From Thiocapsa sp. (GTDB lineage: Bacteria > Pseudomonadota > Gammaproteobacteria > Chromatiales > Chromatiaceae): a DNA stretch of 64,000 nt. The number at the start of each line of letters is the position of its first letter. The first letter of the stretch is position 1. The notes under the pieces were generated by a model. The model was not told the DNA's origin, did not search any database, and saw only the letters and a program-made list of their open reading frames with translations. The stretch lies in the NCBI RefSeq assembly GCF_018399035.1, contig NZ_CP073760.1, positions 3,352,001 to 3,416,000 on the forward strand. Reading direction: 5' to 3'. Positions 1 through 64,000 of this stretch are shown in pieces. A program made the translations under genes and the position numbers.

Positions 1-84
1 CTGGCGGGGCTCTTCGCGGCGATGCCCTTCAGTCCGCTGGAGTGGGCACGCTTTATCGCGGAGCAGGAGTTCAGGCGACCGTGA
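1..84 (+). CDS. C-terminal end of an unidentified protein (partial)
   Basis: An open frame enters from the left edge and ends at the TGA at 82-84. The last residues are hydrophobic and then charged (…FAAMPFSPLEWARFIAEQ…). The stop overlaps the GTG start of the next gene (GTGA), which suggests translational coupling and a shared operon. Too little is present to name the family; a partner subunit of the downstream complex-I-like membrane protein is a reasonable guess from the coupling only. Confidence 0.5.
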   Translation: MAGLFAAMPFSPLEWARFIAEQEFRRP

Positions 85-1808
85 GCGCGGGACTCCTTCA
101 GTCGGCGGTGCTGTTCGCCCTGGCTTGGCCCTTCCTCGCCGCGTCACTGTGGGTAATTCGCGCGGCACGACCGTCGGCAATCCGGCTTCTGCCTTGGTCG
201 GCCGCGCCGGCGCTGGCGGTTGCACTGCTTGTCCCCGACCTGACGCTGCCCCTACCCGAGACACTGCTGGGGAGCGGGCTGGCGCTCGATGCGACCGGAC
301 GGGTCTTTTTGGCGACGACGGCGCTGCTGTGGCTGATCGCGGGCGCGCTGATGGTCGGTCGACGACCGGGCGATGTCGGCGAACGGCGTTCGGCCTTGCC
401 GGCGTTGCTCGCGATGGGGTCCGGCTTCGCCCTCGCCTTGGCGGACGACGGACTCATGTGGTTCGCCGCCGGAACGCTGGCGGGCTATGCGGTTTACGCG
501 CTGATCCTGCAGGCGGCGACGCGCGCGGCGCGCGCGGCCGGCCGACGGCTGGTCATCCTGCTCGTGCTCAGTGACCTGCTGCTGTTCGAGCTGTTCTTGA
601 TCCTCGCCCATGCGGCCGGCGGGACCTCCTTCGCCGACCTGCGCGGGGCGGTCGCGGCGCTCGACAACCCGACATTCGTCCTGGCCCTCATGACGCTCGG
701 ATTCGGGGTGAAGGCCGGCGTGCTCGGTGTGCATCCGTGGCTGTTGCCCGCGTTCGGGTCGACGACGCCGGCCGTGCGCGTCGCGCTGATCGCCTTCGCG
801 GCCGCAGCCGGTCTGCTCGGCTGGCTGCGTCTTCTGCCGTTGGGCGAGATTGCCTGGACGGCCATGGGGGTGGCGCTCCACTGGTTGGCCTTCGCAACCG
901 CAGCCTATGCCCTGATCGCCGGCTTTTCGAGGACTGGACAACAGGCGCTTGCGGGCAGCGTCCTGATGGCGTTGACGGCGCAATGGCTGTGGGCGCTCGC
1001 GGCCGCACTGCAACGACCCGAGTCGGGGGCCGCGATCGCGGCCCTCTTGCCGATGGTTGGGCTGCAATCCGGTCTCGCGCTCGCGGCACTGGTGCTGCTG
1101 GATGACGCCGACCGGACCCGACACCGCGCGCTGCGCATGGCGATGGCCTGGCTCGCCATTGCGCTGGTCCTGCTCGCGCCCCTGCCGATCTTCGCGGCCC
1201 GGATGGGTGCGGGGCCCCTTGCCGTCATCGATCTTTCGTGGCCGTCGATTGCGGTCGCGCTGCTGCTCGGTCGGCTTGTCGCGGGTATGGCGCGGCATGA
1301 GGCGACCGCGAGTCGGTCAAGGCATCCGCGCAGCCGGATGTTCCTCGGCGCTTACCTCCTCGTCCCCGCTCTCGTCGGTGCGGCGACAAGCCTGCTCGGA
1401 TACCCGCCGACCGGCCTGTGGTCGCCGATTCAGGCCGATTCGCCCCCCTGGTCCCTGAGCTCGGCTGTCGCGGTCGCGGCTCTCGTCGGCGCCCTCGGGA
1501 TCGGTTGGCTCGCGTCGCTCGGCTCGGAGCATCGACCCCCGCGCGATTCGAGCGCTTGGTCGCCGAGCCCGCTGCGCAGGATCCATGAGCGGTTGCGTGC
1601 TCTGCGCGGCAAGCTGCGCCGCATCGCGCGGATCCGCCTGCCGGGTTGGCGCGACGCCATCCTGGACGCGCTCGCGACAGCCGCGTCGAGTACGTCTGTC
1701 GGCGCGCTCGCGCGGCAGGCCGAGGCAAAGCTGATGCGGTGGGAATCCGCCATGGCGATTCTGCTCTTGGCCGGTCTCGCCGTCGTGTGGTCGGCATTTG
1801 GTGGTTGA
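81..1808 (+). CDS. Complex I antiporter-like membrane subunit (NuoL/M/N family)
   Basis: The protein has about 575 residues and at least a dozen long hydrophobic segments, with a charged stretch near residues 480-520 before a last hydrophobic helix. The motif KAGVLGVHPWLLPA in the middle resembles the conserved Lys/His helix of proton-conducting NuoL/M/N and Mrp-type subunits (KxxxxPxHxWLPxA). The GTG at 81 is preferred because it overlaps the stop of the upstream frame; an upstream ATG at 42 would overlap that gene by over 40 bases. It probably belongs to an ion-translocating inner-membrane complex with genes to the left. The match is weaker than for a true respiratory NuoM, so the substrate (H+ or Na+) and complex are open. 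Confidence 0.6.
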   Translation: MSAGLLQSAVLFALAWPFLAASLWVIRAARPSAIRLLPWSAAPALAVALLVPDLTLPLPETLLGSGLALDATGRVFLATTALLWLIAGALMVGRRPGDVGERRSALPALLAMGSGFALALADDGLMWFAAGTLAGYAVYALILQAATRAARAAGRRLVILLVLSDLLLFELFLILAHAAGGTSFADLRGAVAALDNPTFVLALMTLGFGVKAGVLGVHPWLLPAFGSTTPAVRVALIAFAAAAGLLGWLRLLPLGEIAWTAMGVALHWLAFATAAYALIAGFSRTGQQALAGSVLMALTAQWLWALAAALQRPESGAAIAALLPMVGLQSGLALAALVLLDDADRTRHRALRMAMAWLAIALVLLAPLPIFAARMGAGPLAVIDLSWPSIAVALLLGRLVAGMARHEATASRSRHPRSRMFLGAYLLVPALVGAATSLLGYPPTGLWSPIQADSPPWSLSSAVAVAALVGALGIGWLASLGSEHRPPRDSSAWSPSPLRRIHERLRALRGKLRRIARIRLPGWRDAILDALATAASSTSVGALARQAEAKLMRWESAMAILLLAGLAVVWSAFGG

Positions 1809-1896
1809 TCGGAAATGCATTCCGACCGGTCCTGTTGCCGCTCGTTCGGAAAGGCTCTAACCTCCGGCGATTCGAACCAACACCAAAGAGCAGGCC

Positions 1897-2355
1897 ATGG
1901 ATTTCGTCGCCGACAAAGATGCGGATCTGATCCCCTTCGTGTTGTCGCAGATCCTCGACACCTCGATCAACGGGATTACACTCTCGGATCCGGATCAAGA
2001 AGACAACCCGATCGTTTACGCCAACGAGGCGTTCGAGTTGATCACGGGTTACAGCCGCGAGGAGATCGTCGGGCACAACTGCCGCATCCTCCAGGGTCAA
2101 GACCGCGACCAGGATGGGTTGGAGAAGGTTCGCGAGGCGATCCGCGAGCGCAAGCGGACCACGGTCACGCTGCGCAACTATCGCAAGGACGGAACGCTGT
2201 TCTACAACCGATTCTCCATTCGGCCGCTGTACGATCGCCAAGGCAAGCTGATCTATTTCCTCGGCGTCCAGTACGACGTGACCGAGCAGATTCATGCCCG
2301 GGAGGAATTGGAACGGCTCAAGGAGATGCTGCGCGTCGCCGATCGGGAGACCTGA
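1897..2355 (+). CDS. Short LOV-domain photosensor protein
   Basis: This 152-residue protein is almost entirely one PAS domain of the LOV class. The flavin-binding signature GHNCRILQG places the photoactive cysteine at residue 62. It is followed by the expected NYRKDGTLFYNRFSI and a GVQYDVTE strand, then a short C-terminal helix (residues about 130-152). In LOV proteins the cysteine forms a reversible adduct with FMN under blue light. There is no attached kinase, GGDEF or DNA-binding domain, so output is probably through dimerisation or a partner protein. The gene stands alone, with about 88 bases upstream and a dispersed repeat starting 8 bases downstream. Confidence 0.85.
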   Translation: MDFVADKDADLIPFVLSQILDTSINGITLSDPDQEDNPIVYANEAFELITGYSREEIVGHNCRILQGQDRDQDGLEKVREAIRERKRTTVTLRNYRKDGTLFYNRFSIRPLYDRQGKLIYFLGVQYDVTEQIHAREELERLKEMLRVADRET

Positions 2356-2362
2356 TCGGGCC

Positions 2363-2556
2363 TAAACCGCGCCTGGTGCGGTATGCGATGTTTTTGGATG
2401 GGATCGGCCCCGGCGGATTTCAGAGCCGCTGGAGCCGGCGCGGCTTAAAGTATTAAAAAATATAAAATTTTAAACCGCGCCCCCCGCTAAGGGTCGTGGA
2501 TTCACCAAACTTCGAGCTCACTCGAAAGTGAGCATCTCGCTCTGGACGCGGTTTAA
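2363..2556. repeat. Paired dispersed repeat with TTAAACCGCG ends (copy 1)
   Basis: Two adjacent modules, each bounded by inverted TTAAACCGCG / CGCGGTTTAA ends, are joined by an AT-rich spacer (2450-2470). The left module contains TGCGGTATGCGATG and a GC-rich stem; the right module contains a GAGCTCACTCGAAAGTGAGC hairpin. Related copies lie at 13531, 18499, 54127 and 61829, with half copies elsewhere. The right end supplies the TAA stop of the minus-strand gene at 2553-3350. Confidence 0.85.
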
Positions 2557-3350
2557 TTCGGCCCCGCGTCCGGGTCGATTCCCAGGGCACGTAACCGCTC
2601 GGCCAATCGCTCGGCACGCGCCTGTTCCTTGTTCGCCCGCGCGTCGGCCTGTCGGGCACGTTCGGCTTCCCGCTCGGCACGTTCCGCTTCCTGCTCGGCA
2701 CGCGCGGCTTCCCGCGCAGCACGCGCGGATTCCTCGAGGGCGCGTGCCTGCTCCGCATCGGCCCGTCGCGCCAGCTCGATGGAGGTCAAAAACGGGCGGC
2801 CGGACGGATCGAACAACTCCAGCGTCTCGGACGTCAGCGCAAAACGCATGCCCAAGCGCGGACTGGTCCAGCCTCGGACATGCGATTGAGCGGTCAATCG
2901 GGACGCACCATCGTCGGTCCGACGCCGTATCCAGATCTCCAGGCGGTTCCGGTCGGGGTCGTAGAGGTAATATTCCTCGACACCGTATTGGCCATAAAAG
3001 GCCAACTTCTCAGCCATCTCCTTCGCGCTGTTGGACGGCGAAAGGATCTCGAACACGACTTGAGGGGCGATCCCGCCCTCATCCCACTGCCGGTAGGAGC
3101 CGCGCCGCCCTTTTGGGCGACCGAAGGCGACCAGCACGTCCGGGGCGATCGGCCCGGTCTCGCGCCGATCCGGCACCGGGTACCAGAGCAGATCGCCGGC
3201 GATGAAGACATCCGGGCGGTCGGCAAAGAGGATCTCCAGGTTTTCCTTGATCTTGACGATCCACTCGTACTGCTCGGTGTTGTCCGCCATCGGCTGTCCG
3301 TCGCTCTCGGGATAGGGGTCGTCCGGGTCGATATGCAGCAAGGGGTTCAT
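2553..3350 (-). CDS. Uma2-family (DUF820) nuclease-like protein with coiled-coil tail
   Basis: The protein has 265 residues. Residues about 30-195 carry the Uma2/DUF820 fold of the PD-(D/E)xK superfamily: IAPDVLVAFG, then VVFEILSPSN and EKLAFYGQYGVEEYYLYDP. The C-terminal 70 residues are a highly charged, alanine-rich repeat (AEREAERARQADARA) predicted to be coiled coil. Uma2 proteins are common in multiple copies in cyanobacteria and Chromatiaceae; their in vivo role is not settled. The TAA stop lies inside the end of the dispersed repeat at 2363-2556, so the last residues come from the repeat edge. Confidence 0.8.
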   Translation of the reverse strand: MNPLLHIDPDDPYPESDGQPMADNTEQYEWIVKIKENLEILFADRPDVFIAGDLLWYPVPDRRETGPIAPDVLVAFGRPKGRRGSYRQWDEGGIAPQVVFEILSPSNSAKEMAEKLAFYGQYGVEEYYLYDPDRNRLEIWIRRRTDDGASRLTAQSHVRGWTSPRLGMRFALTSETLELFDPSGRPFLTSIELARRADAEQARALEESARAAREAARAEQEAERAEREAERARQADARANKEQARAERLAERLRALGIDPDAGPN

Positions 3351-3476
3351 CGACTTGCTCCGGTTGTGCCTGACAGGCTGGTCTCGGCAGATTCTACTGC
3401 GTCGTTGGTTGAAGGCAAGGGTACACGGCGCGCTAATTTTTGTTGTGCTTCGCTCTCGCTCGGCACAACCGACGGG

Positions 3477-6191
3477 TTACATGCGCTCGATGCCGAGACG
3501 CCGCAGGATGCCCTTCTCGATCACCACCGCAAAGAAGGCGAAGACCGAGAGCCCCAGGATCAGCCCCCAGGCGGCGAGATCCAATCCGTCGGTATGGAAA
3601 ACGGCCTGCATGGGCGGGGCATAGGTGAAGAGGAGCTGCAGCCCGATCAGGATGAGACCGGCCCAGAAGGCGACCGGATTCCCGTACAGGGTGTGGCGCG
3701 CCATCGTCGGTGCGGTAAATCGACGCACGTTGAACAGATAGACCAGCTCGCCGAAGACCAGCATGTTCACCGCCGCGGTGCGAGCGACCTCCAGACTTTG
3801 GCCACGCATCAGCTCCCATTCGTAAACCCCGAAGGTCAGGGCGATCATCAGCAGACTGACGAAGATGATGCGCACGAGCATCACCCGGGTGATCAGCGGC
3901 TCTTTCGGCGGGCGTGGTGGACGGCGCATCACGCCCTCCTCCGCCGGCTCGAAGGCGAGCGCCAACGCCAGCGTGACGGCGGTCACCATGTTGACCCAGA
4001 GGATCTGGCTGGCGGTGATCGGCAAGGCCACGCCGGCGAGCACCGCGACCAGGATGACGCCGGCCTGCGCCCCGTTGGTCGGCAGGATGAAGACCAGCGA
4101 TTTCTTGATGTTGTCGAAGACACGCCGGCCCTCGCGAACGGCTTGGGCGATGCTGGCGAAGTTGTCGTCGGTCAGGACCAAGTCGGACGCCTCCTTGGCC
4201 GCATCGGTCCCGCGATGGCCCATGGCGACACCGATCTCGGCGGTCTTGAGCGCAGGCGCGTCGTTTACGCCGTCGCCGGTCATGGCCACAAACTCGCCCT
4301 CGGCTTGGAGCGCGGCGACCAACCGCAGCTTGTGCTCGGGACTGGCCCGGGCGATGACATCGGTCTCCTGGACGCGCTGCCTCAACTGCGCGTCGCTCAG
4401 ATGCTCCACGACGTCGCCCGTGAGCGCATCCTCGCCGGACAGACCCAGCTCGCGCCCGATGGCTGCGGCCGTCACGGCGTGGTCGCCCGTGATCATCTTC
4501 ACGCGGATGCCGGCGGCCTGACACTCCGCCACCGCGGCGATTGCCTCGGGTCGCGGCGGGTCGATCATGCCGGCGAGCCCGAGCAGGGTGAAGCCGGGCT
4601 GGATGTCGTCCATGTCGAGCGCCGTCGTCCCCGCGGCGACCTCGCGACGCGCCATGGCCAAGACACGCTGACCCGATCGCGCGGCCTCGAGCATGCCCTC
4701 CTCCCAGGCCGCCCGCTCCAAGGTCCGGCCGGCGGCATCCTCGGCACAGAGCTCCAGCACCCGCTCCGGCGCGCCCTTGATGAGGACAAAGGCATGACCG
4801 GCATGATCGTGATGCAGGGTCGCCATGAAACGATGCTCGGACTCGAAGGGGATCTCGTCGATGCGCGGGTGCTCGGCGTTTTCGGCGACCGGGTCAAGAC
4901 CCGCCTTGAGCGCCAAGGCCATGAGCGCACCCTCGGTCGGATCGCCGACCAGGGTCCAATCGCCCGAATCCTCGCGGTTCAGGTGGGCGTCGTTGCAGAG
5001 GAGCGCGCAACGCGCCAGGCTCAGCAGGCCCTCGTCGCGACGGGGATCGAACGATTTGCCGTCCTGCTCGAAGCCGCCGTCGGGGGCATACCCCGCACCG
5101 CTCACCTGGATGTCGCGATCCGGCAGCACCAGACGGACCGCCGTCATCTCGTTCTTGGTCAGGGTGCCGGTCTTGTCCGAGCAGATCACGGTGACCGACC
5201 CCAAGGTTTCCACCGCAGGCAGGCGCCGCACGATCGCCCTCTCGCGGGCCATGATGCGGGTGCCGATCGCGAGCGTAATGGTCACGATGGCGGGGAGGCC
5301 CTCGGGGATGGCCGCGACCGCAAGACCCACGACGGCGAGAAAGACATCCGCCGGGGGCATGGCGACGATCCAGTGGCCGTACGCGTAGGTGAGTGCGCCG
5401 AGGGCGAGGATGAAGAGCGTGATCTGACGTGCAAACTGCTCGAGCCGACGCGTCAAGGGTGTCGCCAGACTGGTGACCCCCGCAACCATCGCCCCGATGC
5501 GCCCGATCTCGGTGGCCGCACCTGTGGCGACGACGATCCCGCGACCTTGCCCGTAGCCCACCACGGTGCCCGAATAGGCCATGTCCGTGCGATCGCCGGT
5601 GGATGCCTCGGCATCCACCGGCGCGATCTGCTTCTCGGCGGGGACTGATTCGCCGGTCAAGGCGGCCTCGTTCACCCGCAGATTCTTCACGCGCAGCAGC
5701 CGCAGATCGGCCGGCACGCGCGCCCCCGAGTCGAGCACGACGATATCGCCCGGCACCAGCCCCTCGGCATCGATCTCGCGCCGATTGCCGTCTCGCAGCA
5801 CCGTCGCCTTGCTCGCCAGCATGGCCCGTACTGCCTCGAGCGCCTGCTCGGCCTTGCCCTCCTGAACGAATCCGATGAGCGCGTTGATGATGACCACGCC
5901 CAAGATGACCGCGGCATCGGCGTAATGGTCCAGGAGGAAGGTCACGACGGATGCGACCAGGAGGACGTAGATCAGAGGATTGTGAAACTGCAGCAGGAGC
6001 CGCACCAGCGGCCCGCGGCGCTTGGGCTCGGGCAGACGATTGGGGCCATACTCGGCGAGCCGTCGCTCGGCCTCCTCGCCCGTTAAACCTCGCGACTCGC
6101 TGGTCTCGAGTCGGTCGACGACCGCCGCTGCCGGCTCCGCATGCCAGCGCTCGGCGGGCGGCTTGTTCGGTGTGTCGAGATCATCCGTCAT
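3477..6191 (-). CDS. Cation-transporting P-type ATPase (P2 type, Ca2+- or H+/Na+-like)
   Basis: This inner-membrane ATPase of 904 residues carries the family hallmarks: the actuator motif TGES (…AALTGESVPAEKQ), the phosphorylation motif DKTGTLT, and the hinge TGDGVNDAPALK. It has a typical N-terminal cation-ATPase domain (residues 20-90) and a C-terminal membrane bundle. The PMA1/SERCA-like layout suggests export of Ca2+ or another hard cation, but the specificity-determining membrane residues were not resolved. ATG at 6191 is preferred because GGAAGGAG lies just before it; an in-frame upstream start at 6248 lacks such a site. It is transcribed away from the CheB/CheR gene and has no linked regulator. 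Confidence 0.88.
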   Translation of the reverse strand: MTDDLDTPNKPPAERWHAEPAAAVVDRLETSESRGLTGEEAERRLAEYGPNRLPEPKRRGPLVRLLLQFHNPLIYVLLVASVVTFLLDHYADAAVILGVVIINALIGFVQEGKAEQALEAVRAMLASKATVLRDGNRREIDAEGLVPGDIVVLDSGARVPADLRLLRVKNLRVNEAALTGESVPAEKQIAPVDAEASTGDRTDMAYSGTVVGYGQGRGIVVATGAATEIGRIGAMVAGVTSLATPLTRRLEQFARQITLFILALGALTYAYGHWIVAMPPADVFLAVVGLAVAAIPEGLPAIVTITLAIGTRIMARERAIVRRLPAVETLGSVTVICSDKTGTLTKNEMTAVRLVLPDRDIQVSGAGYAPDGGFEQDGKSFDPRRDEGLLSLARCALLCNDAHLNREDSGDWTLVGDPTEGALMALALKAGLDPVAENAEHPRIDEIPFESEHRFMATLHHDHAGHAFVLIKGAPERVLELCAEDAAGRTLERAAWEEGMLEAARSGQRVLAMARREVAAGTTALDMDDIQPGFTLLGLAGMIDPPRPEAIAAVAECQAAGIRVKMITGDHAVTAAAIGRELGLSGEDALTGDVVEHLSDAQLRQRVQETDVIARASPEHKLRLVAALQAEGEFVAMTGDGVNDAPALKTAEIGVAMGHRGTDAAKEASDLVLTDDNFASIAQAVREGRRVFDNIKKSLVFILPTNGAQAGVILVAVLAGVALPITASQILWVNMVTAVTLALALAFEPAEEGVMRRPPRPPKEPLITRVMLVRIIFVSLLMIALTFGVYEWELMRGQSLEVARTAAVNMLVFGELVYLFNVRRFTAPTMARHTLYGNPVAFWAGLILIGLQLLFTYAPPMQAVFHTDGLDLAAWGLILGLSVFAFFAVVIEKGILRRLGIERM

Positions 6192-6349
6192 AGTGACTCC
6201 TTCCGCGGCCGGGGCTCGACCGGCGACGGTCATGGTGCGCGCGAACACGCTGCGATTTTAGGAAGGGGACGGAACAATGGGGCAATCGGCGGGGAGATTG
6301 GTTCCGATCGGCCCCGGGGAAACCCGGGGACGATTCAACGTTCAGTCAA

Positions 6350-6418
6350 GCAACTCGACGGGAGAACATCGTTGCCGTCGTTGTCGTTGTCGTTGTCGTT
6401 GTCGATTACGACAACGAT
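6350..6418 (+). repeat. GTTGTC-hexamer intergenic element (copy 1)
   Basis: It lies in the 410-base divergent gap 6192-6601, which holds no gene. CAACTCGACG is followed by a run of GTTGTC units and then ATTACGACAACGAT, which can pair back on the run. The same arrangement occurs at 12655-12773 and 62024-62136 (inverted), 22285-22418 and 50397-50475, showing it is one dispersed element and not an isolated microsatellite. The rest of the gap should contain the promoters of both flanking genes; none was assigned. Confidence 0.75.
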
Positions 6419-6601
6419 CCGATCCCTGATGAAAATCACGGCACGCACAAGGGCGCAAGACTACAATCAAGAGTCGTTGCGACTCGACCTCGGGACGGTG
6501 CAGGGTCGCCTTGAATCCCCCGTCGTGCCGATCGGGGCCCCTCGAGCCGAAGCGGCCGGGGCATCCGCGACCCGGCCGCGCAGGAGCCATAGGAATCCAT
6601 C

Positions 6602-9559
6602 ATGTCGAAGGTGATTGAAGCCGAGCAACCGCAGGGCGAGCACACGCGCACGGGGCAGTTCCACGGCTATGTGGTAGCCATCGGCGCGTCGGCCGGCGGG
6701 CTCGATGCCTTGGAGCGGTTCTTTCAGTCCTTGCCGACCGATCTGGGCGCCGCTTACGTGGTGATCCAGCATCTCTCGCCGGATCACAAAAGCATGATGG
6801 CCAATCTGCTCGGCCGCCACACGGCGATGCCGGTGGTGACGGTCGAGCACGACATGCGCATCGAGCCCGACCGGGTCCATCTGATCCCGCCGGCCAGCAT
6901 GATGAGCGTCTCGGGCGATGCACTGCGCCTGACCCCGAAGAACCCGCGCGGACTCACCCTCCCGATCGACCTCTTCTTCACCTCCGTCGCCAAGCAGTTC
7001 GGCAAGCATGCCATCGGCGTGGTGCTCTCCGGGACCGGATCCGACGGCACGCGCGGCGCCGTCGCCATCAACGACGCCGGAGGTCTGCTGCTCGCCCAAG
7101 AGCCGGAGTCGGCCAAGTTCGACGGCATGCCGCGCAGTGCGATCGCCACCGGCCTGGTCGATGCCATCCTGCCGCCCGACGCGCTGGGTCCACGCATCGT
7201 CGAGCACATCCATCAGATCCCGCGCGCCAAGGCTCCACCCGACGGGCGTGCCTTGGGTATCGATAAGGACGACGCCTTCGAGGAGACGATGCACCTGCTG
7301 CAGCATCAGGGCGGCATCAACTTCCGGGAATACAAGCCAGCCACCGTGATGCGCCGAATCGAGCGGCGCATGCAGGTCCGTCATACCCCGGATTTGGCCA
7401 ATTATGTCCGGCTGCTCGACAACGATCGCGGCGAGCTCGCGGTCCTGCGCCGCGAGATGCTGATCCCGGTAACCAGCTTCTTCCGCGACCCGGAGACCTT
7501 CGACATCCTCGCCGAGACGGTGGTGAAGACCATCGTCGCCGAACGCGGCGAGAACCAGCCGATTCGAGTCTGGGTGGCGGGAACCTCCACCGGCGAAGAA
7601 GCCTACAGCCTGGCAATCCTGTTCGCCGAGGCCTTCGATCGCGCACGGCGTTGGCCGAACTTCAAGCTCTTCGCGACCGATGTGGAGCAGCAGAACGTCG
7701 AGGTCGGCGGGGCCGGGGTCTTCTCCGAGGCGATCACGGCTGAGCTCTCCCCGGAACGGCTCGAGCGCTTTTTCTACAAGCGCGGCAACCACTTCGTCGT
7801 CAAGAACGAGATCCGCCAAAGCATCGTCTTCGCCAAGCACAATCTGCTCGAAGATCCGCCCTTCACGCGGATGGACCTGGTCTCGTGCCGCAACCTACTG
7901 ATCTATTTCCGTACCCAGGCGCAAGAGCGGGCGCTGCGCCGGATCCAGTATGCTTTGGCGCCGGGCGGCTTCCTCTTCCTGGGTCCGAGCGAGACCCTGG
8001 CCGAGCTCCAGTCGGATTTCACCGCCGTCAGCTCCAAGCACAAGATCTACCGGATCCTGCGCCATGTATCGCTGCCGCTGGATCTGGCGAACACCCCGCT
8101 CGCACCGCGCGCGACCGGCGTCCCCGGGCGACGGCTCGGGCGGCACGGTCGTCAGCTTGCCAGCGATGCCGCGGTGATCGATGCCGGACAAACCATGCTG
8201 CTGCGCGGCTATGCCCCGGCCAGTCTCCTGCTCAGCAATCGGTTCGAGCTGCTCCACGTCTTCGGCGAGGTCGGCGACTACCTGCGCATCGCCGAGGGCA
8301 ACGCGACCCTGGACATCGCCAAGCTGCTCGCGGCCCCGCTCGCCCCGGTCGCGCAAGCGCTCATGCACAAGGCCACGCGCGGCACCACGCCCTTGCGCTC
8401 CGATATCCTGACCCTCGGGCTCGCGAACGGTGTCTCGCGCCGGTTGCGCCTGGTGGTGCGGCCATTCGACGTGACTCAGGGCGAGCCGCATCTGCTGCTC
8501 TCGTTCGAGCCCGAGGCCGAGCAAATACCGCTACCGAGCGAGACGCGCACGACCACCGCCGGCATGGAGACGATCAATATCGATCGCGAGACGATCCAGC
8601 GGATGGAGACGCTCGAGCGCGAGCTGAACGCAACACGCGAGAGCTTGCAGGCGACGATCGAAGAGCTCGAGACCGCCAACGAGGAGCTGCAGGCCACCAA
8701 CGAGGAGCTGATGGCCTCCAACGAGGAGCTGCAAAGCTCCAACGAGGAGCTTCAATCGGTCAACGAGGAGCTTTACACGGTCAACGCCGAGAATCAGGAG
8801 AAGATCGAGATCCTCAATCGACTCAATGCCGACCTCGACAGTATGGCCAAGGCCGCGGCCATCGCCACCGTCTTCGTCGATTCGTCGCTGCGTCTGACCC
8901 GTTTCACGCCCGAGGCGACCAGTCTGTTCAAGATCCGCAACGGGGATCTCGGGCGGCCCATCGACGATTTTGCGAACCTGCTCCAGTACCCGAGTTTCAC
9001 CGAGGAGCTGCATCGGACCGTCGACAGCGGCGAGATGCTCCAGCGCGAGATCCACGCGGCCAACGGGCGCGTCTATCTCGCACGCGTTCTGCCCTACGCG
9101 GTGCGCCCGGGCGACGCGCGCGGCGCGGTGGCGACCTTCGTCGACATCACGACACTCTACGATGTCGAGCGCATGCAGGCGGTGCTCGACTCGCTGCCGG
9201 AGCATGTCGCCGTGCTCGATCCGAACGGTGTCATCACACTCGTGAATCGCGCCTGGCGCGAGTTCGCCGCCGCCAACGGCGACCCCGACCTGAAGGTCTC
9301 GGGCGTGGGATCCAACTATCTCGCGGCGTGCGATGGCGGCTCGGGCGTCGACGGCTCCGGGGAACGGACCGCTCTGGAGGGCATCCGCGCGGTCCTCGAC
9401 GGACGGCGCCAAGCGTTTGCGATGGAGTACCCCTGTCACTCTCCGCAGGAACGACGCTGGTTCTCCATGCATGTCGCACCGATTCTTCACCCCGGCGGCG
9501 GTGTGGTCGTCAGCCACATCAATGTCAGTCAGTGGTCCGACGCCGGCAACGAAGGCTAG
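6602..9559 (+). CDS. CheB-CheR-PAS hybrid chemotaxis-type signalling protein
   Basis: This 985-residue fusion begins with a CheB methylesterase domain (residues about 22-205): catalytic Ser30 in GASAGG, His57 in QHLSPDH, and the [12 protein letters not shown] loop. A CheR methyltransferase domain follows (about 220-490), with [11 protein letters not shown], the SAM-binding [14 protein letters not shown] and the FSCRN-like [10 protein letters not shown]. Residues about 660-740 form a coiled coil of repeated NEELQ units, followed by two PAS-like segments to the end. CheB and CheR remove and add methyl groups on receptor glutamates; in these hybrids the target may be a non-motility receptor. No CheA, CheW or receptor gene is nearby. 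The next gene starts 4 bases downstream, so the two probably form one signalling unit. Confidence 0.9.
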
Positions 9560-9563
9560 CGGC

Positions 9564-11861
9564 GTGACGACGGCAGACGATCAGCCGGTCACCGATGCCG
9601 GTAACCCGTTCGAGATTCCCGACGAGGAGCTGCGCACGCGCGCGCTGCTCGCGCTGCGGCAGGGTCGCTTCGATCTGGCCGAAAAACTCCTTGTGGACAA
9701 GGACGTCGACCAAGCCGCACTGGTGGAGAGCCTGCGTATTTATCAAGCCGAGCTCGAGATCCAGAACGAGGAGCTTCAGCGCAGCTACCATCAGACCCAG
9801 GGTGCCTTGAGTCGCTTCATGGCCTTCTTCGACAGCCTGCCCATGCCCGAGCTTGTCGTCGACGGACAGGGGCTCGTCAAGGAGGCCAACGAGGAGGCAC
9901 GGCGTCTCTTCGGGCTGCGCGACACCGCCTTCCATCAGTACTTCTTTGTCCGTCTGATCGACGAGCCCGACCGAGCACCGGCCATTTACGCGCTCTCGCA
10001 TCTGCGCCGGGACGAGCCGATCGATCTGCGCGAAGTGCGGTTTCGGACCAAACGCAACGAGGTCTTCATCGGCGATCTGCACATGGTTGCGCTGCCGACC
10101 GAGGAGGATGAAGGGCGGCGCGTCCTCTGTGCCGTCGTCGACCGCACCGAGGCCGTCCTGCAACGCGAGGCATTGCGCGAGAGTCGCGAGCGCTATCGGG
10201 TCATCGCCGAGTTCAGCTCGGATTGGGAATACTGGATCGGGCCGGACGGGCAGTATCGCTATGTTTCGCCGGCCTGCACCCACCTCACCGGCCATCCGTC
10301 GGCGGCATTCGTCGCCGATGCGGATCTCTTCGGCCGCCTGCTGCATCCGGACGATCGCCACCTCTGGGAGCAACACCTCGGGGCCCATCTCGCCGACGAG
10401 TCGGGCGGTATCCTGCCGCTCGAGCTGCGGATCCGCCACCTCGATGGCCATGTACATTGGATCGAACATTCCTGTACCCCCGTCTTCGGCGAATCGGGGG
10501 GGTTTCTGGGGCGCCGAGGCGTGAATCGCGACATCACCGAGCTGAAGCGCTCGCGCGAGCAGCTGCACTTTCTCGCCCAGCATGACGCCCTCACGGGACT
10601 CCCGAACCGGACCCTGTTTCGCCAGCGCTTGGAGGAGGCGATCCCCCGCACGATCCGACGCGGCGGCGAGACGGCACTCCTCTTTCTGGACTTGGACCGG
10701 TTCAAAACCGTCAACGACACCCTCGGGCACCCGGTCGGCGACCTCCTGCTCAAGCAGGTCGCCGCGCGCTTGACGCAAGCCGTGCGGGCGAGCGATACCG
10801 TCGCACGCTTGGGGGGCGACGAATTCGTCGTCATCTCCGAGGACGTTCAAGAGCCCAACGACGCGGCGATCCTGGCAAGACGCCTGCTCGAACTCTTCGC
10901 GACACCCTTCGAGGTCGAGGGCCGCGAGCTCTTCCTCAGCTTGAGTATCGGCATCGGCATTTATCCGCTCGACGGAGCCGATGCCGACACCCTGATCCGC
11001 CATGCCGATATCGCCATGTATCGCGCCAAGTCGGCCGGGCGCAACGGCTTCCGATTCTTCGATCCGGAGATGTCGGAAGGTGCCGCGGAGCGCCTGCGCC
11101 TGGAGCAGGAGCTGCGCAGCGCGCTCCCGCGCGGCGAGCTGATGCTCGAATATCAACCCCAGGTCGGCCTGCCCGACGGCGAGCTGTGCGGCGTCGAGGT
11201 CTTGTGCCGCTGGAACCATCCGAGGCTGGGCCTCTTGTCTCCTGCCCAATTTCTCCCGTTGGCGAACGAGATCGGGCTGATCGATCAACTGGATCACTGG
11301 GTCCTCGAGCACGCCTGTGCACAGGTGGCCACCTGGGATCGCGGTGGATTTTCGGTACCACGACTCGCCGTCAATCTCTCCGTGCACAGGATTCAGGGCG
11401 ACGACGTGCCGGAGCAGATCGAAGCGATCCTGGCGCGAACGGGTCTCGACCCGCGGCGTCTGGAGCTGGAGCTGACCGAGGCATCGATCATGGGGCGGCC
11501 CACGCGCACGATCGCCACTCTGGAGCAGCTCGGCGGGCTCGGCATCGGTCTGGCGGTGGACGACTTCGGTACCGGCTGCTCGTCGCTGGCCTGCATCAAG
11601 CAGGTCGCGATTCGACGTCTGAAGATCGACCGCTCCTTCATCGAGCGACTGATGACCGGGAGCGACGATGAAGCCATCGTGCACGCCGTCATCGGTCTGG
11701 CACGCAGTCTCGGCCTGGCCGTTCTCGCCGAAGGCGTCGAAACAGCCGCGCAAGCCGGGCTTCTGATCCGCGAGGGCTGCGACGAGGCGCAGGGCTATTT
11801 CTTCGGCAAAGCGGTCGGACCGGAGGAGCTCGCCTCGCGGTATTGCTCGGGAAAGACTTAG
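9564..11861 (+). CDS. PAS-PAS-GGDEF-EAL cyclic-di-GMP protein
   Basis: Starting at GTG 9564, 4 bases after the previous stop, the product has 765 residues. Order: an N-terminal helical region with a NEELQ coil (about 50-70) like that of the upstream gene, two PAS domains (about 80-340), a GGDEF domain with an intact active site (LGGDEF) and an EAL domain. The EAL signature reads EVL (GVEVLCRWNHP), while DDFGTG and the downstream LKIDRSFI are kept. It could both make and break c-di-GMP; the EVL variant occurs in active phosphodiesterases, so activity cannot be excluded. Coupling to CheB-CheR suggests methylation signalling feeding c-di-GMP output. Confidence 0.9.
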   Translation: MTTADDQPVTDAGNPFEIPDEELRTRALLALRQGRFDLAEKLLVDKDVDQAALVESLRIYQAELEIQNEELQRSYHQTQGALSRFMAFFDSLPMPELVVDGQGLVKEANEEARRLFGLRDTAFHQYFFVRLIDEPDRAPAIYALSHLRRDEPIDLREVRFRTKRNEVFIGDLHMVALPTEEDEGRRVLCAVVDRTEAVLQREALRESRERYRVIAEFSSDWEYWIGPDGQYRYVSPACTHLTGHPSAAFVADADLFGRLLHPDDRHLWEQHLGAHLADESGGILPLELRIRHLDGHVHWIEHSCTPVFGESGGFLGRRGVNRDITELKRSREQLHFLAQHDALTGLPNRTLFRQRLEEAIPRTIRRGGETALLFLDLDRFKTVNDTLGHPVGDLLLKQVAARLTQAVRASDTVARLGGDEFVVISEDVQEPNDAAILARRLLELFATPFEVEGRELFLSLSIGIGIYPLDGADADTLIRHADIAMYRAKSAGRNGFRFFDPEMSEGAAERLRLEQELRSALPRGELMLEYQPQVGLPDGELCGVEVLCRWNHPRLGLLSPAQFLPLANEIGLIDQLDHWVLEHACAQVATWDRGGFSVPRLAVNLSVHRIQGDDVPEQIEAILARTGLDPRRLELELTEASIMGRPTRTIATLEQLGGLGIGLAVDDFGTGCSSLACIKQVAIRRLKIDRSFIERLMTGSDDEAIVHAVIGLARSLGLAVLAEGVETAAQAGLLIREGCDEAQGYFFGKAVGPEELASRYCSGKT

Positions 11862-11941
11862 GCGAACGTCCGCGCTTGCGGGTCCGTCAAACCGAGCGCG
11901 TCGCATGGGCACGAACCCATCGATCCGTGTGTCGATATCGA

Positions 11942-12601
11942 TCAGAGCCTATCGCCCGACCCGCTCGATGCCCGCACCTCTTCATCGCCTTCGGAGACCG
12001 AGAAGACCGATCCCGCCGTCACCGCAAGCCAAAGCGACTCCCCGTTCTTGCGCTTCATATCCAGCATTAGGGTCCGCGGTAATTGGCGGACATGCCGGGT
12101 GATCACATCCATGACCCAGCCGTGGGTCATGGCGAGGACGCGCTCCCCCGCATGCCGTCGTCCAATCTCATGCAGGGCCGCGACGATCCGGTCGGCGAAC
12201 TGATCCGACGGCTCTCCTTCGTCGAAATGGCAGGCAGGGTCTCTGCGCATGATGTCCGCATGCAGGCCGGGGTGCAGTACGGACAGATCCTGCTTGGTCA
12301 TCCCCTGAACGCGGCCGAAGTTCCGTTCCTTCAAACCTTCGGAGTGGATCGGGGAGGGGAGCCCCAAGACCTCGGCGATGATCCGCGCGGTCTCCGACGC
12401 CCTGCTCAGGGGGCTCGTCCAAACCTGCGCAAAGCCGGCGTCCTTGAAGGCATCGGCCATCTCGAAGGCCTGTTTCCGGCCGTTGGCGTTGAGTGGAACA
12501 TCGATCCAGCCCTGCAGGACACCGGCGATGTTCCAGTCCGTTTCCCCGTGACGGGTCACGCAGATCGTCGTCGGGGCATGCGCGGCATGTGTGTCGGTCA
12601 T
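11942..12601 (-). CDS. Histidine phosphatase family protein (phosphoglycerate mutase-like)
   Basis: This 219-residue protein has the catalytic TRHGETDWN near residue 15 and the second histidine in MTHGWVMD. SPLSRASETA and LKERNFGRVQG are typical of the GpmB/CobC-like branch. The substrate is unknown (phosphosugar, phosphoserine or nucleotide phosphates are all possible). The frame is open upstream to 12778, but that extension reads Leu-Ser and Thr runs from the hexamer repeat, so ATG 12601 is taken. It is divergent from phoU across a 266-base gap containing the hexamer element. Confidence 0.85.
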   Translation of the reverse strand: MTDTHAAHAPTTICVTRHGETDWNIAGVLQGWIDVPLNANGRKQAFEMADAFKDAGFAQVWTSPLSRASETARIIAEVLGLPSPIHSEGLKERNFGRVQGMTKQDLSVLHPGLHADIMRRDPACHFDEGEPSDQFADRIVAALHEIGRRHAGERVLAMTHGWVMDVITRHVRQLPRTLMLDMKRKNGESLWLAVTAGSVFSVSEGDEEVRASSGSGDRL

Positions 12602-12654
12602 GAGGTCATGTCGGGTGGCGTGTTGGATTCCGAGTAACGTGTCAGAAATAAGTC

Positions 12655-12773
12655 GAGCACCGAATAAAATCGTTGTCGTTGTCGTTGTCGTTGTCGATTG
12701 CGACAACGACAACGACAACAACCGTGGCAAAGGTATTCTCGCGTCGAGTTGTCTTACTTGTTTTTGAGCTGCT
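12655..12773 (-). repeat. GTTGTC-hexamer intergenic element (copy 2, inverted)
   Basis: GAGCACCGAAT, a GTTGTC run, GATTG, and then a GACAAC run form a long imperfect hairpin, followed by AACCGTGGCAAAGG…CGTCGAGTTGTCTTACTT. The two flanks match those of copy 62024-62136 in the same order, so the element is about 115 bp, longer than the microsatellite core. Confidence 0.75.
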
Positions 12774-12867
12774 CCCAATCTAGGCGGGCCGACGACCTTA
12801 TGTTATACCCGTCGCCGAAGCCATCGGGCTTTCGACAGCATCGACACAAGAGACAGGGGACGACGGG

Positions 12868-13533
12868 ATGAGCGAGAACATCAATCTGGTGCAGCGCCGG
12901 CGCGCGCAGCTCCAGAACGCGGTCGGCGACTTGGGAAAGCTGGTCATCGACGCCTTGAACCAATCCGTGACCTGCCTGAGCCGACACGACCTCGAGCTGG
13001 CCGAGCGCATCATCGAAGGGGACACGCAGATCAATCAGCAGCGGCGTGTGCTCGAGCAGGAATGTCTGGTGACGCTGGCCGCCTACAAACCGGCCGGCGC
13101 CGATCTGCGCGCCATCGGGGCCTGCATGGAGCTGGTCTCGGAGCTCGAGCGTATCGGGGATTATGCCGCGGATGTCGCACGTATCCTGCGCAGAGCCGGA
13201 GAAACGCGGTTTCCGAGCGAGTCGGTCGAGGCGATTGTCGAGGTCGCCGCGGATGCGATCGCCATGCTCGGCGAGACGCTGGACGCCTTCACCTGCGGGA
13301 GCGACGAGCAGAGTGCCCGGGCAAGCATCGCGCGCGAGGATCAGGTCGACCGCAACGAGCAGGCGGTGATCGAGCGGGTGCTGACGATGATGCGTGCCGA
13401 TCCGGATTTCGCCACGACCGGGACCTATTTGCTGTGGATCGTCCACAACTACGAGCGGGTTGCCGATCGGGCGACCAACGTGGCCGAGCGGGCGGTCTAT
13501 GTTGCCTGCGGGGAGACACCCGAGCTGGGCTAA
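12868..13533 (+). CDS. phoU: Phosphate-signalling protein PhoU
   Basis: This 221-residue all-helical protein has the duplicated PhoU three-helix bundle. The metal-binding signatures appear as ELERIGDYAADVA (first repeat) and NYERVADRATNVAE (second repeat). PhoU represses the PhoR/PhoB phosphate response when the Pst transporter is saturated. Here it stands alone, without pstSCAB or phoRB. Its TAA stop (13531-13533) is the first three bases of a dispersed repeat, so insertion of the repeat may have reset the 3' end. Confidence 0.93.
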   Translation: MSENINLVQRRRAQLQNAVGDLGKLVIDALNQSVTCLSRHDLELAERIIEGDTQINQQRRVLEQECLVTLAAYKPAGADLRAIGACMELVSELERIGDYAADVARILRRAGETRFPSESVEAIVEVAADAIAMLGETLDAFTCGSDEQSARASIAREDQVDRNEQAVIERVLTMMRADPDFATTGTYLLWIVHNYERVADRATNVAERAVYVACGETPELG

Positions 13534-13721
13534 ACCGCGCCCGGCGCGGTATGCGTCATGTGTTGGATGGCTTGGCCGCGCCGGCTCCGACGACTGTCGG
13601 AGCCGGCGCGGTTTAAAGTACTAAAAATCTTAAATTCTAAACCGCGTCTCACTGGGATCAAGGAGATCTCCGAAGCTAAACGAACAATGAAAACGACGCA
13701 TGTCGCTCTGGACGCGGTTTA
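13531..13721. repeat. Paired dispersed repeat (copy 2), overlapping the phoU stop
   Basis: It starts with TAAACCGCGCCC, whose TAA ends phoU, and finishes with GACGCGGTTTA. The left module ends in a perfect stem (13576-13611). The right module is the GATCAAGGAGATCTCC subtype, also found at 54235-54318. Confidence 0.85.
13576..13611. terminator. Perfect 16-bp hairpin within the repeat, possible terminator
   Basis: CCGCGCCGGCTCCGAC and its exact complement flank a GACT loop directly downstream of phoU. No long T run follows (GTTTAAAG), so it is not a classical intrinsic terminator. It could block 3' exonucleases, or stop convergent transcripts from phoU and the SPOR/argS operon on the other strand. 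Confidence 0.45.
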
Positions 13722-13771
13722 GGTCGGCACGCGACGTCGCGACCGGCACCCGGTGGCGGCCGTCGTCGGGC

Positions 13772-14389
13772 TCACTTGATCGGGATCGTCATCGCATCCT
13801 TGCCGTTGCGTTTGAGCAGACCGCGCACCTTGTCGAGGGCGGCCTGATCGGCATAGGGGCCGGTGCGGACACGATGAAAGGTCTCCCCGCTCGGGATGGT
13901 CGCCACCTCCACCCGACTGGAGATGCCGAGGAGTGCAAGCTCCGCCTTGAGTCGCTCGGCATCGCTCGCACGCTTGAAGGATCCGACCTGAACCAGGAAG
14001 CCCTTGCCGGTCGTCGAGGTCGGCACTGCCGGGGCCGTGACCGCCGCGGGCTGCACCGACTCGACCGCGGTCCGTGGCTCGACCGCGGTTCGCGGCTCGG
14101 GACGCGGGGCTGCGGGTGGGGGTGGTGGCGGGGGCGCGATATCGACCTCGGTATCGCGCAACAGGTTGGGAAACTCGAAGCTCGGAGGCGCCGCCGCCGG
14201 CCGCTCCACCTTGGCCGGCAAAGCCGCGGGCGGTGTCTGCATCGCGTCCGGGTTCTGGGTCCAATAGAGACCGACTCCGAAGGCGCCCAGCATGCCCCCG
14301 AGCAGGAACGACCACAGACAGGAAGAACCCTGTTTGCCGCGCCGCGGCGTCGCCCGCGCGAGGCTGGCCCGCCGATAATCCTTGCTCAT
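13772..14389 (-). CDS. SPOR-domain cell-division-type protein
   Basis: The protein has 205 residues: a basic N-terminus, one transmembrane helix (about 23-43), a proline-rich linker with a PPPPPPP run (about 87-93), and a C-terminal SPOR domain (about 128-205; FLVQVGSFKRASDAERLKAE). SPOR domains bind denuded septal peptidoglycan in the periplasm, as in FtsN. The start lies 1 base after the argS stop, so the two genes are co-transcribed; an argS-SPOR pair is a common gammaproteobacterial arrangement. It is FtsN-like in layout, but the essential FtsN core motif was not identified, so no symbol is given. Confidence 0.88.
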   Translation of the reverse strand: MSKDYRRASLARATPRRGKQGSSCLWSFLLGGMLGAFGVGLYWTQNPDAMQTPPAALPAKVERPAAAPPSFEFPNLLRDTEVDIAPPPPPPPAAPRPEPRTAVEPRTAVESVQPAAVTAPAVPTSTTGKGFLVQVGSFKRASDAERLKAELALLGISSRVEVATIPSGETFHRVRTGPYADQAALDKVRGLLKRNGKDAMTIPIK

Positions 14390-14390
14390 C

Positions 14391-16163
14391 TCACATGGCC
14401 TCCGGGGCGGAGACGCCGAGCAGACCCAACCCGTTGCGCAGCACCTCGCGTACCGCCAGGATCAGCTTGATGCGTGCATCGCGCAGGGCCGCGTCACCGA
14501 CCAGGAACTGGTGAGCGTTGTAGTAGGTGTGCAGCTCGTTCGCCAGCTCGCGCAAATAATGGGTCAGCAGATGCGGCTCGGCCTTGAGCGCCGCCGCCTC
14601 GACCACCTCGGGATAACGCGCCAGGGTGCGTTGCAGCGCCAGCTCGTGCGACTCGGTCAAGCGCTCCAGATTCTCCACCCCCGTGCTCGGCTCCACCGGC
14701 ATGCCCTTCTCCGCGGCCTGCCGCAAGACGCTGCATACGCGGGCGTGGGCGTATTGGACGTAATAGACCGGGTTGTCGGAGGACTCGGACTTGGCCAGAT
14801 CCAGGTCGAAATCCAGATGCTGCTCGCAACGGCGCATGACGTAGAAGAAGCGCGCGGCATCGCGCCCGACCTCCTTGCGCAACTGACGCAGGGTCACGAA
14901 CTCGCCCGAGCGCGTCGACATCTGCGCCTTCTCGCCGCCGCGATAGAGGATCGCGAACTGCACCAAGAGCACCTCGAGGCGCTCGACATCGTCGCCCATC
15001 GCCTGGAGCGCCGCCTTCACACGCGGGACATAGCCGTGGTGATCCGCGCCCCAGATGTCGATGACGCGCTCGAAGCCGCGCTCGAGCTTGTCCATGTGAT
15101 AGGCGATGTCGGACGCAAAGTAGGTGCTCTGACCGTTCTCGCGCACCACCACCCGATCCTTCTCGTCGCCGAAGGCGCTGGAGCGGAACCAGAGTGCGCC
15201 GTTTTGCACGTAGACGTGACCGGCCTCGCGCAGGCGCTCGATCGCCCGGGTGACCGCGCCGCTCTCGGCGAGCGTGCGCTCCGAATACCACTCCTGATAC
15301 TCGACGCCAAAACCGGCAAGGTCATCGCGGATGTCGTCGAGGATGACGTTCAGCCCCAGCTCGAAGACATAGCGGTAGCGGTTGTCGCCGAGCAGCCGTT
15401 TCGCCGCGGCGATGACCCCGTCGATATGGGCCTCCTTATCGCCGCCGTCCTGTCCGTCGGGCAGCGCATCGGGCGGCAGGCCGGCAAAGACCGTGTCGGC
15501 ATCCACCCGATAGGCATCGCCGTGCTCGCGATGCAGCGTCGCGGCGATGTCCCAGACATAGTCCCCCTTGTAGCCGTTGCTCGGGAAGGTCAGCTCCTCG
15601 CCGCACAGCTCGAGATATCTCAGCCAGACGGAGCTGGCGAGGATGTCCATCTGTCGCCCGGCGTCGTTGACGTAATACTCGCGATGCACGTCGAACCCGA
15701 CCGCCGCGAGCAGATCGGCGACGACCGCGCCGTAGGCGGCCCCGCGGCCGTGCCCCACATGCAGGGGTCCGGTCGGATTGGCCGAGACGAACTCCACCTG
15801 CACGCGGCGCCCGGCGCCGATTCGGCTGAGCCCGAAGGCGGGGCCCGCGCTCAGGATCTCGGGGATCAGACGGCGATAGGCGTCCTCGGCCAGGAAGAAG
15901 TTGATGAAGCCGGGGCCGGCGATCTCCACGCGCGCGATCAGCGAGGAGGCGGGCAAGGCATCCACAAGACGTTGCGCGATCTCGCGCGGCTTGGCGCCGA
16001 GACGCTTGGCGAGCACCAACGCGATGTTGCTCGCGAAGTCGCCGTGAGAGGTGTCCTTGGTCCGGTCCACTTGGGGCTCGGGCAACTCGGCGGCGTCGCC
16101 CGCCGGCGCCTCGACGAGGCTCGCGAGGGCCGTGCGGATCAAATCGGTGATGGCCTGTTTCAT
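14391..16163 (-). CDS. argS: Arginyl-tRNA synthetase
   Basis: This class I synthetase of 590 residues has the HIGH motif as HVGH ([14 protein letters not shown]), an N-terminal Add1-type domain ([24 protein letters not shown]) and a degenerate KMSKS as QMSTRSG, which is normal for ArgRS. The C-terminal DALR anticodon-binding domain ends [20 protein letters not shown]. It charges tRNA-Arg in the cytoplasm. It is followed 1 base later by the SPOR gene. Confidence 0.96.
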
Positions 16164-16461
16164 AGGTGCTTCATTGGGTTTCGGTCGGGTCTGCAGGCAA
16201 AAGAGCCTGCAAGGCAGGTGGCGTGCCGCGAGGGTACGCGTCGTCAGGGCGCTAGAATAACCGAATCAGACCCTCGGAGGGATCGACCGGGCTAGCCTTG
16301 TTCGCAAGACCGGCCGGTAGGGTGGGCGAGCGAGAGCGAAGTCCGCCGATGGCTGCACCGGGGTTGGTGGACTGCGCTGCGCTTGTCCCTTCCGATTCGA
16401 TCGGGGTGTCGCCGTGCGCACCTGGACACCTCCGACGATCCGAGCGCCGGAACGCGCCCGC
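16164..16461. other. Intergenic region between argS and ureC, no gene seen
   Basis: These 298 bases hold no supported gene. The stretch 16321-16355 (GTGGGCGAGCGAGAGCGAAG) resembles a short motif near 3450 (TTCGCTCTCGCTCG, opposite strand). The argS promoter should lie at its left end, and the end of the urease transcript at its right end. Confidence 0.4.
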
Positions 16462-18165
16462 TCAGAACAAAAAATACCGCTGAGCGAGCGGCAGCACCCC
16501 GGCAGGCTCGCAGGTCAACAGCTGGCCGTCGGCCCGGACCTGGTAGGTCTGCGGGTCCACCTCGATGGTCGGCTGATAGTCGTTGTGGATCATGTTGGAC
16601 TTGCGCACCAGTCGACTGTCGCGGGTGACCCCGACCAGGCGCTTGAGGTCCAGACGCTGCGGCTCGCCGGCCTCCAAGGCCCATTGCGAGAGGAACGTCA
16701 TACAGGTGGCGCTCAAGGCACCGCCGAAGGCACCGAACATGGGTCGATAGTGGACCGGCTGGGGTGTGGGGATGGAGGCGTTGGGATCGCCCATCGCGGC
16801 CGCCGCAATCAGACCGCCCTTGATGATGAGACTGGGTTTGGCCCCGAAGAAGGCGGGCCGCCAGAGCACCAGATCCGCGAGCTTGCCGACCTCCACCGAG
16901 CCGACCTCATGCGCGATGCCGTGGGTGATCGCCGGGTTGATGGTGTATTTGGCGATGTAGCGTTTGGCGCGGAAGTTGTCGTGCTCGGCCGGATCGCCGG
17001 GCAGCGAGCCACGCTGGACCTTCATCTTATGCGCGGTTTGCCAGGTGCGGCAGATGACCTCGCCGACGCGGCCCATCGCCTGGGAGTCCGAGGCGATCAT
17101 CGAGAAAGCGCCCAGATCGTGCAGGATGTCCTCGGCCGCGATGGTTTCCCGACGGATGCGCGACTCGGCAAAGGCGACGTCTTCCGGGATCGACGGGGAC
17201 AGGTGATGGCAGACCATCAGCATGTCCAGATGCTCGTCGACCGTATTGACCGTGTAGGGTCGGGTCGGATTGGTCGAGGACGGCAGCACGTTCGGCAGGC
17301 CCGCGGCCTTGATGATGTCCGGGGCATGGCCGCCGCCCGCGCCCTCGGTGTGATAGGTGTGGATGCAGCGGTCCTTGAAGGCGGCGATGGTGTCCTCGAC
17401 GAAGCCGGACTCGTTGAGCGTGTCGGTGTGGATCGCGACCTGCACGTCCATCTTCTCGGCAACCCCCAGACAACAGTCGATCGCGGCCGGTGTCGTGCCC
17501 CAATCCTCGTGTAGTTTGAGCCCCATGGCGCCGGCACGCACCTGCTCCTCCAAGGCATTCGGCAGACTGCCGTTGCCTTTGCCGAGGAACCCGAGGTTGA
17601 CCGGCAGGGCCTCGGCGGCCTGGAGCATCCGCCGGATATTCCAGGGCCCGGGCGTACAGGTCGTGGCATTGGTGCCGGTCGCCGGCCCGGTACCGCCGCC
17701 CAGCATGGTGGTGACGCCGGACATCAGCGCCTCTTCGATCTGCTGCGGGCAGATGAAGTGGATATGGGCGTCGATGCCGCCGGCTGTGATGATCTGACCC
17801 TCGCCGGCAATGACCTCGGTTCCCGGCCCGATCAGGATGTCCACGCCGGCCTGGGTGTCCGGATTGCCGGCCTTGCCGATCCCGACGATACGGCCCTTCT
17901 TGATGCCGATATCGGCTTTGACGATGCCCCAATGATCCAGGATCAGGGCATTGGTGATGACCAGATCCACCACCTCGTCGGCCTGGCGCTGGCACTGACC
18001 CATCCCGTCGCGGATGACCTTGCCGCCGCCGAACGTCACTTCGTCGCCGTAACAGGTGCGATCCTCCTCGACCTGGATGAAGAGCTCGGTGTCGCCCAGA
18101 CGCACCCGATCCCCGACGGTCGGGCCGTACATGGAGGCATAGGCCGCCCTGCTGATCGTACTCAT
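16462..18165 (-). CDS. ureC: Urease alpha subunit
   Basis: The catalytic subunit has 567 residues, the normal length. It shows the nickel-binding HIHF near residue 135, the carbamylated lysine in [19 protein letters not shown] and the flap histidine in the segment MVCHHLS. It hydrolyses urea to ammonia and carbamate. Its ATG overlaps the ureB stop by 4 bases (18162-18165), so the two are coupled. Gene order on this strand is ureD-ureA-ureB-ureC. No ureE, ureF or ureG follows; argS comes next. Confidence 0.97.
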
Positions 18166-18482
18166 GGCTGATCTCCGTCGAGCGCGCCCATCACCCGGGC
18201 GTTGAAGCCGTAGACGACGCGGTCGCCGGCATAGGGTACCAGGGTCACGGTGCGGGACTGACCGGGCTCGAAGCGCACGGCGGTACCGGCGGGGATGTCG
18301 AGCCGCCGACCGCGGGTCTGCTCCCGATCGAAGGCGAGTGCGGCGTTGGTCTCGTAGAAGTGGTAGTGCGAGCCGACCTGGATCGGACGGTCACCGGTAT
18401 TGGCGACCTTGATGGTCAGTCCGGGCCGGCCGGCGTTCAGCTCGATGTCGCCCGGAACCGTGATGATCTCACCTGGAATCAT
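18162..18482 (-). CDS. ureB: Urease beta subunit
   Basis: This 106-residue protein begins [20 protein letters not shown] and contains [15 protein letters not shown] and AVRFEPGQ, all diagnostic of the urease beta chain. It packs against UreC in the trimer of UreABC protomers. It is separated from ureA by 211 bases that are nearly filled by a dispersed repeat, unlike the usual tight ureAB spacing. Confidence 0.96.
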
Positions 18483-18498
18483 GAGCCTACTCCTGCAC

Positions 18499-18693
18499 TA
18501 AACCGCGCCCGGTGCGGCATGCGTCGTTTGTTGGATGGGCGTTGGCCGCGCCGGCTCCGACAGCTTCGGAGCTGGCGCGGTTTAGGTCATCAAATCCGAA
18601 AAACACATGAACCGCGTCGGCTACGACGGCAACCAGTCGCGTCAAGGTCGATCCCGAACACGGACGAGGCATGTCCCTCCGAGACGCGGTTCA
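18499..18693. repeat. Paired dispersed repeat (copy 3) between ureA and ureB
   Basis: It begins TAAACCGCGCCC and ends GAGACGCGGTTCA, abutting the ureA TGA. The left module has a near-perfect stem (CCGCGCCGGCTCCGA / TCGGAGCTGGCGCGG). The right module belongs to a third, more diverged subtype. It lies within a polycistronic unit, so the mRNA must carry this structure. Confidence 0.82.
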
Positions 18694-18996
18694 TCAGCCG
18701 ATCGGATCGTGGACCGTGACCAGCTTGGTCCCGTCCGGGAAGGTCGCTTCCACCTGGATGTCGTCGATCATCTCGGGGATACCGTCCATGACATCCTCGC
18801 GGGTCAAGAGGGTGCGCCCGTAATCCATCAACTCGGCCACGGTGCGGCCGTCGCGCGCGCCCTCGAGGATCGCACAGCTGATGTAGGCGATCGCCTCGGG
18901 ATAGTTCAGCCGCACGCCCCTCGCCTTGCGGCGCTCGGCGAGCAGGCCCGCCGTGAAGAGCAGCAGCTTATCCTTCTCTCGTGGGCTAAGGTCCAT
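18694..18996 (-). CDS. ureA: Urease gamma subunit
   Basis: This 100-residue protein starts [14 protein letters not shown] and has [20 protein letters not shown] and [17 protein letters not shown], the standard UreA signatures and length. CAGGAG lies 7 bases before the ATG. A 250-base gap separates it from ureD upstream; no gene was found in that gap, which may hold a separate ureABC promoter. Confidence 0.96.
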
Positions 18997-19246
18997 GATC
19001 GGCTCCTGGTCGTCGCTGTCTGTAGACGCAATGATAGCCCGACAGGGGAATGAATCCGCGTCTGAAGCGTTACGCGCCGTCGTTTGCCGCGATCACGGCC
19101 CGCTCGGGCCGACGGGCATGGTCGCGGATTTGGCGCAATACAACCATTTCATTCTATTCGAAAGCGCGTCCGCCGTGGCGCGGATCGACTCATGCAATGT
19201 CGGTGTCGGGTACGGACCGCGCGGGGAAGATCCGGCAGGAGGCGGT

Positions 19247-20101
19247 TCACGTCGCCCAGATCCGAGGCATCGATGCGTCCAAACCCAACAGACCGGGACG
19301 CAAATCGGACCAGAGACGTCTGAACAGACGGCTGACCGGCTCGACCTCGGGTGCGAGCGCGCGGATCACCAAGAGGTCATCGATCAGGGTCGCACCGACC
19401 GGATAAGCCGCGGCCTCGCTCAGACGATGCCGAGCAGCGTCGAGCGCGTCGGCGCGGGCTCCGGTGGCGACAAAGGTGGCGCAGACTGCGAAACCGCGCA
19501 AGCCGGCGGGTCCGTCCAGGCTCGACATGCCCGCCACGCGCAGCCGATCGGTCAAGACCGGCCGCTCGTCGCGCGACAGTCTCATGGCGATCTCGGCTCG
19601 CCCCTCGCCGAAGCGTTCGCCGATCGCCGGGCGTCCGAGACAGGAGATCTCCCAACCGATAAAACGGGCGTCGCCAGAGAGCTCGACCTGGGTGTTCAGG
19701 CGACATGATGCGCCGGGAAAGAAGATGTTTTCGTGCGGAAACCATTCGAGAACGCCGCCCGCGGCCACGACCAGACGTTGCGTCTGCAGACCGATTGGTC
19801 CGGCACTGCGATAGAATTTCGTGGCCCCCGGCGCCGTGACCAAGGCATGTGCGCCGCTCGCCACCCGGATCTCGAGCTCCAGCCGATCGCCTCCGACCAC
19901 GCCGCCGGGTGGATGCAGGAGATAGAGATGACAGGGCGCACCCTCGGGATGGAAGAGGCGCTGGATGGTCAAGGGGCCGATCCGGCGCGTGTCCACGACC
20001 CGGCTGCGCCCGGCACGCGGAGCGATCGCGATCTCGAGTCGGGCGCGCCAACCGGCCGACTGACCGGGTGACGCCAAGCGCGAGACGGCAGGCTCCGTCA
20101 C
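19247..20101 (-). CDS. ureD: Urease accessory protein UreD
   Basis: The 284-residue protein carries the UreD/UreH signatures HPPGGVVGGDRL, TAPGATKFYRS and EWFPHENIFFPGA. UreD forms the UreDFG scaffold that delivers nickel to apo-urease. UreE, UreF and UreG are required partners but are not in this window, so they must be elsewhere in the genome if the urease is active. The start is placed at ATG 20101; a later start is possible. Confidence 0.93.
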   Translation of the reverse strand: MTEPAVSRLASPGQSAGWRARLEIAIAPRAGRSRVVDTRRIGPLTIQRLFHPEGAPCHLYLLHPPGGVVGGDRLELEIRVASGAHALVTAPGATKFYRSAGPIGLQTQRLVVAAGGVLEWFPHENIFFPGASCRLNTQVELSGDARFIGWEISCLGRPAIGERFGEGRAEIAMRLSRDERPVLTDRLRVAGMSSLDGPAGLRGFAVCATFVATGARADALDAARHRLSEAAAYPVGATLIDDLLVIRALAPEVEPVSRLFRRLWSDLRPGLLGLDASMPRIWAT

Positions 20102-20173
20102 CCGGTCTCGCTCGGGGCCTGCAACGCGGGGCCTGCGGCGGACGGTCCGCGTCGGGGCTGCGGCGCGACCGGG

Positions 20174-22018
20174 TTAGCCCTCGATGACATAGACCTCGAC
20201 CCGACGATTCCGGGCCCGCCCCGCGGGCGTTGTGTTGTCCGCGATGGCGCGCGCCGGACCCAGTCCCTCCGCGCTCAGCCGCGCGCTCTCCACGCCGCGC
20301 TCGACGAGCGCCTGCTTGACGGCCTCGGCACGCTGCAGCGAGAGGGCGAGGTTCGTCTCTTCGTCGCCCGAGCTGTCGGTATGACCTTCGATGCGAATAC
20401 GCAGGTCGGGGTGCTCGGCGAGCAGCCCGGCGATCCGGTCCAGGCTCGGCAGAGCGTCGTTCGTCAAGGTCGCCATGGCGGGCTGGAAACGCAGCTCGGT
20501 GTCGGTAAGTTTCAGCAGCATGCCACGCTCGGTGTGCGTACCGCCCAGCTCGGAAAAACGCCGGTAGAGTTCGCGCACGCCGGCCACCGCTGCAGCAGCC
20601 TCTGCACGCGAGGAAGACCGCAAGCGCTCCGTGGCGGTGCGCTCCTCCTCGATCGCCTTTTCCAAGACCGCGATCCGTGCCCGAGCCTCACCCAAGACCT
20701 CCTCGCCGACATCCTCGGCAGCGGCGCGCGCGGAACCGAGCTCGGCGCGAAGATCGTCCAGCTCGGTCGTGGCGCGGGCGAGCTCGGCCTCGAGCTTGGC
20801 GGCCGTGTCGTCCTTCTCCTTTGCAACGCTCGACTTGGCGGCCTGCTCGCGTGCGAGCTGCTCGGCGAGTGCCGCAATCTTCGCCGCTCCGTCCTCGGCC
20901 CGGCGCTCCAACTGCGCCTGCGCCTGTGCCAAGGCGGCCTCGGCATCGCTCTCGGCACGGGCGAGCGCGTCGCGTGCGGCGTTCAACTCATCCTGCAGCG
21001 CGGTGACCGCATCCGGGGCGTGGGACTGATTCAACGCTTCGGTCAGGTCGGCGATGCGGGTCTCTGCGTCGGCCAGCTGACCCGCGGATGCCGTTCCGGC
21101 CTCCTGCAGCGCAGCGGCATCCGACTTGACCTTGACCAGCTCGGCCTCGGCCAGCGCCAGACGCTCCTGCAGCTCCGCGACGGCATCTGCAGACGGGGCC
21201 TGCTGCGACTGCCGGGCAAGTGCTGTGCGTGCCTCCTTCAGCTCGTCCTCGAGGGCCGCGAGCTGCGTCTCGTGGGCGTCGCGGGCGGCATCGGCTTCGG
21301 CCTGCAGGGCGTCGAGTGCGGCTTGGGCCTCGGCCAAGCGCGCCGTCAGTGCACTCATGTCCTGCCCGCCTTCGGCCACCACCGGCAACAAGCCGGCGGC
21401 CTGTGCAGCGCGCATCAGCTCCTCGTCCTTGGGAGTCGCCTTCGCCAGACTCACGCGCTCGTTGAGGTGACGCTCGAGCAGCTCGATCTGCTCGCGGTGC
21501 TCGGCGGTCGACTCGGCGATCACCCGCTGGAGTCCGGTCAAATCCTTCTGCAGGCTCTCGGCCTTGGCCAGTGCCGCATCGTACTGCACCTGAAGCTCCT
21601 GATAGGCCGCAACGCCGCGATCACGCTCTTCGAGCGCCGCAGCCGTCTTCGCCTGCTCCGCGGCAAGCACGCCCGCATCGGTTTGGCGAAGCGTTTCGAT
21701 CGCCTCCCTGAGTGCAGCCTTGTCCTGCTCGGCGGCGGCGATTTGCTCCTGCAACTGGCGGCGCTCCCCCGAATGCAGGTCCGTCAGCTCCCGGATACGC
21801 TCTTGAAGCGCAGCAATCTCGCTCTGCAGCGGAACCATCCGTGCCTCGCGATCCTTGATCTCCGCAGCTGCCTCGGCGATGCGGAGATCCTTCTGATCCA
21901 ACTGCGCCGACAGTTGGCCCGAATACCAATCGTAGAGTAGATAGACGCCGATCAAGGCTGCCAGCATGACCCAGACAAGCGGACGCACCAACGAGGAATT
22001 GGAACCGGGCATCGTCAT
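20174..22018 (-). CDS. Membrane-anchored coiled-coil protein with C-terminal OmpA domain
   Basis: The product has 614 residues. A single transmembrane helix (about 11-30, PLVWVMLAALIGVYLLYDWY) is followed by about 450 residues of almost continuous coiled coil rich in Ala, Glu and Gln. The C-terminal OmpA/MotB-like peptidoglycan-binding domain starts near 505: FQPAMATL, then IRIEGHTDSSGDEE and RARNRRVEVYV. This looks like a periplasm-spanning tether from the inner membrane to peptidoglycan. No MotA or Tol partner is adjacent, and the true function is unknown. Confidence 0.8.
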   Translation of the reverse strand: MTMPGSNSSLVRPLVWVMLAALIGVYLLYDWYSGQLSAQLDQKDLRIAEAAAEIKDREARMVPLQSEIAALQERIRELTDLHSGERRQLQEQIAAAEQDKAALREAIETLRQTDAGVLAAEQAKTAAALEERDRGVAAYQELQVQYDAALAKAESLQKDLTGLQRVIAESTAEHREQIELLERHLNERVSLAKATPKDEELMRAAQAAGLLPVVAEGGQDMSALTARLAEAQAALDALQAEADAARDAHETQLAALEDELKEARTALARQSQQAPSADAVAELQERLALAEAELVKVKSDAAALQEAGTASAGQLADAETRIADLTEALNQSHAPDAVTALQDELNAARDALARAESDAEAALAQAQAQLERRAEDGAAKIAALAEQLAREQAAKSSVAKEKDDTAAKLEAELARATTELDDLRAELGSARAAAEDVGEEVLGEARARIAVLEKAIEEERTATERLRSSSRAEAAAAVAGVRELYRRFSELGGTHTERGMLLKLTDTELRFQPAMATLTNDALPSLDRIAGLLAEHPDLRIRIEGHTDSSGDEETNLALSLQRAEAVKQALVERGVESARLSAEGLGPARAIADNTTPAGRARNRRVEVYVIEG

Positions 22019-22076
22019 CTCCCAAGGCGGTCTTTGTTGTTAGGTATCCGAGCCCCCGCGATTATCAGGGAAAGGA

Positions 22077-22118
22077 CCGCCAGCCGCCAGCCGCCAGCCG
22101 CCAGCCGCCAGCCGCCAG
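22077..22118. repeat. Tandem heptamer repeat (CCGCCAG)6
   Basis: Six perfect copies of CCGCCAG lie just upstream of the OmpA-domain gene. They are within the 466-base gene-free gap 22019-22484, which also holds a half-copy of the TTAAACCGCG element and a hexamer element. A seven-base unit can change length by slippage, but it is outside any supported frame. Confidence 0.9.
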
Positions 22119-22178
22119 CCAATCGTCCTGCAAAGAACGGTTCTCACGCCAAGACGCCTCGGCGTCATCGATCATCTT

Positions 22179-22264
22179 TAAAACGCGCCCCTCGCTAAGG
22201 GCCGTGGATGCACCAAACGTCGAGCTCACTCGAACGTGAGCATCTCGCTCTGGACGCGGTTTAA
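22179..22264. repeat. Right half-copy of the TTAAACCGCG repeat
   Basis: Only the right module is present: TTAAAACGCGCCCCTCGCTAA, a GAGCTCACTCGAACGTGAGC hairpin, and CTGGACGCGGTTTAA. It matches 2470-2556 and 61937-62020 closely. It shows that the right module can exist without the left one. Confidence 0.82.
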
Positions 22265-22284
22265 ATCCCTTACGCCGCAAGTCT

Positions 22285-22418
22285 TGAAGAAACCGTCGAA
22301 GAATTTATCGTTGTCGTTGTCGTTGTCGTGTTCGTCCGGAATCCGATTACGACAACGACAACGACAACGAGCAGAGCCTTCGACGACGTTTCTTGGTTCC
22401 GGTTCTACCGGGTTAGGA
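22285..22418. repeat. GTTGTC-hexamer intergenic element (copy 3)
   Basis: GTTGTC units, an insert (GTGTTCGTCCGGAATCC), and then complementary GACAAC units form a long stem with a larger loop than other copies. The right flank, AGAGCCTTCGACGACG…TGGTTCCGG, is shared with a degenerate remnant at 48897-48953. Confidence 0.7.
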
Positions 22419-22484
22419 CGAGATACCGAGCATTGCCCGAGCCCGGCCGACCGACGACCGACCTGCAGCGGCGAGCCCCGAGAC

Positions 22485-23705
22485 TCATCCCTCATTCGGT
22501 GCTTCCGAGGCGGCAGCGAGCGACTGCTGCGCGATCTCCAGCTCCTCGTTGGTGGGAATCACCAGCACCTGCACCGCACTCTCCGGCGTGCTGATGCAGC
22601 GCTCGCCGCGCTCTTCGAGGGCATAGTTGGCGATGTCGTCCATCTTGATCCCGAGGTTCTCCAAACCCTCGCAGGCACGACAGCGAATCTCGGCGGCGTT
22701 CTCGCCGATGCCGCCGGTAAAGACGACGGCATCGACCCGGCCGAGCTCGGCGTAATAGGCACCGATGTATTTTTTGATCCGATGGGCCGTGATGCCGATC
22801 GCCAGCTCGGCGCCGTCGTTGCCTTCCTCGGCCAGACGGTCGATCTCGCGCATGTCGTTCACGCCGCTGATTCCCAGCAGACCGCTCTGACGATTGAGCA
22901 GATCCTCGATCGCAGCGATCTCCAGGCCGAGGTTTTTGGCGAGAAAAAAGTGAATGGCCGGATCGATGTCGCCGCAGCGCGTGCCCATCACCAGACCTTC
23001 CAGCGGGGTGAGGCCCATGGAGGTGTCCACGCTCTTGCCGTCGCGGATCGCAGTCGCGCTCGAGCCGTTGCCCAGATGCAGCGTGATCAGGTTGCAGCTC
23101 TCCAAAGGCCGGCCGAGCATCACGGCGGCGCGCTTGGCGACATAGTAGTGCGAGGTGCCGTGGAACCCGTAGCGGCGGATCCTGTGCTCACGATACAGCC
23201 ACTCCGGAATCGCATAGCGATAGGATGTCCGCGGCATCGTCTGATGGTAGGCGGTATCGAAGACGGCGACCGAGGGGACCGTCGGAAAGAGCCGTCGGGC
23301 GACCTCGATGCCGGCGAGATGGGCCGGATTGTGCAGCGGTGCGAGGGGCACCACGTCCCGAATGGCGTCGACGACCGCATCGTCGACGATGGTCGGGCGT
23401 TTGAAATGCTCCCCGCCGTGGACGACGCGATGACCGATGACGGTAAGCTCCGAGACGTCGCCCAAGACCCTGGTCTCGTGCAGGGCCCTGACGATGCGAT
23501 CGATGCCGTCCCGATGCGTCGGGATCGATACCCGGGCGCGACCCGATTGCCGGATCCCGGATGCATCCAACCACTCTTCTTTGATCTCGCCCTCGGGCTC
23601 GCCGATGCGCGAGACCGAGCCCGAGGCGAGGGCAACCCAATCCTCGCTGAGGAAGAGCTGATATTTGATCGACGAGCTGCCTGAATTGAGGACGAGTACC
23701 TTCAC
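22485..23705 (-). CDS. ackA: Acetate kinase
   Basis: From GTG 23705 the protein has 406 residues, typical of AckA. It carries VLNSGSSSIKY, GHRVVHGGE, FDTAYHQTMP, YGFHGTSHYYV, LHLGNGSS and VFTGGIGENA. It interconverts acetyl phosphate + ADP with acetate + ATP. The GTG is preferred over an upstream in-frame ATG at 23744 because AGGAG precedes it and the ATG lies inside pta. It follows pta by 13 bases in the same operon. Confidence 0.96.
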   Translation of the reverse strand: MKVLVLNSGSSSIKYQLFLSEDWVALASGSVSRIGEPEGEIKEEWLDASGIRQSGRARVSIPTHRDGIDRIVRALHETRVLGDVSELTVIGHRVVHGGEHFKRPTIVDDAVVDAIRDVVPLAPLHNPAHLAGIEVARRLFPTVPSVAVFDTAYHQTMPRTSYRYAIPEWLYREHRIRRYGFHGTSHYYVAKRAAVMLGRPLESCNLITLHLGNGSSATAIRDGKSVDTSMGLTPLEGLVMGTRCGDIDPAIHFFLAKNLGLEIAAIEDLLNRQSGLLGISGVNDMREIDRLAEEGNDGAELAIGITAHRIKKYIGAYYAELGRVDAVVFTGGIGENAAEIRCRACEGLENLGIKMDDIANYALEERGERCISTPESAVQVLVIPTNEELEIAQQSLAAASEAPNEG

Positions 23706-23718
23706 CTGAGTCTCCTGA

Positions 23719-25851
23719 TCAGTCCCGGGCGATGCCGACGGCATCGTCTTGCGCCGCGGCGAGGGCGTGATCGTTCTGTGCCTGTATCGCGGTGATCGTC
23801 ACCGTGTTGACGATGTCGGTCACGGTGCAGCCGCGACTCAGATCGTTGACGGGCTTCTTCAGGCCCTGCAGCACCGGGCCGATGGCCACGGCATTCGCAC
23901 TGCGCTGGACCGCCTTGTAGGTATTGTTGCCGGTATTGAGGTCCGGAAAGACGAAGACGGTCGCACGACCGGCAACCTCGCTGTCGGGCATCTTCGAGCG
24001 GGCGACGCCGATGTCGACCGCCGCATCGTACTGGATCGGACCTTCCAGCTTGAGGTCGGGACGACGCTCGCGCGCGATCCTTACCGCCTCGCGCACCCGC
24101 TCCACGTCCGCGCCCTTGCCCGAGCTGCCGCTGGAATAGGAGAGCATGGCCACACGCGGCTCGATCCCGAACGCGGCGGCCGTCCCGGCCGAGGTAATGG
24201 CGATGTCGGACAGGTCTTCCGAAGTCGGGTTCGGGTTGACGGCACAGTCGCCGTAGACCAAGACCCGATCGGCGAGACACATGAAAAAGACACTGGAAAC
24301 GAGCTTCACTCCCGGCTTGGTCTTGATGATCTCGAACGCCGGTCGGATGGTGTGCTGGGTGGTGTGCACGGCACCCGACACCATGCCGTCGGCGTCGCCC
24401 ATGTGGACCATCATGGTGCCGAAATAGCTCACGTCCTCGAGTGCATCGCGTGCCATCTGCTCGGAGATGCACTTGTGCTTGCGCAGATCGAAATAGGTTT
24501 GTGCATAGCGCTCGCGGTCCGGGGCCGTGATCGGGTCGATGATGGGGATCCCGTCCAGCTTGAGCCCCAGCTCGCCGATCCGACGACGGATCTTCTCGGG
24601 GTCGCCGAGCAGGGTCAAATCGACGACCTGGCGCAGCGTGAGGATCTCAGCCGCCCGCAGGATCCGCTCGTCGGTGCCTTCGGGCAGCACGATGCGCTGA
24701 CGGCGCGACTTGGCGCGTCGCACCAGCTCGTACTCGAACATCAGCGGCGTGGTGCGGTCGGAGTGTCGCACCGCGATTCGAGCACGCAGCTCTTCGATGT
24801 CCACATGCCCTTCGAAGAGGCCGAGGCCGGCCGCGATCTTGCGCTCGTCGCCGGGGAGGATGGTCGCCTCGATGCCGTTGACCCTCATGGCCGTGGTGAA
24901 GGTGTCGGTCGGCACGCGCAGGATCGAGACCTTGGTGCGGCGCAGCCCCTCGAGAAGACGCTGGACATTCTCCGCCGGCTGCAGCCCACCGGTCAGGAGC
25001 AGCCCGGCCACACGCGGGAAGGACGAGGAGACGTCGGCCGCGAGACTCGCGAGGATGATATCGGAGCGGTCCCCGGCGGTGATGATGAGACAGCCGTCCT
25101 CGATGTAGCTGAGGAAATCCGGGACCTCCATCGCCGCGATCTTGTAGTTGGAGACGACCTGGTTCATCGCGTCGCCGTCGCCGCAGAGACACTCGCAGTC
25201 CAGGGCCTTGCGGATCTCGCCGACGGTGGGCATCCCGAGTGCGGCCTGGCGCGGCAGGACATAGACGTTCTCGCGCTCCGGCAAGAGCTTGCGCGCACGG
25301 GTCTTGACCGTCTCGACATGCTCCGAGTCGACCCCGTTGATGACGCTCGCGAGGAAGTCTCCGCCGCGATTGCGCATCGACTCGTGGGCCATGTAGAGCG
25401 CCTCGAGTGCCTCTTCCGGGCTGCGCCCGAAGCCTTTCACCACGACCACGACGTTGCAGCCGAGGTTGTTGGCCAGGTCGGCGTTGAAGTCGAACTCCAG
25501 GGAAGGAACCAGACCGTCGAAGTCGGTCCCGGCGCAGACGACAAGGTCGCAGCTCTCTTCCAGCATCTTGAACTTGTTCAAGATCATCTTGAGCAGCTCG
25601 TCATACTGACCGGCCGCAACCAGATGACTGGCGGTCTCCGCCGTACAACCGTAGAGCATCTCCGGGGAGAAGGGCAGATCGTAACGACTGCGGATGAGTG
25701 TGGTCAGGTTGTCCTGCTCGACGCCCTTGGAGACGATCGGGCGGAAGAACCCCACCTTCCGATTGATGGCGTAGAGCATCTCCATGAAGCCGAGAACAAC
25801 CACGGACTTACCGCTGCCGGAACCGGCACCGGCGATGTAGACGCTTTGCAT
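23719..25851 (-). CDS. pta: Phosphate acetyltransferase (long form)
   Basis: This 710-residue protein is the long Pta type. An N-terminal P-loop BioD-like domain (AGAGSGSGKS near residue 8) is followed by a DRTGG domain and a C-terminal PTA_PTB catalytic domain (from about 390: RQRIVLPEGTDERILRAAEIL, later MVSGAVHTTQHTIRP and FPDLNTGNNTYKAVQR). It converts acetyl-CoA and phosphate to acetyl phosphate. ATG 25851 is chosen because AGGAAG lies 6 bases before it and the P-loop begins at once. Forms an operon with ackA. Confidence 0.96.
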   Translation of the reverse strand: MQSVYIAGAGSGSGKSVVVLGFMEMLYAINRKVGFFRPIVSKGVEQDNLTTLIRSRYDLPFSPEMLYGCTAETASHLVAAGQYDELLKMILNKFKMLEESCDLVVCAGTDFDGLVPSLEFDFNADLANNLGCNVVVVVKGFGRSPEEALEALYMAHESMRNRGGDFLASVINGVDSEHVETVKTRARKLLPERENVYVLPRQAALGMPTVGEIRKALDCECLCGDGDAMNQVVSNYKIAAMEVPDFLSYIEDGCLIITAGDRSDIILASLAADVSSSFPRVAGLLLTGGLQPAENVQRLLEGLRRTKVSILRVPTDTFTTAMRVNGIEATILPGDERKIAAGLGLFEGHVDIEELRARIAVRHSDRTTPLMFEYELVRRAKSRRQRIVLPEGTDERILRAAEILTLRQVVDLTLLGDPEKIRRRIGELGLKLDGIPIIDPITAPDRERYAQTYFDLRKHKCISEQMARDALEDVSYFGTMMVHMGDADGMVSGAVHTTQHTIRPAFEIIKTKPGVKLVSSVFFMCLADRVLVYGDCAVNPNPTSEDLSDIAITSAGTAAAFGIEPRVAMLSYSSGSSGKGADVERVREAVRIARERRPDLKLEGPIQYDAAVDIGVARSKMPDSEVAGRATVFVFPDLNTGNNTYKAVQRSANAVAIGPVLQGLKKPVNDLSRGCTVTDIVNTVTITAIQAQNDHALAAAQDDAVGIARD

Positions 25852-25990
25852 GGATCTTCCTCTTGCGCGAAACAGGCTGGACGGGGTCGAGCGACCCGAT
25901 CGAATGATTGGATGATTCGGCACGACGAACGCCCCGAATGCTGCACTGCGCAAAAATACCAGATAACGGCCTCACACCGCGACCTCGCGT

Positions 25991-26014
25991 TAAGCCGCGT
26001 CCGAGCGACATGTC
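25991..26014. repeat. Small remnant of the TTAAACCGCG repeat end
   Basis: TAAGCCGCGTCCGAGCGACATG resembles the inverted right end at 54318 (CTAAACCGCGTCCCGAGCGA). It lies in the 341-base gap 25852-26192 upstream of pta, which otherwise holds no supported gene. Confidence 0.35.
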
Positions 26015-26192
26015 GATGTGCGGCTCAGGTCCGCATCCTCGACCAGCCGGCGTGCCCCGAAGGGCCGCCGCTTTCGCCACGGTGCGCTCCTTCAGGCGAG
26101 CACGCGATTCATCTCGCCGGCGATCCGGTTCAGCGCCGCTTGGACGCGCCCGGAGCGCTCGTTGTCCGACTCGACACCCGTCACATGCGCGG

Positions 26193-26504
26193 TCAGGCGA
26201 ACTCCTCGACGGCCAGCGCCTGCAGTTGCGCGACAAAGGGCGCGGCGTCGGCCTCCGTCACGGTCACCGTCTCGTCGAGATCCAACGCTGCAAGCGCCGC
26301 GGCCATCGCCAAGACCTTGGAGGCGCGATTCGTCACCTGCACCCACGGCAAGATCAGAAACCGAGCGTTGTCGAGCACGCCGCCGAGCCGTTCAGGTGCG
26401 GGGGCGAAGGGGCATGCGAAGATATGGGTAATCGCATGCCTGCGATCCTCTCGTACGAAGCGCGATTGAAGCCCGGTCCCGGGACCGCCGACTTCAGGCG
26501 GCAC
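26193..26504 (-). pseudogene. Fragment of a DUF4338 / DruA-like protein
   Basis: An open frame of 103 residues contains LDNARFLILPWVQVTNRASKVLAMAA, which resembles the conserved core of DUF4338 (DruA-like) proteins (xNxRFLILPWVxVxxLASxxL). Those proteins are several hundred residues long, so this is a short piece. Its first 20 residues come from the 62-bp flanking repeat and a REP palindrome, so the 5' part of the original gene is gone. After the motif the reading continues about 45 residues to a stop without recognisable similarity. DUF4338 occurs both in Druantia defence systems and beside transposases, so either origin is possible. It marks the left edge of the BREX island. Confidence 0.5.
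26441..26502. repeat. Left copy of the 62-bp direct repeat flanking the BREX island
   Basis: TGCGATCCTCTCGTACGAAG…GCGATTGAAGCCCG runs into the first REP palindrome. It is in the same orientation as 47547-47608 and matches it at 57 of 62 positions. No third copy was seen in the window. Confidence 0.75.
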
Positions 26505-26712
26505 GCGTGGGACCGCCGACTTCAGTCGGCGAGCGCGGGACCGCCGACTTCAGTCGGCCCGCGGCGAAGATGCTCGTGCTGGAGCAACGGACGAAGATCG
26601 GCAATTCAATGTAGATCATCGCCGCATGACGAGACGCCGGAAGCGGAGTTTTTTGGCCCATGCGTGCTTAGGCTTTCGGGGGATCTTCGCCGACTGAAGT
26701 CGGCGGTCCCGG
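26481..26712. repeat. REP palindromes upstream of pglW
   Basis: REP units lie at 26481-26502 (one mismatch in the stem), 26509-26530, 26537-26558 (GGGACCGCCGACTTCAGTCGG type) and 26689-26712 (inverted, GCCGACTGAAGTCGGCGGTC). The 352 bases from 26505 to 26856 contain no gene and should include the pglW promoter; no clear -35/-10 pair was assigned. Confidence 0.85.
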
Positions 26713-26856
26713 GGTCTTGCAGGTTCACCGGTGCCTGTTGATCGGGTACATTTCACGGCCGGATGAGGTCGCTGCTTGATTGGACGGAGGTCGGGCCTCG
26801 TCACATCCGGCGCCGGCACGCTCGTCCCGATTCGATCGCGCGCAACAGGACTGCCC

Positions 26857-29800
26857 ATGCCCATGACGTCCCGCTGGACTGCCATCGCTCAATCCCAGTT
26901 CCCTTGGGAACGGGAGGCGCTCGACTGGCTGCGGGAGCAGCTTCCCGACCTGGAGCCCTGGCACGCCTGGTCGAATTTCGAGTTCATCGATGATGATGGG
27001 CGGGTCAACGAGGTCGATACACTGGTCCTGGCGCCGGCGGGACTCTTCCTGATCGAGATCAAGAGCCGCCCCGGCCTCTTGACCGGCGATGCCCACACCT
27101 GGACCTGGAGCGGCGAAGGTCGCCGCTTCACCGACGACAACCCGCTGGTGCTCACCAACCGCAAGGCCAAGCGGCTGGTCGCGCTGCTGCGCCGCCAGCC
27201 GGCGCTGGCCAAGGCCAGGCTGCGGGTCCCCTGGGTGCAGCCCCTGGTGTTTCTCTCCTCCACCCGCACCGACTGCCGACTGGATCTCGCGGGCCGGGCG
27301 CACGTCCACGGCCGCGGCACGCCGGGCCGTGCCGATGATCCGGGCATCCTTGCGGCCTTGACGGTCCCGGTCGGCGGCGCGATGGGTGCCGTGCGGACCC
27401 CACGCGTCGATCGCACCGCGGCCCGGGCCATCGTCAAGGCGATCGCCGAGTCGGGGATTCGCCCCTCGAACCGCTCCCGTAGGGTCGGCGACTATCAGCT
27501 CAATGGCCTGCTCGCGGAGGGCGATGGTTGGCAGGATTTCGAAGGGGTGCATGTCAGTGCCGGCGTCCATCGCCGCATCCGCGTCTACCCCTTCGCGGGG
27601 GGCGCCGGCGAGCCGCTGCGCGCGGACCGCAAACGCTCGGCGCTGCGTGAGTTTCAGATCCTCGAAGGGATGACGCATCCGGGAATCGTCAAGCTCTACG
27701 ACTTCAAGGAGTCGGAGCTGGGTCCGGCGCTCGTCTTCGAGCTGGACCCGCAAGCCCAGCGACTCGACTTCTGGCTGCGCGAGCGCGCGGAGACCTTGAA
27801 CCTGGACCTGCGTCTGCAGGTGCTGCGGCAGCTTGCCGATGTGCTCAGGTATGCCCACGGCCGGCGCCTCTATCACCGTGCGCTGGCGCCGCAGAACGTG
27901 CTGGTGAAGTCCCCGGACAGCGCCGCTCCGGTCCTGCAGGTTCTCAACTGGCAGGCTGCGGTGCGCGAGGCGACGGCCGGCGCCACCCATCTGCGCACGC
28001 AAGGGACGGCGCACATCGAGGCCCACCTCGAAGCGCCGAGCCAGGTCTATCTGGCGCCGGAGGCGCTCCGTCCCGATATTGCCGCCGGGCCGCACATGGA
28101 TGTCTTCTCCCTGGGGGCCATTGCCTACCTGCTGTTCACCGGCAAGCCCCCGGCGAGTTCCATCCTGGAGCTTGCCGAACGCCTGCGCACGGGTCACGGA
28201 CTGCGGATCTCCGATACGCTGGACGGGTCCGTCCAGGCGTTGCAGGACCTGGTGCAATCCAGCACCCAGCCGGAGGTCAGCAGCCGCATCGCCACCGTCG
28301 ACGAGTTTCTCGACTACCTTGAGCTGGTCGAGGACGAGCTGACGACACCCGCGCCCGAGGCCACTGTCGACCCGACGGTGGCGCGCAAGAACGACCGCCT
28401 GGACGGGGGCTTCACGGTGCTGGCCCATCTGGGCAAAGGCTCCAGTGCGGTCGCCCTCAAGGTGCGTCCCGACGGCTCGGATGAAGACCTGGTGCTCAAG
28501 GTCGCACTGGATCAGACGCAGGACGAGCGGGTGCGCGCCGAGGGCGAGGTCCTCGCGCAACTGGGCCATCCCAATATCGTCAAGTACCGCGGCACCCGCA
28601 GCGTTGCGGGGCGGACCGCGGTCCTGATGACCCAGGCCGGCGAGCAGACCCTGCGCAAACGCATCTATGAGCCGGAACCGCTCTCGCTCGATCTGGTGGC
28701 CCGTTTCGGCGAGGAATTGCTGTCCGTCGTCAACTACCTGGAGGCCGAAGGGGTCACGCACCGCGACATCAAGCCCGACAACATCGGCATCGCGACGGCC
28801 AAGGATAAGCGTCTGGCGCTGGTCCTCTACGATTTCTCGCTCGCGCGCACCGCGCCGGAGAACCTGAATGCCGGGACCCGTCCCTATCTCGATCCCTTTC
28901 TGAGCCTGCGCAAACCCCCGCGCTGGGATCTCTACGCCGAGCGCTTCGCAGTGGCCATGACCCTCTACGAGCTGCTCGGCCGTGCCCTCCCGACGTGGGG
29001 CGACGGTGCGAGCGAGGCCGCGACCCTGGACTGTGAAGCGACGATCGAGTCCGAGCGTTTCGATCCGGCGCTGCGCGAGGGGCTCACCGCCTTCTTTGCC
29101 AAGGCGCTACGCCGCGAGGCCCGCGAGCGTTACGACAATGCCGAGGAGATGTTGCGCGCCTGGCGTCGCGTCTTCGACGAGGCGCGGCGGCCGACCAGCG
29201 ACGCGGACGACCTCGATGCCATCGCCCGCCGAGCAACCCCCACGACCACCATCGCCGAGCTGGGTTATGGCCTTGAGGCCCAGAACGTGCTCGACCAGAT
29301 GCATATCCACTCGGTCCGCGAGCTGCTGGCGGTCGATCGGGTGCGCTTCCGCTACCTCAAGGGCGTCGGCGACAAGGTCCGCAAGGAGATCCGGCTGCGC
29401 GCCAAACGCCTGGCGCAGTTGCGTCCCGACCTGGTGCCGGGCGGGTTGACGCTGCTTGACAGCGAGGCCGTTGGTGGCCCGGGCGCCGCGGATTCCAGCA
29501 TCGACGACCTCGCGGCCCGGTTGCTGCCGCGACGCCCCCTAGGGGATGACCGCCCGGAGGAGCGTGCCCTGGGCATCTGGCTCGGACTGGAGCCCGTGCC
29601 GGAATCCGGCGCCGCCCCAGCCGCGCTCTGGCCGGCGCTCGGCGCGGCCGCCCGGGCCTGCGATCTGGCCCGCGGCCGCGTGACCGATGCGCTGGTGCAG
29701 GCTCGGGAGCGCTGGCTCAAGGCCCCCGCCATCACGGCCGTGCGCGAGCAGATCATGGCCCTTCTTGAAGCCCATGGCGGGGCCATGACCAACGAGGAGA

Positions 29801-31113
29801 CGGCGCGGGCGCTGCTGGCTGCCCGCGGCTCGGTCGAGCGGGTCGACCAGGAGCGTCTGAGCCTGGCCGGCGCGGTCGCGCGCGCCGCGGTGGAAGCCGA
29901 GGCCGGCCTCGCCGCTCCGCGTTTTCTGGTCTTCGATGGACCCCGTCAGCCCCTGGTCGCCCGCGACCAGGAGAGCGCCGATTGGGTGCTGGCCCTGGGT
30001 CGGGAGGCCGACCGCCTGGCCGTCGTCGAGCCGATTCTCTCCCCGCAGCGGATCCGGGATGCACTGCAAGCGGTCCCGGCCCCCGATGGCCTCGTGATCC
30101 CCGCGCCGTCCCGGCTGGTCAAGCTTGCGGCCGACGCGTCCGTGCGGGCGGCGCTCTCCAGCCGCGGCGAGCTCTACCCGCGCGGGATGGCGCCCGCCCA
30201 AGCGATTGCGCTCGCCTTCGGTGCGCTCGCGGGGCAGCCGAAGCTCACTGTCGAGCAGATTCGGGAGCGCGTCCTGGGGCGCTATCCGGAGGCGGCCCCG
30301 TTGCCTGCGCCGCCGGCGCTGGACGGGCTCTTGACTGAGGCGGGTCTGGATCTGGTTTGGCGTCCCAACCACCTCGACGGCCCGGCCTACGAGCGATCGG
30401 CCGGTCAGTTCGACCCCACGGCTGGCTCCAGCACGACCTATCAGCGCCTGGCCACCATTGCCGCGGGCCTGCCCGTCACCCCGGAGATCGCCGCCGCCCG
30501 CCAACTCGAGCAGAAGCTGGACAGTGCGCTCCGCGGCGGCGGCTTTCTGGCCCTGAGCTGCGGTGTGCGACTGGCGCGGCATGTGGAGGACGAGCTGCTG
30601 CGCCGCTTCGACCTCGCCCGCCTCAGTCTCGACGCACTGCTGCTCAAGGCGATGCGCGACCAGGCCGAGGCACTCCAGGTGAGTTGGCCGCTGGTCTCGC
30701 GGGCGGACGGCGGCGGCCCCCGGGGGGGCGACTGGGGCCGGCTCCAGCAACTCGTGAGTCGGGCGGTACCGACGGTCCGCGAGCGGATCCTGTCCGAAAC
30801 CCGAGCGGTGTTGCTCACGCAGCCGGGACTGATGGGCCGTTATCGCCTCCAGGGCCTGCTGACCGACCTCCAGGACGCCGTAAGCCGCCCCGGCGGGCTG
30901 CCGGGACTCTGGATGCTGGTCCCCATGATCATCCCCGGCCCGCCCGCAGTCGACGGCTTCGCCATCCCCACCATCAGCGCCGCGCAATGGGCCGTCGTCC
31001 CCGAGGCATGGACCAAGAACCTGCACCGCACCGGAACCGGGGAACAGCAAAAGGACCGCCGACTTCAGTCGGCGAGAGAAGCCAACTCAAGTCGACCGTC
31101 CCGGGCCGACTAA
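26857..31113 (+). CDS. pglW: BREX type 2 protein PglW: NERD, pseudokinase and Ser/Thr kinase
   Basis: The product has 1,418 residues. An N-terminal NERD domain (about 10-125; WSNFEFIDDDGRVNEVDTLV, LFLIEIKSRPG) comes first. A kinase-like domain follows (about 209-495), whose catalytic loop reads HRALAPQN and which lacks DFG: a pseudokinase. A second kinase (about 515-780) has GKGSSAVALKV, HRDIKPDN and DFS in place of DFG. A helix-hairpin-helix-like segment lies at about 800-855 (LKGVGDKVRKEIRLRAKRL). PglW is the kinase that defines type 2 BREX (Pgl). The last residues (KDRRLQSAREANSSRPSRAD) are encoded by a REP palindrome, so the natural C-terminus was probably shorter. Start at ATG 26857 or 26863. 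Confidence 0.9.
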   Translation: MPMTSRWTAIAQSQFPWEREALDWLREQLPDLEPWHAWSNFEFIDDDGRVNEVDTLVLAPAGLFLIEIKSRPGLLTGDAHTWTWSGEGRRFTDDNPLVLTNRKAKRLVALLRRQPALAKARLRVPWVQPLVFLSSTRTDCRLDLAGRAHVHGRGTPGRADDPGILAALTVPVGGAMGAVRTPRVDRTAARAIVKAIAESGIRPSNRSRRVGDYQLNGLLAEGDGWQDFEGVHVSAGVHRRIRVYPFAGGAGEPLRADRKRSALREFQILEGMTHPGIVKLYDFKESELGPALVFELDPQAQRLDFWLRERAETLNLDLRLQVLRQLADVLRYAHGRRLYHRALAPQNVLVKSPDSAAPVLQVLNWQAAVREATAGATHLRTQGTAHIEAHLEAPSQVYLAPEALRPDIAAGPHMDVFSLGAIAYLLFTGKPPASSILELAERLRTGHGLRISDTLDGSVQALQDLVQSSTQPEVSSRIATVDEFLDYLELVEDELTTPAPEATVDPTVARKNDRLDGGFTVLAHLGKGSSAVALKVRPDGSDEDLVLKVALDQTQDERVRAEGEVLAQLGHPNIVKYRGTRSVAGRTAVLMTQAGEQTLRKRIYEPEPLSLDLVARFGEELLSVVNYLEAEGVTHRDIKPDNIGIATAKDKRLALVLYDFSLARTAPENLNAGTRPYLDPFLSLRKPPRWDLYAERFAVAMTLYELLGRALPTWGDGASEAATLDCEATIESERFDPALREGLTAFFAKALRREARERYDNAEEMLRAWRRVFDEARRPTSDADDLDAIARRATPTTTIAELGYGLEAQNVLDQMHIHSVRELLAVDRVRFRYLKGVGDKVRKEIRLRAKRLAQLRPDLVPGGLTLLDSEAVGGPGAADSSIDDLAARLLPRRPLGDDRPEERALGIWLGLEPVPESGAAPAALWPALGAAARACDLARGRVTDALVQARERWLKAPAITAVREQIMALLEAHGGAMTNEETARALLAARGSVERVDQERLSLAGAVARAAVEAEAGLAAPRFLVFDGPRQPLVARDQESADWVLALGREADRLAVVEPILSPQRIRDALQAVPAPDGLVIPAPSRLVKLAADASVRAALSSRGELYPRGMAPAQAIALAFGALAGQPKLTVEQIRERVLGRYPEAAPLPAPPALDGLLTEAGLDLVWRPNHLDGPAYERSAGQFDPTAGSSTTYQRLATIAAGLPVTPEIAAARQLEQKLDSALRGGGFLALSCGVRLARHVEDELLRRFDLARLSLDALLLKAMRDQAEALQVSWPLVSRADGGGPRGGDWGRLQQLVSRAVPTVRERILSETRAVLLTQPGLMGRYRLQGLLTDLQDAVSRPGGLPGLWMLVPMIIPGPPAVDGFAIPTISAAQWAVVPEAWTKNLHRTGTGEQQKDRRLQSAREANSSRPSRAD

Positions 31114-31155
31114 AGTCGGCGGTCCGGGGGCTTGGACCGCCGACTTCAGTCGGCA
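31052..31155. repeat. REP palindromes at the pglW-pglX junction
   Basis: Units at 31052-31073, 31105-31126 (inverted, centre TAAAG) and 31134-31155. The first lies inside the pglW reading frame and the other two between the genes. Confidence 0.88.
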
Positions 31156-31229
31156 AGTCTGGTCCCGGCCTGGAACCAACACGGCACCGCCGTCAAGAAT
31201 AGAAGCAAAGGCACCAACGGAGTCACCGC

Positions 31230-33680
31230 ATGATCGATGGCCGCAAACTACTGGACCGGCTGCGCGGGCTACAGACCCGCCTGGTGAGCGATCTGCGCGA
31301 GCGGATCGACGCACAGCCCGAGGTGGAGGCGGGCCTGCGCGCCGAGTGGCAGCGGGCGCGTGAGACGGGCCGCATCGGCCAGACCTATGCGGACTGGCGG
31401 GAAGACGAGATCGCCCAGGCAACCGTGCATTGGGTGCTGGCCTGCGTCTTCCTGCGCTTCATCGAGGACAACGGACTCGTGGAGCGCCCCTGGCTCTCCG
31501 GGGCGACCCGTCATCAGCGCGACCTGGCCCAGGACCGGCACGACGAGTTCTTCCGGGCACGGCCGCTGGATTCGGATCGGGACTATCTGCTCGCCTGCTT
31601 CGAGGACGCCGCCCGCTTGCCCGGCATGGGCGGGCTCTTCGATCGCACCCACAACCCGCTCTGGCGTCTCTCCCTGTCCGGCGACGGGGCCGTGGCGCTC
31701 CTGCGCTTCTGGCAGCAGGTGAACCCGGACACCGGCGAGCTTGACCACGACTTCAGGTGCGAGCCCCTGGATACCCGCTTCCTCGGCGACCTCTATCAAG
31801 ACCTCTCCGAGCCGGTGCGCAAAAAGTACGCCCTGCTCCAGACGCCCGAGTTCGTCGAGGAGTTCATCCTCGACCGCACCCTGACCCCGGCCCTGGCAGA
31901 GGTCGGCTACCGCGAGATCCGGCTGATCGACCCGACCTGCGGATCCGGTCACTTCCTACTCGGCGCCTTCCGTCGACTCTTTGATCTCTGGGCGGCCAAC
32001 GAGCCCGCACGCAACCTGCCCGACCTGGCTCAGCGGGCGTTGGACGCGGTCTACGGCGTCGACATCAATCCCTACGCGGTGGCCATTGCCCGGTTTCGGC
32101 TGACCATGGCGGCCATCGTCGCGGCGGGCATCGGGCGGCTCGCCGACGCGCCCGATTTTCAGGTCCGCATCGCGGTCGGCGACAGCCTGCTCCACGGGCG
32201 GCGCTTCAATGCCCTGGACCTGGGCGGGGAGGCGGAGAATCTGGCCGGCGCCGGGTTCGGCCATGCCTATGCGACGGAGGACCTGGAGGCGGTCAATCGC
32301 ATCCTGGGGCAGCGGTATCATGCGGTGGTCGGCAATCCGCCCTATATCACCGTGAAGGATCCGGCGCTCAATGGGCTCTATCGCGGGCTCTACAAAGACA
32401 CCTGCCACATGAAGTATTCGCTGGTGGCGCCCTTCACCGAGCGCTTCTTCGATCTGGCAGTCGATGCCGGCGATCAGCGGCCCGCCGGCTACGTGGGGCT
32501 GATCGTCGCCGACTCATTCATGAAGCGGGAGTTCGGCAAGAAGCTCATCGAGAATTTCCTGCCGCGGGTGGATCTGACGCACGTCATCGCGACCTCAGGC
32601 GCCTATATTCCTGGCCATGGGACGCCGACGGTGATTCTGTTCGGTCGGAACCGGCGGCCGCTTGAGTCGGTCGTGCGCACCGTGATGGGGATCAAGGGGG
32701 AGCCGGCGACGCCGGATGATCCGGCCAAGGGGTTGGTGTGGACGGCGATTCTCGAGCAGTTGGAGCGGGCGGGGAGCGTGGGGGAATTTGTGAGTGTTTC
32801 CGATGTGCCCCGTGGCGTTTTTGGGCGGCATCCTTGGAGTATTGGGGGTGGGGGTGCGGCGGATTTGCGGGAGTTCCTCGATTCTCACACAACCTTACTC
32901 CGGAGTCGGCTACACGAAATCGGATTTGGATGCATCATCAGCGAAGAAGAGGCATTTCAACAGTCAACCGTCGAAAGAATCAGCACAGATAGTGCGCTCT
33001 GGCGGGATCTCGTCGTTGGCGACACCGTGCGCGATTGGGGGCTTGGCAGGCTAGATCCAATCCTGTTTCCATACACCTCTGATATCACGCTAATAGAAGA
33101 AAGCCGACTCAGCCACCGTCTTTGGTGGAGCCGCACTCTATTGGGAAACCGCCGGGATTTCGGCAATCAAACTTACTTCCAAGCGGGTCGTCCCTGGTGG
33201 GAGTACCATCAGATTCCGATTCGCCGCAATCAGTTGCCGCTGAGCATCACCTTCGCCGACATCGCCACCCACAACCACTTCGTCCTCGATCGCGGCGGCA
33301 AGGTGTTCAATCGTACGGCACCGGTCATCAAGCTGCCGGCTGGCGCCACCGAGGATGACCATCTGGCGCTTCTCGGGTTACTCAACAGCTCGACGGCCTG
33401 TTTCTGGTTGAAGCAGGTCTGCCACAACAAGGGGAGCACGGTGGACCAGCATGGCGCCCGTCAGCGCACGGCGCCGTTCGAGGACTTCTATGCCTTCAAC
33501 GGGACCAAGGTGCAGGAGTTCCCCCTCGTCGATCCCCCACCCACCGACCTCGCCAGCCAGCTCGACACCCTGGCCCGAGAGCTGGCCGAGTGCCTGCCAG
33601 CCGCCGTGTTGGCAGACGCCAAGGCCAAGACACCGGGGCCTTCGGCCGACTCGTCCGGGGGTTCCGATGACCAAGGCTGA
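31230..33680 (+). CDS. pglX: BREX type 2 methyltransferase PglX, N-terminal (catalytic) half
   Basis: This 816-residue adenine-specific DNA methyltransferase has the SAM-binding motif [14 protein letters not shown] (Asp234) and the catalytic NPPY (residues 369-372, [13 protein letters not shown]). A target-recognition-like region follows and ends [19 protein letters not shown]…LPAAVLADA. Single-chain PglX proteins are about 1,200 residues; the missing C-terminal part is encoded separately at 35608-36933. GGAG lies upstream of ATG 31230. The last 14 bases overlap the first ATG of the RAYT frame. The 32720-33130 segment looks less GC-rich than the rest, as is common in specificity regions. Confidence 0.9.
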
Positions 33681-33687
33681 AAGCCCA

Positions 33688-33867
33688 GGGACCGCCGACT
33701 TTAGTCGGCGAGTCGAGATGCCGACCGAAGTCGGTGGTCCCGGGCCGACTGAAGTCGGCGTTCCGTCCGGGCCGACCGAAGTCGGTGGTCCCGGGCCGAC
33801 TGAAGTCGGCGGTCCGTCTGGGGCGACCGAAGTCGGTGGTCCCGGGCCGACTGAAGTCGGCGGTCCT
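33688..33867. repeat. REP array on the 5' side of the RAYT
   Basis: About seven REP units alternate between GCCGACTGAAGTCGGC and a GACCGAAGTCGG variant, spaced about 25 bases apart. They keep one reading frame open. This is the densest REP cluster in the window. Confidence 0.88.
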
Positions 33868-34417
33868 GGTGGGCCTTTGGGGTGGTATTCGAGGGGGTAT
33901 TTGCCGCATTTGGATACGCCCGGGTTGATTCAGGGGGTGACGTTTCGGCTGGCCGACTCGCTGCCGAGGTCTGTGCTTGAGCAGATGCGGTCGGCGGCCG
34001 GGGACAGTGCGGCGCGGCGGGAGCTGATCGAGGGTCAGCTCAATGCCGGCTTCGGTGCCTGCTGGCTGCGCAACCCACAGATCGCCGGTCTGGTCGAGGC
34101 GGAGCTCCTGCGGTTTGACGGCAGCCGGTATCGGCTGCTGGGTTGGACGCTGATGCCCAATCATGTCCATCTGCTGGTCGAGACCTGGCCGGACCATGCC
34201 TTGTTTAAGGTGGTGCAGGGCTGGAAGGGGTCTTCGGCAGTCGCCGCCAATCGTCTGCTGGGACGGACCGGGGCCTTTTGGGCCAGGGATTACTTCGATC
34301 GTTATATCCGTGATGATGCCCACCTTGCGGCGGCGATCCGGTACATCGACCAGAATCCGGTCAAGGCCGGTTTTGTCGAGCGGGCGGAGGAGTGGCCGTT
34401 CGGAAGTGCGCACCGAC

Positions 34418-34551
34418 GGACCGCCGACTTTAGTCGGCGAGTGGAGATGCCAACTGAAGTTGGTGTTCCCGAGCCGACTGAAGTCGGCGGTCCGTGCTTG
34501 CCAACTGAGGCTGGGGGTCCCGGGCCGACTGAAGTCGGTTGTTCGGGTGGG
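34418..34551. repeat. REP array on the 3' side of the RAYT
   Basis: Four or five units, some decayed (CAACTGAAGTTGG, CAACTGAGGCTGGG), read in frame as PTEVG repeats at the RAYT C-terminus. Two carry compensated stems (C-G changed to A-T on both arms), suggesting that base pairing is kept. Confidence 0.8.
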
Positions 34552-34638
34552 GTGAGGTCGTGATTGCCTGGTGGTCAGATGTGCGCAAGGTGCGATGATC
34601 CTGCAAGCTTGTTCCTAAGTGAGGCTCGAACGAAACTG

Positions 34639-34980
34639 ATGTCCAAACCACTCGATCCCGAGACCGCGCGGGCGGCTCGGGCCTATCTCGCGCGGATCGC
34701 GGAGCGTTACGACCTGGCCGGGGCCCTCCTCTTCGGTAGCCGGGCGCGACACAGTCATCGTGCGGATAGCGACGCAGACGTGGCGATTCTGCTGCGGGGA
34801 CCGCGCGGACACTTTCTCGACACCAAGCTCGACTTGGCCGACATCGCCTTCGACGTGCTGCTGGAAACCGGGGTGCTGATCCAACCCCTACCGATTTGGG
34901 AAGATGAGTGGGAGCACCCCGAGCATCACAGCGCTCCGACGCTGATCCGCAACGTCAAGCGCGAGGGCATCAGACTGTGA
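34639..34980 (+). CDS. MNT-type nucleotidyltransferase (antitoxin-like)
   Basis: This 113-residue protein has the minimal nucleotidyltransferase motif GSRARHSHRADSDADVAIL near residue 35, with the two catalytic aspartates in DAD and a third in the strand AFDVLLE. MNT proteins pair with HEPN proteins; in studied MntA/HepT pairs the MNT enzyme AMPylates and silences the HEPN RNase. The start is placed at ATG 34639 (MSKPLDPE). Its TGA overlaps the GTG of the HEPN gene (GTGA at 34977-34980), so the two are coupled. The pair lies within split pglX. Confidence 0.85.
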   Translation: MSKPLDPETARAARAYLARIAERYDLAGALLFGSRARHSHRADSDADVAILLRGPRGHFLDTKLDLADIAFDVLLETGVLIQPLPIWEDEWEHPEHHSAPTLIRNVKREGIRL

Positions 34981-35387
34981 CGCCTGCAGACCTGATGGAC
35001 AAGGCCAAGCGGGCTTCGGCTTCGGCAGAGCTGCTGCTGAATGCGGGGGATCCGGAGGGGGCCTGCAACCGGGCCTACTACGCCATGTTCGACGCCGCCC
35101 GGGCTGCCTTGATCGCCTCCCGGCCAGGCGCCGACGCTGATGCAGAGATGACCAAGGTGCGAACCCACAGTGGTCTGATCACAGCGTTCGGTCTGAGGTT
35201 GGTCAAGACGGGACGCCTGCCCGTGGAGCTCGGCCGGGCTCTGAACCGGGCATCGGAGCTGCGACTGGCTGCCGATTACACGGGCGGTCCGGTTACGAAA
35301 GGCCAAGCCGAATGGATGGTGAACCAGTCAAAAGCCTTTATCGCCGAGGTTCACCGGGCCTTCACCTCGCATGAGGGAGAACCATGA
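34977..35387 (+). CDS. HEPN-domain protein (toxin-like partner of the MNT gene)
   Basis: This 136-residue protein has the COG1895-type HEPN signature NRAYYAMFDAARAAL, then KVRTHSGLITAFG and RLAADYTGG. The usual RNase motif R-x4-6-H is not evident; the equivalent segment reads RLAADY, as in many members of this branch, so nuclease activity is uncertain. It begins at the GTG overlapping the MNT stop and ends with an ATGA overlap with the next gene. As a toxin-antitoxin pair it could act as an abortive back-up to BREX; this is inference. Confidence 0.85.
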   Translation: MTPADLMDKAKRASASAELLLNAGDPEGACNRAYYAMFDAARAALIASRPGADADAEMTKVRTHSGLITAFGLRLVKTGRLPVELGRALNRASELRLAADYTGGPVTKGQAEWMVNQSKAFIAEVHRAFTSHEGEP

Positions 35388-35599
35388 GACTCGCCTACGA
35401 CCCGACGACCGATTCACTCTATATCCATCTGACGGATTCGCCTGCGACCGATTCGGACGAGGTCTCCGAGGGCGTTGTGCTCGACTACGACGCCAACGGG
35501 GCCTTGGTCGGCATCGACGTGCAACACGCCAGCACCAAGGCCGATATCCGGCGTCTGTCGGTGTCGCACCCGCCTCTTCAGACCCTGGACGCCGCCTGA
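35384..35599 (+). CDS. DUF2283-family small protein
   Basis: This 71-residue protein matches the DUF2283 pattern: MRLAYDPTTDSLYIHLTD, EVSEGVVLDYDANGALVGIDV, and a short C-terminal helix. The family often lies beside toxin-antitoxin genes; its function is unknown. The ATG overlaps the HEPN stop (ATGA), and its own stop is 8 bases before the ATG of the second pglX part, so four genes form one translationally linked string. Confidence 0.8.
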   Translation: MRLAYDPTTDSLYIHLTDSPATDSDEVSEGVVLDYDANGALVGIDVQHASTKADIRRLSVSHPPLQTLDAA

Positions 35600-35607
35600 G
35601 ACGCCCG

Positions 35608-36933
35608 ATGACTGAACCCTTGCGACAGCGGCTCGACAGGTCCCGAGCACGGGCGGAGGGCATCCGGCGCCGGATGATCGCCCTTCAGGAAGAACTGGAT
35701 TGGCGTTGTTATCGCCTCTACGGCCTGCTCGATACGCCGCTGGACACCGATCGCCCGCCCGAGGTCGCGCTGGGCGAGCGTGCATTCGAGATCCTGATGG
35801 CCCGGCGCATGGCGGCGGGCGCGTTGGAGACCGCCTGGTTCACCCGCCATGGATCCACGCCGATCACCGCGATCCCCGCGCACTGGCCGGAGGATTACCG
35901 GGCCTTGGTGGCGCAGCGGATCGCGCTGATCGAGTCCGACCGCAACATCGCACTGATCGAACGCCCGGAGTACAAGCGGCGCTGGTCCTGGACGCCTTGG
36001 GAGGAGCAGGAGCGCGATGCGCTGCGCGGTTGGCTGCTCGATCGTCTCGAGACGCTCTTTTCCGGCCGAATCGGTCCGGAGACGGCCGGGGTCCAGGCGC
36101 CCGAGCCCAAGGTGACGACCACCGTCCGGTTGGCGGACCGGCTTCATGATGATCCCGAGTTCATGGCGCTGGCCGCGGTCTATCGGGGGCGGGTGGACTT
36201 CGACCTGCCGGCCCTGGTTGCCGAGCTGGTCGAGTCCGAGTCCGTGCCCTTCCTGCCGGTCCTGCGCTACAAGGAGTCGGGACTGCGCAAACGCGCCCAA
36301 TGGGAAGAGACCTGGCGCCTCCAGCGCCGGGAGGATGCCATTGATGCGCAGGTTGAATCCGAGCAGCGCGCTCGCCAGGCTCTGGATCCGCAGGCCGACC
36401 CAGTCGTCTCCGCGCAGGCAACCGCCGAGGCCCTGGCGGCTGAGCAGCGCCGCCGCAAGCAGGCGGAGTTGGGCGCGATTCCGGTGCCGCCGAAGTACCG
36501 GTCCGCGGACTTCATCAAGGCGACCTGGTGGAGCCTGCGCGGCGGTCTTGACGTGCCCAAGGAGCGTTTCGTGAGCTTGCCCGGCTGCGAGCGCGACAGC
36601 GACCGCGGCTTGCCGATCCTGTGGGCCGGCTGGAGTCCGCTGCAGCAGGCCATGGCCATCGCCGCCTACTATCTGGACATGAAGGAGCGCGAGGGCTGGG
36701 ACGCCGGGCGCCTGACCCCGCTGCTGTGCGGCGTTCAGGAGCTGTTGCCCTGGATCCTGCAGTGGCACAACGACGTTGATCCCGACACGGATCAGCGGAT
36801 GGGCGAGTATGTCGCGGATTTTCTGGCCGATGAGGCTCGCGCGCTCGGCCTGACGCTGGATGCGCTGCGGGCCTGGTCGCCCCCTGCCGCAACGACACCG
36901 AGGCGGGGAGGGCGACCTCGTCGCGCCCGGTGA
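35608..36933 (+). CDS. BREX type 2 PglX, C-terminal half as a separate gene
   Basis: This 441-residue protein has no methyltransferase motif. It begins with a helix (RRRMIALQEELDWRCYRLYGL) and continues to PPKYRSADFIKATWWSLRGG, LDVPKERFVSLPG, ILWAGWSPLQQAMAIAAYYL and MGEYVADFLADEARALGLT. These blocks are typical of the C-terminal part of type 2 PglX. Together with the 816-residue half it totals 1,257 residues, close to a single-chain PglX. The break is in a linker, both parts have their own start and stop, and neither carries an internal stop or frameshift, so a working two-chain enzyme is plausible. Translation is probably coupled to the DUF2283 gene. Confidence 0.82.
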   Translation: MTEPLRQRLDRSRARAEGIRRRMIALQEELDWRCYRLYGLLDTPLDTDRPPEVALGERAFEILMARRMAAGALETAWFTRHGSTPITAIPAHWPEDYRALVAQRIALIESDRNIALIERPEYKRRWSWTPWEEQERDALRGWLLDRLETLFSGRIGPETAGVQAPEPKVTTTVRLADRLHDDPEFMALAAVYRGRVDFDLPALVAELVESESVPFLPVLRYKESGLRKRAQWEETWRLQRREDAIDAQVESEQRARQALDPQADPVVSAQATAEALAAEQRRRKQAELGAIPVPPKYRSADFIKATWWSLRGGLDVPKERFVSLPGCERDSDRGLPILWAGWSPLQQAMAIAAYYLDMKEREGWDAGRLTPLLCGVQELLPWILQWHNDVDPDTDQRMGEYVADFLADEARALGLTLDALRAWSPPAATTPRRGGRPRRAR

Positions 36934-36955
36934 GGGCCTTGCGGGATGGATCCCC

Positions 36956-37037
36956 GGACCGCCGACTTCAGTCGGCGAGTTGAGACAAGACGCCGACTGA
37001 AGTCGGCGGTCCGCCGTGCCGACTAAAGTCGGCGCTC
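36956..37037. repeat. REP palindromes at the pglX-pglY junction
   Basis: Units at 36956-36978, 36991-37013 and 37018-37037 fill most of the 213-base gap between the C-terminal pglX part and pglY. The first two form a REP pair in opposite orientation. Confidence 0.88.
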
Positions 37038-37146
37038 CGGGCTGGCTGTTGCGATCCCGTGAGCCTTGGGCCGGCGAGCACGAAGAGGCTACCATGCAAG
37101 ACAGCGGCGACGGGTTCCGCACCAACCCAATCACAGGGAGTCCTCG

Positions 37147-40100
37147 ATGACACTGCTGAGCGAGCTGATCCCCATCCCGGAGCAGGTCCACCAAAGCGAT
37201 TTCGTGCTGCGCCTGTCCCATGGGTTGGCGGACGCCGAGCGCACGCTCGATGATTACGTGGTAACGGAGCAGCTCGTGCACTGCTTCGACGAGGCGCTGG
37301 GGTTCATCCAGAATGCGCTCGCCGCCGCGGTCAGCAAAGCGATCTACCTCAACGGCAGCTTCGGCTCGGGCAAAAGCCACTTCATGGCGGTGCTGAACCT
37401 GCTCTTGGCCGGCAATCCCCATGCGCGCTCGATCGTCGAGTTGGCTCCGGTGGTTGCACGCCACAACGCCTGGACCGAGGGCCGGCGTTTCCTGCTGGTG
37501 CCCTATCACATGATCGGCGCGACCGATCTGGAGTCGGCGATCCTCGGCGGCTATGCCGAACAGGTGCGACGGCTGCATCCCGAGTCACCGGTGCCGGGGT
37601 TCTACGTGGCGGAGCACCTGTTCCACGACGCCGAGACGATGCGCGAGCGCATGGGCGATACGGCGTTCTTCGCGGCCCTGAACGAGGCCGCCGGGGGCGG
37701 AGGTTCAGGCTGGGGAGGGCTCGCCGGGGGTTGGGATGCCGCGACTTACGGGACGGCCAAGCTGGAACCGCCGGCCGCGGATGAGCGCGTTCGGCTGGTC
37801 GGCGACTTGATCAGTGCCTTCTTCAGCGCCTATCGGACCGCCGCCGGGGTGCAGGGAGAGTCCTTCCTGCCGTTGGATCAGGGCCTTTCGGTGCTCTGCA
37901 AGCACGCCCGCGACCTGGGCTATGACGCGGTGATTCTGTTCCTGGACGAGTTGATCCTGTGGCTCGCGAGCCGGGCGGCCGACACCGCCTTTGTCAGCAG
38001 CGAGGGGGCAAAGCTCTCCAAGTTGGTGGAGGCCCAGTACGCCGACCGCCCGATCCCCCTGGTGAGTTTTGTCGCACGCCAGCGGGATCTGCGTGAGCTG
38101 GTGGGCGAGAACCTGGCCGGCGCCCTGCTGCTCCAGTTCGCCGACACGCTCAAATACTGGGAGGCCCGCTTCGAGAAGATCCGCCTGGAGGATCGCAATC
38201 TGCCGGTGATCGCGGAACGACGCCTGCTGCGCCCCCGCGACGAGCAGGCCCGTGAACAGATCGATACCGCCTTTGCCGCGTTGCGGGACCTGCGTGCCGA
38301 CGTCTCCGCCACCCTGCTCACGGGCGACGGGCAGTGGCACGCCTTCCGCCAGGTCTATCCCTTCAGTCCTGCCCTGGTGCAGACCCTGGTTGCGGTCTCC
38401 TCGGTGCTCCAGCGGGAGCGCACGGCGCTGAAGCTGATGCAGCAACTCCTGGTGGACCGGCGCAACGATCTCGAGCTGGGGCAACTGATTCCGGTGGGGG
38501 ATCTGTTCGATGTCATCGCCGAGGGCGACGAACCCTTCTCCGATGCGATGCGCCTGCACTTCAACAACGCCAAGACCCTCTACTATCAGAAACTGCTGCC
38601 CATGCTGGAGCGGCGCCACGGGATCACCTGGCAGGACGTGCGTGCGCACTTGGCCGACCCCCAGGCGGCGCAGCGACTGACCAATGATGCTCGACTGCTG
38701 AAGACGCTTCTGCTGGCGGCGCTGGTGCCGGAGGTTGAATCATTGCGGGCGCTCACCGCCGCGCGCCTGGCCGCGCTCAATCACGGCACCATCAAGGCGC
38801 CGATCCCCGGTCGCGAGGCCCAGATCGTGATGAGTCGCTGCCGGGAGTGGGCGGCCGAGGTCGGCGAGATCAAGGTCAGCGAGGATTTCAACCCGCTGCT
38901 CTCCATCCAGGTGACCGGGATCGACCTGGCGCCCATCCTGGAGAATGCGGCCTCCTACGACAACCAGGGCAACCGGCGGCGCAAGGTCCGCGAGATGCTG
39001 TTCGCCGAGCTGGGTATCCCCGAGGGCAACGACCTTTTCTCGACCTACAGCTTTGCGTGGCGCGGGACGCGCAGAGCGGTCGACGTGATCTTCGACAATG
39101 TGCGCGAGGTCGATGACGGTCGCCTGCGCGGGCGCGAGGGGGCCTGGACGCTGGTCCTGGACTTTCCGTTCGATGATCCGGGCTACACCGCTCGGGACGA
39201 TATCGCTCGGCTCCAACGCTTCGCGGGTACCGCCCAGACCCTGCTCTGGCTGCCGAACTTTCTCAGCCAGAAGGCGCTGAAGGAGTTGGGCATCCTGGTG
39301 CGCATCGATGCCATCCTGACCGGCGACCGCTTTGGCGAGCTCGCGGGTCATCTGTCTCAGGTGGACCAGGCGCAGGCCAAGGCACTTCTTAAGAATCAAC
39401 AGAGTCAGTTGCAGCAGCGGATGCGGCAGTGTTTGGAGGCGACCTACGGGATCAGCAACGAGCCGCGCGACGCGGTCGAGACGGTGCTGGCCGCGGGGGA
39501 GCACATCCGCTCGCTCGAACCGACCTTCAGTGCGCGCATGCCCGTGGGCGCCAACGTCGGGGAGGCGTTCAAGGGGCTGCTTGATCAGCTCCTCGCCCAC
39601 CAGTACCCGGCGCATCCCCGCTTCGAGACCGACATCCGCCCGGCGGTCCTGCACAAGGTCCATGGGGTGATCCAACAGGCGGTTCAGGCACCGGACCAGC
39701 GCGTCTATGTCGCCGATCGGTCGTTGCGTGCCCTGGTCAAGTCGATCGCCGATCCGCTCAAGGTGGGGCAGACGGGGGACACCCACTTCGTGCTCGGCAG
39801 CCATTGGCGCACGCACTTCCACCAGAAACAGGCCATGGAAGGCATCGGGCAGACACCCGCCGAAGGCACGGCAGCCGCCGGACTCACGGTGTCGTTGCTG
39901 CGCGCCTGGATCGATCAGCCGGACCCCATGGGACTGCCGATTGAGTTGCAGAATCTGGTCATCCTCACCTACGCGGATCAAGGCGATTACGGCTTCTTCC
40001 AGGGCTCGGCCCCGATCAAGGCCGGCATCGAGCGCATCCAGGACGAGTGTGCCCTGAGGCAACAAACCTTGCCGACGCCGGAGCACTGGACCAAGGCCGT

Positions 40101-40824
40101 GGGACGGATGGCGAGCCTGTTCGGGAGGGTGCAGGCGCAGGGTCTGAACGCCGCCAACCTGACCCGACTGATCGATGATCTGAGCGCCTTGATCGTGCCG
40201 CTCCGCATCCCGCTGCGGGCGCTCGCCGCCGAGCTGGGGCGACGGCTGACGGCCTTGGGCGTGAAGGACGGACAGGCGCCCCGACTGATCACGGCCAATG
40301 CGGCCCTGGCCCTGGCCGAACGGGTGTTGGCGGCGGGCGGCAGCGACCGCGCGGCGGCCTTGGCAGAGGCCGAGGTGTTGACCTCCGAAGCGGCGATGGC
40401 CGCCATCCTGGCGAAGGCGCAGACGCTCGAGGAATCCATTCGCACCGCGGACTGGCCGCTCTTCGAGGCCGTCTGGAAGCTCGACGACCCGCGCCGAAAC
40501 GAGGCCGCGCGGATCAGGGAGCGGGTCATCGAGGTGCTGAGCGCGGACGAGCATGCCATCGCGCTCAAACCGGCGCTCGACGAACAGCGGGGGAAGGCGC
40601 TGCGGCTGCTGAGCGAGGTGCCGCCACCGCCACCGCCTCCGCCTCAGCCACCACCACCACCGCCTCGCCGGCCAGGTCTGCGCGTGATCCTGGAGGAGCG
40701 CGCGGCAGGTCTCGATGCGGTCGCCGCCGATGCCGTCCTGGGTCGGGTCCGGCAGACCATGACCGAGCACCCCGATGCCCGGCTCGACATCGAGTGGCGG
40801 ATCCTGACCGACGGGGAAGATTAG
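37147..40824 (+). CDS. pglY: BREX type 2 ATPase PglY
   Basis: This large P-loop ATPase has 1,225 residues. The Walker A motif is GSFGSGKSH (residues 70-78) and the Walker B is in DAVILFLDELILWLAS. An approximately 17-residue proline-rich run (VPPPPPPPPQPPPPPPRRP) lies near residue 1,160, before a short C-terminal domain ending TDGED. PglY is the type 2 counterpart of BrxC, the AAA-type protein that forms the core BREX machine on DNA. ATG 37147 is chosen because AGGGAG lies just before it. It is followed by pglZ after 3 bases and by brxD after another 3, so pglY-pglZ-brxD is a tight operon. Confidence 0.9.
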   Translation: MTLLSELIPIPEQVHQSDFVLRLSHGLADAERTLDDYVVTEQLVHCFDEALGFIQNALAAAVSKAIYLNGSFGSGKSHFMAVLNLLLAGNPHARSIVELAPVVARHNAWTEGRRFLLVPYHMIGATDLESAILGGYAEQVRRLHPESPVPGFYVAEHLFHDAETMRERMGDTAFFAALNEAAGGGGSGWGGLAGGWDAATYGTAKLEPPAADERVRLVGDLISAFFSAYRTAAGVQGESFLPLDQGLSVLCKHARDLGYDAVILFLDELILWLASRAADTAFVSSEGAKLSKLVEAQYADRPIPLVSFVARQRDLRELVGENLAGALLLQFADTLKYWEARFEKIRLEDRNLPVIAERRLLRPRDEQAREQIDTAFAALRDLRADVSATLLTGDGQWHAFRQVYPFSPALVQTLVAVSSVLQRERTALKLMQQLLVDRRNDLELGQLIPVGDLFDVIAEGDEPFSDAMRLHFNNAKTLYYQKLLPMLERRHGITWQDVRAHLADPQAAQRLTNDARLLKTLLLAALVPEVESLRALTAARLAALNHGTIKAPIPGREAQIVMSRCREWAAEVGEIKVSEDFNPLLSIQVTGIDLAPILENAASYDNQGNRRRKVREMLFAELGIPEGNDLFSTYSFAWRGTRRAVDVIFDNVREVDDGRLRGREGAWTLVLDFPFDDPGYTARDDIARLQRFAGTAQTLLWLPNFLSQKALKELGILVRIDAILTGDRFGELAGHLSQVDQAQAKALLKNQQSQLQQRMRQCLEATYGISNEPRDAVETVLAAGEHIRSLEPTFSARMPVGANVGEAFKGLLDQLLAHQYPAHPRFETDIRPAVLHKVHGVIQQAVQAPDQRVYVADRSLRALVKSIADPLKVGQTGDTHFVLGSHWRTHFHQKQAMEGIGQTPAEGTAAAGLTVSLLRAWIDQPDPMGLPIELQNLVILTYADQGDYGFFQGSAPIKAGIERIQDECALRQQTLPTPEHWTKAVGRMASLFGRVQAQGLNAANLTRLIDDLSALIVPLRIPLRALAAELGRRLTALGVKDGQAPRLITANAALALAERVLAAGGSDRAAALAEAEVLTSEAAMAAILAKAQTLEESIRTADWPLFEAVWKLDDPRRNEAARIRERVIEVLSADEHAIALKPALDEQRGKALRLLSEVPPPPPPPPQPPPPPPRRPGLRVILEERAAGLDAVAADAVLGRVRQTMTEHPDARLDIEWRILTDGED

Positions 40825-40827
40825 GCG

Positions 40828-43545
40828 ATGGTGCCGAGCACGCGGCAGATCCAACAGCAGGTCGCCACGGTCATTCAACGCGATGCCGAGGCGCGGACCC
40901 TGGCGATCCATGCCGCCGCCCCGGGGGCCTGGCCGGAGCGCATCAAGGTCGGCCCCAAGGGTTTCCGGCTGGTCTGGTGCGAGTCTCCACTGGCGGCGCG
41001 CGAGGCGCTGCTGGACGACACCCAAGACGACGATGGTCTGGTTCTGCTGACCGGGTCGGACGACCAGTGCCTTGGCGCGGACCTGTTGGCCCGTCTGGCG
41101 CGGGGTCGGGTGTTTCGGCTGCAGAGCTGGGAGCTGGTTCGCGACAGCTTTCAGGCGCGGGACATCGACCCCCGGTTAGGGCGGCTGCACTGGATTGCCG
41201 ACTGGCTGGTCGAGCATGCACCGAGCAGTGGGTATCCCCCGGCACCGGGCGGTTTCCTCTCCGGCGACCTCGCCTGGGGCCAGGTGATGGCCTCGGCGCT
41301 GGGGATCGGGGAGCCGAGACCCGACGCGCTGACGCTGGTGGAATGGACCCTGCGCGACGATGCCTCGGGTCGTTTTCAGACGCTCGCCGATCCGATGCGC
41401 GCCGACGTTGCCGATTGGCTGACAGGCTCGGCCGGGCCGGCAGGTCGCCCGCTGGTGGCCTGCATTGCCGCGGGACGGGGTGTCGACTGCCTGCCCATCG
41501 GGCTGGTCTGCGAGCTGATCTTCCGCACCGACAGCGAGACCGACCCACGCCTGTCCGCCGCCGCACGACTTGAGCGCTTCACCGAGGGGCAGCGGATCGA
41601 GCGGTCGGGCGGACGTGGCTGGGCGACCGCCGCCCTGGCCGCGTTGGAGCGTCTCTCCGATCCGGCCCGTCGGCGGGCTATGCTCGCCCGCGCCGATCTG
41701 CTCCTCGATGAGCTTGGCCTGGGCAGTTTGGCCGAGTCCAGCGACGTGCTCCAGGCCGGTTTGGAGGCGCGCTTGTTGCGTTATGCGCAGACGATCGAGG
41801 TCGCGGTGGCGACGCCGGGCGCCGAGCCGCTGCGCCGCTGTGAGGCAGCAGCGCAAGGCGTGCTGAACCACCGCCAGGCCGTCCATCATCCCGCGCGATG
41901 CCGTCGGGTCACACAGTCTCTGCGGCTTCTGCGCTGGCTGGCCAGCCTCGAACAGAATCCGGTCGATGTTGCCGCGGCGGCGGCGGATTACGCCGCCGCG
42001 GGTTCGTTCGTCGACTGGGCGCGGATGGTCTTGATCGGAGGCGATGAGCTTGCGGACCTGTCTGCGGCCTTCGCGCGTCTCACGGCTGCGGTCCGTGCTC
42101 GGCGCGAGCGCTTCAACCGCCGTTTCGCCGACCTCTTGGTGGCCTGGAACACGGCCGCCGGGGCCGTGCGCCGGGTTGCGGACAAACCCGACGTGGCGCT
42201 GGTGCCGGTTGAAGACGTGATTGTCTCGGTGTTGGCGCCGCTGACGGCACAGTGCCCGGCCCTGCTGCTGGTCGCGGACGGGATGAGTCTTCCGGTGCTG
42301 CGCGCCCTCGCCGAGAGTCTGGTGGCGCAAGGCTGGATGGAGGTGGCCCCGCGCGAGGGTGTGCCGGCCAGGGTCGGGGTAGCGATGCTGCCGACCCTGA
42401 CCGAGGGGTCTCGGGCCAGCCTGCTGTGTGGGCGGCGGACCTTGGGCCTCGCCGCCCAAGAGAAGACCGGCTTCGGGCGCCATCCGGACCTGTTGGCGGT
42501 GTCCCGCGCGACGGCGCGCCCGGTCCTGTTTCACAAGTCCGAGCTTGGCGACGGCAGCGGGCTGGCCGATGGCGTGCGGGAGGCGCTGCGGTCGCTGGAC
42601 ATCCAGGTTGTGGGGGTGGTCTACAACGCGGTGGATGACCACCTGGGCGGCTCGGATCAACTGCATCAGACCTGGTCGGTCAGCGCACTGCGCCTCCTCG
42701 GCCCGCTGTTGCATGAGGCCCGACTGGCGGGACGCGCCCTGCTCATCACCGCCGACCACGGTCACGTCCTCGACGAGGGTGCAACAGCGCGCGGCCCCTT
42801 GCGGGAACCGGTGGACGGGGATCGCTGGCGCCGCTGCGAGGGGGCCATCGACGCCGGCGAAATCGAGCTGAGTGGTGATCGCGTGCTCGCCCCCGGCGGC
42901 TTGTCGCGGGTCATTTTGCCCTGGAGCGAAGGGGTCAGGTACGCGGGCAAGAAGACCGGTTATCACGGCGGGATCACGCCTCAGGAGGTGCTGGTGCCGC
43001 TGCTGACGCTGGTGCCGGCGGGCCGGGATGTTGCCGGTTGGGTGCCGGTCCCCCCGCTGCTCCCGCCCTGGTGGGAGGCGAGTGAAGGGGGCGTGGCGCC
43101 GGTCGGCCCGCGCGCGTCGGTCGATCCGGGCGTGCCATTGGCCACTCCGGCGCCACCAGCGAAAAAAGGACGAAAGATCGATGCGTTGCAGTCCGACCTC
43201 TTTGCGCAGGCGCCGAACGTTGCGCGGGTCGATGACTGGGTGGAGCGCTTGATGGCCTCACCCGTCTATGCCGAGCAGAAGCGCTTGGCCGCACGCATTG
43301 CCCCGAGTGATGAGGAACTGCGGCGATTCCTGCTCGCCCTCGGCAGCCGCGGCGGCGTGCTCGGAAAGAGTGCGCTCGCCCGGGAGCTCGGCATGCCGAT
43401 GGTTCGGATCGGTGGATTTCTCAGCGCGGTCCGGCGGGTGCTCAATCTGGATCGGGCGGCCGTGGTCTCGGTCGACGAGGCGGCTGGCGCCGTCACGCTC
43501 AACCGCGACCTGCTAAAACTCCAGTTCCAGATCAAGGACGCCTAG
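40828..43545 (+). CDS. pglZ: BREX type 2 phosphatase-fold protein PglZ
   Basis: The 905-residue protein carries the PglZ domain of the alkaline phosphatase superfamily: LLLVADGMSLPVLRAL near residue 480 (metal-binding Asp) and LLITADHGHVLDEG near 640 (Asp-His), followed by GYHGGITPQEVLVPLL. The N-terminal 450 residues are helical, and the C-terminal region from about 810 is a winged-helix-like segment (LGKSALARELGMPMVRIGGFL). PglZ is found in all BREX types and is needed for both methylation and defence. It is coupled to pglY and brxD. Confidence 0.92.
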   Translation: MVPSTRQIQQQVATVIQRDAEARTLAIHAAAPGAWPERIKVGPKGFRLVWCESPLAAREALLDDTQDDDGLVLLTGSDDQCLGADLLARLARGRVFRLQSWELVRDSFQARDIDPRLGRLHWIADWLVEHAPSSGYPPAPGGFLSGDLAWGQVMASALGIGEPRPDALTLVEWTLRDDASGRFQTLADPMRADVADWLTGSAGPAGRPLVACIAAGRGVDCLPIGLVCELIFRTDSETDPRLSAAARLERFTEGQRIERSGGRGWATAALAALERLSDPARRRAMLARADLLLDELGLGSLAESSDVLQAGLEARLLRYAQTIEVAVATPGAEPLRRCEAAAQGVLNHRQAVHHPARCRRVTQSLRLLRWLASLEQNPVDVAAAAADYAAAGSFVDWARMVLIGGDELADLSAAFARLTAAVRARRERFNRRFADLLVAWNTAAGAVRRVADKPDVALVPVEDVIVSVLAPLTAQCPALLLVADGMSLPVLRALAESLVAQGWMEVAPREGVPARVGVAMLPTLTEGSRASLLCGRRTLGLAAQEKTGFGRHPDLLAVSRATARPVLFHKSELGDGSGLADGVREALRSLDIQVVGVVYNAVDDHLGGSDQLHQTWSVSALRLLGPLLHEARLAGRALLITADHGHVLDEGATARGPLREPVDGDRWRRCEGAIDAGEIELSGDRVLAPGGLSRVILPWSEGVRYAGKKTGYHGGITPQEVLVPLLTLVPAGRDVAGWVPVPPLLPPWWEASEGGVAPVGPRASVDPGVPLATPAPPAKKGRKIDALQSDLFAQAPNVARVDDWVERLMASPVYAEQKRLAARIAPSDEELRRFLLALGSRGGVLGKSALARELGMPMVRIGGFLSAVRRVLNLDRAAVVSVDEAAGAVTLNRDLLKLQFQIKDA

Positions 43546-43548
43546 TCG

Positions 43549-44880
43549 ATGCCGGCGCCCTCCCGTCGTGACGAGGTCATCGGCGCCCTGCGCCGCGGGA
43601 CCGTCCCTGAGTCCGGACTGGATCTGCTGGCGGTCGGGCTGGACGGCTTTGCGCCGACGTTGACCGAGGAGCTTGCGACCATCCGCACGGGGCGGGGCCT
43701 GTTCAAGGCCGTGCGCGGTGAATACGGCTGCGGCAAGACCTTCTTCGGCCGCTGGCTTCAGGAGCATGCGCGGACCCTGGGTTTCGCCACGAGTGAGATC
43801 CAGGCGTCGGAGACGGAAACGCCGCTGCATCGGATGGAGACCGTCTACCGGCGGGTCTGTGAGCGGTTGACGACGAGCGAGGGCGACGGCGCCTTTCGCG
43901 GCGTGATCGATGGCTGGTTCTACACCCTTGAGCAGGATGTGCTGATTGACGGACGGATCGATCCGGGCGATGCGTCTGCGCTGGTGGCGGCGACCGACCG
44001 CCTGATGGAACAGCGGTTGGCCGATGTCACACGGGTGGCGCCCGCCTTCTCGGCCGCCTTGCGGGCTTACCGCCAGGCGCTGCTGCGCGATGAACCCGCG
44101 ATCGCCGAGGGTTTGATGGCCTGGGTCTCCGGACAGCCCACGGTCGGGGCCGCGGTGAAGCGCGTGGCCGGCATCCAAGGGGCGATCGATCACTTCGGGG
44201 CGACCAGCTTTCTCGCGGGACTCCTCACCATCCTGAGGGACTCCGGTTACGCGGGCCTGGTGCTGGTTCTCGACGAGGTGGAGACCCTGCAACGGATGCG
44301 CGGCGACACCCGCGACAAGGGGCTCAATGCCCTGCGCCAGTGGCTCGACGAGATCGACACCGGGCGTTTCCCCGGTCTTTATCTGCTGGTCACCGGAACC
44401 CCGGCCTTTTTCGACGGACCCCAGGGGGCACAGCGGCTCCCGCCGCTGTCTCAGCGGCTACATACCGACTTCGCCACCGCGGCGCGTTTTGATAATCCCA
44501 GGGCAGTGCAGATCAGGCTGCCGGGCTTCGGACTGGAATCCTTGTGTGAGGTTGGCCGCAAGGTCCGTGACCTCTATGCGGATCAGTCAAAGGTTGCGGA
44601 GCGTATCCGCGCCGCCGCGGACGATGCCTACCTGGCGGACCTGGCGACCGCGGTGACGGGTCAACTGGGCGGCCGGGTCGGCATCGCCCCCCGGGTCTAT
44701 CTGAAGAAGCTTGTTGCCGACGTGCTGGACCGCATCGATCAGTTTCCCGATTTCGATCCGCGGGTGCACTATGCCCTGACGGTCGCGGAGAGCGAGTTGA
44801 CACCCACCGAGCGCGCCGCGCGCGGCGCACTCGGCGTCGACGACATTCAGCTCGATGTTCCCCCGGACCCCCAACTTTAG
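43549..44880 (+). CDS. brxD: BREX system ATP-binding protein BrxD
   Basis: This 443-residue P-loop protein has Walker A GEYGCGKTFF (residues 57-66) and Walker B LVLVLDEVETL, then LLVTGTPAFFDGPQG and a C-terminal winged-helix-like part with GGRVGIAPRVYLKKLV. BrxD with BrxHI is characteristic of BREX types 2 and 3/6; with pglW, pglX and pglY it fixes the type as 2. The TAG stop lies at the edge of a degenerate REP (ACTTTAGTCGGCC), so the last residues (PPDPQL) may be repeat-derived. Confidence 0.9.
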   Translation: MPAPSRRDEVIGALRRGTVPESGLDLLAVGLDGFAPTLTEELATIRTGRGLFKAVRGEYGCGKTFFGRWLQEHARTLGFATSEIQASETETPLHRMETVYRRVCERLTTSEGDGAFRGVIDGWFYTLEQDVLIDGRIDPGDASALVAATDRLMEQRLADVTRVAPAFSAALRAYRQALLRDEPAIAEGLMAWVSGQPTVGAAVKRVAGIQGAIDHFGATSFLAGLLTILRDSGYAGLVLVLDEVETLQRMRGDTRDKGLNALRQWLDEIDTGRFPGLYLLVTGTPAFFDGPQGAQRLPPLSQRLHTDFATAARFDNPRAVQIRLPGFGLESLCEVGRKVRDLYADQSKVAERIRAAADDAYLADLATAVTGQLGGRVGIAPRVYLKKLVADVLDRIDQFPDFDPRVHYALTVAESELTPTERAARGALGVDDIQLDVPPDPQL

Positions 44881-44890
44881 TCGGCCCAGT

Positions 44891-44940
44891 TGGACCGCCG
44901 ACTTCAGTCGGCCTGTCTCGCCGACTGAAGTCGGCGGTCC
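44891..44940. repeat. REP pair after brxD
   Basis: Units at 44891-44912 and 44920-44940 in opposite orientation, with a CTGTCTC spacer. The same pair is then repeated in each 146-bp unit downstream. Confidence 0.88.
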
Positions 44941-44985
44941 GGGGGTTAAGATGATCGGTCACGACAGGCGATTGAACAAACAACT

Positions 44986-45129
44986 GTGACTCCCTTCGAG
45001 CGTCTTCATCCGGCCCTGCAGTATCACGTCGTCATCGGGACCGCCGACTTCAGTCGGCCCGTCTCGCCGACTGAAGTCGGCGGTCCGGGGGTTAAGATGA
45101 TCGGTCACGACAGGCAATTGAACCAATAA
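44986..45129 (+). CDS. Short frame copying the BrxHI N-terminus (first unit)
   Basis: GTG 44986 opens 47 codons: TPFERLHPALQYHVVIG, then a REP-encoded RPVSPTEVGGPG and KMIGHDRQLNQ before TAA. It has the same start context as brxHI itself and could be translated as a leader peptide, or may simply be a duplication by-product. Confidence 0.35.
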   Translation: MTPFERLHPALQYHVVIGTADFSRPVSPTEVGGPGVKMIGHDRQLNQ

Positions 45130-45131
45130 CC

Positions 45132-45392
45132 GTGAATCCCTTCGAGCGTCTTCATCCGGCCCTGCGGTCTCACGTCGTCATCAGGACCGGCGACTTGAGT
45201 CGGCCCGTCTCGCCGACTGAAGTCGGCGGTCCCAGGGGTCAGGACGATCGGTCACGACAGGCGATTGAACAAACAACCGTGACTCCCTTCGAGCGTCTTC
45301 ATCCGGCCCTGCAGTATCACGTCGTCATCGGGACCGCCGACTTCAGTCGGCCTGTCTCGCCGACTGAAGTCGGCGGTCCGGGGTTAGGATGA
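45132..45392 (+). CDS. Short frame joining the second and third BrxHI N-terminal copies
   Basis: GTG 45132 starts an 86-codon frame that reads NPFERLHPALRSHVV, REP-encoded PTEVGGP, the inter-unit spacer as RQAIEQTTV, and then the third copy TPFERLHPALQYHVV with another PTEVGGP. The second unit is the most diverged (ACT to AAT; CAGTAT to CGGTCT). Whether it is translated is unknown. Confidence 0.3.
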   Translation: MNPFERLHPALRSHVVIRTGDLSRPVSPTEVGGPRGQDDRSRQAIEQTTVTPFERLHPALQYHVVIGTADFSRPVSPTEVGGPGLG

Positions 45393-45423
45393 TCGGTCAC
45401 GACAGGCAATTGAACCAATAACC

Positions 45424-47520
45424 GTGACTCCCTTCGAGCGTCTTCATCCGGCCCTGCAGTATCACCTTGTCAACTCGCTTGGCTGGTCCACGCTTCGGCC
45501 AACCCAGCTTGCGGCCATCGCGCCCATCCTCGGCGGCGAGGACTGCCTGTTGCTCGCCCCGACGGCCGGCGGCAAGACCGAAGCGGCGGTGCTACCGCTC
45601 ATGTCGCGGATGCTTGCCGAGTCGTGGTCGGGGCTCGGCGTGCTCTATGTTTGTCCGATCAAGGCCCTGCTGAACAATCTGGAGCCGCGCCTGACGCGCT
45701 ATCTCGGTCTGGTCGGCAGGCGCGTTGGACTCTGGCACGGCGACTTGGGTGCGAGCGCCCGGCGGCGTCTGGTGGCGGAGCCTCCCGATCTGCTCCTCAT
45801 CACCCCCGAGTCCATGGAAGGGGTGCTGACCTCCAGGGATCCGGGGCGACGGGACCTGTTTCAGTCGGTCCGCACGATCGTTGTCGACGAGCTCCACGCC
45901 TTTGCCGGCGATGACCGGGGCTGGCATCTGCTGGCATTGATCGAGCGATTGGCGCAACTGACGGGGCATCGCCTGCAACGGATCGGTCTCAGCGCGACGG
46001 TGGGCAATCCGGAGGCGCTGTTGCGCTGGCTCGCGCTCGGCGGCCCCGGGCGAGTGATCGGCGCGGGCGGGGCATCCGACGATGCGGACGTGACCATCGA
46101 CTTCGTCGGATCCCTCGAAAACGCCGCCTTGGTGCTCTCGCGTCTGCATCGCGGTGAGAAGCGCCTGGTCTTCTGCGACAGCCGGAGCCGCGTGGAAACG
46201 CTTGCCGGGGCGCTGCGTCGCGCTGGTGTTCAGGTCTTCGTCTCGCACAGCTCGCTCGCCTTGGAGGAGCGCCGACAGGCCGAGCGCGCCTTCGGCGAGA
46301 CCAACGACTGCGTGATTGTCGCCACCAGCACCCTGGAGCTGGGGATCGATGTCGGGGATCTGGACCGGGTCATCCAGATCGACGCCCCGGCCAGGGTGTC
46401 CTCGTTTCTGCAACGGATGGGGCGCACCGGACGCAGGCCCGGAACGCGCAGGAACTGCCTCTTCCTGGCGACGACCGATGAGGCTCTGCTGTGTTCAGTT
46501 GCTCTCGCCTCGCTGTGGCGGCAGGGCTTGGTGGAGGACGTCAAGCCGCCCGGTCATCCCTACCAAGTGGTTGCCCAGCAGATTCTGGCGCGGATCCTGG
46601 AGACGCGCGGGGCGCGTGTGGATGCGCTTCAGGATGACATGCAAGCGATCTTCGGGGATGTGACCCGGGAGGCGATCGGGCAGATTCTCGACCATCTGCG
46701 GGCGAACGACCTTTTGTGGGACGACGGCGGTCTGCTATGGTTCGGTCCGCGCGGCGAGCGCGAACTCGGTCGGCGAAACTTCCTCGATCTCTTGTCGGTC
46801 TTTACCTCGCCGATGCAGATCCTGGTGCGCCATGGCCTCGTCGAGATCGGTACCGTCGATCCCCTGAGCTTGCGGCAGGAAGACCATCGACCGGTCGTTC
46901 TTCAACTCGGCGGTCGCGGCTGGATGCTGCGTTCGGTCGACTGGACGCGCCGCATCGCCCAGGTTGAGCCCTCTCAAGGCCAGGGTCGGACCCATTGGGC
47001 GGGGACGGGTCGAGCGCTGGGGTTCAGGCTCTGCCGGGCCGTCGGCAGCACGCTGTCCGGCATCGATCCCGAGGTCACCCTCTCCCGTCGTGCCCGCGAG
47101 CACCTCGCCAAGCTGCGCGACGAAGCCCCCTTCTGCGGGTCGGGCGAAACGGCACTCGTGACCGACGATGCGGGCGTCACGAGGTGGTGGACCTTCGCGG
47201 GATTCGGTGCGAACGCGGTCCTTGCCCAGATCCTGGGCGCGGCAAAGATCGAAGTCCGACGCTTCGACAACTTTGCGATCACCCTCATGCAGGTGCGCGA
47301 CCGGCTACCGGAGTTACTGATGACGGGAGCGGCACCCTGCTGCGAAGCGACCTGGGAGCCCTGGATGGATCGAACCGAGCTCAAATTTTCGCTTTGTCTA
47401 CCGGAGTCGCTGGCTAGGGCGGCACTGGTGGCCCGATTGACCGACACTGAGGGGGCGCGGAAGGTCTTGGATGAGCCTGTCCGCCAAATCCGTATCCACG
47501 TCGGTAAGGAGAAACGATGA
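45424..47520 (+). CDS. brxHI: BREX Lhr-like helicase BrxHI
   Basis: This 698-residue superfamily 2 helicase has Walker A APTAGGKTEAAV near residue 45, the DELH box (VVDELHAF, about 155), motif III LSATVGN, and motif VI QRMGRTGRRPG. The C-terminal 300 residues resemble the Lhr-type extension. BrxHI is the helicase of type 2 BREX. The GTG at 45424 is supported by the conserved start context seen in the three upstream duplicates. It lies 543 bases from brxD, separated by REPs and these duplicates, so it may have its own promoter in the repeated unit. Confidence 0.9.
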   Translation: MTPFERLHPALQYHLVNSLGWSTLRPTQLAAIAPILGGEDCLLLAPTAGGKTEAAVLPLMSRMLAESWSGLGVLYVCPIKALLNNLEPRLTRYLGLVGRRVGLWHGDLGASARRRLVAEPPDLLLITPESMEGVLTSRDPGRRDLFQSVRTIVVDELHAFAGDDRGWHLLALIERLAQLTGHRLQRIGLSATVGNPEALLRWLALGGPGRVIGAGGASDDADVTIDFVGSLENAALVLSRLHRGEKRLVFCDSRSRVETLAGALRRAGVQVFVSHSSLALEERRQAERAFGETNDCVIVATSTLELGIDVGDLDRVIQIDAPARVSSFLQRMGRTGRRPGTRRNCLFLATTDEALLCSVALASLWRQGLVEDVKPPGHPYQVVAQQILARILETRGARVDALQDDMQAIFGDVTREAIGQILDHLRANDLLWDDGGLLWFGPRGERELGRRNFLDLLSVFTSPMQILVRHGLVEIGTVDPLSLRQEDHRPVVLQLGGRGWMLRSVDWTRRIAQVEPSQGQGRTHWAGTGRALGFRLCRAVGSTLSGIDPEVTLSRRAREHLAKLRDEAPFCGSGETALVTDDAGVTRWWTFAGFGANAVLAQILGAAKIEVRRFDNFAITLMQVRDRLPELLMTGAAPCCEATWEPWMDRTELKFSLCLPESLARAALVARLTDTEGARKVLDEPVRQIRIHVGKEKR

Positions 47521-47546
47521 TCACGGAAGCTCCGTCCTCAACCCAC

Positions 47547-47608
47547 TGCGATCCGCTCGTGCGAAGCGCGATTGAAGCCCGATTCCGGGACCGCCGACTT
47601 CAGTCGGC
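47547..47608. repeat. Right copy of the 62-bp direct repeat, with a terminal REP
   Basis: TGCGATCCGCTCGTGCGAAG…GCGATTGAAGCCCG runs into a REP palindrome. It is the same orientation as 26441-26502 with five mismatches. It lies 26 bases after the brxHI stop, and no REP occurs beyond it in the window. Confidence 0.75.
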
Positions 47609-47685
47609 GCTACGCAAATGTGTTCCGGATTCGGAGGGTTCTCAAGCAATTTCGGTTTCTGCTGCACGACATCGTATCTCTCATC

Positions 47686-47771
47686 TTGAACCGCGTCGAC
47701 GCCTACGCCTGCCCGTATCCGCGAGACCCAAGCAATCCCCGCGCCGTCCATGTCACGACGGACGCGGTTCA
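47686..47771. repeat. Right-module copy of the TTAAACCGCG repeat (diverged)
   Basis: It begins TTGAACCGCGTCGACGCC and ends ATGTCACGACGGACGCGGTTC, closest to the subtype at 18607-18693. A shorter echo (CCCTGTCACGCCGGACGCGG) follows at 47778-47805. It sits between the BREX island and the next core gene. Confidence 0.6.
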
Positions 47772-47812
47772 ACGCGCCGTCCCTGTCACGCCGGACGCGG
47801 CTCAACCGCGGT

Positions 47813-48859
47813 TCAACGCGCCTCGGACAGCCGCCACTCCCCGAAGCTCTCGGTGAGGTACGCCTTGCTGCTGATGTAGTTCAAGACGTTGCGCAGCCGA
47901 TAGAAGCGCACCACCGAGTCGACCCTGATCAGCTCGTTGCCGTGCTCGTCGAAGAAGAGGATCGAGGGGGCGTAGAAGAGTCCGAGCTCGGCCGCCCACG
48001 CGCGTGCGGTGGTGCGCTCGCCGGAGGGCGTGACGACGGGCGTCTCGGACCACATGTCGAGCTGGACGCTGTCGAAGTTGCCGAAATAGTTCGTAATCGC
48101 GGGCTCCCGCAGGGCTTGGCCGTGCAAGACGTCGCAGGCATGACAATCGCCCTGCTCGAAGAAGACGGCGAGCGGGCGCTCGCTCGGGAAGCGTCGATCC
48201 AGGTTGTACGGGGGCTTCGCGAAGAAGGGCTGCTCGTTCAGGTCCTCCGGCTCGAACACCATCCGGTTCTCGCCGCGGGCGAGATAGTCCCGAAAGGTCT
48301 CGCGGGTGTAGTGCCCGTCGGCGACATACTCGAGCGCGGCGCGAAACTGATAGGGCGGATAGTAGCCGCGCAAGCGCAGGGCGAGCTTGCCTTCGGCGTC
48401 GTAGAAGAGCAGAGAGGGGGTGAAATTGGTGTCCTCGCGGACCGAGAGCTCGCGCTCGGTCATCACCTCGCCGTCGATCGTCGTGACCTCCTCCACGCCC
48501 CACACGTCGATGGAGACCAGATCGAAATGGCGCTGGGTGTACTCGAGGATATCGGAAAGACCGAAGTTTTCGTTCAGAAGTTTGTGGCAGTAAGCACAAT
48601 GTTTCTGGCCGAAATAGACGATCAGCCCCTGTTTGTCGTCGGCGATCGCCTCTTCGAGGTCGCTCGGAAGATCGAGGAAACCCGTTTTGAACCAATCCGG
48701 ATGCTCGAGCAGATCCTCGCGCGGGAAGTCGTCGAAGCTGTAGGCGGAATCATCCGGCGGCGGCATGTCTTGGGCCTGCGCGCCGTCGATGACCGTCGGG
48801 GCGCCCGCGATCAGACCCAGTGTCAAGACGATCGCCGTGGCGGCGGAAAGACGAAACAT
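47813..48859 (-). CDS. Exported protein with two thioredoxin-like domains
   Basis: This 348-residue protein has a signal peptide (residues 1-29, ending GAQAQ). The first thioredoxin-like domain has the CxxC motif CAYC (QKHCAYCHKLL), with a cis-Pro segment NFTPSLLFYDAEG. The second has CHAC (QGDCHACDVLH) and YAPSILFFDEHG. The first half resembles SoxW-type periplasmic thioredoxins; the doubled arrangement suggests a reductase or relay acting on periplasmic disulfides, perhaps linked to sulfur oxidation. No sox genes are adjacent, so the pathway is inference. Confidence 0.82.
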   Translation of the reverse strand: MFRLSAATAIVLTLGLIAGAPTVIDGAQAQDMPPPDDSAYSFDDFPREDLLEHPDWFKTGFLDLPSDLEEAIADDKQGLIVYFGQKHCAYCHKLLNENFGLSDILEYTQRHFDLVSIDVWGVEEVTTIDGEVMTERELSVREDTNFTPSLLFYDAEGKLALRLRGYYPPYQFRAALEYVADGHYTRETFRDYLARGENRMVFEPEDLNEQPFFAKPPYNLDRRFPSERPLAVFFEQGDCHACDVLHGQALREPAITNYFGNFDSVQLDMWSETPVVTPSGERTTARAWAAELGLFYAPSILFFDEHGNELIRVDSVVRFYRLRNVLNYISSKAYLTESFGEWRLSEAR

Positions 48860-48896
48860 GCGTGATCTCCGTTGGAAGTTTGGGTGATTTCCTCAA

Positions 48897-48953
48897 CAGG
48901 AATTTGTCGTTGTAGAGCCTTCGACCACTTGTCCTGGTTCCGGCTCTGCCGGT
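48897..48953. repeat. Decayed remnant of a hexamer element
   Basis: AATTTGTCGTTGTAGAGCC followed by TTCGACCACTTGTCCTGGTT matches the outer parts of 22300-22418 with the hexamer stem deleted. It lies in the 218-base gap between the tandem thioredoxin gene and nudE. Confidence 0.5.
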
Positions 48954-48974
48954 AGCTCCTTTTCCGAAAAGCAC

Positions 48975-49060
48975 CTCAACCGCGCCAACCCGAACAATCG
49001 TCGCGACTGCCGTGGCCGATCCCATCCAAAAACATCGCATACCGCGGCGGGCGCGGTTGA
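48975..49060. repeat. Inverted left half-copy of the TTAAACCGCG repeat
   Basis: TCAACCGCGCCAACCC…GGCCGATCCCATCCAAAAAC…GCGGGCGCGGTTGA is the reverse complement of the left module found at 2363, 54127 and 61829. Only the left module is present, the complement of the right-only copy at 22179. Confidence 0.75.
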
Positions 49061-49077
49061 GGAGACGCGGTTTCGCG

Positions 49078-49623
49078 TCAGGTCTCGCGATCCATGACGC
49101 GCAGGGCGATGAAGAGGGCCGCGACCGATCGAGCCTCGTCGAAATCCTCCCGAGCAAGCAAGGCGTCGATCGCGTCGAGCCTCCAGGGCACCACCTCGAT
49201 CGGCTCGGGCTCATCGCCGGGGAGTGACTTGGGATAGAGGTCGCGCGCCAGCACGATGAGGCTATGATGCTCGATATAGCCCGGCACCAGCGAGACGCGT
49301 TTGATGATCCGCAGGTCGCGGGCGCCGTAACCGATCTCCTCCTGGATCTCGCGATCGGCGGCGGCCAAGGGATCCTCGCCGGCCTCCACGACGCCCTTGG
49401 GCAGGCCGAGCTCGTAGCGGTCGCTGCCGGCACCGTATTCGCGGATCAGCAGCACCGTCTCGGCGTCGAGCATGGGGACGATCATGACCGAATCCGTGCC
49501 GCCTGGCACGCGCTCGAAGGTGCGGCGCGCGCCGTTCGAAAACTCCAGATCGACCTCCTCCACCCGGAACAAACGGCTCTGGGCGACGATCCGCCGATCC
49601 AGTATTTTCGGTTTGCGAAGCAT
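49078..49623 (-). CDS. nudE: ADP compounds hydrolase NudE (Nudix)
   Basis: This 181-residue Nudix hydrolase has the full Nudix box: G-VVEAGEDPLAAAD-REIQEEIGY. The N-terminus (KPKILDRRIVAQSRLFRVEEVDLEFSNG) is the NudE type, acting on ADP-ribose, AP3A and NADH-like ADP compounds. It is divergent from a YrfG-like phosphatase, an association also seen in enterobacteria. The stop lies 17 bases from a half repeat. Confidence 0.9.
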   Translation of the reverse strand: MLRKPKILDRRIVAQSRLFRVEEVDLEFSNGARRTFERVPGGTDSVMIVPMLDAETVLLIREYGAGSDRYELGLPKGVVEAGEDPLAAADREIQEEIGYGARDLRIIKRVSLVPGYIEHHSLIVLARDLYPKSLPGDEPEPIEVVPWRLDAIDALLAREDFDEARSVAALFIALRVMDRET

Positions 49624-49692
49624 GAACGAGACTCCGATGGGTCAAGTCGCTGCGAAGCGACGCTGGAAACACGAGACGACAAGGGGCATGGC

Positions 49693-50358
49693 ATGATCGA
49701 TTGGCATCGTATCGACACCGTCTTTTTGGACATGGACGGCACCCTGCTCGACCTGCACTTCGACAATCATTTTTGGCTCGAGCATGTCCCCACGCGTTAC
49801 GCGCAAGCCCGCGGGCTCGCGCCCGAGGTCGCCAAGGCCGAGTTGCTCGCCCGCTATCGCGACGTCGAGGGCACGCTCGAGTGGTACTGCGTCGATCACT
49901 GGAGCCGCGAGCTCGGCCTGGATATCGCCCTGCTCAAGCAGGAGGTCGAGCATCTGATCGCCGTCCATCCGCATGTGCTCGCCTTTTTGGATGCGCTCGA
50001 GCGGCGCGGCAAGCGCCGCGTCCTCGTCACCAACGCTCATCAAAAGGCGCTCGCGCTCAAGCTCTCGCGCACGCGGCTCGGCGGCCACTTCGACCGGGTC
50101 ATCTGCTCGCACGATTTGAAGCTCGCCAAGGAAACGCCGGGGTTTTGGTCGCGGGTTCAGGCGATCGAGCCCTTCGACGTGGAGCGCACCCTTTTCATCG
50201 ACGACAGCACAAGCGTTCTTCGGGCGGCGCGCAACTTCGGATTTCGCTGGTTGATCGCCGTTGTCGAACCCGACTCCAAGGGTCCGAGGCGCGAGGTCGC
50301 CGATTTCCCGGCAATCGCTCACTTCGGCGATCTGCTTCCGGGCCTGCAGTCGGACTGA
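49693..50358 (+). CDS. HAD-family nucleotidase, YrfG-like (GMP/IMP nucleotidase)
   Basis: This 221-residue HAD hydrolase shows motif I DMDGTLLDLHFDN, motif II LVTNAH, a motif III lysine in LKLAKETPGFW, and motif IV FIDDSTSVL. YrfG-type proteins dephosphorylate GMP and IMP. ATG 49693 is the natural start; the frame is open upstream, but that part overlaps nudE on the other strand. Proximity to nudE, as in Escherichia coli, supports the assignment. Confidence 0.85.
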   Translation: MIDWHRIDTVFLDMDGTLLDLHFDNHFWLEHVPTRYAQARGLAPEVAKAELLARYRDVEGTLEWYCVDHWSRELGLDIALLKQEVEHLIAVHPHVLAFLDALERRGKRRVLVTNAHQKALALKLSRTRLGGHFDRVICSHDLKLAKETPGFWSRVQAIEPFDVERTLFIDDSTSVLRAARNFGFRWLIAVVEPDSKGPRREVADFPAIAHFGDLLPGLQSD

Positions 50359-50396
50359 ACGCGCCCGATGTCGCAGCGGCCGCAACGGAACTGCTC

Positions 50397-50475
50397 AAAA
50401 CAACCCGGGCGAGAGAATAGCTTTGCCGGGGTTATCGTTGTCGTTGTCGTTGTCGTTGTCGATTACGACAACGAT
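50397..50475 (+). repeat. GTTGTC-hexamer intergenic element (copy 4)
   Basis: CAACCCGGGCGAGAGAATAG, GCTTTGCCGGGG, a GTTGTC run, and ATTACGACAACGATT. The left flank matches the reverse complement of the flank at 12720-12760, which confirms the extended element. It fills the 124-base gap between two convergent genes. Confidence 0.75.
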
Positions 50476-50482
50476 TCGGAGC

Positions 50483-52096
50483 TCAATCGACCGGCTCGAG
50501 CGCCGGAGCAGGCGTCGGCGGAGTCGTGCCGTCCGCGCTCGGTTTCTTGGATCGACGCCGCCGACGTCGCTTCTTCGGCTCACCCGTCGAGGTCTCCGTA
50601 TAGGGCGCGCCCGCCTCCCGGCTATCGGTCAATGGCGCGTCGCTGACCGCTGACGGGTCCGCCGCCGACCGGGCCGCCGCCGACGGATCCGTAAGCGCAG
50701 CGATCTCGGGCTGTCTCCGCGGTGCCGCAACAGGGGTCTCGGCCGGCGTCTCCGCGGGCTGCGCCTCCGACCGGGGTGGCGAGCGGGACGGCGACCGACG
50801 CTCCCCGCCGACGCGCGGACGGCGCTCGCCGCTTCCGGCGCCGGCTCCGCCACGGGGCGCACGTGCAGGCCGCGCCTCGCACCGATCCTCTCGGTCAGGG
50901 CGCATCCGGCTGCGCGGATTCACCTCGGCGAGCAGCGCCGGATCGACCGGCTCCACCGGGATCTTCGCGCCGATGAATGCCTCGATATCCGGCAGGCAGA
51001 AGGCATAGGTCTCGCACACGAAGCCGATCGCATCCCCGGCGGCACCGGCACGCGCGGTCCGCCCGATGCGGTGGACATAGTCCTCCGGATCCTCGGGCAG
51101 GTCGTAGTTCACGACATGGGTCACGTCCGGGATGTGCAGGCCGCGCGCGGCCACATCCGTGCCGACCAGCACCGGGAGCTTGCCGTCGGTAAAGTCCTTC
51201 AGGAGCTTCAAACGCTTCTTCTGGGGCACGTCGCCGGAGAGCACCGCGGTGTTGATCCCGTTGCCCTGGAGGAAACCCCAGACGCGATCGGCCTCGCGTT
51301 TGGTGTTGACGAAGACCATGATGCGCGCATCGTCCCAGCCGCGAACCAGGCCGAGCAGCAGGGCGATCTTCTCCTCGTTGGAGGTCATGTAGCAGCATTG
51401 GCGCACGCGATCGGCCGTGATGGTCTCGGTCGCGATCTTCACGAGCTGCGGATGATTCATGTGCTCGTAGGCGAGCTCGGTGACGCGATAGGAGAGTGTC
51501 GCCGAGAAGAGGAGCCCCTGACGGTTCTCCGGCGGCGGCATCCGTCGGAGCAGGAAGCGGATATCCTTGATAAAGCCGAGGTCGAACATCCGATCGGCCT
51601 CGTCGAGCACGACCGCCTCGATCGCCTGCAGATCAAACACCTTTTGCTTGAAATAGTCGATCAGGCGCCCGGGCGTGCCGATGAGGATATCGACGCCGCC
51701 GGCAACCTGGTCGCGCTGCTCCTGATAGCCTGCTCCGCCGTAGACAACGGCGATGCGCAGACCCGTATGCTTGGCCAGCAGCTCCGTATCCCGATGGATC
51801 TGAACGGCGAGCTCGCGGGTCGGGGCGACGATCAGCGCACGCGGACGTGCGATCTGCGCCGGGGCGGGTCCGGGATTGGTCAGCAGACGCTGCATCAGGA
51901 CGATCAGGAAGGCGGCGGTCTTGCCCGTACCGGTCTGGGCCTGGCCGGCGACGTCCCGTCCCGACAACGCGATCGGCAGGGTTTGCTCCTGGATCGGGGT
52001 ACAGCGGGTGAAGCCCGCCTCCGCGAGTCCGTCGATGATCCGTTGATCGAGCGCGAAGCTGTCGAAGCGGGTCAGAGTGAGGTGTTTGTCGGTCAT
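50483..52096 (-). CDS. rhlB: DEAD-box RNA helicase RhlB
   Basis: The product has 537 residues. Motifs in order: the Q motif ([12 protein letters not shown]), [23 protein letters not shown] ([13 protein letters not shown]), SAT (FSATLSYR) and [10 protein letters not shown]. The C-terminal approximately 130 residues are low-complexity, rich in Arg, Pro and Ala, ending [14 protein letters not shown]…; in RhlB such a basic tail binds RNA and RNase E. It is divergent from trxA-rho, the same arrangement as in E. coli. Confidence 0.93.
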
Positions 52097-52327
52097 GACG
52101 TGGGGAGTCCCTGGAGCTACGCGCCTCGCGGATTGGCAAGGCTTGCAAATTCTCTTCGCTTTGGATCAAATAGCATCTTACTCAAGGGCACATTCCAACG
52201 CCAATTCGCCCGCCCGCTCCACGACCCGTTCGCGCCGCGCCCCAGCGACCCCGCTCCGCCGTCATCCGCCGAACGTGATACCGAAACAACCGCCCGTGCC
52301 GCAACCACCCTAAGGGAGATCACTTCA

Positions 52328-52654
52328 GTGAGCGATAGCATCGTCCATGTGACCGATGATTCATTCGAAGACGAGGTTCTGAAATCCCTCGAACCCGTGC
52401 TCGTGGACTACTGGGCCGACTGGTGCGGACCCTGCAAGATGATCGCACCCGTGCTCGACGAGATCGCCGGGGAGTACGCGGGCCGCATCAAGGTCGCGAA
52501 GCTCAACATCGACGAGAACCCCAACACGCCGCCACGCTACGGCATTCGGGGCATCCCGACCCTGATGCTGTTTCGCCAGGGCGAGGTCGAAGCCACCAAG
52601 GTCGGGGCGGTATCCAAGTCCCAACTGACGGCCTTCATCGACAGCAACCTCTAA
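52328..52654 (+). CDS. trxA: Thioredoxin 1
   Basis: This 108-residue thioredoxin has the active site WCGPC ([13 protein letters not shown]), the cis-Pro loop GIPTLMLF and the buried Asp in [12 protein letters not shown] 52328 gives the same N-terminus as E. coli TrxA ([12 protein letters not shown]) and is preceded by AAGGGAG. The about 230 bases to rhlB hold divergent promoters. Confidence 0.96.
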
Positions 52655-52723
52655 AGGCCATCGGCAACGGCATCCGGTTCAACCTCCCGGCCGTCCCGCG
52701 GACCGGAACCGATACCGGCACCC

Positions 52724-52873
52724 ATGGCCACCGATCGACACTCCCGAGGGGCCGCCGCCAAGGCGCCCCGTCCCCGTAAAGCGACCACCCCCAACCGCGT
52801 TCCCCCGCAACACGGGCCCTGCCCCGGGGCGTTGCCGAACACCCCCCTCACCTCCGCCGACGAAAAAATGTGA
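52724..52873 (+). CDS. Possible rho leader peptide (49 aa)
   Basis: ATG 52724 opens a 49-codon frame rich in Arg, Pro and Ala ([20 protein letters not shown]…). It ends at a TGA that overlaps the rho ATG as TGATG. Such overlap implies translational coupling. E. coli has a 33-codon leader (rhoL) at the same place, but there is no sequence similarity that can be claimed, and no good ribosome-binding site is seen. Confidence 0.35.
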
Positions 52874-54129
52874 TGAACCTAACCGAATTGAAGAAAGCGC
52901 CCGTACCCGAGCTGGTCGCACTGGCCCAGTCGATGGAGATCGAAGGCGTCGGGCGGTCGCGCAAACAAGACCTGATCTTCGCCATCCTCAAGGCGCAGGC
53001 CAAACGCGGCGAGGACATCTCCGGCGACGGGGTGCTCGAGATCCTCACCGACGGCTTCGGATTCCTGAGATCCGCGGACGCCTCCTATCTCGCCGGGCCG
53101 GACGACATCTATGTCTCCCCCAGCCAGATCCGCCGCTTCGCGCTGCGCACCGGCGACACCATCTCCGGCAAGATTCGCCCACCCAAGGACGGCGAGCGCT
53201 ATTTCGCGCTGCTCAAGGTCAACGACATCAACTTCGACCGGCCGGAAAACGCCAAGTCGAAGATCCTGTTCGAGAACTTCACGCCGCTGTTCGCCAACAA
53301 GCGGCTCACCCTCGAGATCGGCAACGGCAGCACCGAGGACATCACGGCACGGACCATCGATCTGGTGGCCCCCATCGGCAAGGGTCAGCGCGGACTCATC
53401 GTCTCGCCGCCCAAGGCCGGCAAGACCATGATGTTGCAGAACATCGCCCAATCGATCGGACACAATCATCCGGATTGCTACCTGATCGTGCTGCTGATCG
53501 ACGAGCGCCCGGAAGAGGTCACCGAGATGGCCCGCTCGGTGCGCGGCGAGGTCATCTCCTCGACCTTCGACGAGCCCGCGACGCGTCACGTCCAGGTCGC
53601 CGAGATGGTCATCGAGAAGGCCAAGCGTCTGGTCGAGCACAAGCGCGACGTGGTCATCCTGCTCGACTCCATCACCCGACTCGCGCGCGCCTACAACACG
53701 GTCGTGCCCTCCTCCGGCAAGGTTCTCACGGGTGGTGTGGACGCCAACGCACTGCAGCGCCCCAAGCGCTTCTTCGGTGCGGCGCGCAACGTCGAGGAAG
53801 GCGGCAGCTTGACCATTCTGGCCACCGCGCTCGTGGACACCGGCTCGCGCATGGACGACGTCATCTACGAGGAGTTCAAGGGGACCGGCAACATGGAGAT
53901 CCACATGGATCGCCGCATCGCCGAGCGCCGCATCTTCCCCTCCATCAACATCAACCGCTCGGGCACGCGCCGTGAAGAGCTGCTGATGAACCCCGCCGAA
54001 TTGCAGAAGATGTGGATCCTGCGCAAGATCCTGCACCCGATGGACGAGCTCGCCGCGATGGAATTCCTGCACGACAAGCTCAAGGCGACCAAGACCAACG
54101 ACGAGTTCTTCTCCTCCATGAAGGGTTAA
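52873..54129 (+). CDS. rho: Transcription termination factor Rho
   Basis: This 418-residue protein is full-length Rho. The N-terminal domain has [17 protein letters not shown] and [13 protein letters not shown] (primary RNA site). The ATPase has Walker [10 protein letters not shown], Walker [17 protein letters not shown], the Q-loop and R-loop region [15 protein letters not shown], and [19 protein letters not shown]. It is a hexameric RNA-dependent helicase. The TAA stop forms the first bases of a dispersed repeat (54127), as with phoU. Confidence 0.98.
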
Positions 54130-54318
54130 ACCGCGCCCGGTGCGGTATGCGATGTTTCTGGATGGGATCAGCCCCGGCAGACTTAACGACCGTTGGAGTC
54201 GGCGCGGTTTAAGAGATTAAAAAATATTGAAATTTAAACCGCGTCTCACCGAGATCGAGGACATCTCCGAAACCAAACGCAAAATGAAGATGACGCATGT
54301 CGCTCGGGACGCGGTTTA
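54127..54318. repeat. Paired dispersed repeat (copy 4), overlapping the rho stop
   Basis: TAAACCGCGCCCGGTGCGG starts at the rho stop and CGGGACGCGGTTTA ends 2 bases before the next gene's ATG. The right module is the same subtype as at 13638-13721 (ACATCTCCGAAACC…). The element fills the whole rho-54321 interval. Confidence 0.85.
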
Positions 54319-54320
54319 GC

Positions 54321-55418
54321 ATGTACGCACCGAAGCCGATGCGTCCGCTCTGGCCGCCGCCGATCAAGCGGGACAAGCCCCCGAAGTCCAGGCGGACGGA
54401 AGATGCGCGACGTCAGCCGCGCATCCCGCTCACGCATCACGAGATCCTGGCCCTTGCGGAGCCCTTCACGCGTCGGGGGCGACATGTCGATCTCGCCGGG
54501 AGCGACCGACTGGCGCGCCGTATCCATTTCAAACCAAGAGAGTATCCGGGCACGCAGGATGGTCCGGGCGGACTGACCGAGACGCTCGTCCTCGAGAATC
54601 CCGGTCGAAAACACTTCCGTCTGATCCGGACACTGACCGACGCGGCGGGGCGAGTCGCGACCCTACGCAGCGACGGGCCTGACCCGAAGGCCCTGATCGA
54701 GCGGGTCGATGCGGTGGATCCGAGGCGCCAGTTCCCGAGGCTCGGCGGTGTACGCGCGGCCTGCAGCTATCGGATCGAGACCGACCCGAGCACCGACGGG
54801 GGCTCGAACGGGGCGGTGCGTCTCGTCTTCCTGCGCGCCTTGACGAACATCGACGGGATCGGCATCGAGCTCGACGCACAGGTCGGACATGGGATGCCTG
54901 CCGAGATCCGGCTCCTTCCGGCCCCGCAGCGGAGAATATGTCCACCGGAGGATCTGCTGGCAGTTTTGGGATGGGCGTGGCGGTCCTTACGTCCGTTCAA
55001 CGGGGGTTGGCGTGCCCACCTGCGCATCCAGGCTGCCGAGCCGGCACGCACCCCGGATGTCGAGGCCAAGCTCGCGCGGACCTTGGAGCATCTCGTCGCG
55101 ACACTCGGCGCCCCGCCCGTCGACTTTCACCGGACCTGGCTGCGGCAGCGCTGGCTCGCACTGGCGAGACGCACACTCGGACTCATGACGATCGCGGGCC
55201 TCCTGGCCAGCGGTCCGGGGATCCTGCTGTTCGGCGCCCCTGAGGGCTCGCCGCTGCGCCTCTTGTCGTTCGTAATGCCCGCGCTCCTGATCCTCGTCCT
55301 GATCGCGCGACACGAGGCACCGAGCCTGAAGGTCACCCCGCTGCCGCGACCCTTGCCTGCCGACGCCTGGACGCCGTTTCCCGGAGACGCCCGCGATGAC
55401 CACCAAGGGTCGGCGTAG
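54321..55418 (+). CDS. Hypothetical protein with C-terminal membrane helices
   Basis: I do not recognise this 365-residue protein. Residues 1-275 are soluble and Arg/Pro-rich, with no clear motif. Two hydrophobic helices lie near 280-330 (TLGLMTIAGLLASGPGILLF and LLSFVMPALLILVLIA), followed by a short cytoplasmic-type tail. The ATG at 54321 is 2 bases after a dispersed repeat, so no normal promoter or ribosome site is visible between them; an upstream in-frame ATG at 54297 lies in the repeat. Codon use looks like that of neighbouring genes. Confidence 0.6.
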   Translation: MYAPKPMRPLWPPPIKRDKPPKSRRTEDARRQPRIPLTHHEILALAEPFTRRGRHVDLAGSDRLARRIHFKPREYPGTQDGPGGLTETLVLENPGRKHFRLIRTLTDAAGRVATLRSDGPDPKALIERVDAVDPRRQFPRLGGVRAACSYRIETDPSTDGGSNGAVRLVFLRALTNIDGIGIELDAQVGHGMPAEIRLLPAPQRRICPPEDLLAVLGWAWRSLRPFNGGWRAHLRIQAAEPARTPDVEAKLARTLEHLVATLGAPPVDFHRTWLRQRWLALARRTLGLMTIAGLLASGPGILLFGAPEGSPLRLLSFVMPALLILVLIARHEAPSLKVTPLPRPLPADAWTPFPGDARDDHQGSA

Positions 55419-55541
55419 GGAGAGCAGAGAGGCCACCAAGTCGGCGAGCTCCCGCTCGGTCGGGTCGGCCTCGGGATCGGTGGCGTTTGGAATGACGGAC
55501 GTTGGACCGGTGAAGTCGAGCGCGAGCCAAGCAGGGAAGGA

Positions 55542-56153
55542 TCAATCCATCTTCAGACGATAGAAGCCGACCTCGGCGATACAGACATCGGCCTGAAACA
55601 CACGCCCGATACCGAGGATCCCGAGCTTGGTCAGTCGACGAGTATCGAGCCGCTGGACCAGCCGATGCGGCTCGAAGGACTCGAAGGGCAGATGCACCTC
55701 GCGCCACTCGGGTCCGGCGACGAAGGTGGCGCGATAGGACTGCCAGGGCAGAAGGGTCGCCGTGGATTTGAGATGGAGGTTGTAGACCTCGCGGTTGCCG
55801 TGAACCAGGAGCCGAACCCCGTCGAACGCGCTCGCATCCAACCCGGTCTCGGGACCACCCGGCGGGGTCAGATCCAGCATCGCCTGCACGAAACCGCCGT
55901 TGTTCGCCAGACTGACCTCGCCGGCGAGACAGAGCGCCTGACGCCCGTCGAGAACACGCCGCTTGATGGCCCCCTCCGAGCGCCCGCCCATGACCTGATC
56001 GGTCACGGCTCGCCAGGGTGTGCCCAGTGCCGAGAGACCGTCCGCGCGGGAGAAATCGTCGATCAGACCGCCGTCCGCGAGGGATGGATTGAGGATAGCG
56101 AACATGAGCAGCAACCCCGCGATGATGGAACCGAGAGAGCGACCTTTGTACAT
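55542..56153 (-). CDS. Exported CIA30-family protein
   Basis: From ATG 56153 the protein has 203 residues with a signal peptide (residues 1-26, ending SLADG). The CIA30 (NDUFAF1-like) fold follows: WRAVTDQVMGGRSEG, VSLANNGGFVQ, YNLHLKSTATLLPWQSYRATF and a C-terminal galactose-binding-like strand ILGIGRVFQAD. Bacterial members are secreted and uncharacterised; involvement in complex I assembly is not established. A longer frame upstream overlaps the divergent DUF192 gene and is rejected. Confidence 0.8.
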   Translation of the reverse strand: MYKGRSLGSIIAGLLLMFAILNPSLADGGLIDDFSRADGLSALGTPWRAVTDQVMGGRSEGAIKRRVLDGRQALCLAGEVSLANNGGFVQAMLDLTPPGGPETGLDASAFDGVRLLVHGNREVYNLHLKSTATLLPWQSYRATFVAGPEWREVHLPFESFEPHRLVQRLDTRRLTKLGILGIGRVFQADVCIAEVGFYRLKMD

Positions 56154-56204
56154 TGAACCATTCAACGCCTGTTGATCCTTGACATCATGCAACCGGATGA
56201 CCCT

Positions 56205-56696
56205 ATGCCCACCCGACCGAGAAGCCTGCACTTCGTCCTCCCGGCCGCCGCTGCGGCACTCTGGTTGTCCATGAACATCGCGATCGGCGATGCGCCTGCG
56301 AGCGAGCCCCAATACCTGCCGATCTCGGCCAAGGCCGAGGTGGGCTCGGAAACCATTCTCTTGGAGGTCGCGCGCACGCCGCACGAGCGCGCACTCGGCC
56401 TCATGTTCAGACCGGCCCTTGCGGACGATCGCGGGATGCTGTTCCCCGCCGACCCCTCGCGCCCGATCCGGATGTGGATGAAGAACGTCCCGGTCGCGCT
56501 CGACCTGATCTTCATGTACGAGGGCCGGGTCGTGGCATTGGCCGAGCAGGTGCCGCCCTGCCTCGAGGCGTCCTGCCCGAGCTACGGCCCCTTCAAGCGC
56601 GCGGTCGATCAGGTGCTCGAGCTGCGCGCGGGGCGCGCCGCGGAGTTGGGCCTGAGCGCGGGTGATCCGATTCGCATCGAGGACATTGCCCCATAG
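56205..56696 (+). CDS. Exported DUF192-family protein
   Basis: The 163-residue protein has an N-terminal hydrophobic signal segment (LHFVLPAAAAALWLSMNIAIG) and the DUF192 core: LGLMFRPALADDRGMLF, MWMKNVPVALDLIFM and VLELRAGRAAELGL. The function of the family is unknown. The start could be at 56172, 56187 or 56205; the last gives the signal peptide the usual short basic N-terminus. Confidence 0.82.
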   Translation: MPTRPRSLHFVLPAAAAALWLSMNIAIGDAPASEPQYLPISAKAEVGSETILLEVARTPHERALGLMFRPALADDRGMLFPADPSRPIRMWMKNVPVALDLIFMYEGRVVALAEQVPPCLEASCPSYGPFKRAVDQVLELRAGRAAELGLSAGDPIRIEDIAP

Positions 56697-56744
56697 GTTA
56701 CGAACGCTGCTCCAGCATCGTTCGGTCGCTTCGATGCGTCCCGG

Positions 56745-57341
56745 TCAGTCTCCTCGATCGTTCCCCTGCTCGAAATCCACCTTATCGTAGATCTCCCGCA
56801 TCGCGACCCGGCACCCGAGAGAGGCAAAGACCACCTCCGCATCGAGACCCTCGGTCTCGCTCAGCACCCAACGGCCGTCGGGCTGGCGGCTGAAGACCTC
56901 GACCAGCGGCTGATTCTGGCTGACCAGAACGTATTCTTCGAGGCTCGGCAGTCGGCGGTAGGTCGCGAACTTGCCGCCGCGATCGTAGGCTTCGGTCGAT
57001 GCGGACAGAACCTCGACGATCAGAGCCGGGTTCAGCAGCACATCCTGTCGATCGTCGTGGAAACGAGGCGCTTCGCACAGCGCCGTCAGATCCGGATACT
57101 TCCCGGCGTTCGCCGCTTCGATGCGAACCCGCATGTCGCTCGGCAGAACGTGACAGGGACTGCCCTTCAGTCGGTCGCGCAGCTCGCTTCCCAGATTGAG
57201 CACGATCAGGTTGTGATTGAAGGAGGCGCCCGTCATGGCGAACACCTCGCCGTTCACGTACTCATGCTTGGCATTGCGACCCGCGCGCTCGGCAGCGAGG
57301 TAGTCCTCGAATCCATACTGCGGTTGGGCCTTCAGCGTCAT
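56745..57341 (-). CDS. Uma2-family (DUF820) nuclease-like protein
   Basis: This 198-residue protein has the classic Uma2 pattern: HEYVNGEVFAMTGAS, GKYPDLTALCE, NPALIVEVLSASTEAYDRGGK and YRRLPSLEEYVLVSQ. The Asp and Glu-x-Ser positions fit a PD-(D/E)xK-like site. It is the second Uma2 gene in the window; this one lacks the coiled-coil tail of the first. It stands alone, 40 bases after hisC's stop on the same strand. Confidence 0.88.
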   Translation of the reverse strand: MTLKAQPQYGFEDYLAAERAGRNAKHEYVNGEVFAMTGASFNHNLIVLNLGSELRDRLKGSPCHVLPSDMRVRIEAANAGKYPDLTALCEAPRFHDDRQDVLLNPALIVEVLSASTEAYDRGGKFATYRRLPSLEEYVLVSQNQPLVEVFSRQPDGRWVLSETEGLDAEVVFASLGCRVAMREIYDKVDFEQGNDRGD

Positions 57342-57381
57342 CGAATTCTTCCCGTTCGGGTGGCGCCGCCTGATCGTCAGG

Positions 57382-58458
57382 CTACAAGAGCCCGGTCAGT
57401 GCACTCAGAAAGGCGGCGTTCTCCTCGGCCCGACCGACCGTCACCCGCAGACAGTCCTTCAACATGGGGTGTGTGCCGTTGAGGTTCTTGATCAAGATCC
57501 CCTGATCCTTCAGCCCCTTGAAGATGACGTCGGCGCGATCCTCGGCGACGCGCATCAGGATGAAATTGGCCTCGCTCGGATAGGCGTGGACGCCGTTCAG
57601 GGTCGCGAGCGCGGTCTGGAGACGCTGACGTTCGGCTCGAATCATCCGCGCCTGCTCGTCGAGAAGCGGTTTGTGCTTCAGTGCAAAGGTCGCGGATGCC
57701 TGGGTCAAGACGTTGATGTTGTACGGCAGGCGCACCTTGTCGATCTGCTCGAGCCAGGCGTGCGGACCAACCAGATAACCCAGCCGGATCCCGGCCAGCC
57801 CCATCTTCGAGACCGTGCGCATGACCAGAAGGTTCTGCCAGTCGCCGAGGAGACCGAGGAAACTGCAGTCGGTAAAGGGCGCATAGGCCTCGTCGACGAT
57901 GACCAGGCCGGGCGCCGCCTCGATGATGCGGACCATGTCGTCGGCATCGAAGCGATTGCCGGTCGGGTTATTCGGATAGGCCAGATAGACCAATGCCGGC
58001 TGCTCGCGCTCGATGGCGTCGAGCATGACCGGCAGATCGATCGAAAAGTCATCCGGGCGCAAGGGCACGCCGACATAGTCCATGCCGGCGAAGCGGGCGA
58101 TCATCCGGTACATGACGAAGCCGGGATCCAGCGACAGGACCTTGCGTCCGGGCTGCGCGACGGCCATGGCGAGCATCTGGATCAGCTCGTCGGAGCCGTT
58201 GCCCAGGAGCAACCCCATGTCCCAGGGGATGGCCATCGCTTCGCGCACGGCCGCCTGGACCGTCGCGCCCTGCGGGTCGGGATAGCGGTTCAGGGCGACC
58301 TCGTGCAGGATCGCGAGCCACTCGGCCTTGAGAGCCTCCGGCCAGCCGTAGGGGTTTTCCATGGCGTCGAGCTTCACCAGCCCAGCCGGATCCGGGACAT
58401 GGTAGGCCGTCAGGGCACGGATATCGGGACGAATGAGCTGGCTGATCAGGTCATGCAT
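57382..58458 (-). CDS. hisC: Histidinol-phosphate aminotransferase
   Basis: This 358-residue class I/II PLP aminotransferase has LDAMENPYGWP, GNGSDELIQML, YPNNPTGNRF, IVDEAYAPF and the PLP lysine in TVSKMGLAGIRLGY. It converts imidazole-acetol phosphate and glutamate to histidinol phosphate. It lies 18 bases after hisD in the murA-hisG-hisD-hisC string. Confidence 0.95.
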   Translation of the reverse strand: MHDLISQLIRPDIRALTAYHVPDPAGLVKLDAMENPYGWPEALKAEWLAILHEVALNRYPDPQGATVQAAVREAMAIPWDMGLLLGNGSDELIQMLAMAVAQPGRKVLSLDPGFVMYRMIARFAGMDYVGVPLRPDDFSIDLPVMLDAIEREQPALVYLAYPNNPTGNRFDADDMVRIIEAAPGLVIVDEAYAPFTDCSFLGLLGDWQNLLVMRTVSKMGLAGIRLGYLVGPHAWLEQIDKVRLPYNINVLTQASATFALKHKPLLDEQARMIRAERQRLQTALATLNGVHAYPSEANFILMRVAEDRADVIFKGLKDQGILIKNLNGTHPMLKDCLRVTVGRAEENAAFLSALTGLL

Positions 58459-58476
58459 GGGCGTCTCGCGAAGGTC

Positions 58477-59805
58477 CTAGGATAACCCGGGCTCGGCCGG
58501 CGACTGCGCCTCGCCGCGATACTCCGCGGAGCGCGCATGTGCGGTGAGCCCCTCCCCTCGGGCCAAAACGGAAGCGGTCTTGGCCAACTGTGCCGCACCG
58601 GCGGCCGAGGCCATAATCAGGCTCGAACGCTTCTGGAAGTCGTAGACACCCAGCGGGGATGAAAAGCGCGCCGTGCGCGAGGTCGGCAAGACGTGGTTCG
58701 GCCCGGCGCAATAGTCACCGACGGCCTCGGCGGTGTAGCGCCCCATGAAGATGGCGCCGGCGTGGCGGATCCTGCCCACGATGGCCTGCGGATCCTCGAC
58801 CGACAGCTCCAGATGCTCGGGCGCGATCCGGTTGGCGACGGCGATGGCGTCATCCAGGTCACGCGCCTGGATCATGGCCCCGCGCCCGCGCAATGCGGTC
58901 GCGATGATGGTCTCGCGCTCCATGGTCGGGAGCAGCCGCTCGATACTCGCGGCGACCCGATCCAGAAAGTCGGCATCCCAGCTCACCAGGATGGATTGGG
59001 CGTCCTCGTCGTGCTCGGCCTGCGAGAAGAGGTCCATCGCGATCCAGTCCGGATCCGTCCCGCCGTCGCAGAGGACCAGGATCTCGGAAGGACCGGCGAC
59101 CATGTCGATGCCGACCTGCCCGAACACCGCACGTTTGGCCGTGGCCACATAGATGTTGCCGGGTCCGACGATCTTGTCGACACCCGGGATGGTCTCGGTC
59201 CCGAAGGCGAGTGCGGCCACCGCCTGCGCCCCGCCGACCGCGAAGGCGCGATCCGTTCCCGCGATATGGGCCGCGGCCAGGACCAGCTCGTTGAGCTCAC
59301 CGTCGGGTGTGGGCACCACCATGATGAGCTCGCCGACACCGGCGACCTTGGCCGGGATGGCATTCATCAGGACCGAGGAGGGATAGGACGCCTTGCCGCC
59401 GGGCACGTACAGTCCGACACGATCCAGGGGCGTGACCTGCTGACCCAGCAGGGTGCCGTCGGCCTCGGTGTAGCTCCAGCTCTCGATCCTCTGATGCTCG
59501 GCATAGGCGCGGATGCGGGCGGCGGCCGTCTGCAGTGCCTCGCGCCGGGCATCGGGTATGCGTCCCCAAGCCTCTTCCAGGCGCGCCCGCGGGATCTCCA
59601 GATCGGCGGCGGATGCCGGCGTCCAGCGGTCGAAGCGCGTCGTGTAGTCGATCAACGCGGCATCGCCGCGCCTGCGCAGGTCGCGGATGATATCGGCGAC
59701 CGTTTGCTGGACGCGATCGTCCGAGACCGAATCCCAGGCGAGCAGGCCGTCCAAGTCGGCGTGGAAGTCAGGGTCCGTCGTCGAGAGACGTCTCATCATG
59801 CTCAT
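58477..59805 (-). CDS. hisD: Histidinol dehydrogenase
   Basis: This 442-residue zinc enzyme has [47 protein letters not shown] and [10 protein letters not shown] with the zinc-binding Gln and His. It performs the last two oxidations of histidine synthesis. Starts at ATG 59805 or 59799. It lies 6 bases downstream of hisG. Confidence 0.97.
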
Positions 59806-59811
59806 GGATGC

Positions 59812-60513
59812 TCAGCTCCCCGGCCCGCGCGACCGATCCGATTGGGTTTGGGCCGATTGGGTTGGTGTCGATCGGCCGGCGACGGCCTCGCGCAGCGCGT
59901 CCAGCAAGGTCGTCACCGCGGCATGTTTCATCTTCCAGGAGGCCTTGTTGACCACCAGGCGCGAGCTGATGTCGGCGATGTGCTCGAGCGGGACCAGACC
60001 GTTGGCCTTCAGGGTGTTGCCGCTCTCCACCAGATCGACGATGCGATCGGACAGATGGACCAGGGGAGCGAGCTCCATCGAGCCGTAGAGCTTGATGATC
60101 TCGACCTGCTCGCCTTTGGAGGCGTAATAGCGCTCGGCGCTTTTGACATATTTGGTCGCGATCCGCAGCCGCCTCGTCGTAGGTGCGGCCACATCGGGCA
60201 GACCGGCGACCATCAGACGACAGCGCGCGATGCCGAGGTCGAGCGGCTCGTAGAGTCCATCCCCGCCGTGCTCGAGCAGCACATCTTTGCCCGAGACGCC
60301 CAGATCCGCGGCGCCGTATTGGACATAGGTCGGTACGTCGCTCGCGCGGATGATGAGAAAGCGCACATGCGCCATGTTGGTCTCGAGGATCAGCTTGCGG
60401 CTGGTCTCGGGGTCGTCGACCGGCGCGATCCCGGCATGGGCCAGGAGCGGCAGGGTCTCGTCGAAGATCCGGCCCTTGGAGAGCGCGATGGTAAGCGGCG
60501 TGTCGAGACTCAT
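59812..60513 (-). CDS. hisG: ATP phosphoribosyltransferase, short form
   Basis: The protein has 233 residues: [41 protein letters not shown] and [15 protein letters not shown]. It lacks the regulatory C-terminal domain of the long form, so it should need HisZ, which is not in this window. The C-terminal about 20 residues are Ser/Thr/Gln-rich. This enzyme opens the histidine pathway. Confidence 0.95.
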
Positions 60514-60545
60514 GATATCGCTGTCCTGTTGGCTGCGAGTAGCCC

Positions 60546-62020
<1,475 letters not shown>

Positions 62021-62023
62021 GTT

Positions 62024-62136
62024 GAGCACCGAATCCATCGTTGTCGCTGTCGCTGTCGCTGTCGTTGTCGATTACGACAACCGTGGAAGAGGCAATCTCT
62101 CTTCGAGTTGTTTTACTTCATTTTCGAACCGTTCCT
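62024..62136 (-). repeat. GTTGTC-hexamer intergenic element (copy 5, inverted)
   Basis: GAGCACCGAATCCATCG, three GCTGTC variants and GTTGTC units, ATTACGACAACCGTGG, and CTTCGAGTTGTTTTACTT match 12655-12773 in order. It directly follows the paired repeat, so both repeat families occupy the space between mlaB and murA. Confidence 0.75.
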
Positions 62137-62248
62137 TAGGAAATGAAGGCACTGAAACGGTTGGGTGACGGGGTCGGCGGCGGGACTGCACAACGCGCGT
62201 CGTCGGGGCAAAGACACCCGGTCATCGACGCCGGACGGCGCCGGAGCC

Positions 62249-62563
62249 TCAGCGACCGATGGCGGATGCCATGGGCAAGAGCGTGGCGAGGTTCGACACG
62301 GCAGCGATCCGCACCAGCGAATCCGGCAGGTTCCGATAGGTCACCCGAGCGCCGCGCGCACGGGCGACGTCCAGCCATTCCAACAAAAGGGCGAGCCCGG
62401 CGCTGTTCGCGGACTCCACGCCGGCGAGGTCGATATCGACCAAGGCATCCCGTTTGAACAGGGCGATCCCGCCGACGGCGACACGGTTGACGGTCGAGAA
62501 GTCCAGCACGCCGTCCAGAGAATAACGCCCCTCGCCGAGGGGCGTCAGTCGCGCCTCCTTCAT
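62249..62563 (-). CDS. mlaB: STAS-domain protein MlaB
   Basis: This 104-residue STAS-domain protein (VDIDLAGVESANSAGLALLLEWL) follows mlaC with a 4-base overlap. MlaB stabilises the MlaFE ABC transporter of phospholipid transport. The STAS serine in SAGLALL is the expected site. Confidence 0.88.
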   Translation of the reverse strand: MKEARLTPLGEGRYSLDGVLDFSTVNRVAVGGIALFKRDALVDIDLAGVESANSAGLALLLEWLDVARARGARVTYRNLPDSLVRIAAVSNLATLLPMASAIGR

Positions 62564-63177
62564 TCGCGCGTCCGGGTGTTCATCTCGCCGAGCGTTGCGA
62601 TCAGACCGTCGATCCCGCCCCGGCGGATCTCGTTTGCGAAGCTCGTGCGGTAGTTCCCGACCAGGCTGGCATTGTTGATGACCACGTCGTAGACCTTCCA
62701 GCCTCCGGCGTTGTTGTGCATCCGATAGTCGACCGGGATCGGCGCGGAACCGGGCGAGAGGATCTCGGTAGAGACGGTGACGCTGGAGGGCTGTCGACCC
62801 GGCTTGATCGGCAGGTAGCGGATCTCTTCGCCCGAATAGCTCAGGATCGAGCGCGCATAGGTCCGGACCAGGACCTGCTTGAAGCCGTTGACCAGGCCAC
62901 GCTGCTGCGCCGGGGTCGCGTCTCGCCAGGATTGACCGACCGCGCCTTGCGTGATGCGCTCGAAGTCAAAATGCGGGGCGACACCGCTCTCGATCATCCC
63001 GAAGATCAGCGAAGGATCGCGATCGACCTCCGAGCGACGCGCTTCGAGTGTCTTGAGCATGTTCTCGGTGGTCCGCTTGACCAGGGCCGTCGCGTCGTCG
63101 GCATAGGCGAACGACGCACTCGTCCAGAGCACCCCGAGCAGGGCAAAGAGCAGGAAGAAGGAACGTCGATACGGCAT
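62560..63177 (-). CDS. mlaC: Phospholipid-binding periplasmic protein MlaC
   Basis: This 205-residue protein has a signal peptide (residues 1-26, ending SFAYA). The MlaC fold shows DFERITQGAVGQSWRDATPAQ, FKQVLVRTYARSILSYSGE and GGWKVYDVVINNASLVGNYR. It shuttles phospholipid between the outer-membrane MlaA complex and the inner-membrane MlaFEDB. It overlaps mlaD by one base and mlaB by four. Confidence 0.94.
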   Translation of the reverse strand: MPYRRSFFLLFALLGVLWTSASFAYADDATALVKRTTENMLKTLEARRSEVDRDPSLIFGMIESGVAPHFDFERITQGAVGQSWRDATPAQQRGLVNGFKQVLVRTYARSILSYSGEEIRYLPIKPGRQPSSVTVSTEILSPGSAPIPVDYRMHNNAGGWKVYDVVINNASLVGNYRTSFANEIRRGGIDGLIATLGEMNTRTRE

Positions 63178-63641
63178 TAGTCGCCTCCGGCTTTACTGAA
63201 TAGGAATTGTCCGATCATCTGCTCCAGGATCAAGGCCGACTGGGTATAGGCGATCTCGTCGCCGTCGCGCAGGTACTCCATGCTCCCGCCCGGCTCGAGG
63301 GCGATGTACTGCTCCCCGAGCAGACCGGCGGTGAAGATGTTCGCGAAGGTGTCGTCCGGGATGGTGTCCGTGGCCGCATCGATGCGCATGGCCACCACCG
63401 CCTCGTAGGTGTCCTTGTCGAAGGTCACCGCCTCGACGCGCCCGACGCGCACGCCGGCCATGCTCACCGGTGACCTCGCCTTGAGGCTGCCGACGTTGGA
63501 GAACCGCGCGGTCAAGCGATAGCCCTCGCTGTTGACCGCCGCACTCAGGTTGCTGACCTGCATCGCCAGGAAGAACAGAGCCACGAAGCCCACCGCCATG
63601 AAGAGCCCGACCAGGATCTCGATGCCGCGTTGTTTACCCAT
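63177..63641 (-). CDS. mlaD: MCE-domain lipid transporter subunit MlaD
   Basis: This 154-residue protein has one N-terminal transmembrane helix (about 9-29, VGLFMAVGFVALFFLAMQV) and one MCE domain: YRLTARFSNVGSLKARSPVSM, VRVGRVEAVTFD and FTAGLLGEQYIALEPGG. MlaD forms the hexameric periplasmic ring on MlaE. Confidence 0.95.
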   Translation of the reverse strand: MGKQRGIEILVGLFMAVGFVALFFLAMQVSNLSAAVNSEGYRLTARFSNVGSLKARSPVSMAGVRVGRVEAVTFDKDTYEAVVAMRIDAATDTIPDDTFANIFTAGLLGEQYIALEPGGSMEYLRDGDEIAYTQSALILEQMIGQFLFSKAGGD

Positions 63642-63645
63642 ACCA

Positions 63646-64000
63646 TCATTCCCCGAACATCAAGGCCGTCAAGACGAAATCGAGTCCCAGCACCGCCAGT
63701 GCGGCATGGACCACGGAGCGCGTCGTCGCGCGGCTCACGCCCTCGGACGTCGGAACCGAGTCATGCCCCTGAAAGAGCGCGATCCAGGTCACCACGACCC
63801 CGAAAACAACGCTTTTGATCACGCCGTTGACGATGTCCTCGTGGAAGTCGACCTTTGACTGCATCTGACTCCAGAAGGATCCCGAGTCCACGCCGAGCAG
63901 ACCGACACCGACGAAATAGCCGCCGAGCACGCCGACCGCACTGAACATGGCCGCAAGCAGCGGCATCGCAAGCACGCCGCCGAAGAAGCGAGGGGTCAGG
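63646..64000 (-). CDS. mlaE: ABC transporter permease MlaE (3' part; runs off the window)
   Basis: The last about 117 residues are present: [40 protein letters not shown] and a C-terminal hydrophobic helix ending [11 protein letters not shown]. These are the C-terminal signature of the MlaE permease. The gene continues past base 64000, where the start and probably mlaF should lie. The stop is 4 bases before mlaD. Confidence 0.93.

What the first reader, a model, noticed from the sequence alone, without database searches (positions are those of the whole stretch)
44986..45426. The brxHI start region is tandemly repeated four times with a REP pair in each extra copy
Units of 146, 147 and 145 bases each contain the brxHI upstream region, its GTG and first 15-16 codons, and then a REP pair. 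The extra copies encode 47- and 86-residue peptides that begin like BrxHI and continue as REP-encoded PTEVGGP. This may be a trace of repeated REP insertion with duplication, or a working leader array that supplies several ribosome sites and attenuating hairpins before the helicase gene. Copy number could vary and so tune BrxHI.
Basis: seen in the sequence. Interest (0 to 1): 0.78.

Follow-up and report, generated by a model that had tools for sequence, protein, structure and literature searches.

The report
Defence-helicase start repeated by hairpin elements
In a purple sulfur bacterium, small hairpin repeats sit throughout a phage-defence gene cluster and the start of its helicase gene stands there in four tandem copies; similar start copies appear at the same spot in a few other bacteria, so this may be a hot spot that changes how much helicase is made.

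Summary
Four units (spacings 146, 147, 145) fill 44892-45472. Each is a REP pair, a leader of about 45 nt, and the brxHI start with 16 codons; the fourth runs into the gene. Units are 90-94% identical and each has changes of its own, so this is no simple assembly copy. In a syntenic relative, brxD and brxHI overlap by 4 nt; here 569 bp stand in their place. The REP family is almost private to this genome: 30 of 44 sites lie in 21 kb around the BREX genes, beside a matching REP transposase. Best reading: a tandem REPIN cluster (a known kind) whose flank happens to hold a gene start. New is recurrence: brxHI-start copies occur in 5 of 115 loci (this one, three other Chromatiaceae with a different REP, one Rhizobium without REP) against 0 of 214 starts of other BREX genes; counted by lineage this is borderline. 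In Thiocystis violacea seven starts form a ladder of mini-ORFs whose stops overlap the next start. A working, copy-number-tuned leader is possible but unproven; in the window the ladder is broken at its last links and no terminator was found.

The parts
26776..31113 (+). pglW, BREX type 2 kinase
   Evidence: NCBIfam BREX_PglW, 1520 bits, cut-off 990
31230..33680 (+). pglX, N-terminal part
   Evidence: NCBIfam BREX_2_MTaseX model positions 2-800 of 1185
33689..33866 (.). REPs left of the REP transposase, partly a 51-bp array
   Evidence: pattern scan; TRF, given relative to the brxHI start
33877..34419 (+). REP-associated tyrosine transposase (RAYT), core
   Evidence: NCBIfam REP_Tyr_transpos 81 bits, cut-off 80; Pfam Y1_Tnp 38.5 bits, cut-off 23
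34418..34544 (.). REPs right of the REP transposase, partly a 51-bp array
   Evidence: pattern scan; TRF
35371..36933 (+). pglX, C-terminal part
   Evidence: NCBIfam BREX_2_MTaseX model positions 798-1184 of 1185
37144..40824 (+). pglY (region searched; start not settled)
   Evidence: NCBIfam BREXATPasePglY 1032.9 bits, below its cut-off of 1700
40828..43545 (+). pglZ
   Evidence: NCBIfam BREX_PglZ_2 799.9 bits, cut-off 200
43549..44880 (+). brxD; its last codons and stop lie in REP-like sequence
   Evidence: NCBIfam BREX_BrxD 635.5 bits, cut-off 350
44865..44884 (-). partial REP (3 mismatches) over the brxD stop
44892..45037 (+). unit 1: REP pair 44892-44940, leader, start GTG 44986, 16 codons
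45038..45183 (+). unit 2: REP pair 45038-45086, leader, start GTG 45132
45184..45330 (+). unit 3: REP pair 45184-45232 (stem with mismatches), leader, start GTG 45279
45331..45472 (+). unit 4: REP pair 45331-45379, leader, genuine brxHI start GTG 45424
44986..45129 (+). mini-ORF of 47 codons; stop 2 nt before the next start copy
45132..45392 (+). mini-ORF of 86 codons through units 2 and 3; stop 31 nt before brxHI
45424..47520 (+). brxHI helicase
   Evidence: PADLOC BrxHI 912.5 bits
44854..45422 (.). 569 bp that stand where the syntenic BREX island of G144 has 4 nt
   Evidence: alignment breaks at window 44853 / L145 19017 and resumes at window 45423 / L145 19022

Best explanation
It is a tandem REPIN (paired-REP) cluster whose repeated flank contains the start of brxHI. 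Shown: in the nearest relatives brxD and brxHI overlap by 1-4 nt; in this Thiocapsa-genus genome a REP family is concentrated around the BREX type 2 genes, beside a REP transposase; 569 bp now stand at the brxD/brxHI junction; the unit is REP pair + leader of about 45 nt + brxHI start, present four times and diverged. Inferred: REPs spread locally, probably by the RAYT in the island; one pair with some flanking DNA landed at the brxD/brxHI overlap and replaced the brxD tail and stop; the pair plus the new gene start was then copied in tandem by slippage or unequal exchange (perfect 21-bp hairpins favour both), perhaps partly as a two-unit block. The gene kept an intact reading frame because the last copy is whole. 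Expected effect, also inferred: brxHI is no longer translationally coupled to brxD, four strong RNA hairpins and three decoy starts stand before it, and the hairpin 11 nt after the brxD stop may dampen brxD translation, so the array most likely lowers or uncouples BrxHI output without being a dedicated switch.
For: Unit anatomy and divergence. G144 island syntenic at 67-83% protein identity for the genes covered in full (brxHI 71%), break points; 4-nt overlap in 52 of the 95 brxHI loci for which a gap could be computed (97 examined). REP core: 44 sites at up to 3 mismatches in the genome, 30 of them within 3378482-3399607; at up to 1 mismatch 32 in this genome and 0 to 4 in each of 209 other Chromatiaceae genomes. 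RAYT just above the NCBIfam cut-off, flanked by these REPs; of 19 other RAYT loci scanned, three (L203, L204, L208) carry related palindromes near the gene. Leader found nowhere else in 210 genomes at up to 3 mismatches in 25. Tandem REPIN clusters with flanks, and REPIN clusters beside RAYTs, are described for P. fluorescens SBW25 (PMC3116915, 12 of 29 passages). Hairpins -45.7, -45.7, -37.5, -45.7 kcal/mol.
Against: The first duplication junction (GTCGTCA|TCGGGACC) does not match the present 5' flank of unit 1, so the first step is not reconstructed. The source of the leader is unknown. The array REP pairs sit 29 nt apart, whereas the pairs looked at outside the island sit 65-75 nt apart, so the array pair is not that form. 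No GTAG or CGTC tag is seen at the foot of the hairpins (read). Sixteen of the 19 other RAYT loci showed no palindrome close to this one near the gene (one of them, L200, had a single site further off). No RNA or protein data exist here; all effects on expression are inference. A Rhizobium locus shows a start duplication with no REP, so REPs are not needed for such duplication.
Confidence: 0.72

Rival explanations
1. A working leader array: tandem start copies act as a ladder of translationally coupled mini-ORFs, and the number of rungs sets BrxHI output; slippage between units changes the rung number and gives reversible tuning of BREX.
For: T. violacea L091: six 18-codon mini-ORFs, each stop overlapping the next ATG by 1 nt, then brxHI; A. 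palmeri L079 and T. mannitoliphagus L092 keep the same TGATG overlap with 9 nt inserted or after strong divergence. In these three and in window unit 1 to 2 only the observed frame puts the stop next to the following start. Start number differs between these loci (7, 2, 2). Start copies at brxHI in 5 of 115 loci against 0 of 214 homology-defined starts of other BREX genes. BREX/Pgl is known to phase-vary by another route, a G tract in pglX (PMC4365076, 12 of 38 passages).
Against: Window units 2 to 3 and 3 to 4 break the ladder. For the Rhizobium locus the frame test does not discriminate (stop 4 nt before, or 4 nt overlap, in two of three frames). Unit 2 carries three amino-acid changes; peptides are not conserved. 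The frame result can follow from copying a pre-existing stop/start junction. By lineage the enrichment is 2 of 112 against 0 of 214 (Fisher 0.12) without the window, 3 of 113 (0.041) with it. No strain-level copy-number data.
Confidence: 0.18
2. Neutral debris: REP insertion and tandem copying at a tolerant gene junction with no effect on BrxHI; the other cases are unrelated accidents.
For: Units have diverged by about 6-10% with private changes. G144 carries a different G+C-rich repeat at two of the same junctions, pglX/MNT and pglX/pglY (read), so such junctions may take up repeats in general. Other tandem arrays of period 30 or more occur in the same loci (13 of 17 away from the brxHI start, 3 of them in the window) and in the two sampled genomes (10 and 3 per 400 kb).
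Against: Five brxHI starts against none of 214 other BREX starts; the insertion removes a short gene overlap and adds four stems of -37.5 to -45.7 kcal/mol, which is unlikely to be without effect.
Confidence: 0.3
3. Assembly artefact.
For: Tandem repeats near 150 bp with hairpins can be mis-assembled.
Against: Each unit carries at least one change of its own; a false copy would be identical. The genome is one contig of 5,726,338 bases; how it was sequenced is not known to me.
Confidence: 0.03

Closest known systems
Tandem REPIN clusters (Bertels and Rainey 2011, PMC3116915; 12 of 29 passages seen)
   Same: Tandem repeats of a paired REP together with its flanking sequence; three higher-order clusters lie beside RAYT genes; the largest ordered cluster has four REPINs over more than 700 bp.
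   Different: Here the repeated flank includes a gene start codon and 16 codons, the cluster lies inside a defence operon and not directly beside the RAYT, the pair is very compact (7-nt loop), and the REP family is confined mainly to one island.
E. coli BIMEs (PMC8266576; 12 of 27 passages seen)
   Same: REP plus inverted REP with a linker, often as consecutive tandem copies.
   Different: No GTAG tag seen; the unit carries a gene start.
Phase variation of Pgl/BREX type 2 through the G tract in pglX (PMC4365076; 12 of 38 passages seen)
   Same: Same defence system; repeat-length change alters defence.
   Different: Different gene (brxHI) and no ON/OFF frame shift here, since brxHI keeps its own start whatever the unit number.
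REP close to a stop codon lowers translation of the upstream gene (Liang 2015, not held; cited in PMC12306157, 12 of 13 passages seen)
   Same: brxD stop to hairpin is 11 nt, inside the 15-nt limit.
   Different: Shown in E. coli; untested here.

Membership tests
REP/REPIN element | Short palindrome in many copies per genome | tested here: met
   44 sites at up to 3 mismatches, 2 for the reversed control pattern
REP/REPIN element | REP and inverted REP paired with a short linker | tested here: met
   21-nt arms, 7-nt loop, three of four pairs perfect
REP/REPIN element | Cognate REP transposase (RAYT) | tested here: met
   RAYT 33877-34419 over the NCBIfam cut-off by 1 bit, flanked by these REPs; that it acts on them is inference; related palindromes near 3 of 19 other RAYT loci
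REP/REPIN element | GTAG (or CGTC) tag at the foot of the palindrome | tested here: inconclusive
   none seen by reading; no systematic scan was made
REP/REPIN element | Dispersed through the genome in extragenic space | tested here: inconclusive
   30 of 44 sites lie in 21 kb of 5.73 Mb, the other 14 elsewhere
Tandem REPIN cluster | Tandem units that include flanking sequence | tested here: met
BREX type 2 | pglW, pglX, pglY, pglZ, brxD, brxHI in one cluster | tested here: met
   pglX is in two parts, as in G144; pglY scores below its NCBIfam cut-off
Phase-variable (contingency) locus | Unit number varies among close strains or within a culture | not testable with these tools
   one genome per species held
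Phase-variable (contingency) locus | Near-identical units, unit change switches the frame | tested here: not met
   89.9-93.9% identity; brxHI has its own start
Transcription attenuator | Intrinsic terminator before the gene | tested here: not met
   0 terminator-like sites at 44700-45600 by a consensus scan

The most novel reading that the evidence does not exclude
The brxD/brxHI junction of BREX type 2 is a hot spot where start-codon ladders arise again and again, by REP-driven or plain tandem duplication, and are kept because the number of coupled mini-ORFs sets BrxHI helicase dosage: a copy-number rheostat for a phage-defence system.
Probability: 0.17. Interest if true: 0.82.

Novelty: new variant of a known kind. 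Interest (0 to 1): 0.52.

Why it matters
Tandem REPIN clusters are known, but a cluster that copies a gene start is a natural experiment on translational coupling and on REP elements as regulators. If the recurrence at brxHI holds up, it points to dosage control of the BREX helicase and gives a simple test: unit number against phage resistance. It also shows a REP family concentrated around one defence system rather than spread over the genome.

Tried and rejected
Intrinsic terminator or sigma-70 promoter inside the units: none found. Origin of the leader from elsewhere: outside the array only REP matches in this genome, and no second place in 210 genomes. A start hairpin (GTCAC of the leader with GTGAC of the start) was seen in the predicted fold of 661 nt, but such a long fold is uncertain and nothing is built on it. 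Relatives in viral contigs: none confirmed. Start-duplication hits in 400 kb of this genome (2 of 224 mechanical ORF starts): one (L156) is a different interspersed repeat with an ORF that begins inside it; the other (L164) is a similar stretch about 770 nt upstream of a mechanical ORF start, seen but not explained. The split of pglX was first taken for RAYT damage; rejected because G144 has the same split with no RAYT match in the fetched island (L145; RAYTs do occur elsewhere in G144). Conservation of the mini-peptides: rejected, changes between units alter residues.

Weak points of the recurrence count. In one search the starts of L079, L091 and L092 were set by hand after reading, and L151 was dropped as a near-copy of L150 before this was checked. 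One search repeats the test with no hand-set start and the same rule for brxHI and for the controls: with only the start codon nearest to the tblastn start, 2 of 115 brxHI loci are positive (window, L073) against 0 of 214; with any in-frame start up to 40 codons upstream, 5 of 115 against 0 of 214. Among the 115, L150/L151 (99.8% identical) and L057/L224 (100%) are two near-identical pairs; other relatives were not collapsed either. Loci that share a contig with another locus were dropped, and so were those whose match began after residue 12 or too near the contig end. Tandem Repeats Finder alone found arrays at the brxHI start in 4 loci, not 5. The Rhizobium case is from a MAG. 578 mechanical ORF starts in the same loci gave 0, but such starts are often wrong.

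Full report
WHAT IS THERE. The window lies in a single-contig genome of 5,726,338 bases, of the genus to which G110 belongs; the length of G110:C21 equals that of NZ_NRSD01000021.1, Thiocapsa imhoffii, so I call it a Thiocapsa-genus genome. The genes around the finding form a BREX type 2 system: pglW, pglX in two parts, pglY, pglZ, brxD, brxHI. Between brxD and brxHI stand four tandem units, spacings 146, 147, 145. Each is a REP pair (GGACCGCCGACTTCAGTCGGC, 7-nt loop, and its complement; imperfect in unit 3), a leader of 44-46 nt, and the brxHI start with 16 codons; the fourth unit continues into the real gene. Pairwise identity is 89.9-93.9% and each unit has at least one change of its own. 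The leader alternates between two forms in units 1, 3 and 2, 4 (three columns of the alignment), while two other columns (22 and 58, counted from 0) contradict this, so a two-unit block copy plus exchange between units is likely but not proven.

HOW IT AROSE. Of 97 brxHI loci examined, a brxD-brxHI gap could be computed for 95, and in 52 of these the genes overlap by exactly 4 nt; a few of the other gaps are artefacts where the best brxD match is not the neighbour. Of the three nearest orthologues, L029 and L030 have the overlap GTGA and L031 a 1-nt overlap. Against the syntenic island of G144 the DNA alignment breaks at window 44853 and resumes at 45423, with 4 nt between in G144: 569 bp stand here in their place. 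G144 has no site of this REP at up to 1 mismatch and no RAYT match in the fetched island L145. The copies in units 1-3 keep GTCGTCA as in the orthologues, while the real gene now reads CTTGTCA. The leader occurs only in the four units among 210 genomes. The REP core (up to 3 mismatches) has 44 sites in the genome, 30 of them in 3378482-3399607, i.e. window 26482-47607 (reversed control pattern: 2 sites). With up to 1 mismatch there are 32 sites here and 0 to 4 in each of the other 209 family genomes. A REP transposase stands in the same island between two groups of REPs; among 19 other RAYT loci scanned, three (L203, L204, L208) carry palindromes within 3 mismatches near the gene, one (L200) has one site further off, and 15 have none. 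Similar tandem clusters of REPINs with flanks are in print for P. fluorescens SBW25 (PMC3116915, passages). I therefore file the array as a tandem REPIN cluster. At four REP sites looked at outside the island the two REPs of a pair sit 65-75 nt apart, and at one of them the pair lies in a segment of about 2 kb that is repeated (three pairs).

RECURRENCE. Copies of the start region (-10 to +45) were sought within 800 nt upstream of homology-defined starts, the same rule for all genes. With any in-frame start up to 40 codons upstream, 5 of 115 brxHI loci are positive: the window; Thiocystis violacea DSM 208 (L091, seven starts, 56-bp units, 7.4 copies by TRF); Allochromatium palmeri (L079, two starts); Thiorhodococcus mannitoliphagus (L092, two starts); and a Rhizobium sp. 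Q54 MAG (L073, two starts, 145-bp unit, 99% identical, no REP). With only the nearest start, 2 of 115 are positive, because in the three Chromatiaceae loci the true start lies well upstream of the matched part. The three Chromatiaceae loci use an unrelated REP-like palindrome (CCCCCTTTGA..GGGGG) that also encodes the BrxHI N terminus and, in L091 and L079, the brxD tail; they are probably one lineage (not tested by a tree). Controls: 0 of 214 starts of brxD (103), pglZ (57), pglY (52) and pglX (2) (0 of 198 in the earlier); 0 of 578 mechanical ORF starts in the same loci; 2 of 224 mechanical starts in 400 kb of this genome, one an unrelated interspersed repeat, one not explained, and 0 of 228 in 400 kb of T. 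violacea. Fisher test: 5 of 115, 0.005; without the window 4 of 114, 0.014; by lineage 3 of 113, 0.041, or 2 of 112 without the window, 0.12. Tandem Repeats Finder found 17 arrays of period 30 or more in 1.50 Mb of loci, 4 of them at the brxHI start. The excess is suggestive, not settled.

DOES IT DO ANYTHING. In T. violacea six mini-ORFs of 18 codons run head to tail, each stop overlapping the next ATG (TGATG), the last one leading into brxHI; A. palmeri (21 codons) and T. mannitoliphagus (18 codons, diverged) keep the overlap. Shifting the junction by one or two bases moves the stop to 9 or 22 nt before the start in these, so the ladder is in frame, though copying an existing overlap could give this by itself; for the Rhizobium locus the test does not discriminate. 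In the window the first link holds (stop 2 nt before the next GTG), the second ORF reads through unit 3, and its stop is 31 nt before brxHI. No terminator-like or promoter-like site was found. The REP pairs fold at -37.5 to -45.7 kcal/mol; the first begins 11 nt after the brxD stop, inside the 15 nt within which REPs were reported to lower translation of the upstream gene in E. coli (PMC12306157, passages; the primary paper was not available). Pgl, a BREX type 2 system, is known to phase-vary through a G tract in pglX (PMC4365076, passages). A 2026 survey of BREX (PMC12839542, term search, 12 of 28 places shown) has no hit for 'phase var'; nothing on start arrays at brxHI was seen in those passages or in the listings. 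These searches cover open-licence papers only.

VERDICT. Real, reasonably explained in origin as a tandem REPIN cluster with an unusual flank, and a new variant of that kind. Whether such start ladders tune the BREX helicase is open and testable.

Noticed in passing
window 31230-33680 and 35371-36933: pglX is in two ORFs that match NCBIfam model positions 2-800 and 798-1184; a nucleotidyltransferase-like and a HEPN-like small gene (labels recalled from reading, no call names them; 34639-34980 and from 34995) lie between. G144 has the same split with the first of these genes at 79% identity.
   Followed up: partly
window 26482-47607: REPs of this family sit at several BREX gene boundaries (before pglW, pglW/pglX, after pglX-N, before pglY, brxD/brxHI, after brxHI) but none was found between 37039 and 44864, which holds the tight pglY/pglZ and pglZ/brxD junctions.
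   Followed up: partly
L145 (G144) 9320-9445 and 11130-11360: At two of the same BREX junctions G144 carries a different G+C-rich repeat (CCCCTCC..GGAGGGG type, read by eye), as if these junctions take up repeats again and again.
   Followed up: no
L140 (G000:C1:1038500-1046500): A segment of about 2 kb is repeated in tandem at 97-99% identity; three REP pairs of the same family, 74 nt apart within a pair, lie in it.
   Followed up: partly
L091 9573-9986: 7.4 copies of a 56-bp unit before brxHI of Thiocystis violacea DSM 208, the clearest mini-ORF ladder.
   Followed up: yes
L054 (G000:C1:5473854-5475962): The genome holds a second BrxHI homologue at 53% identity.
   Followed up: no
L160 14800-15150: Another palindrome array (GGGGCGACTGAAGTCGCC, 101-bp period) in the same genome, so more than one REP-like type coexists.
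   Followed up: no
L164, ORF at 11772-12417 on the minus strand: A stretch like this mechanical ORF start recurs about 770 nt upstream (84% over 55 nt); what it is was not worked out.
   Followed up: no
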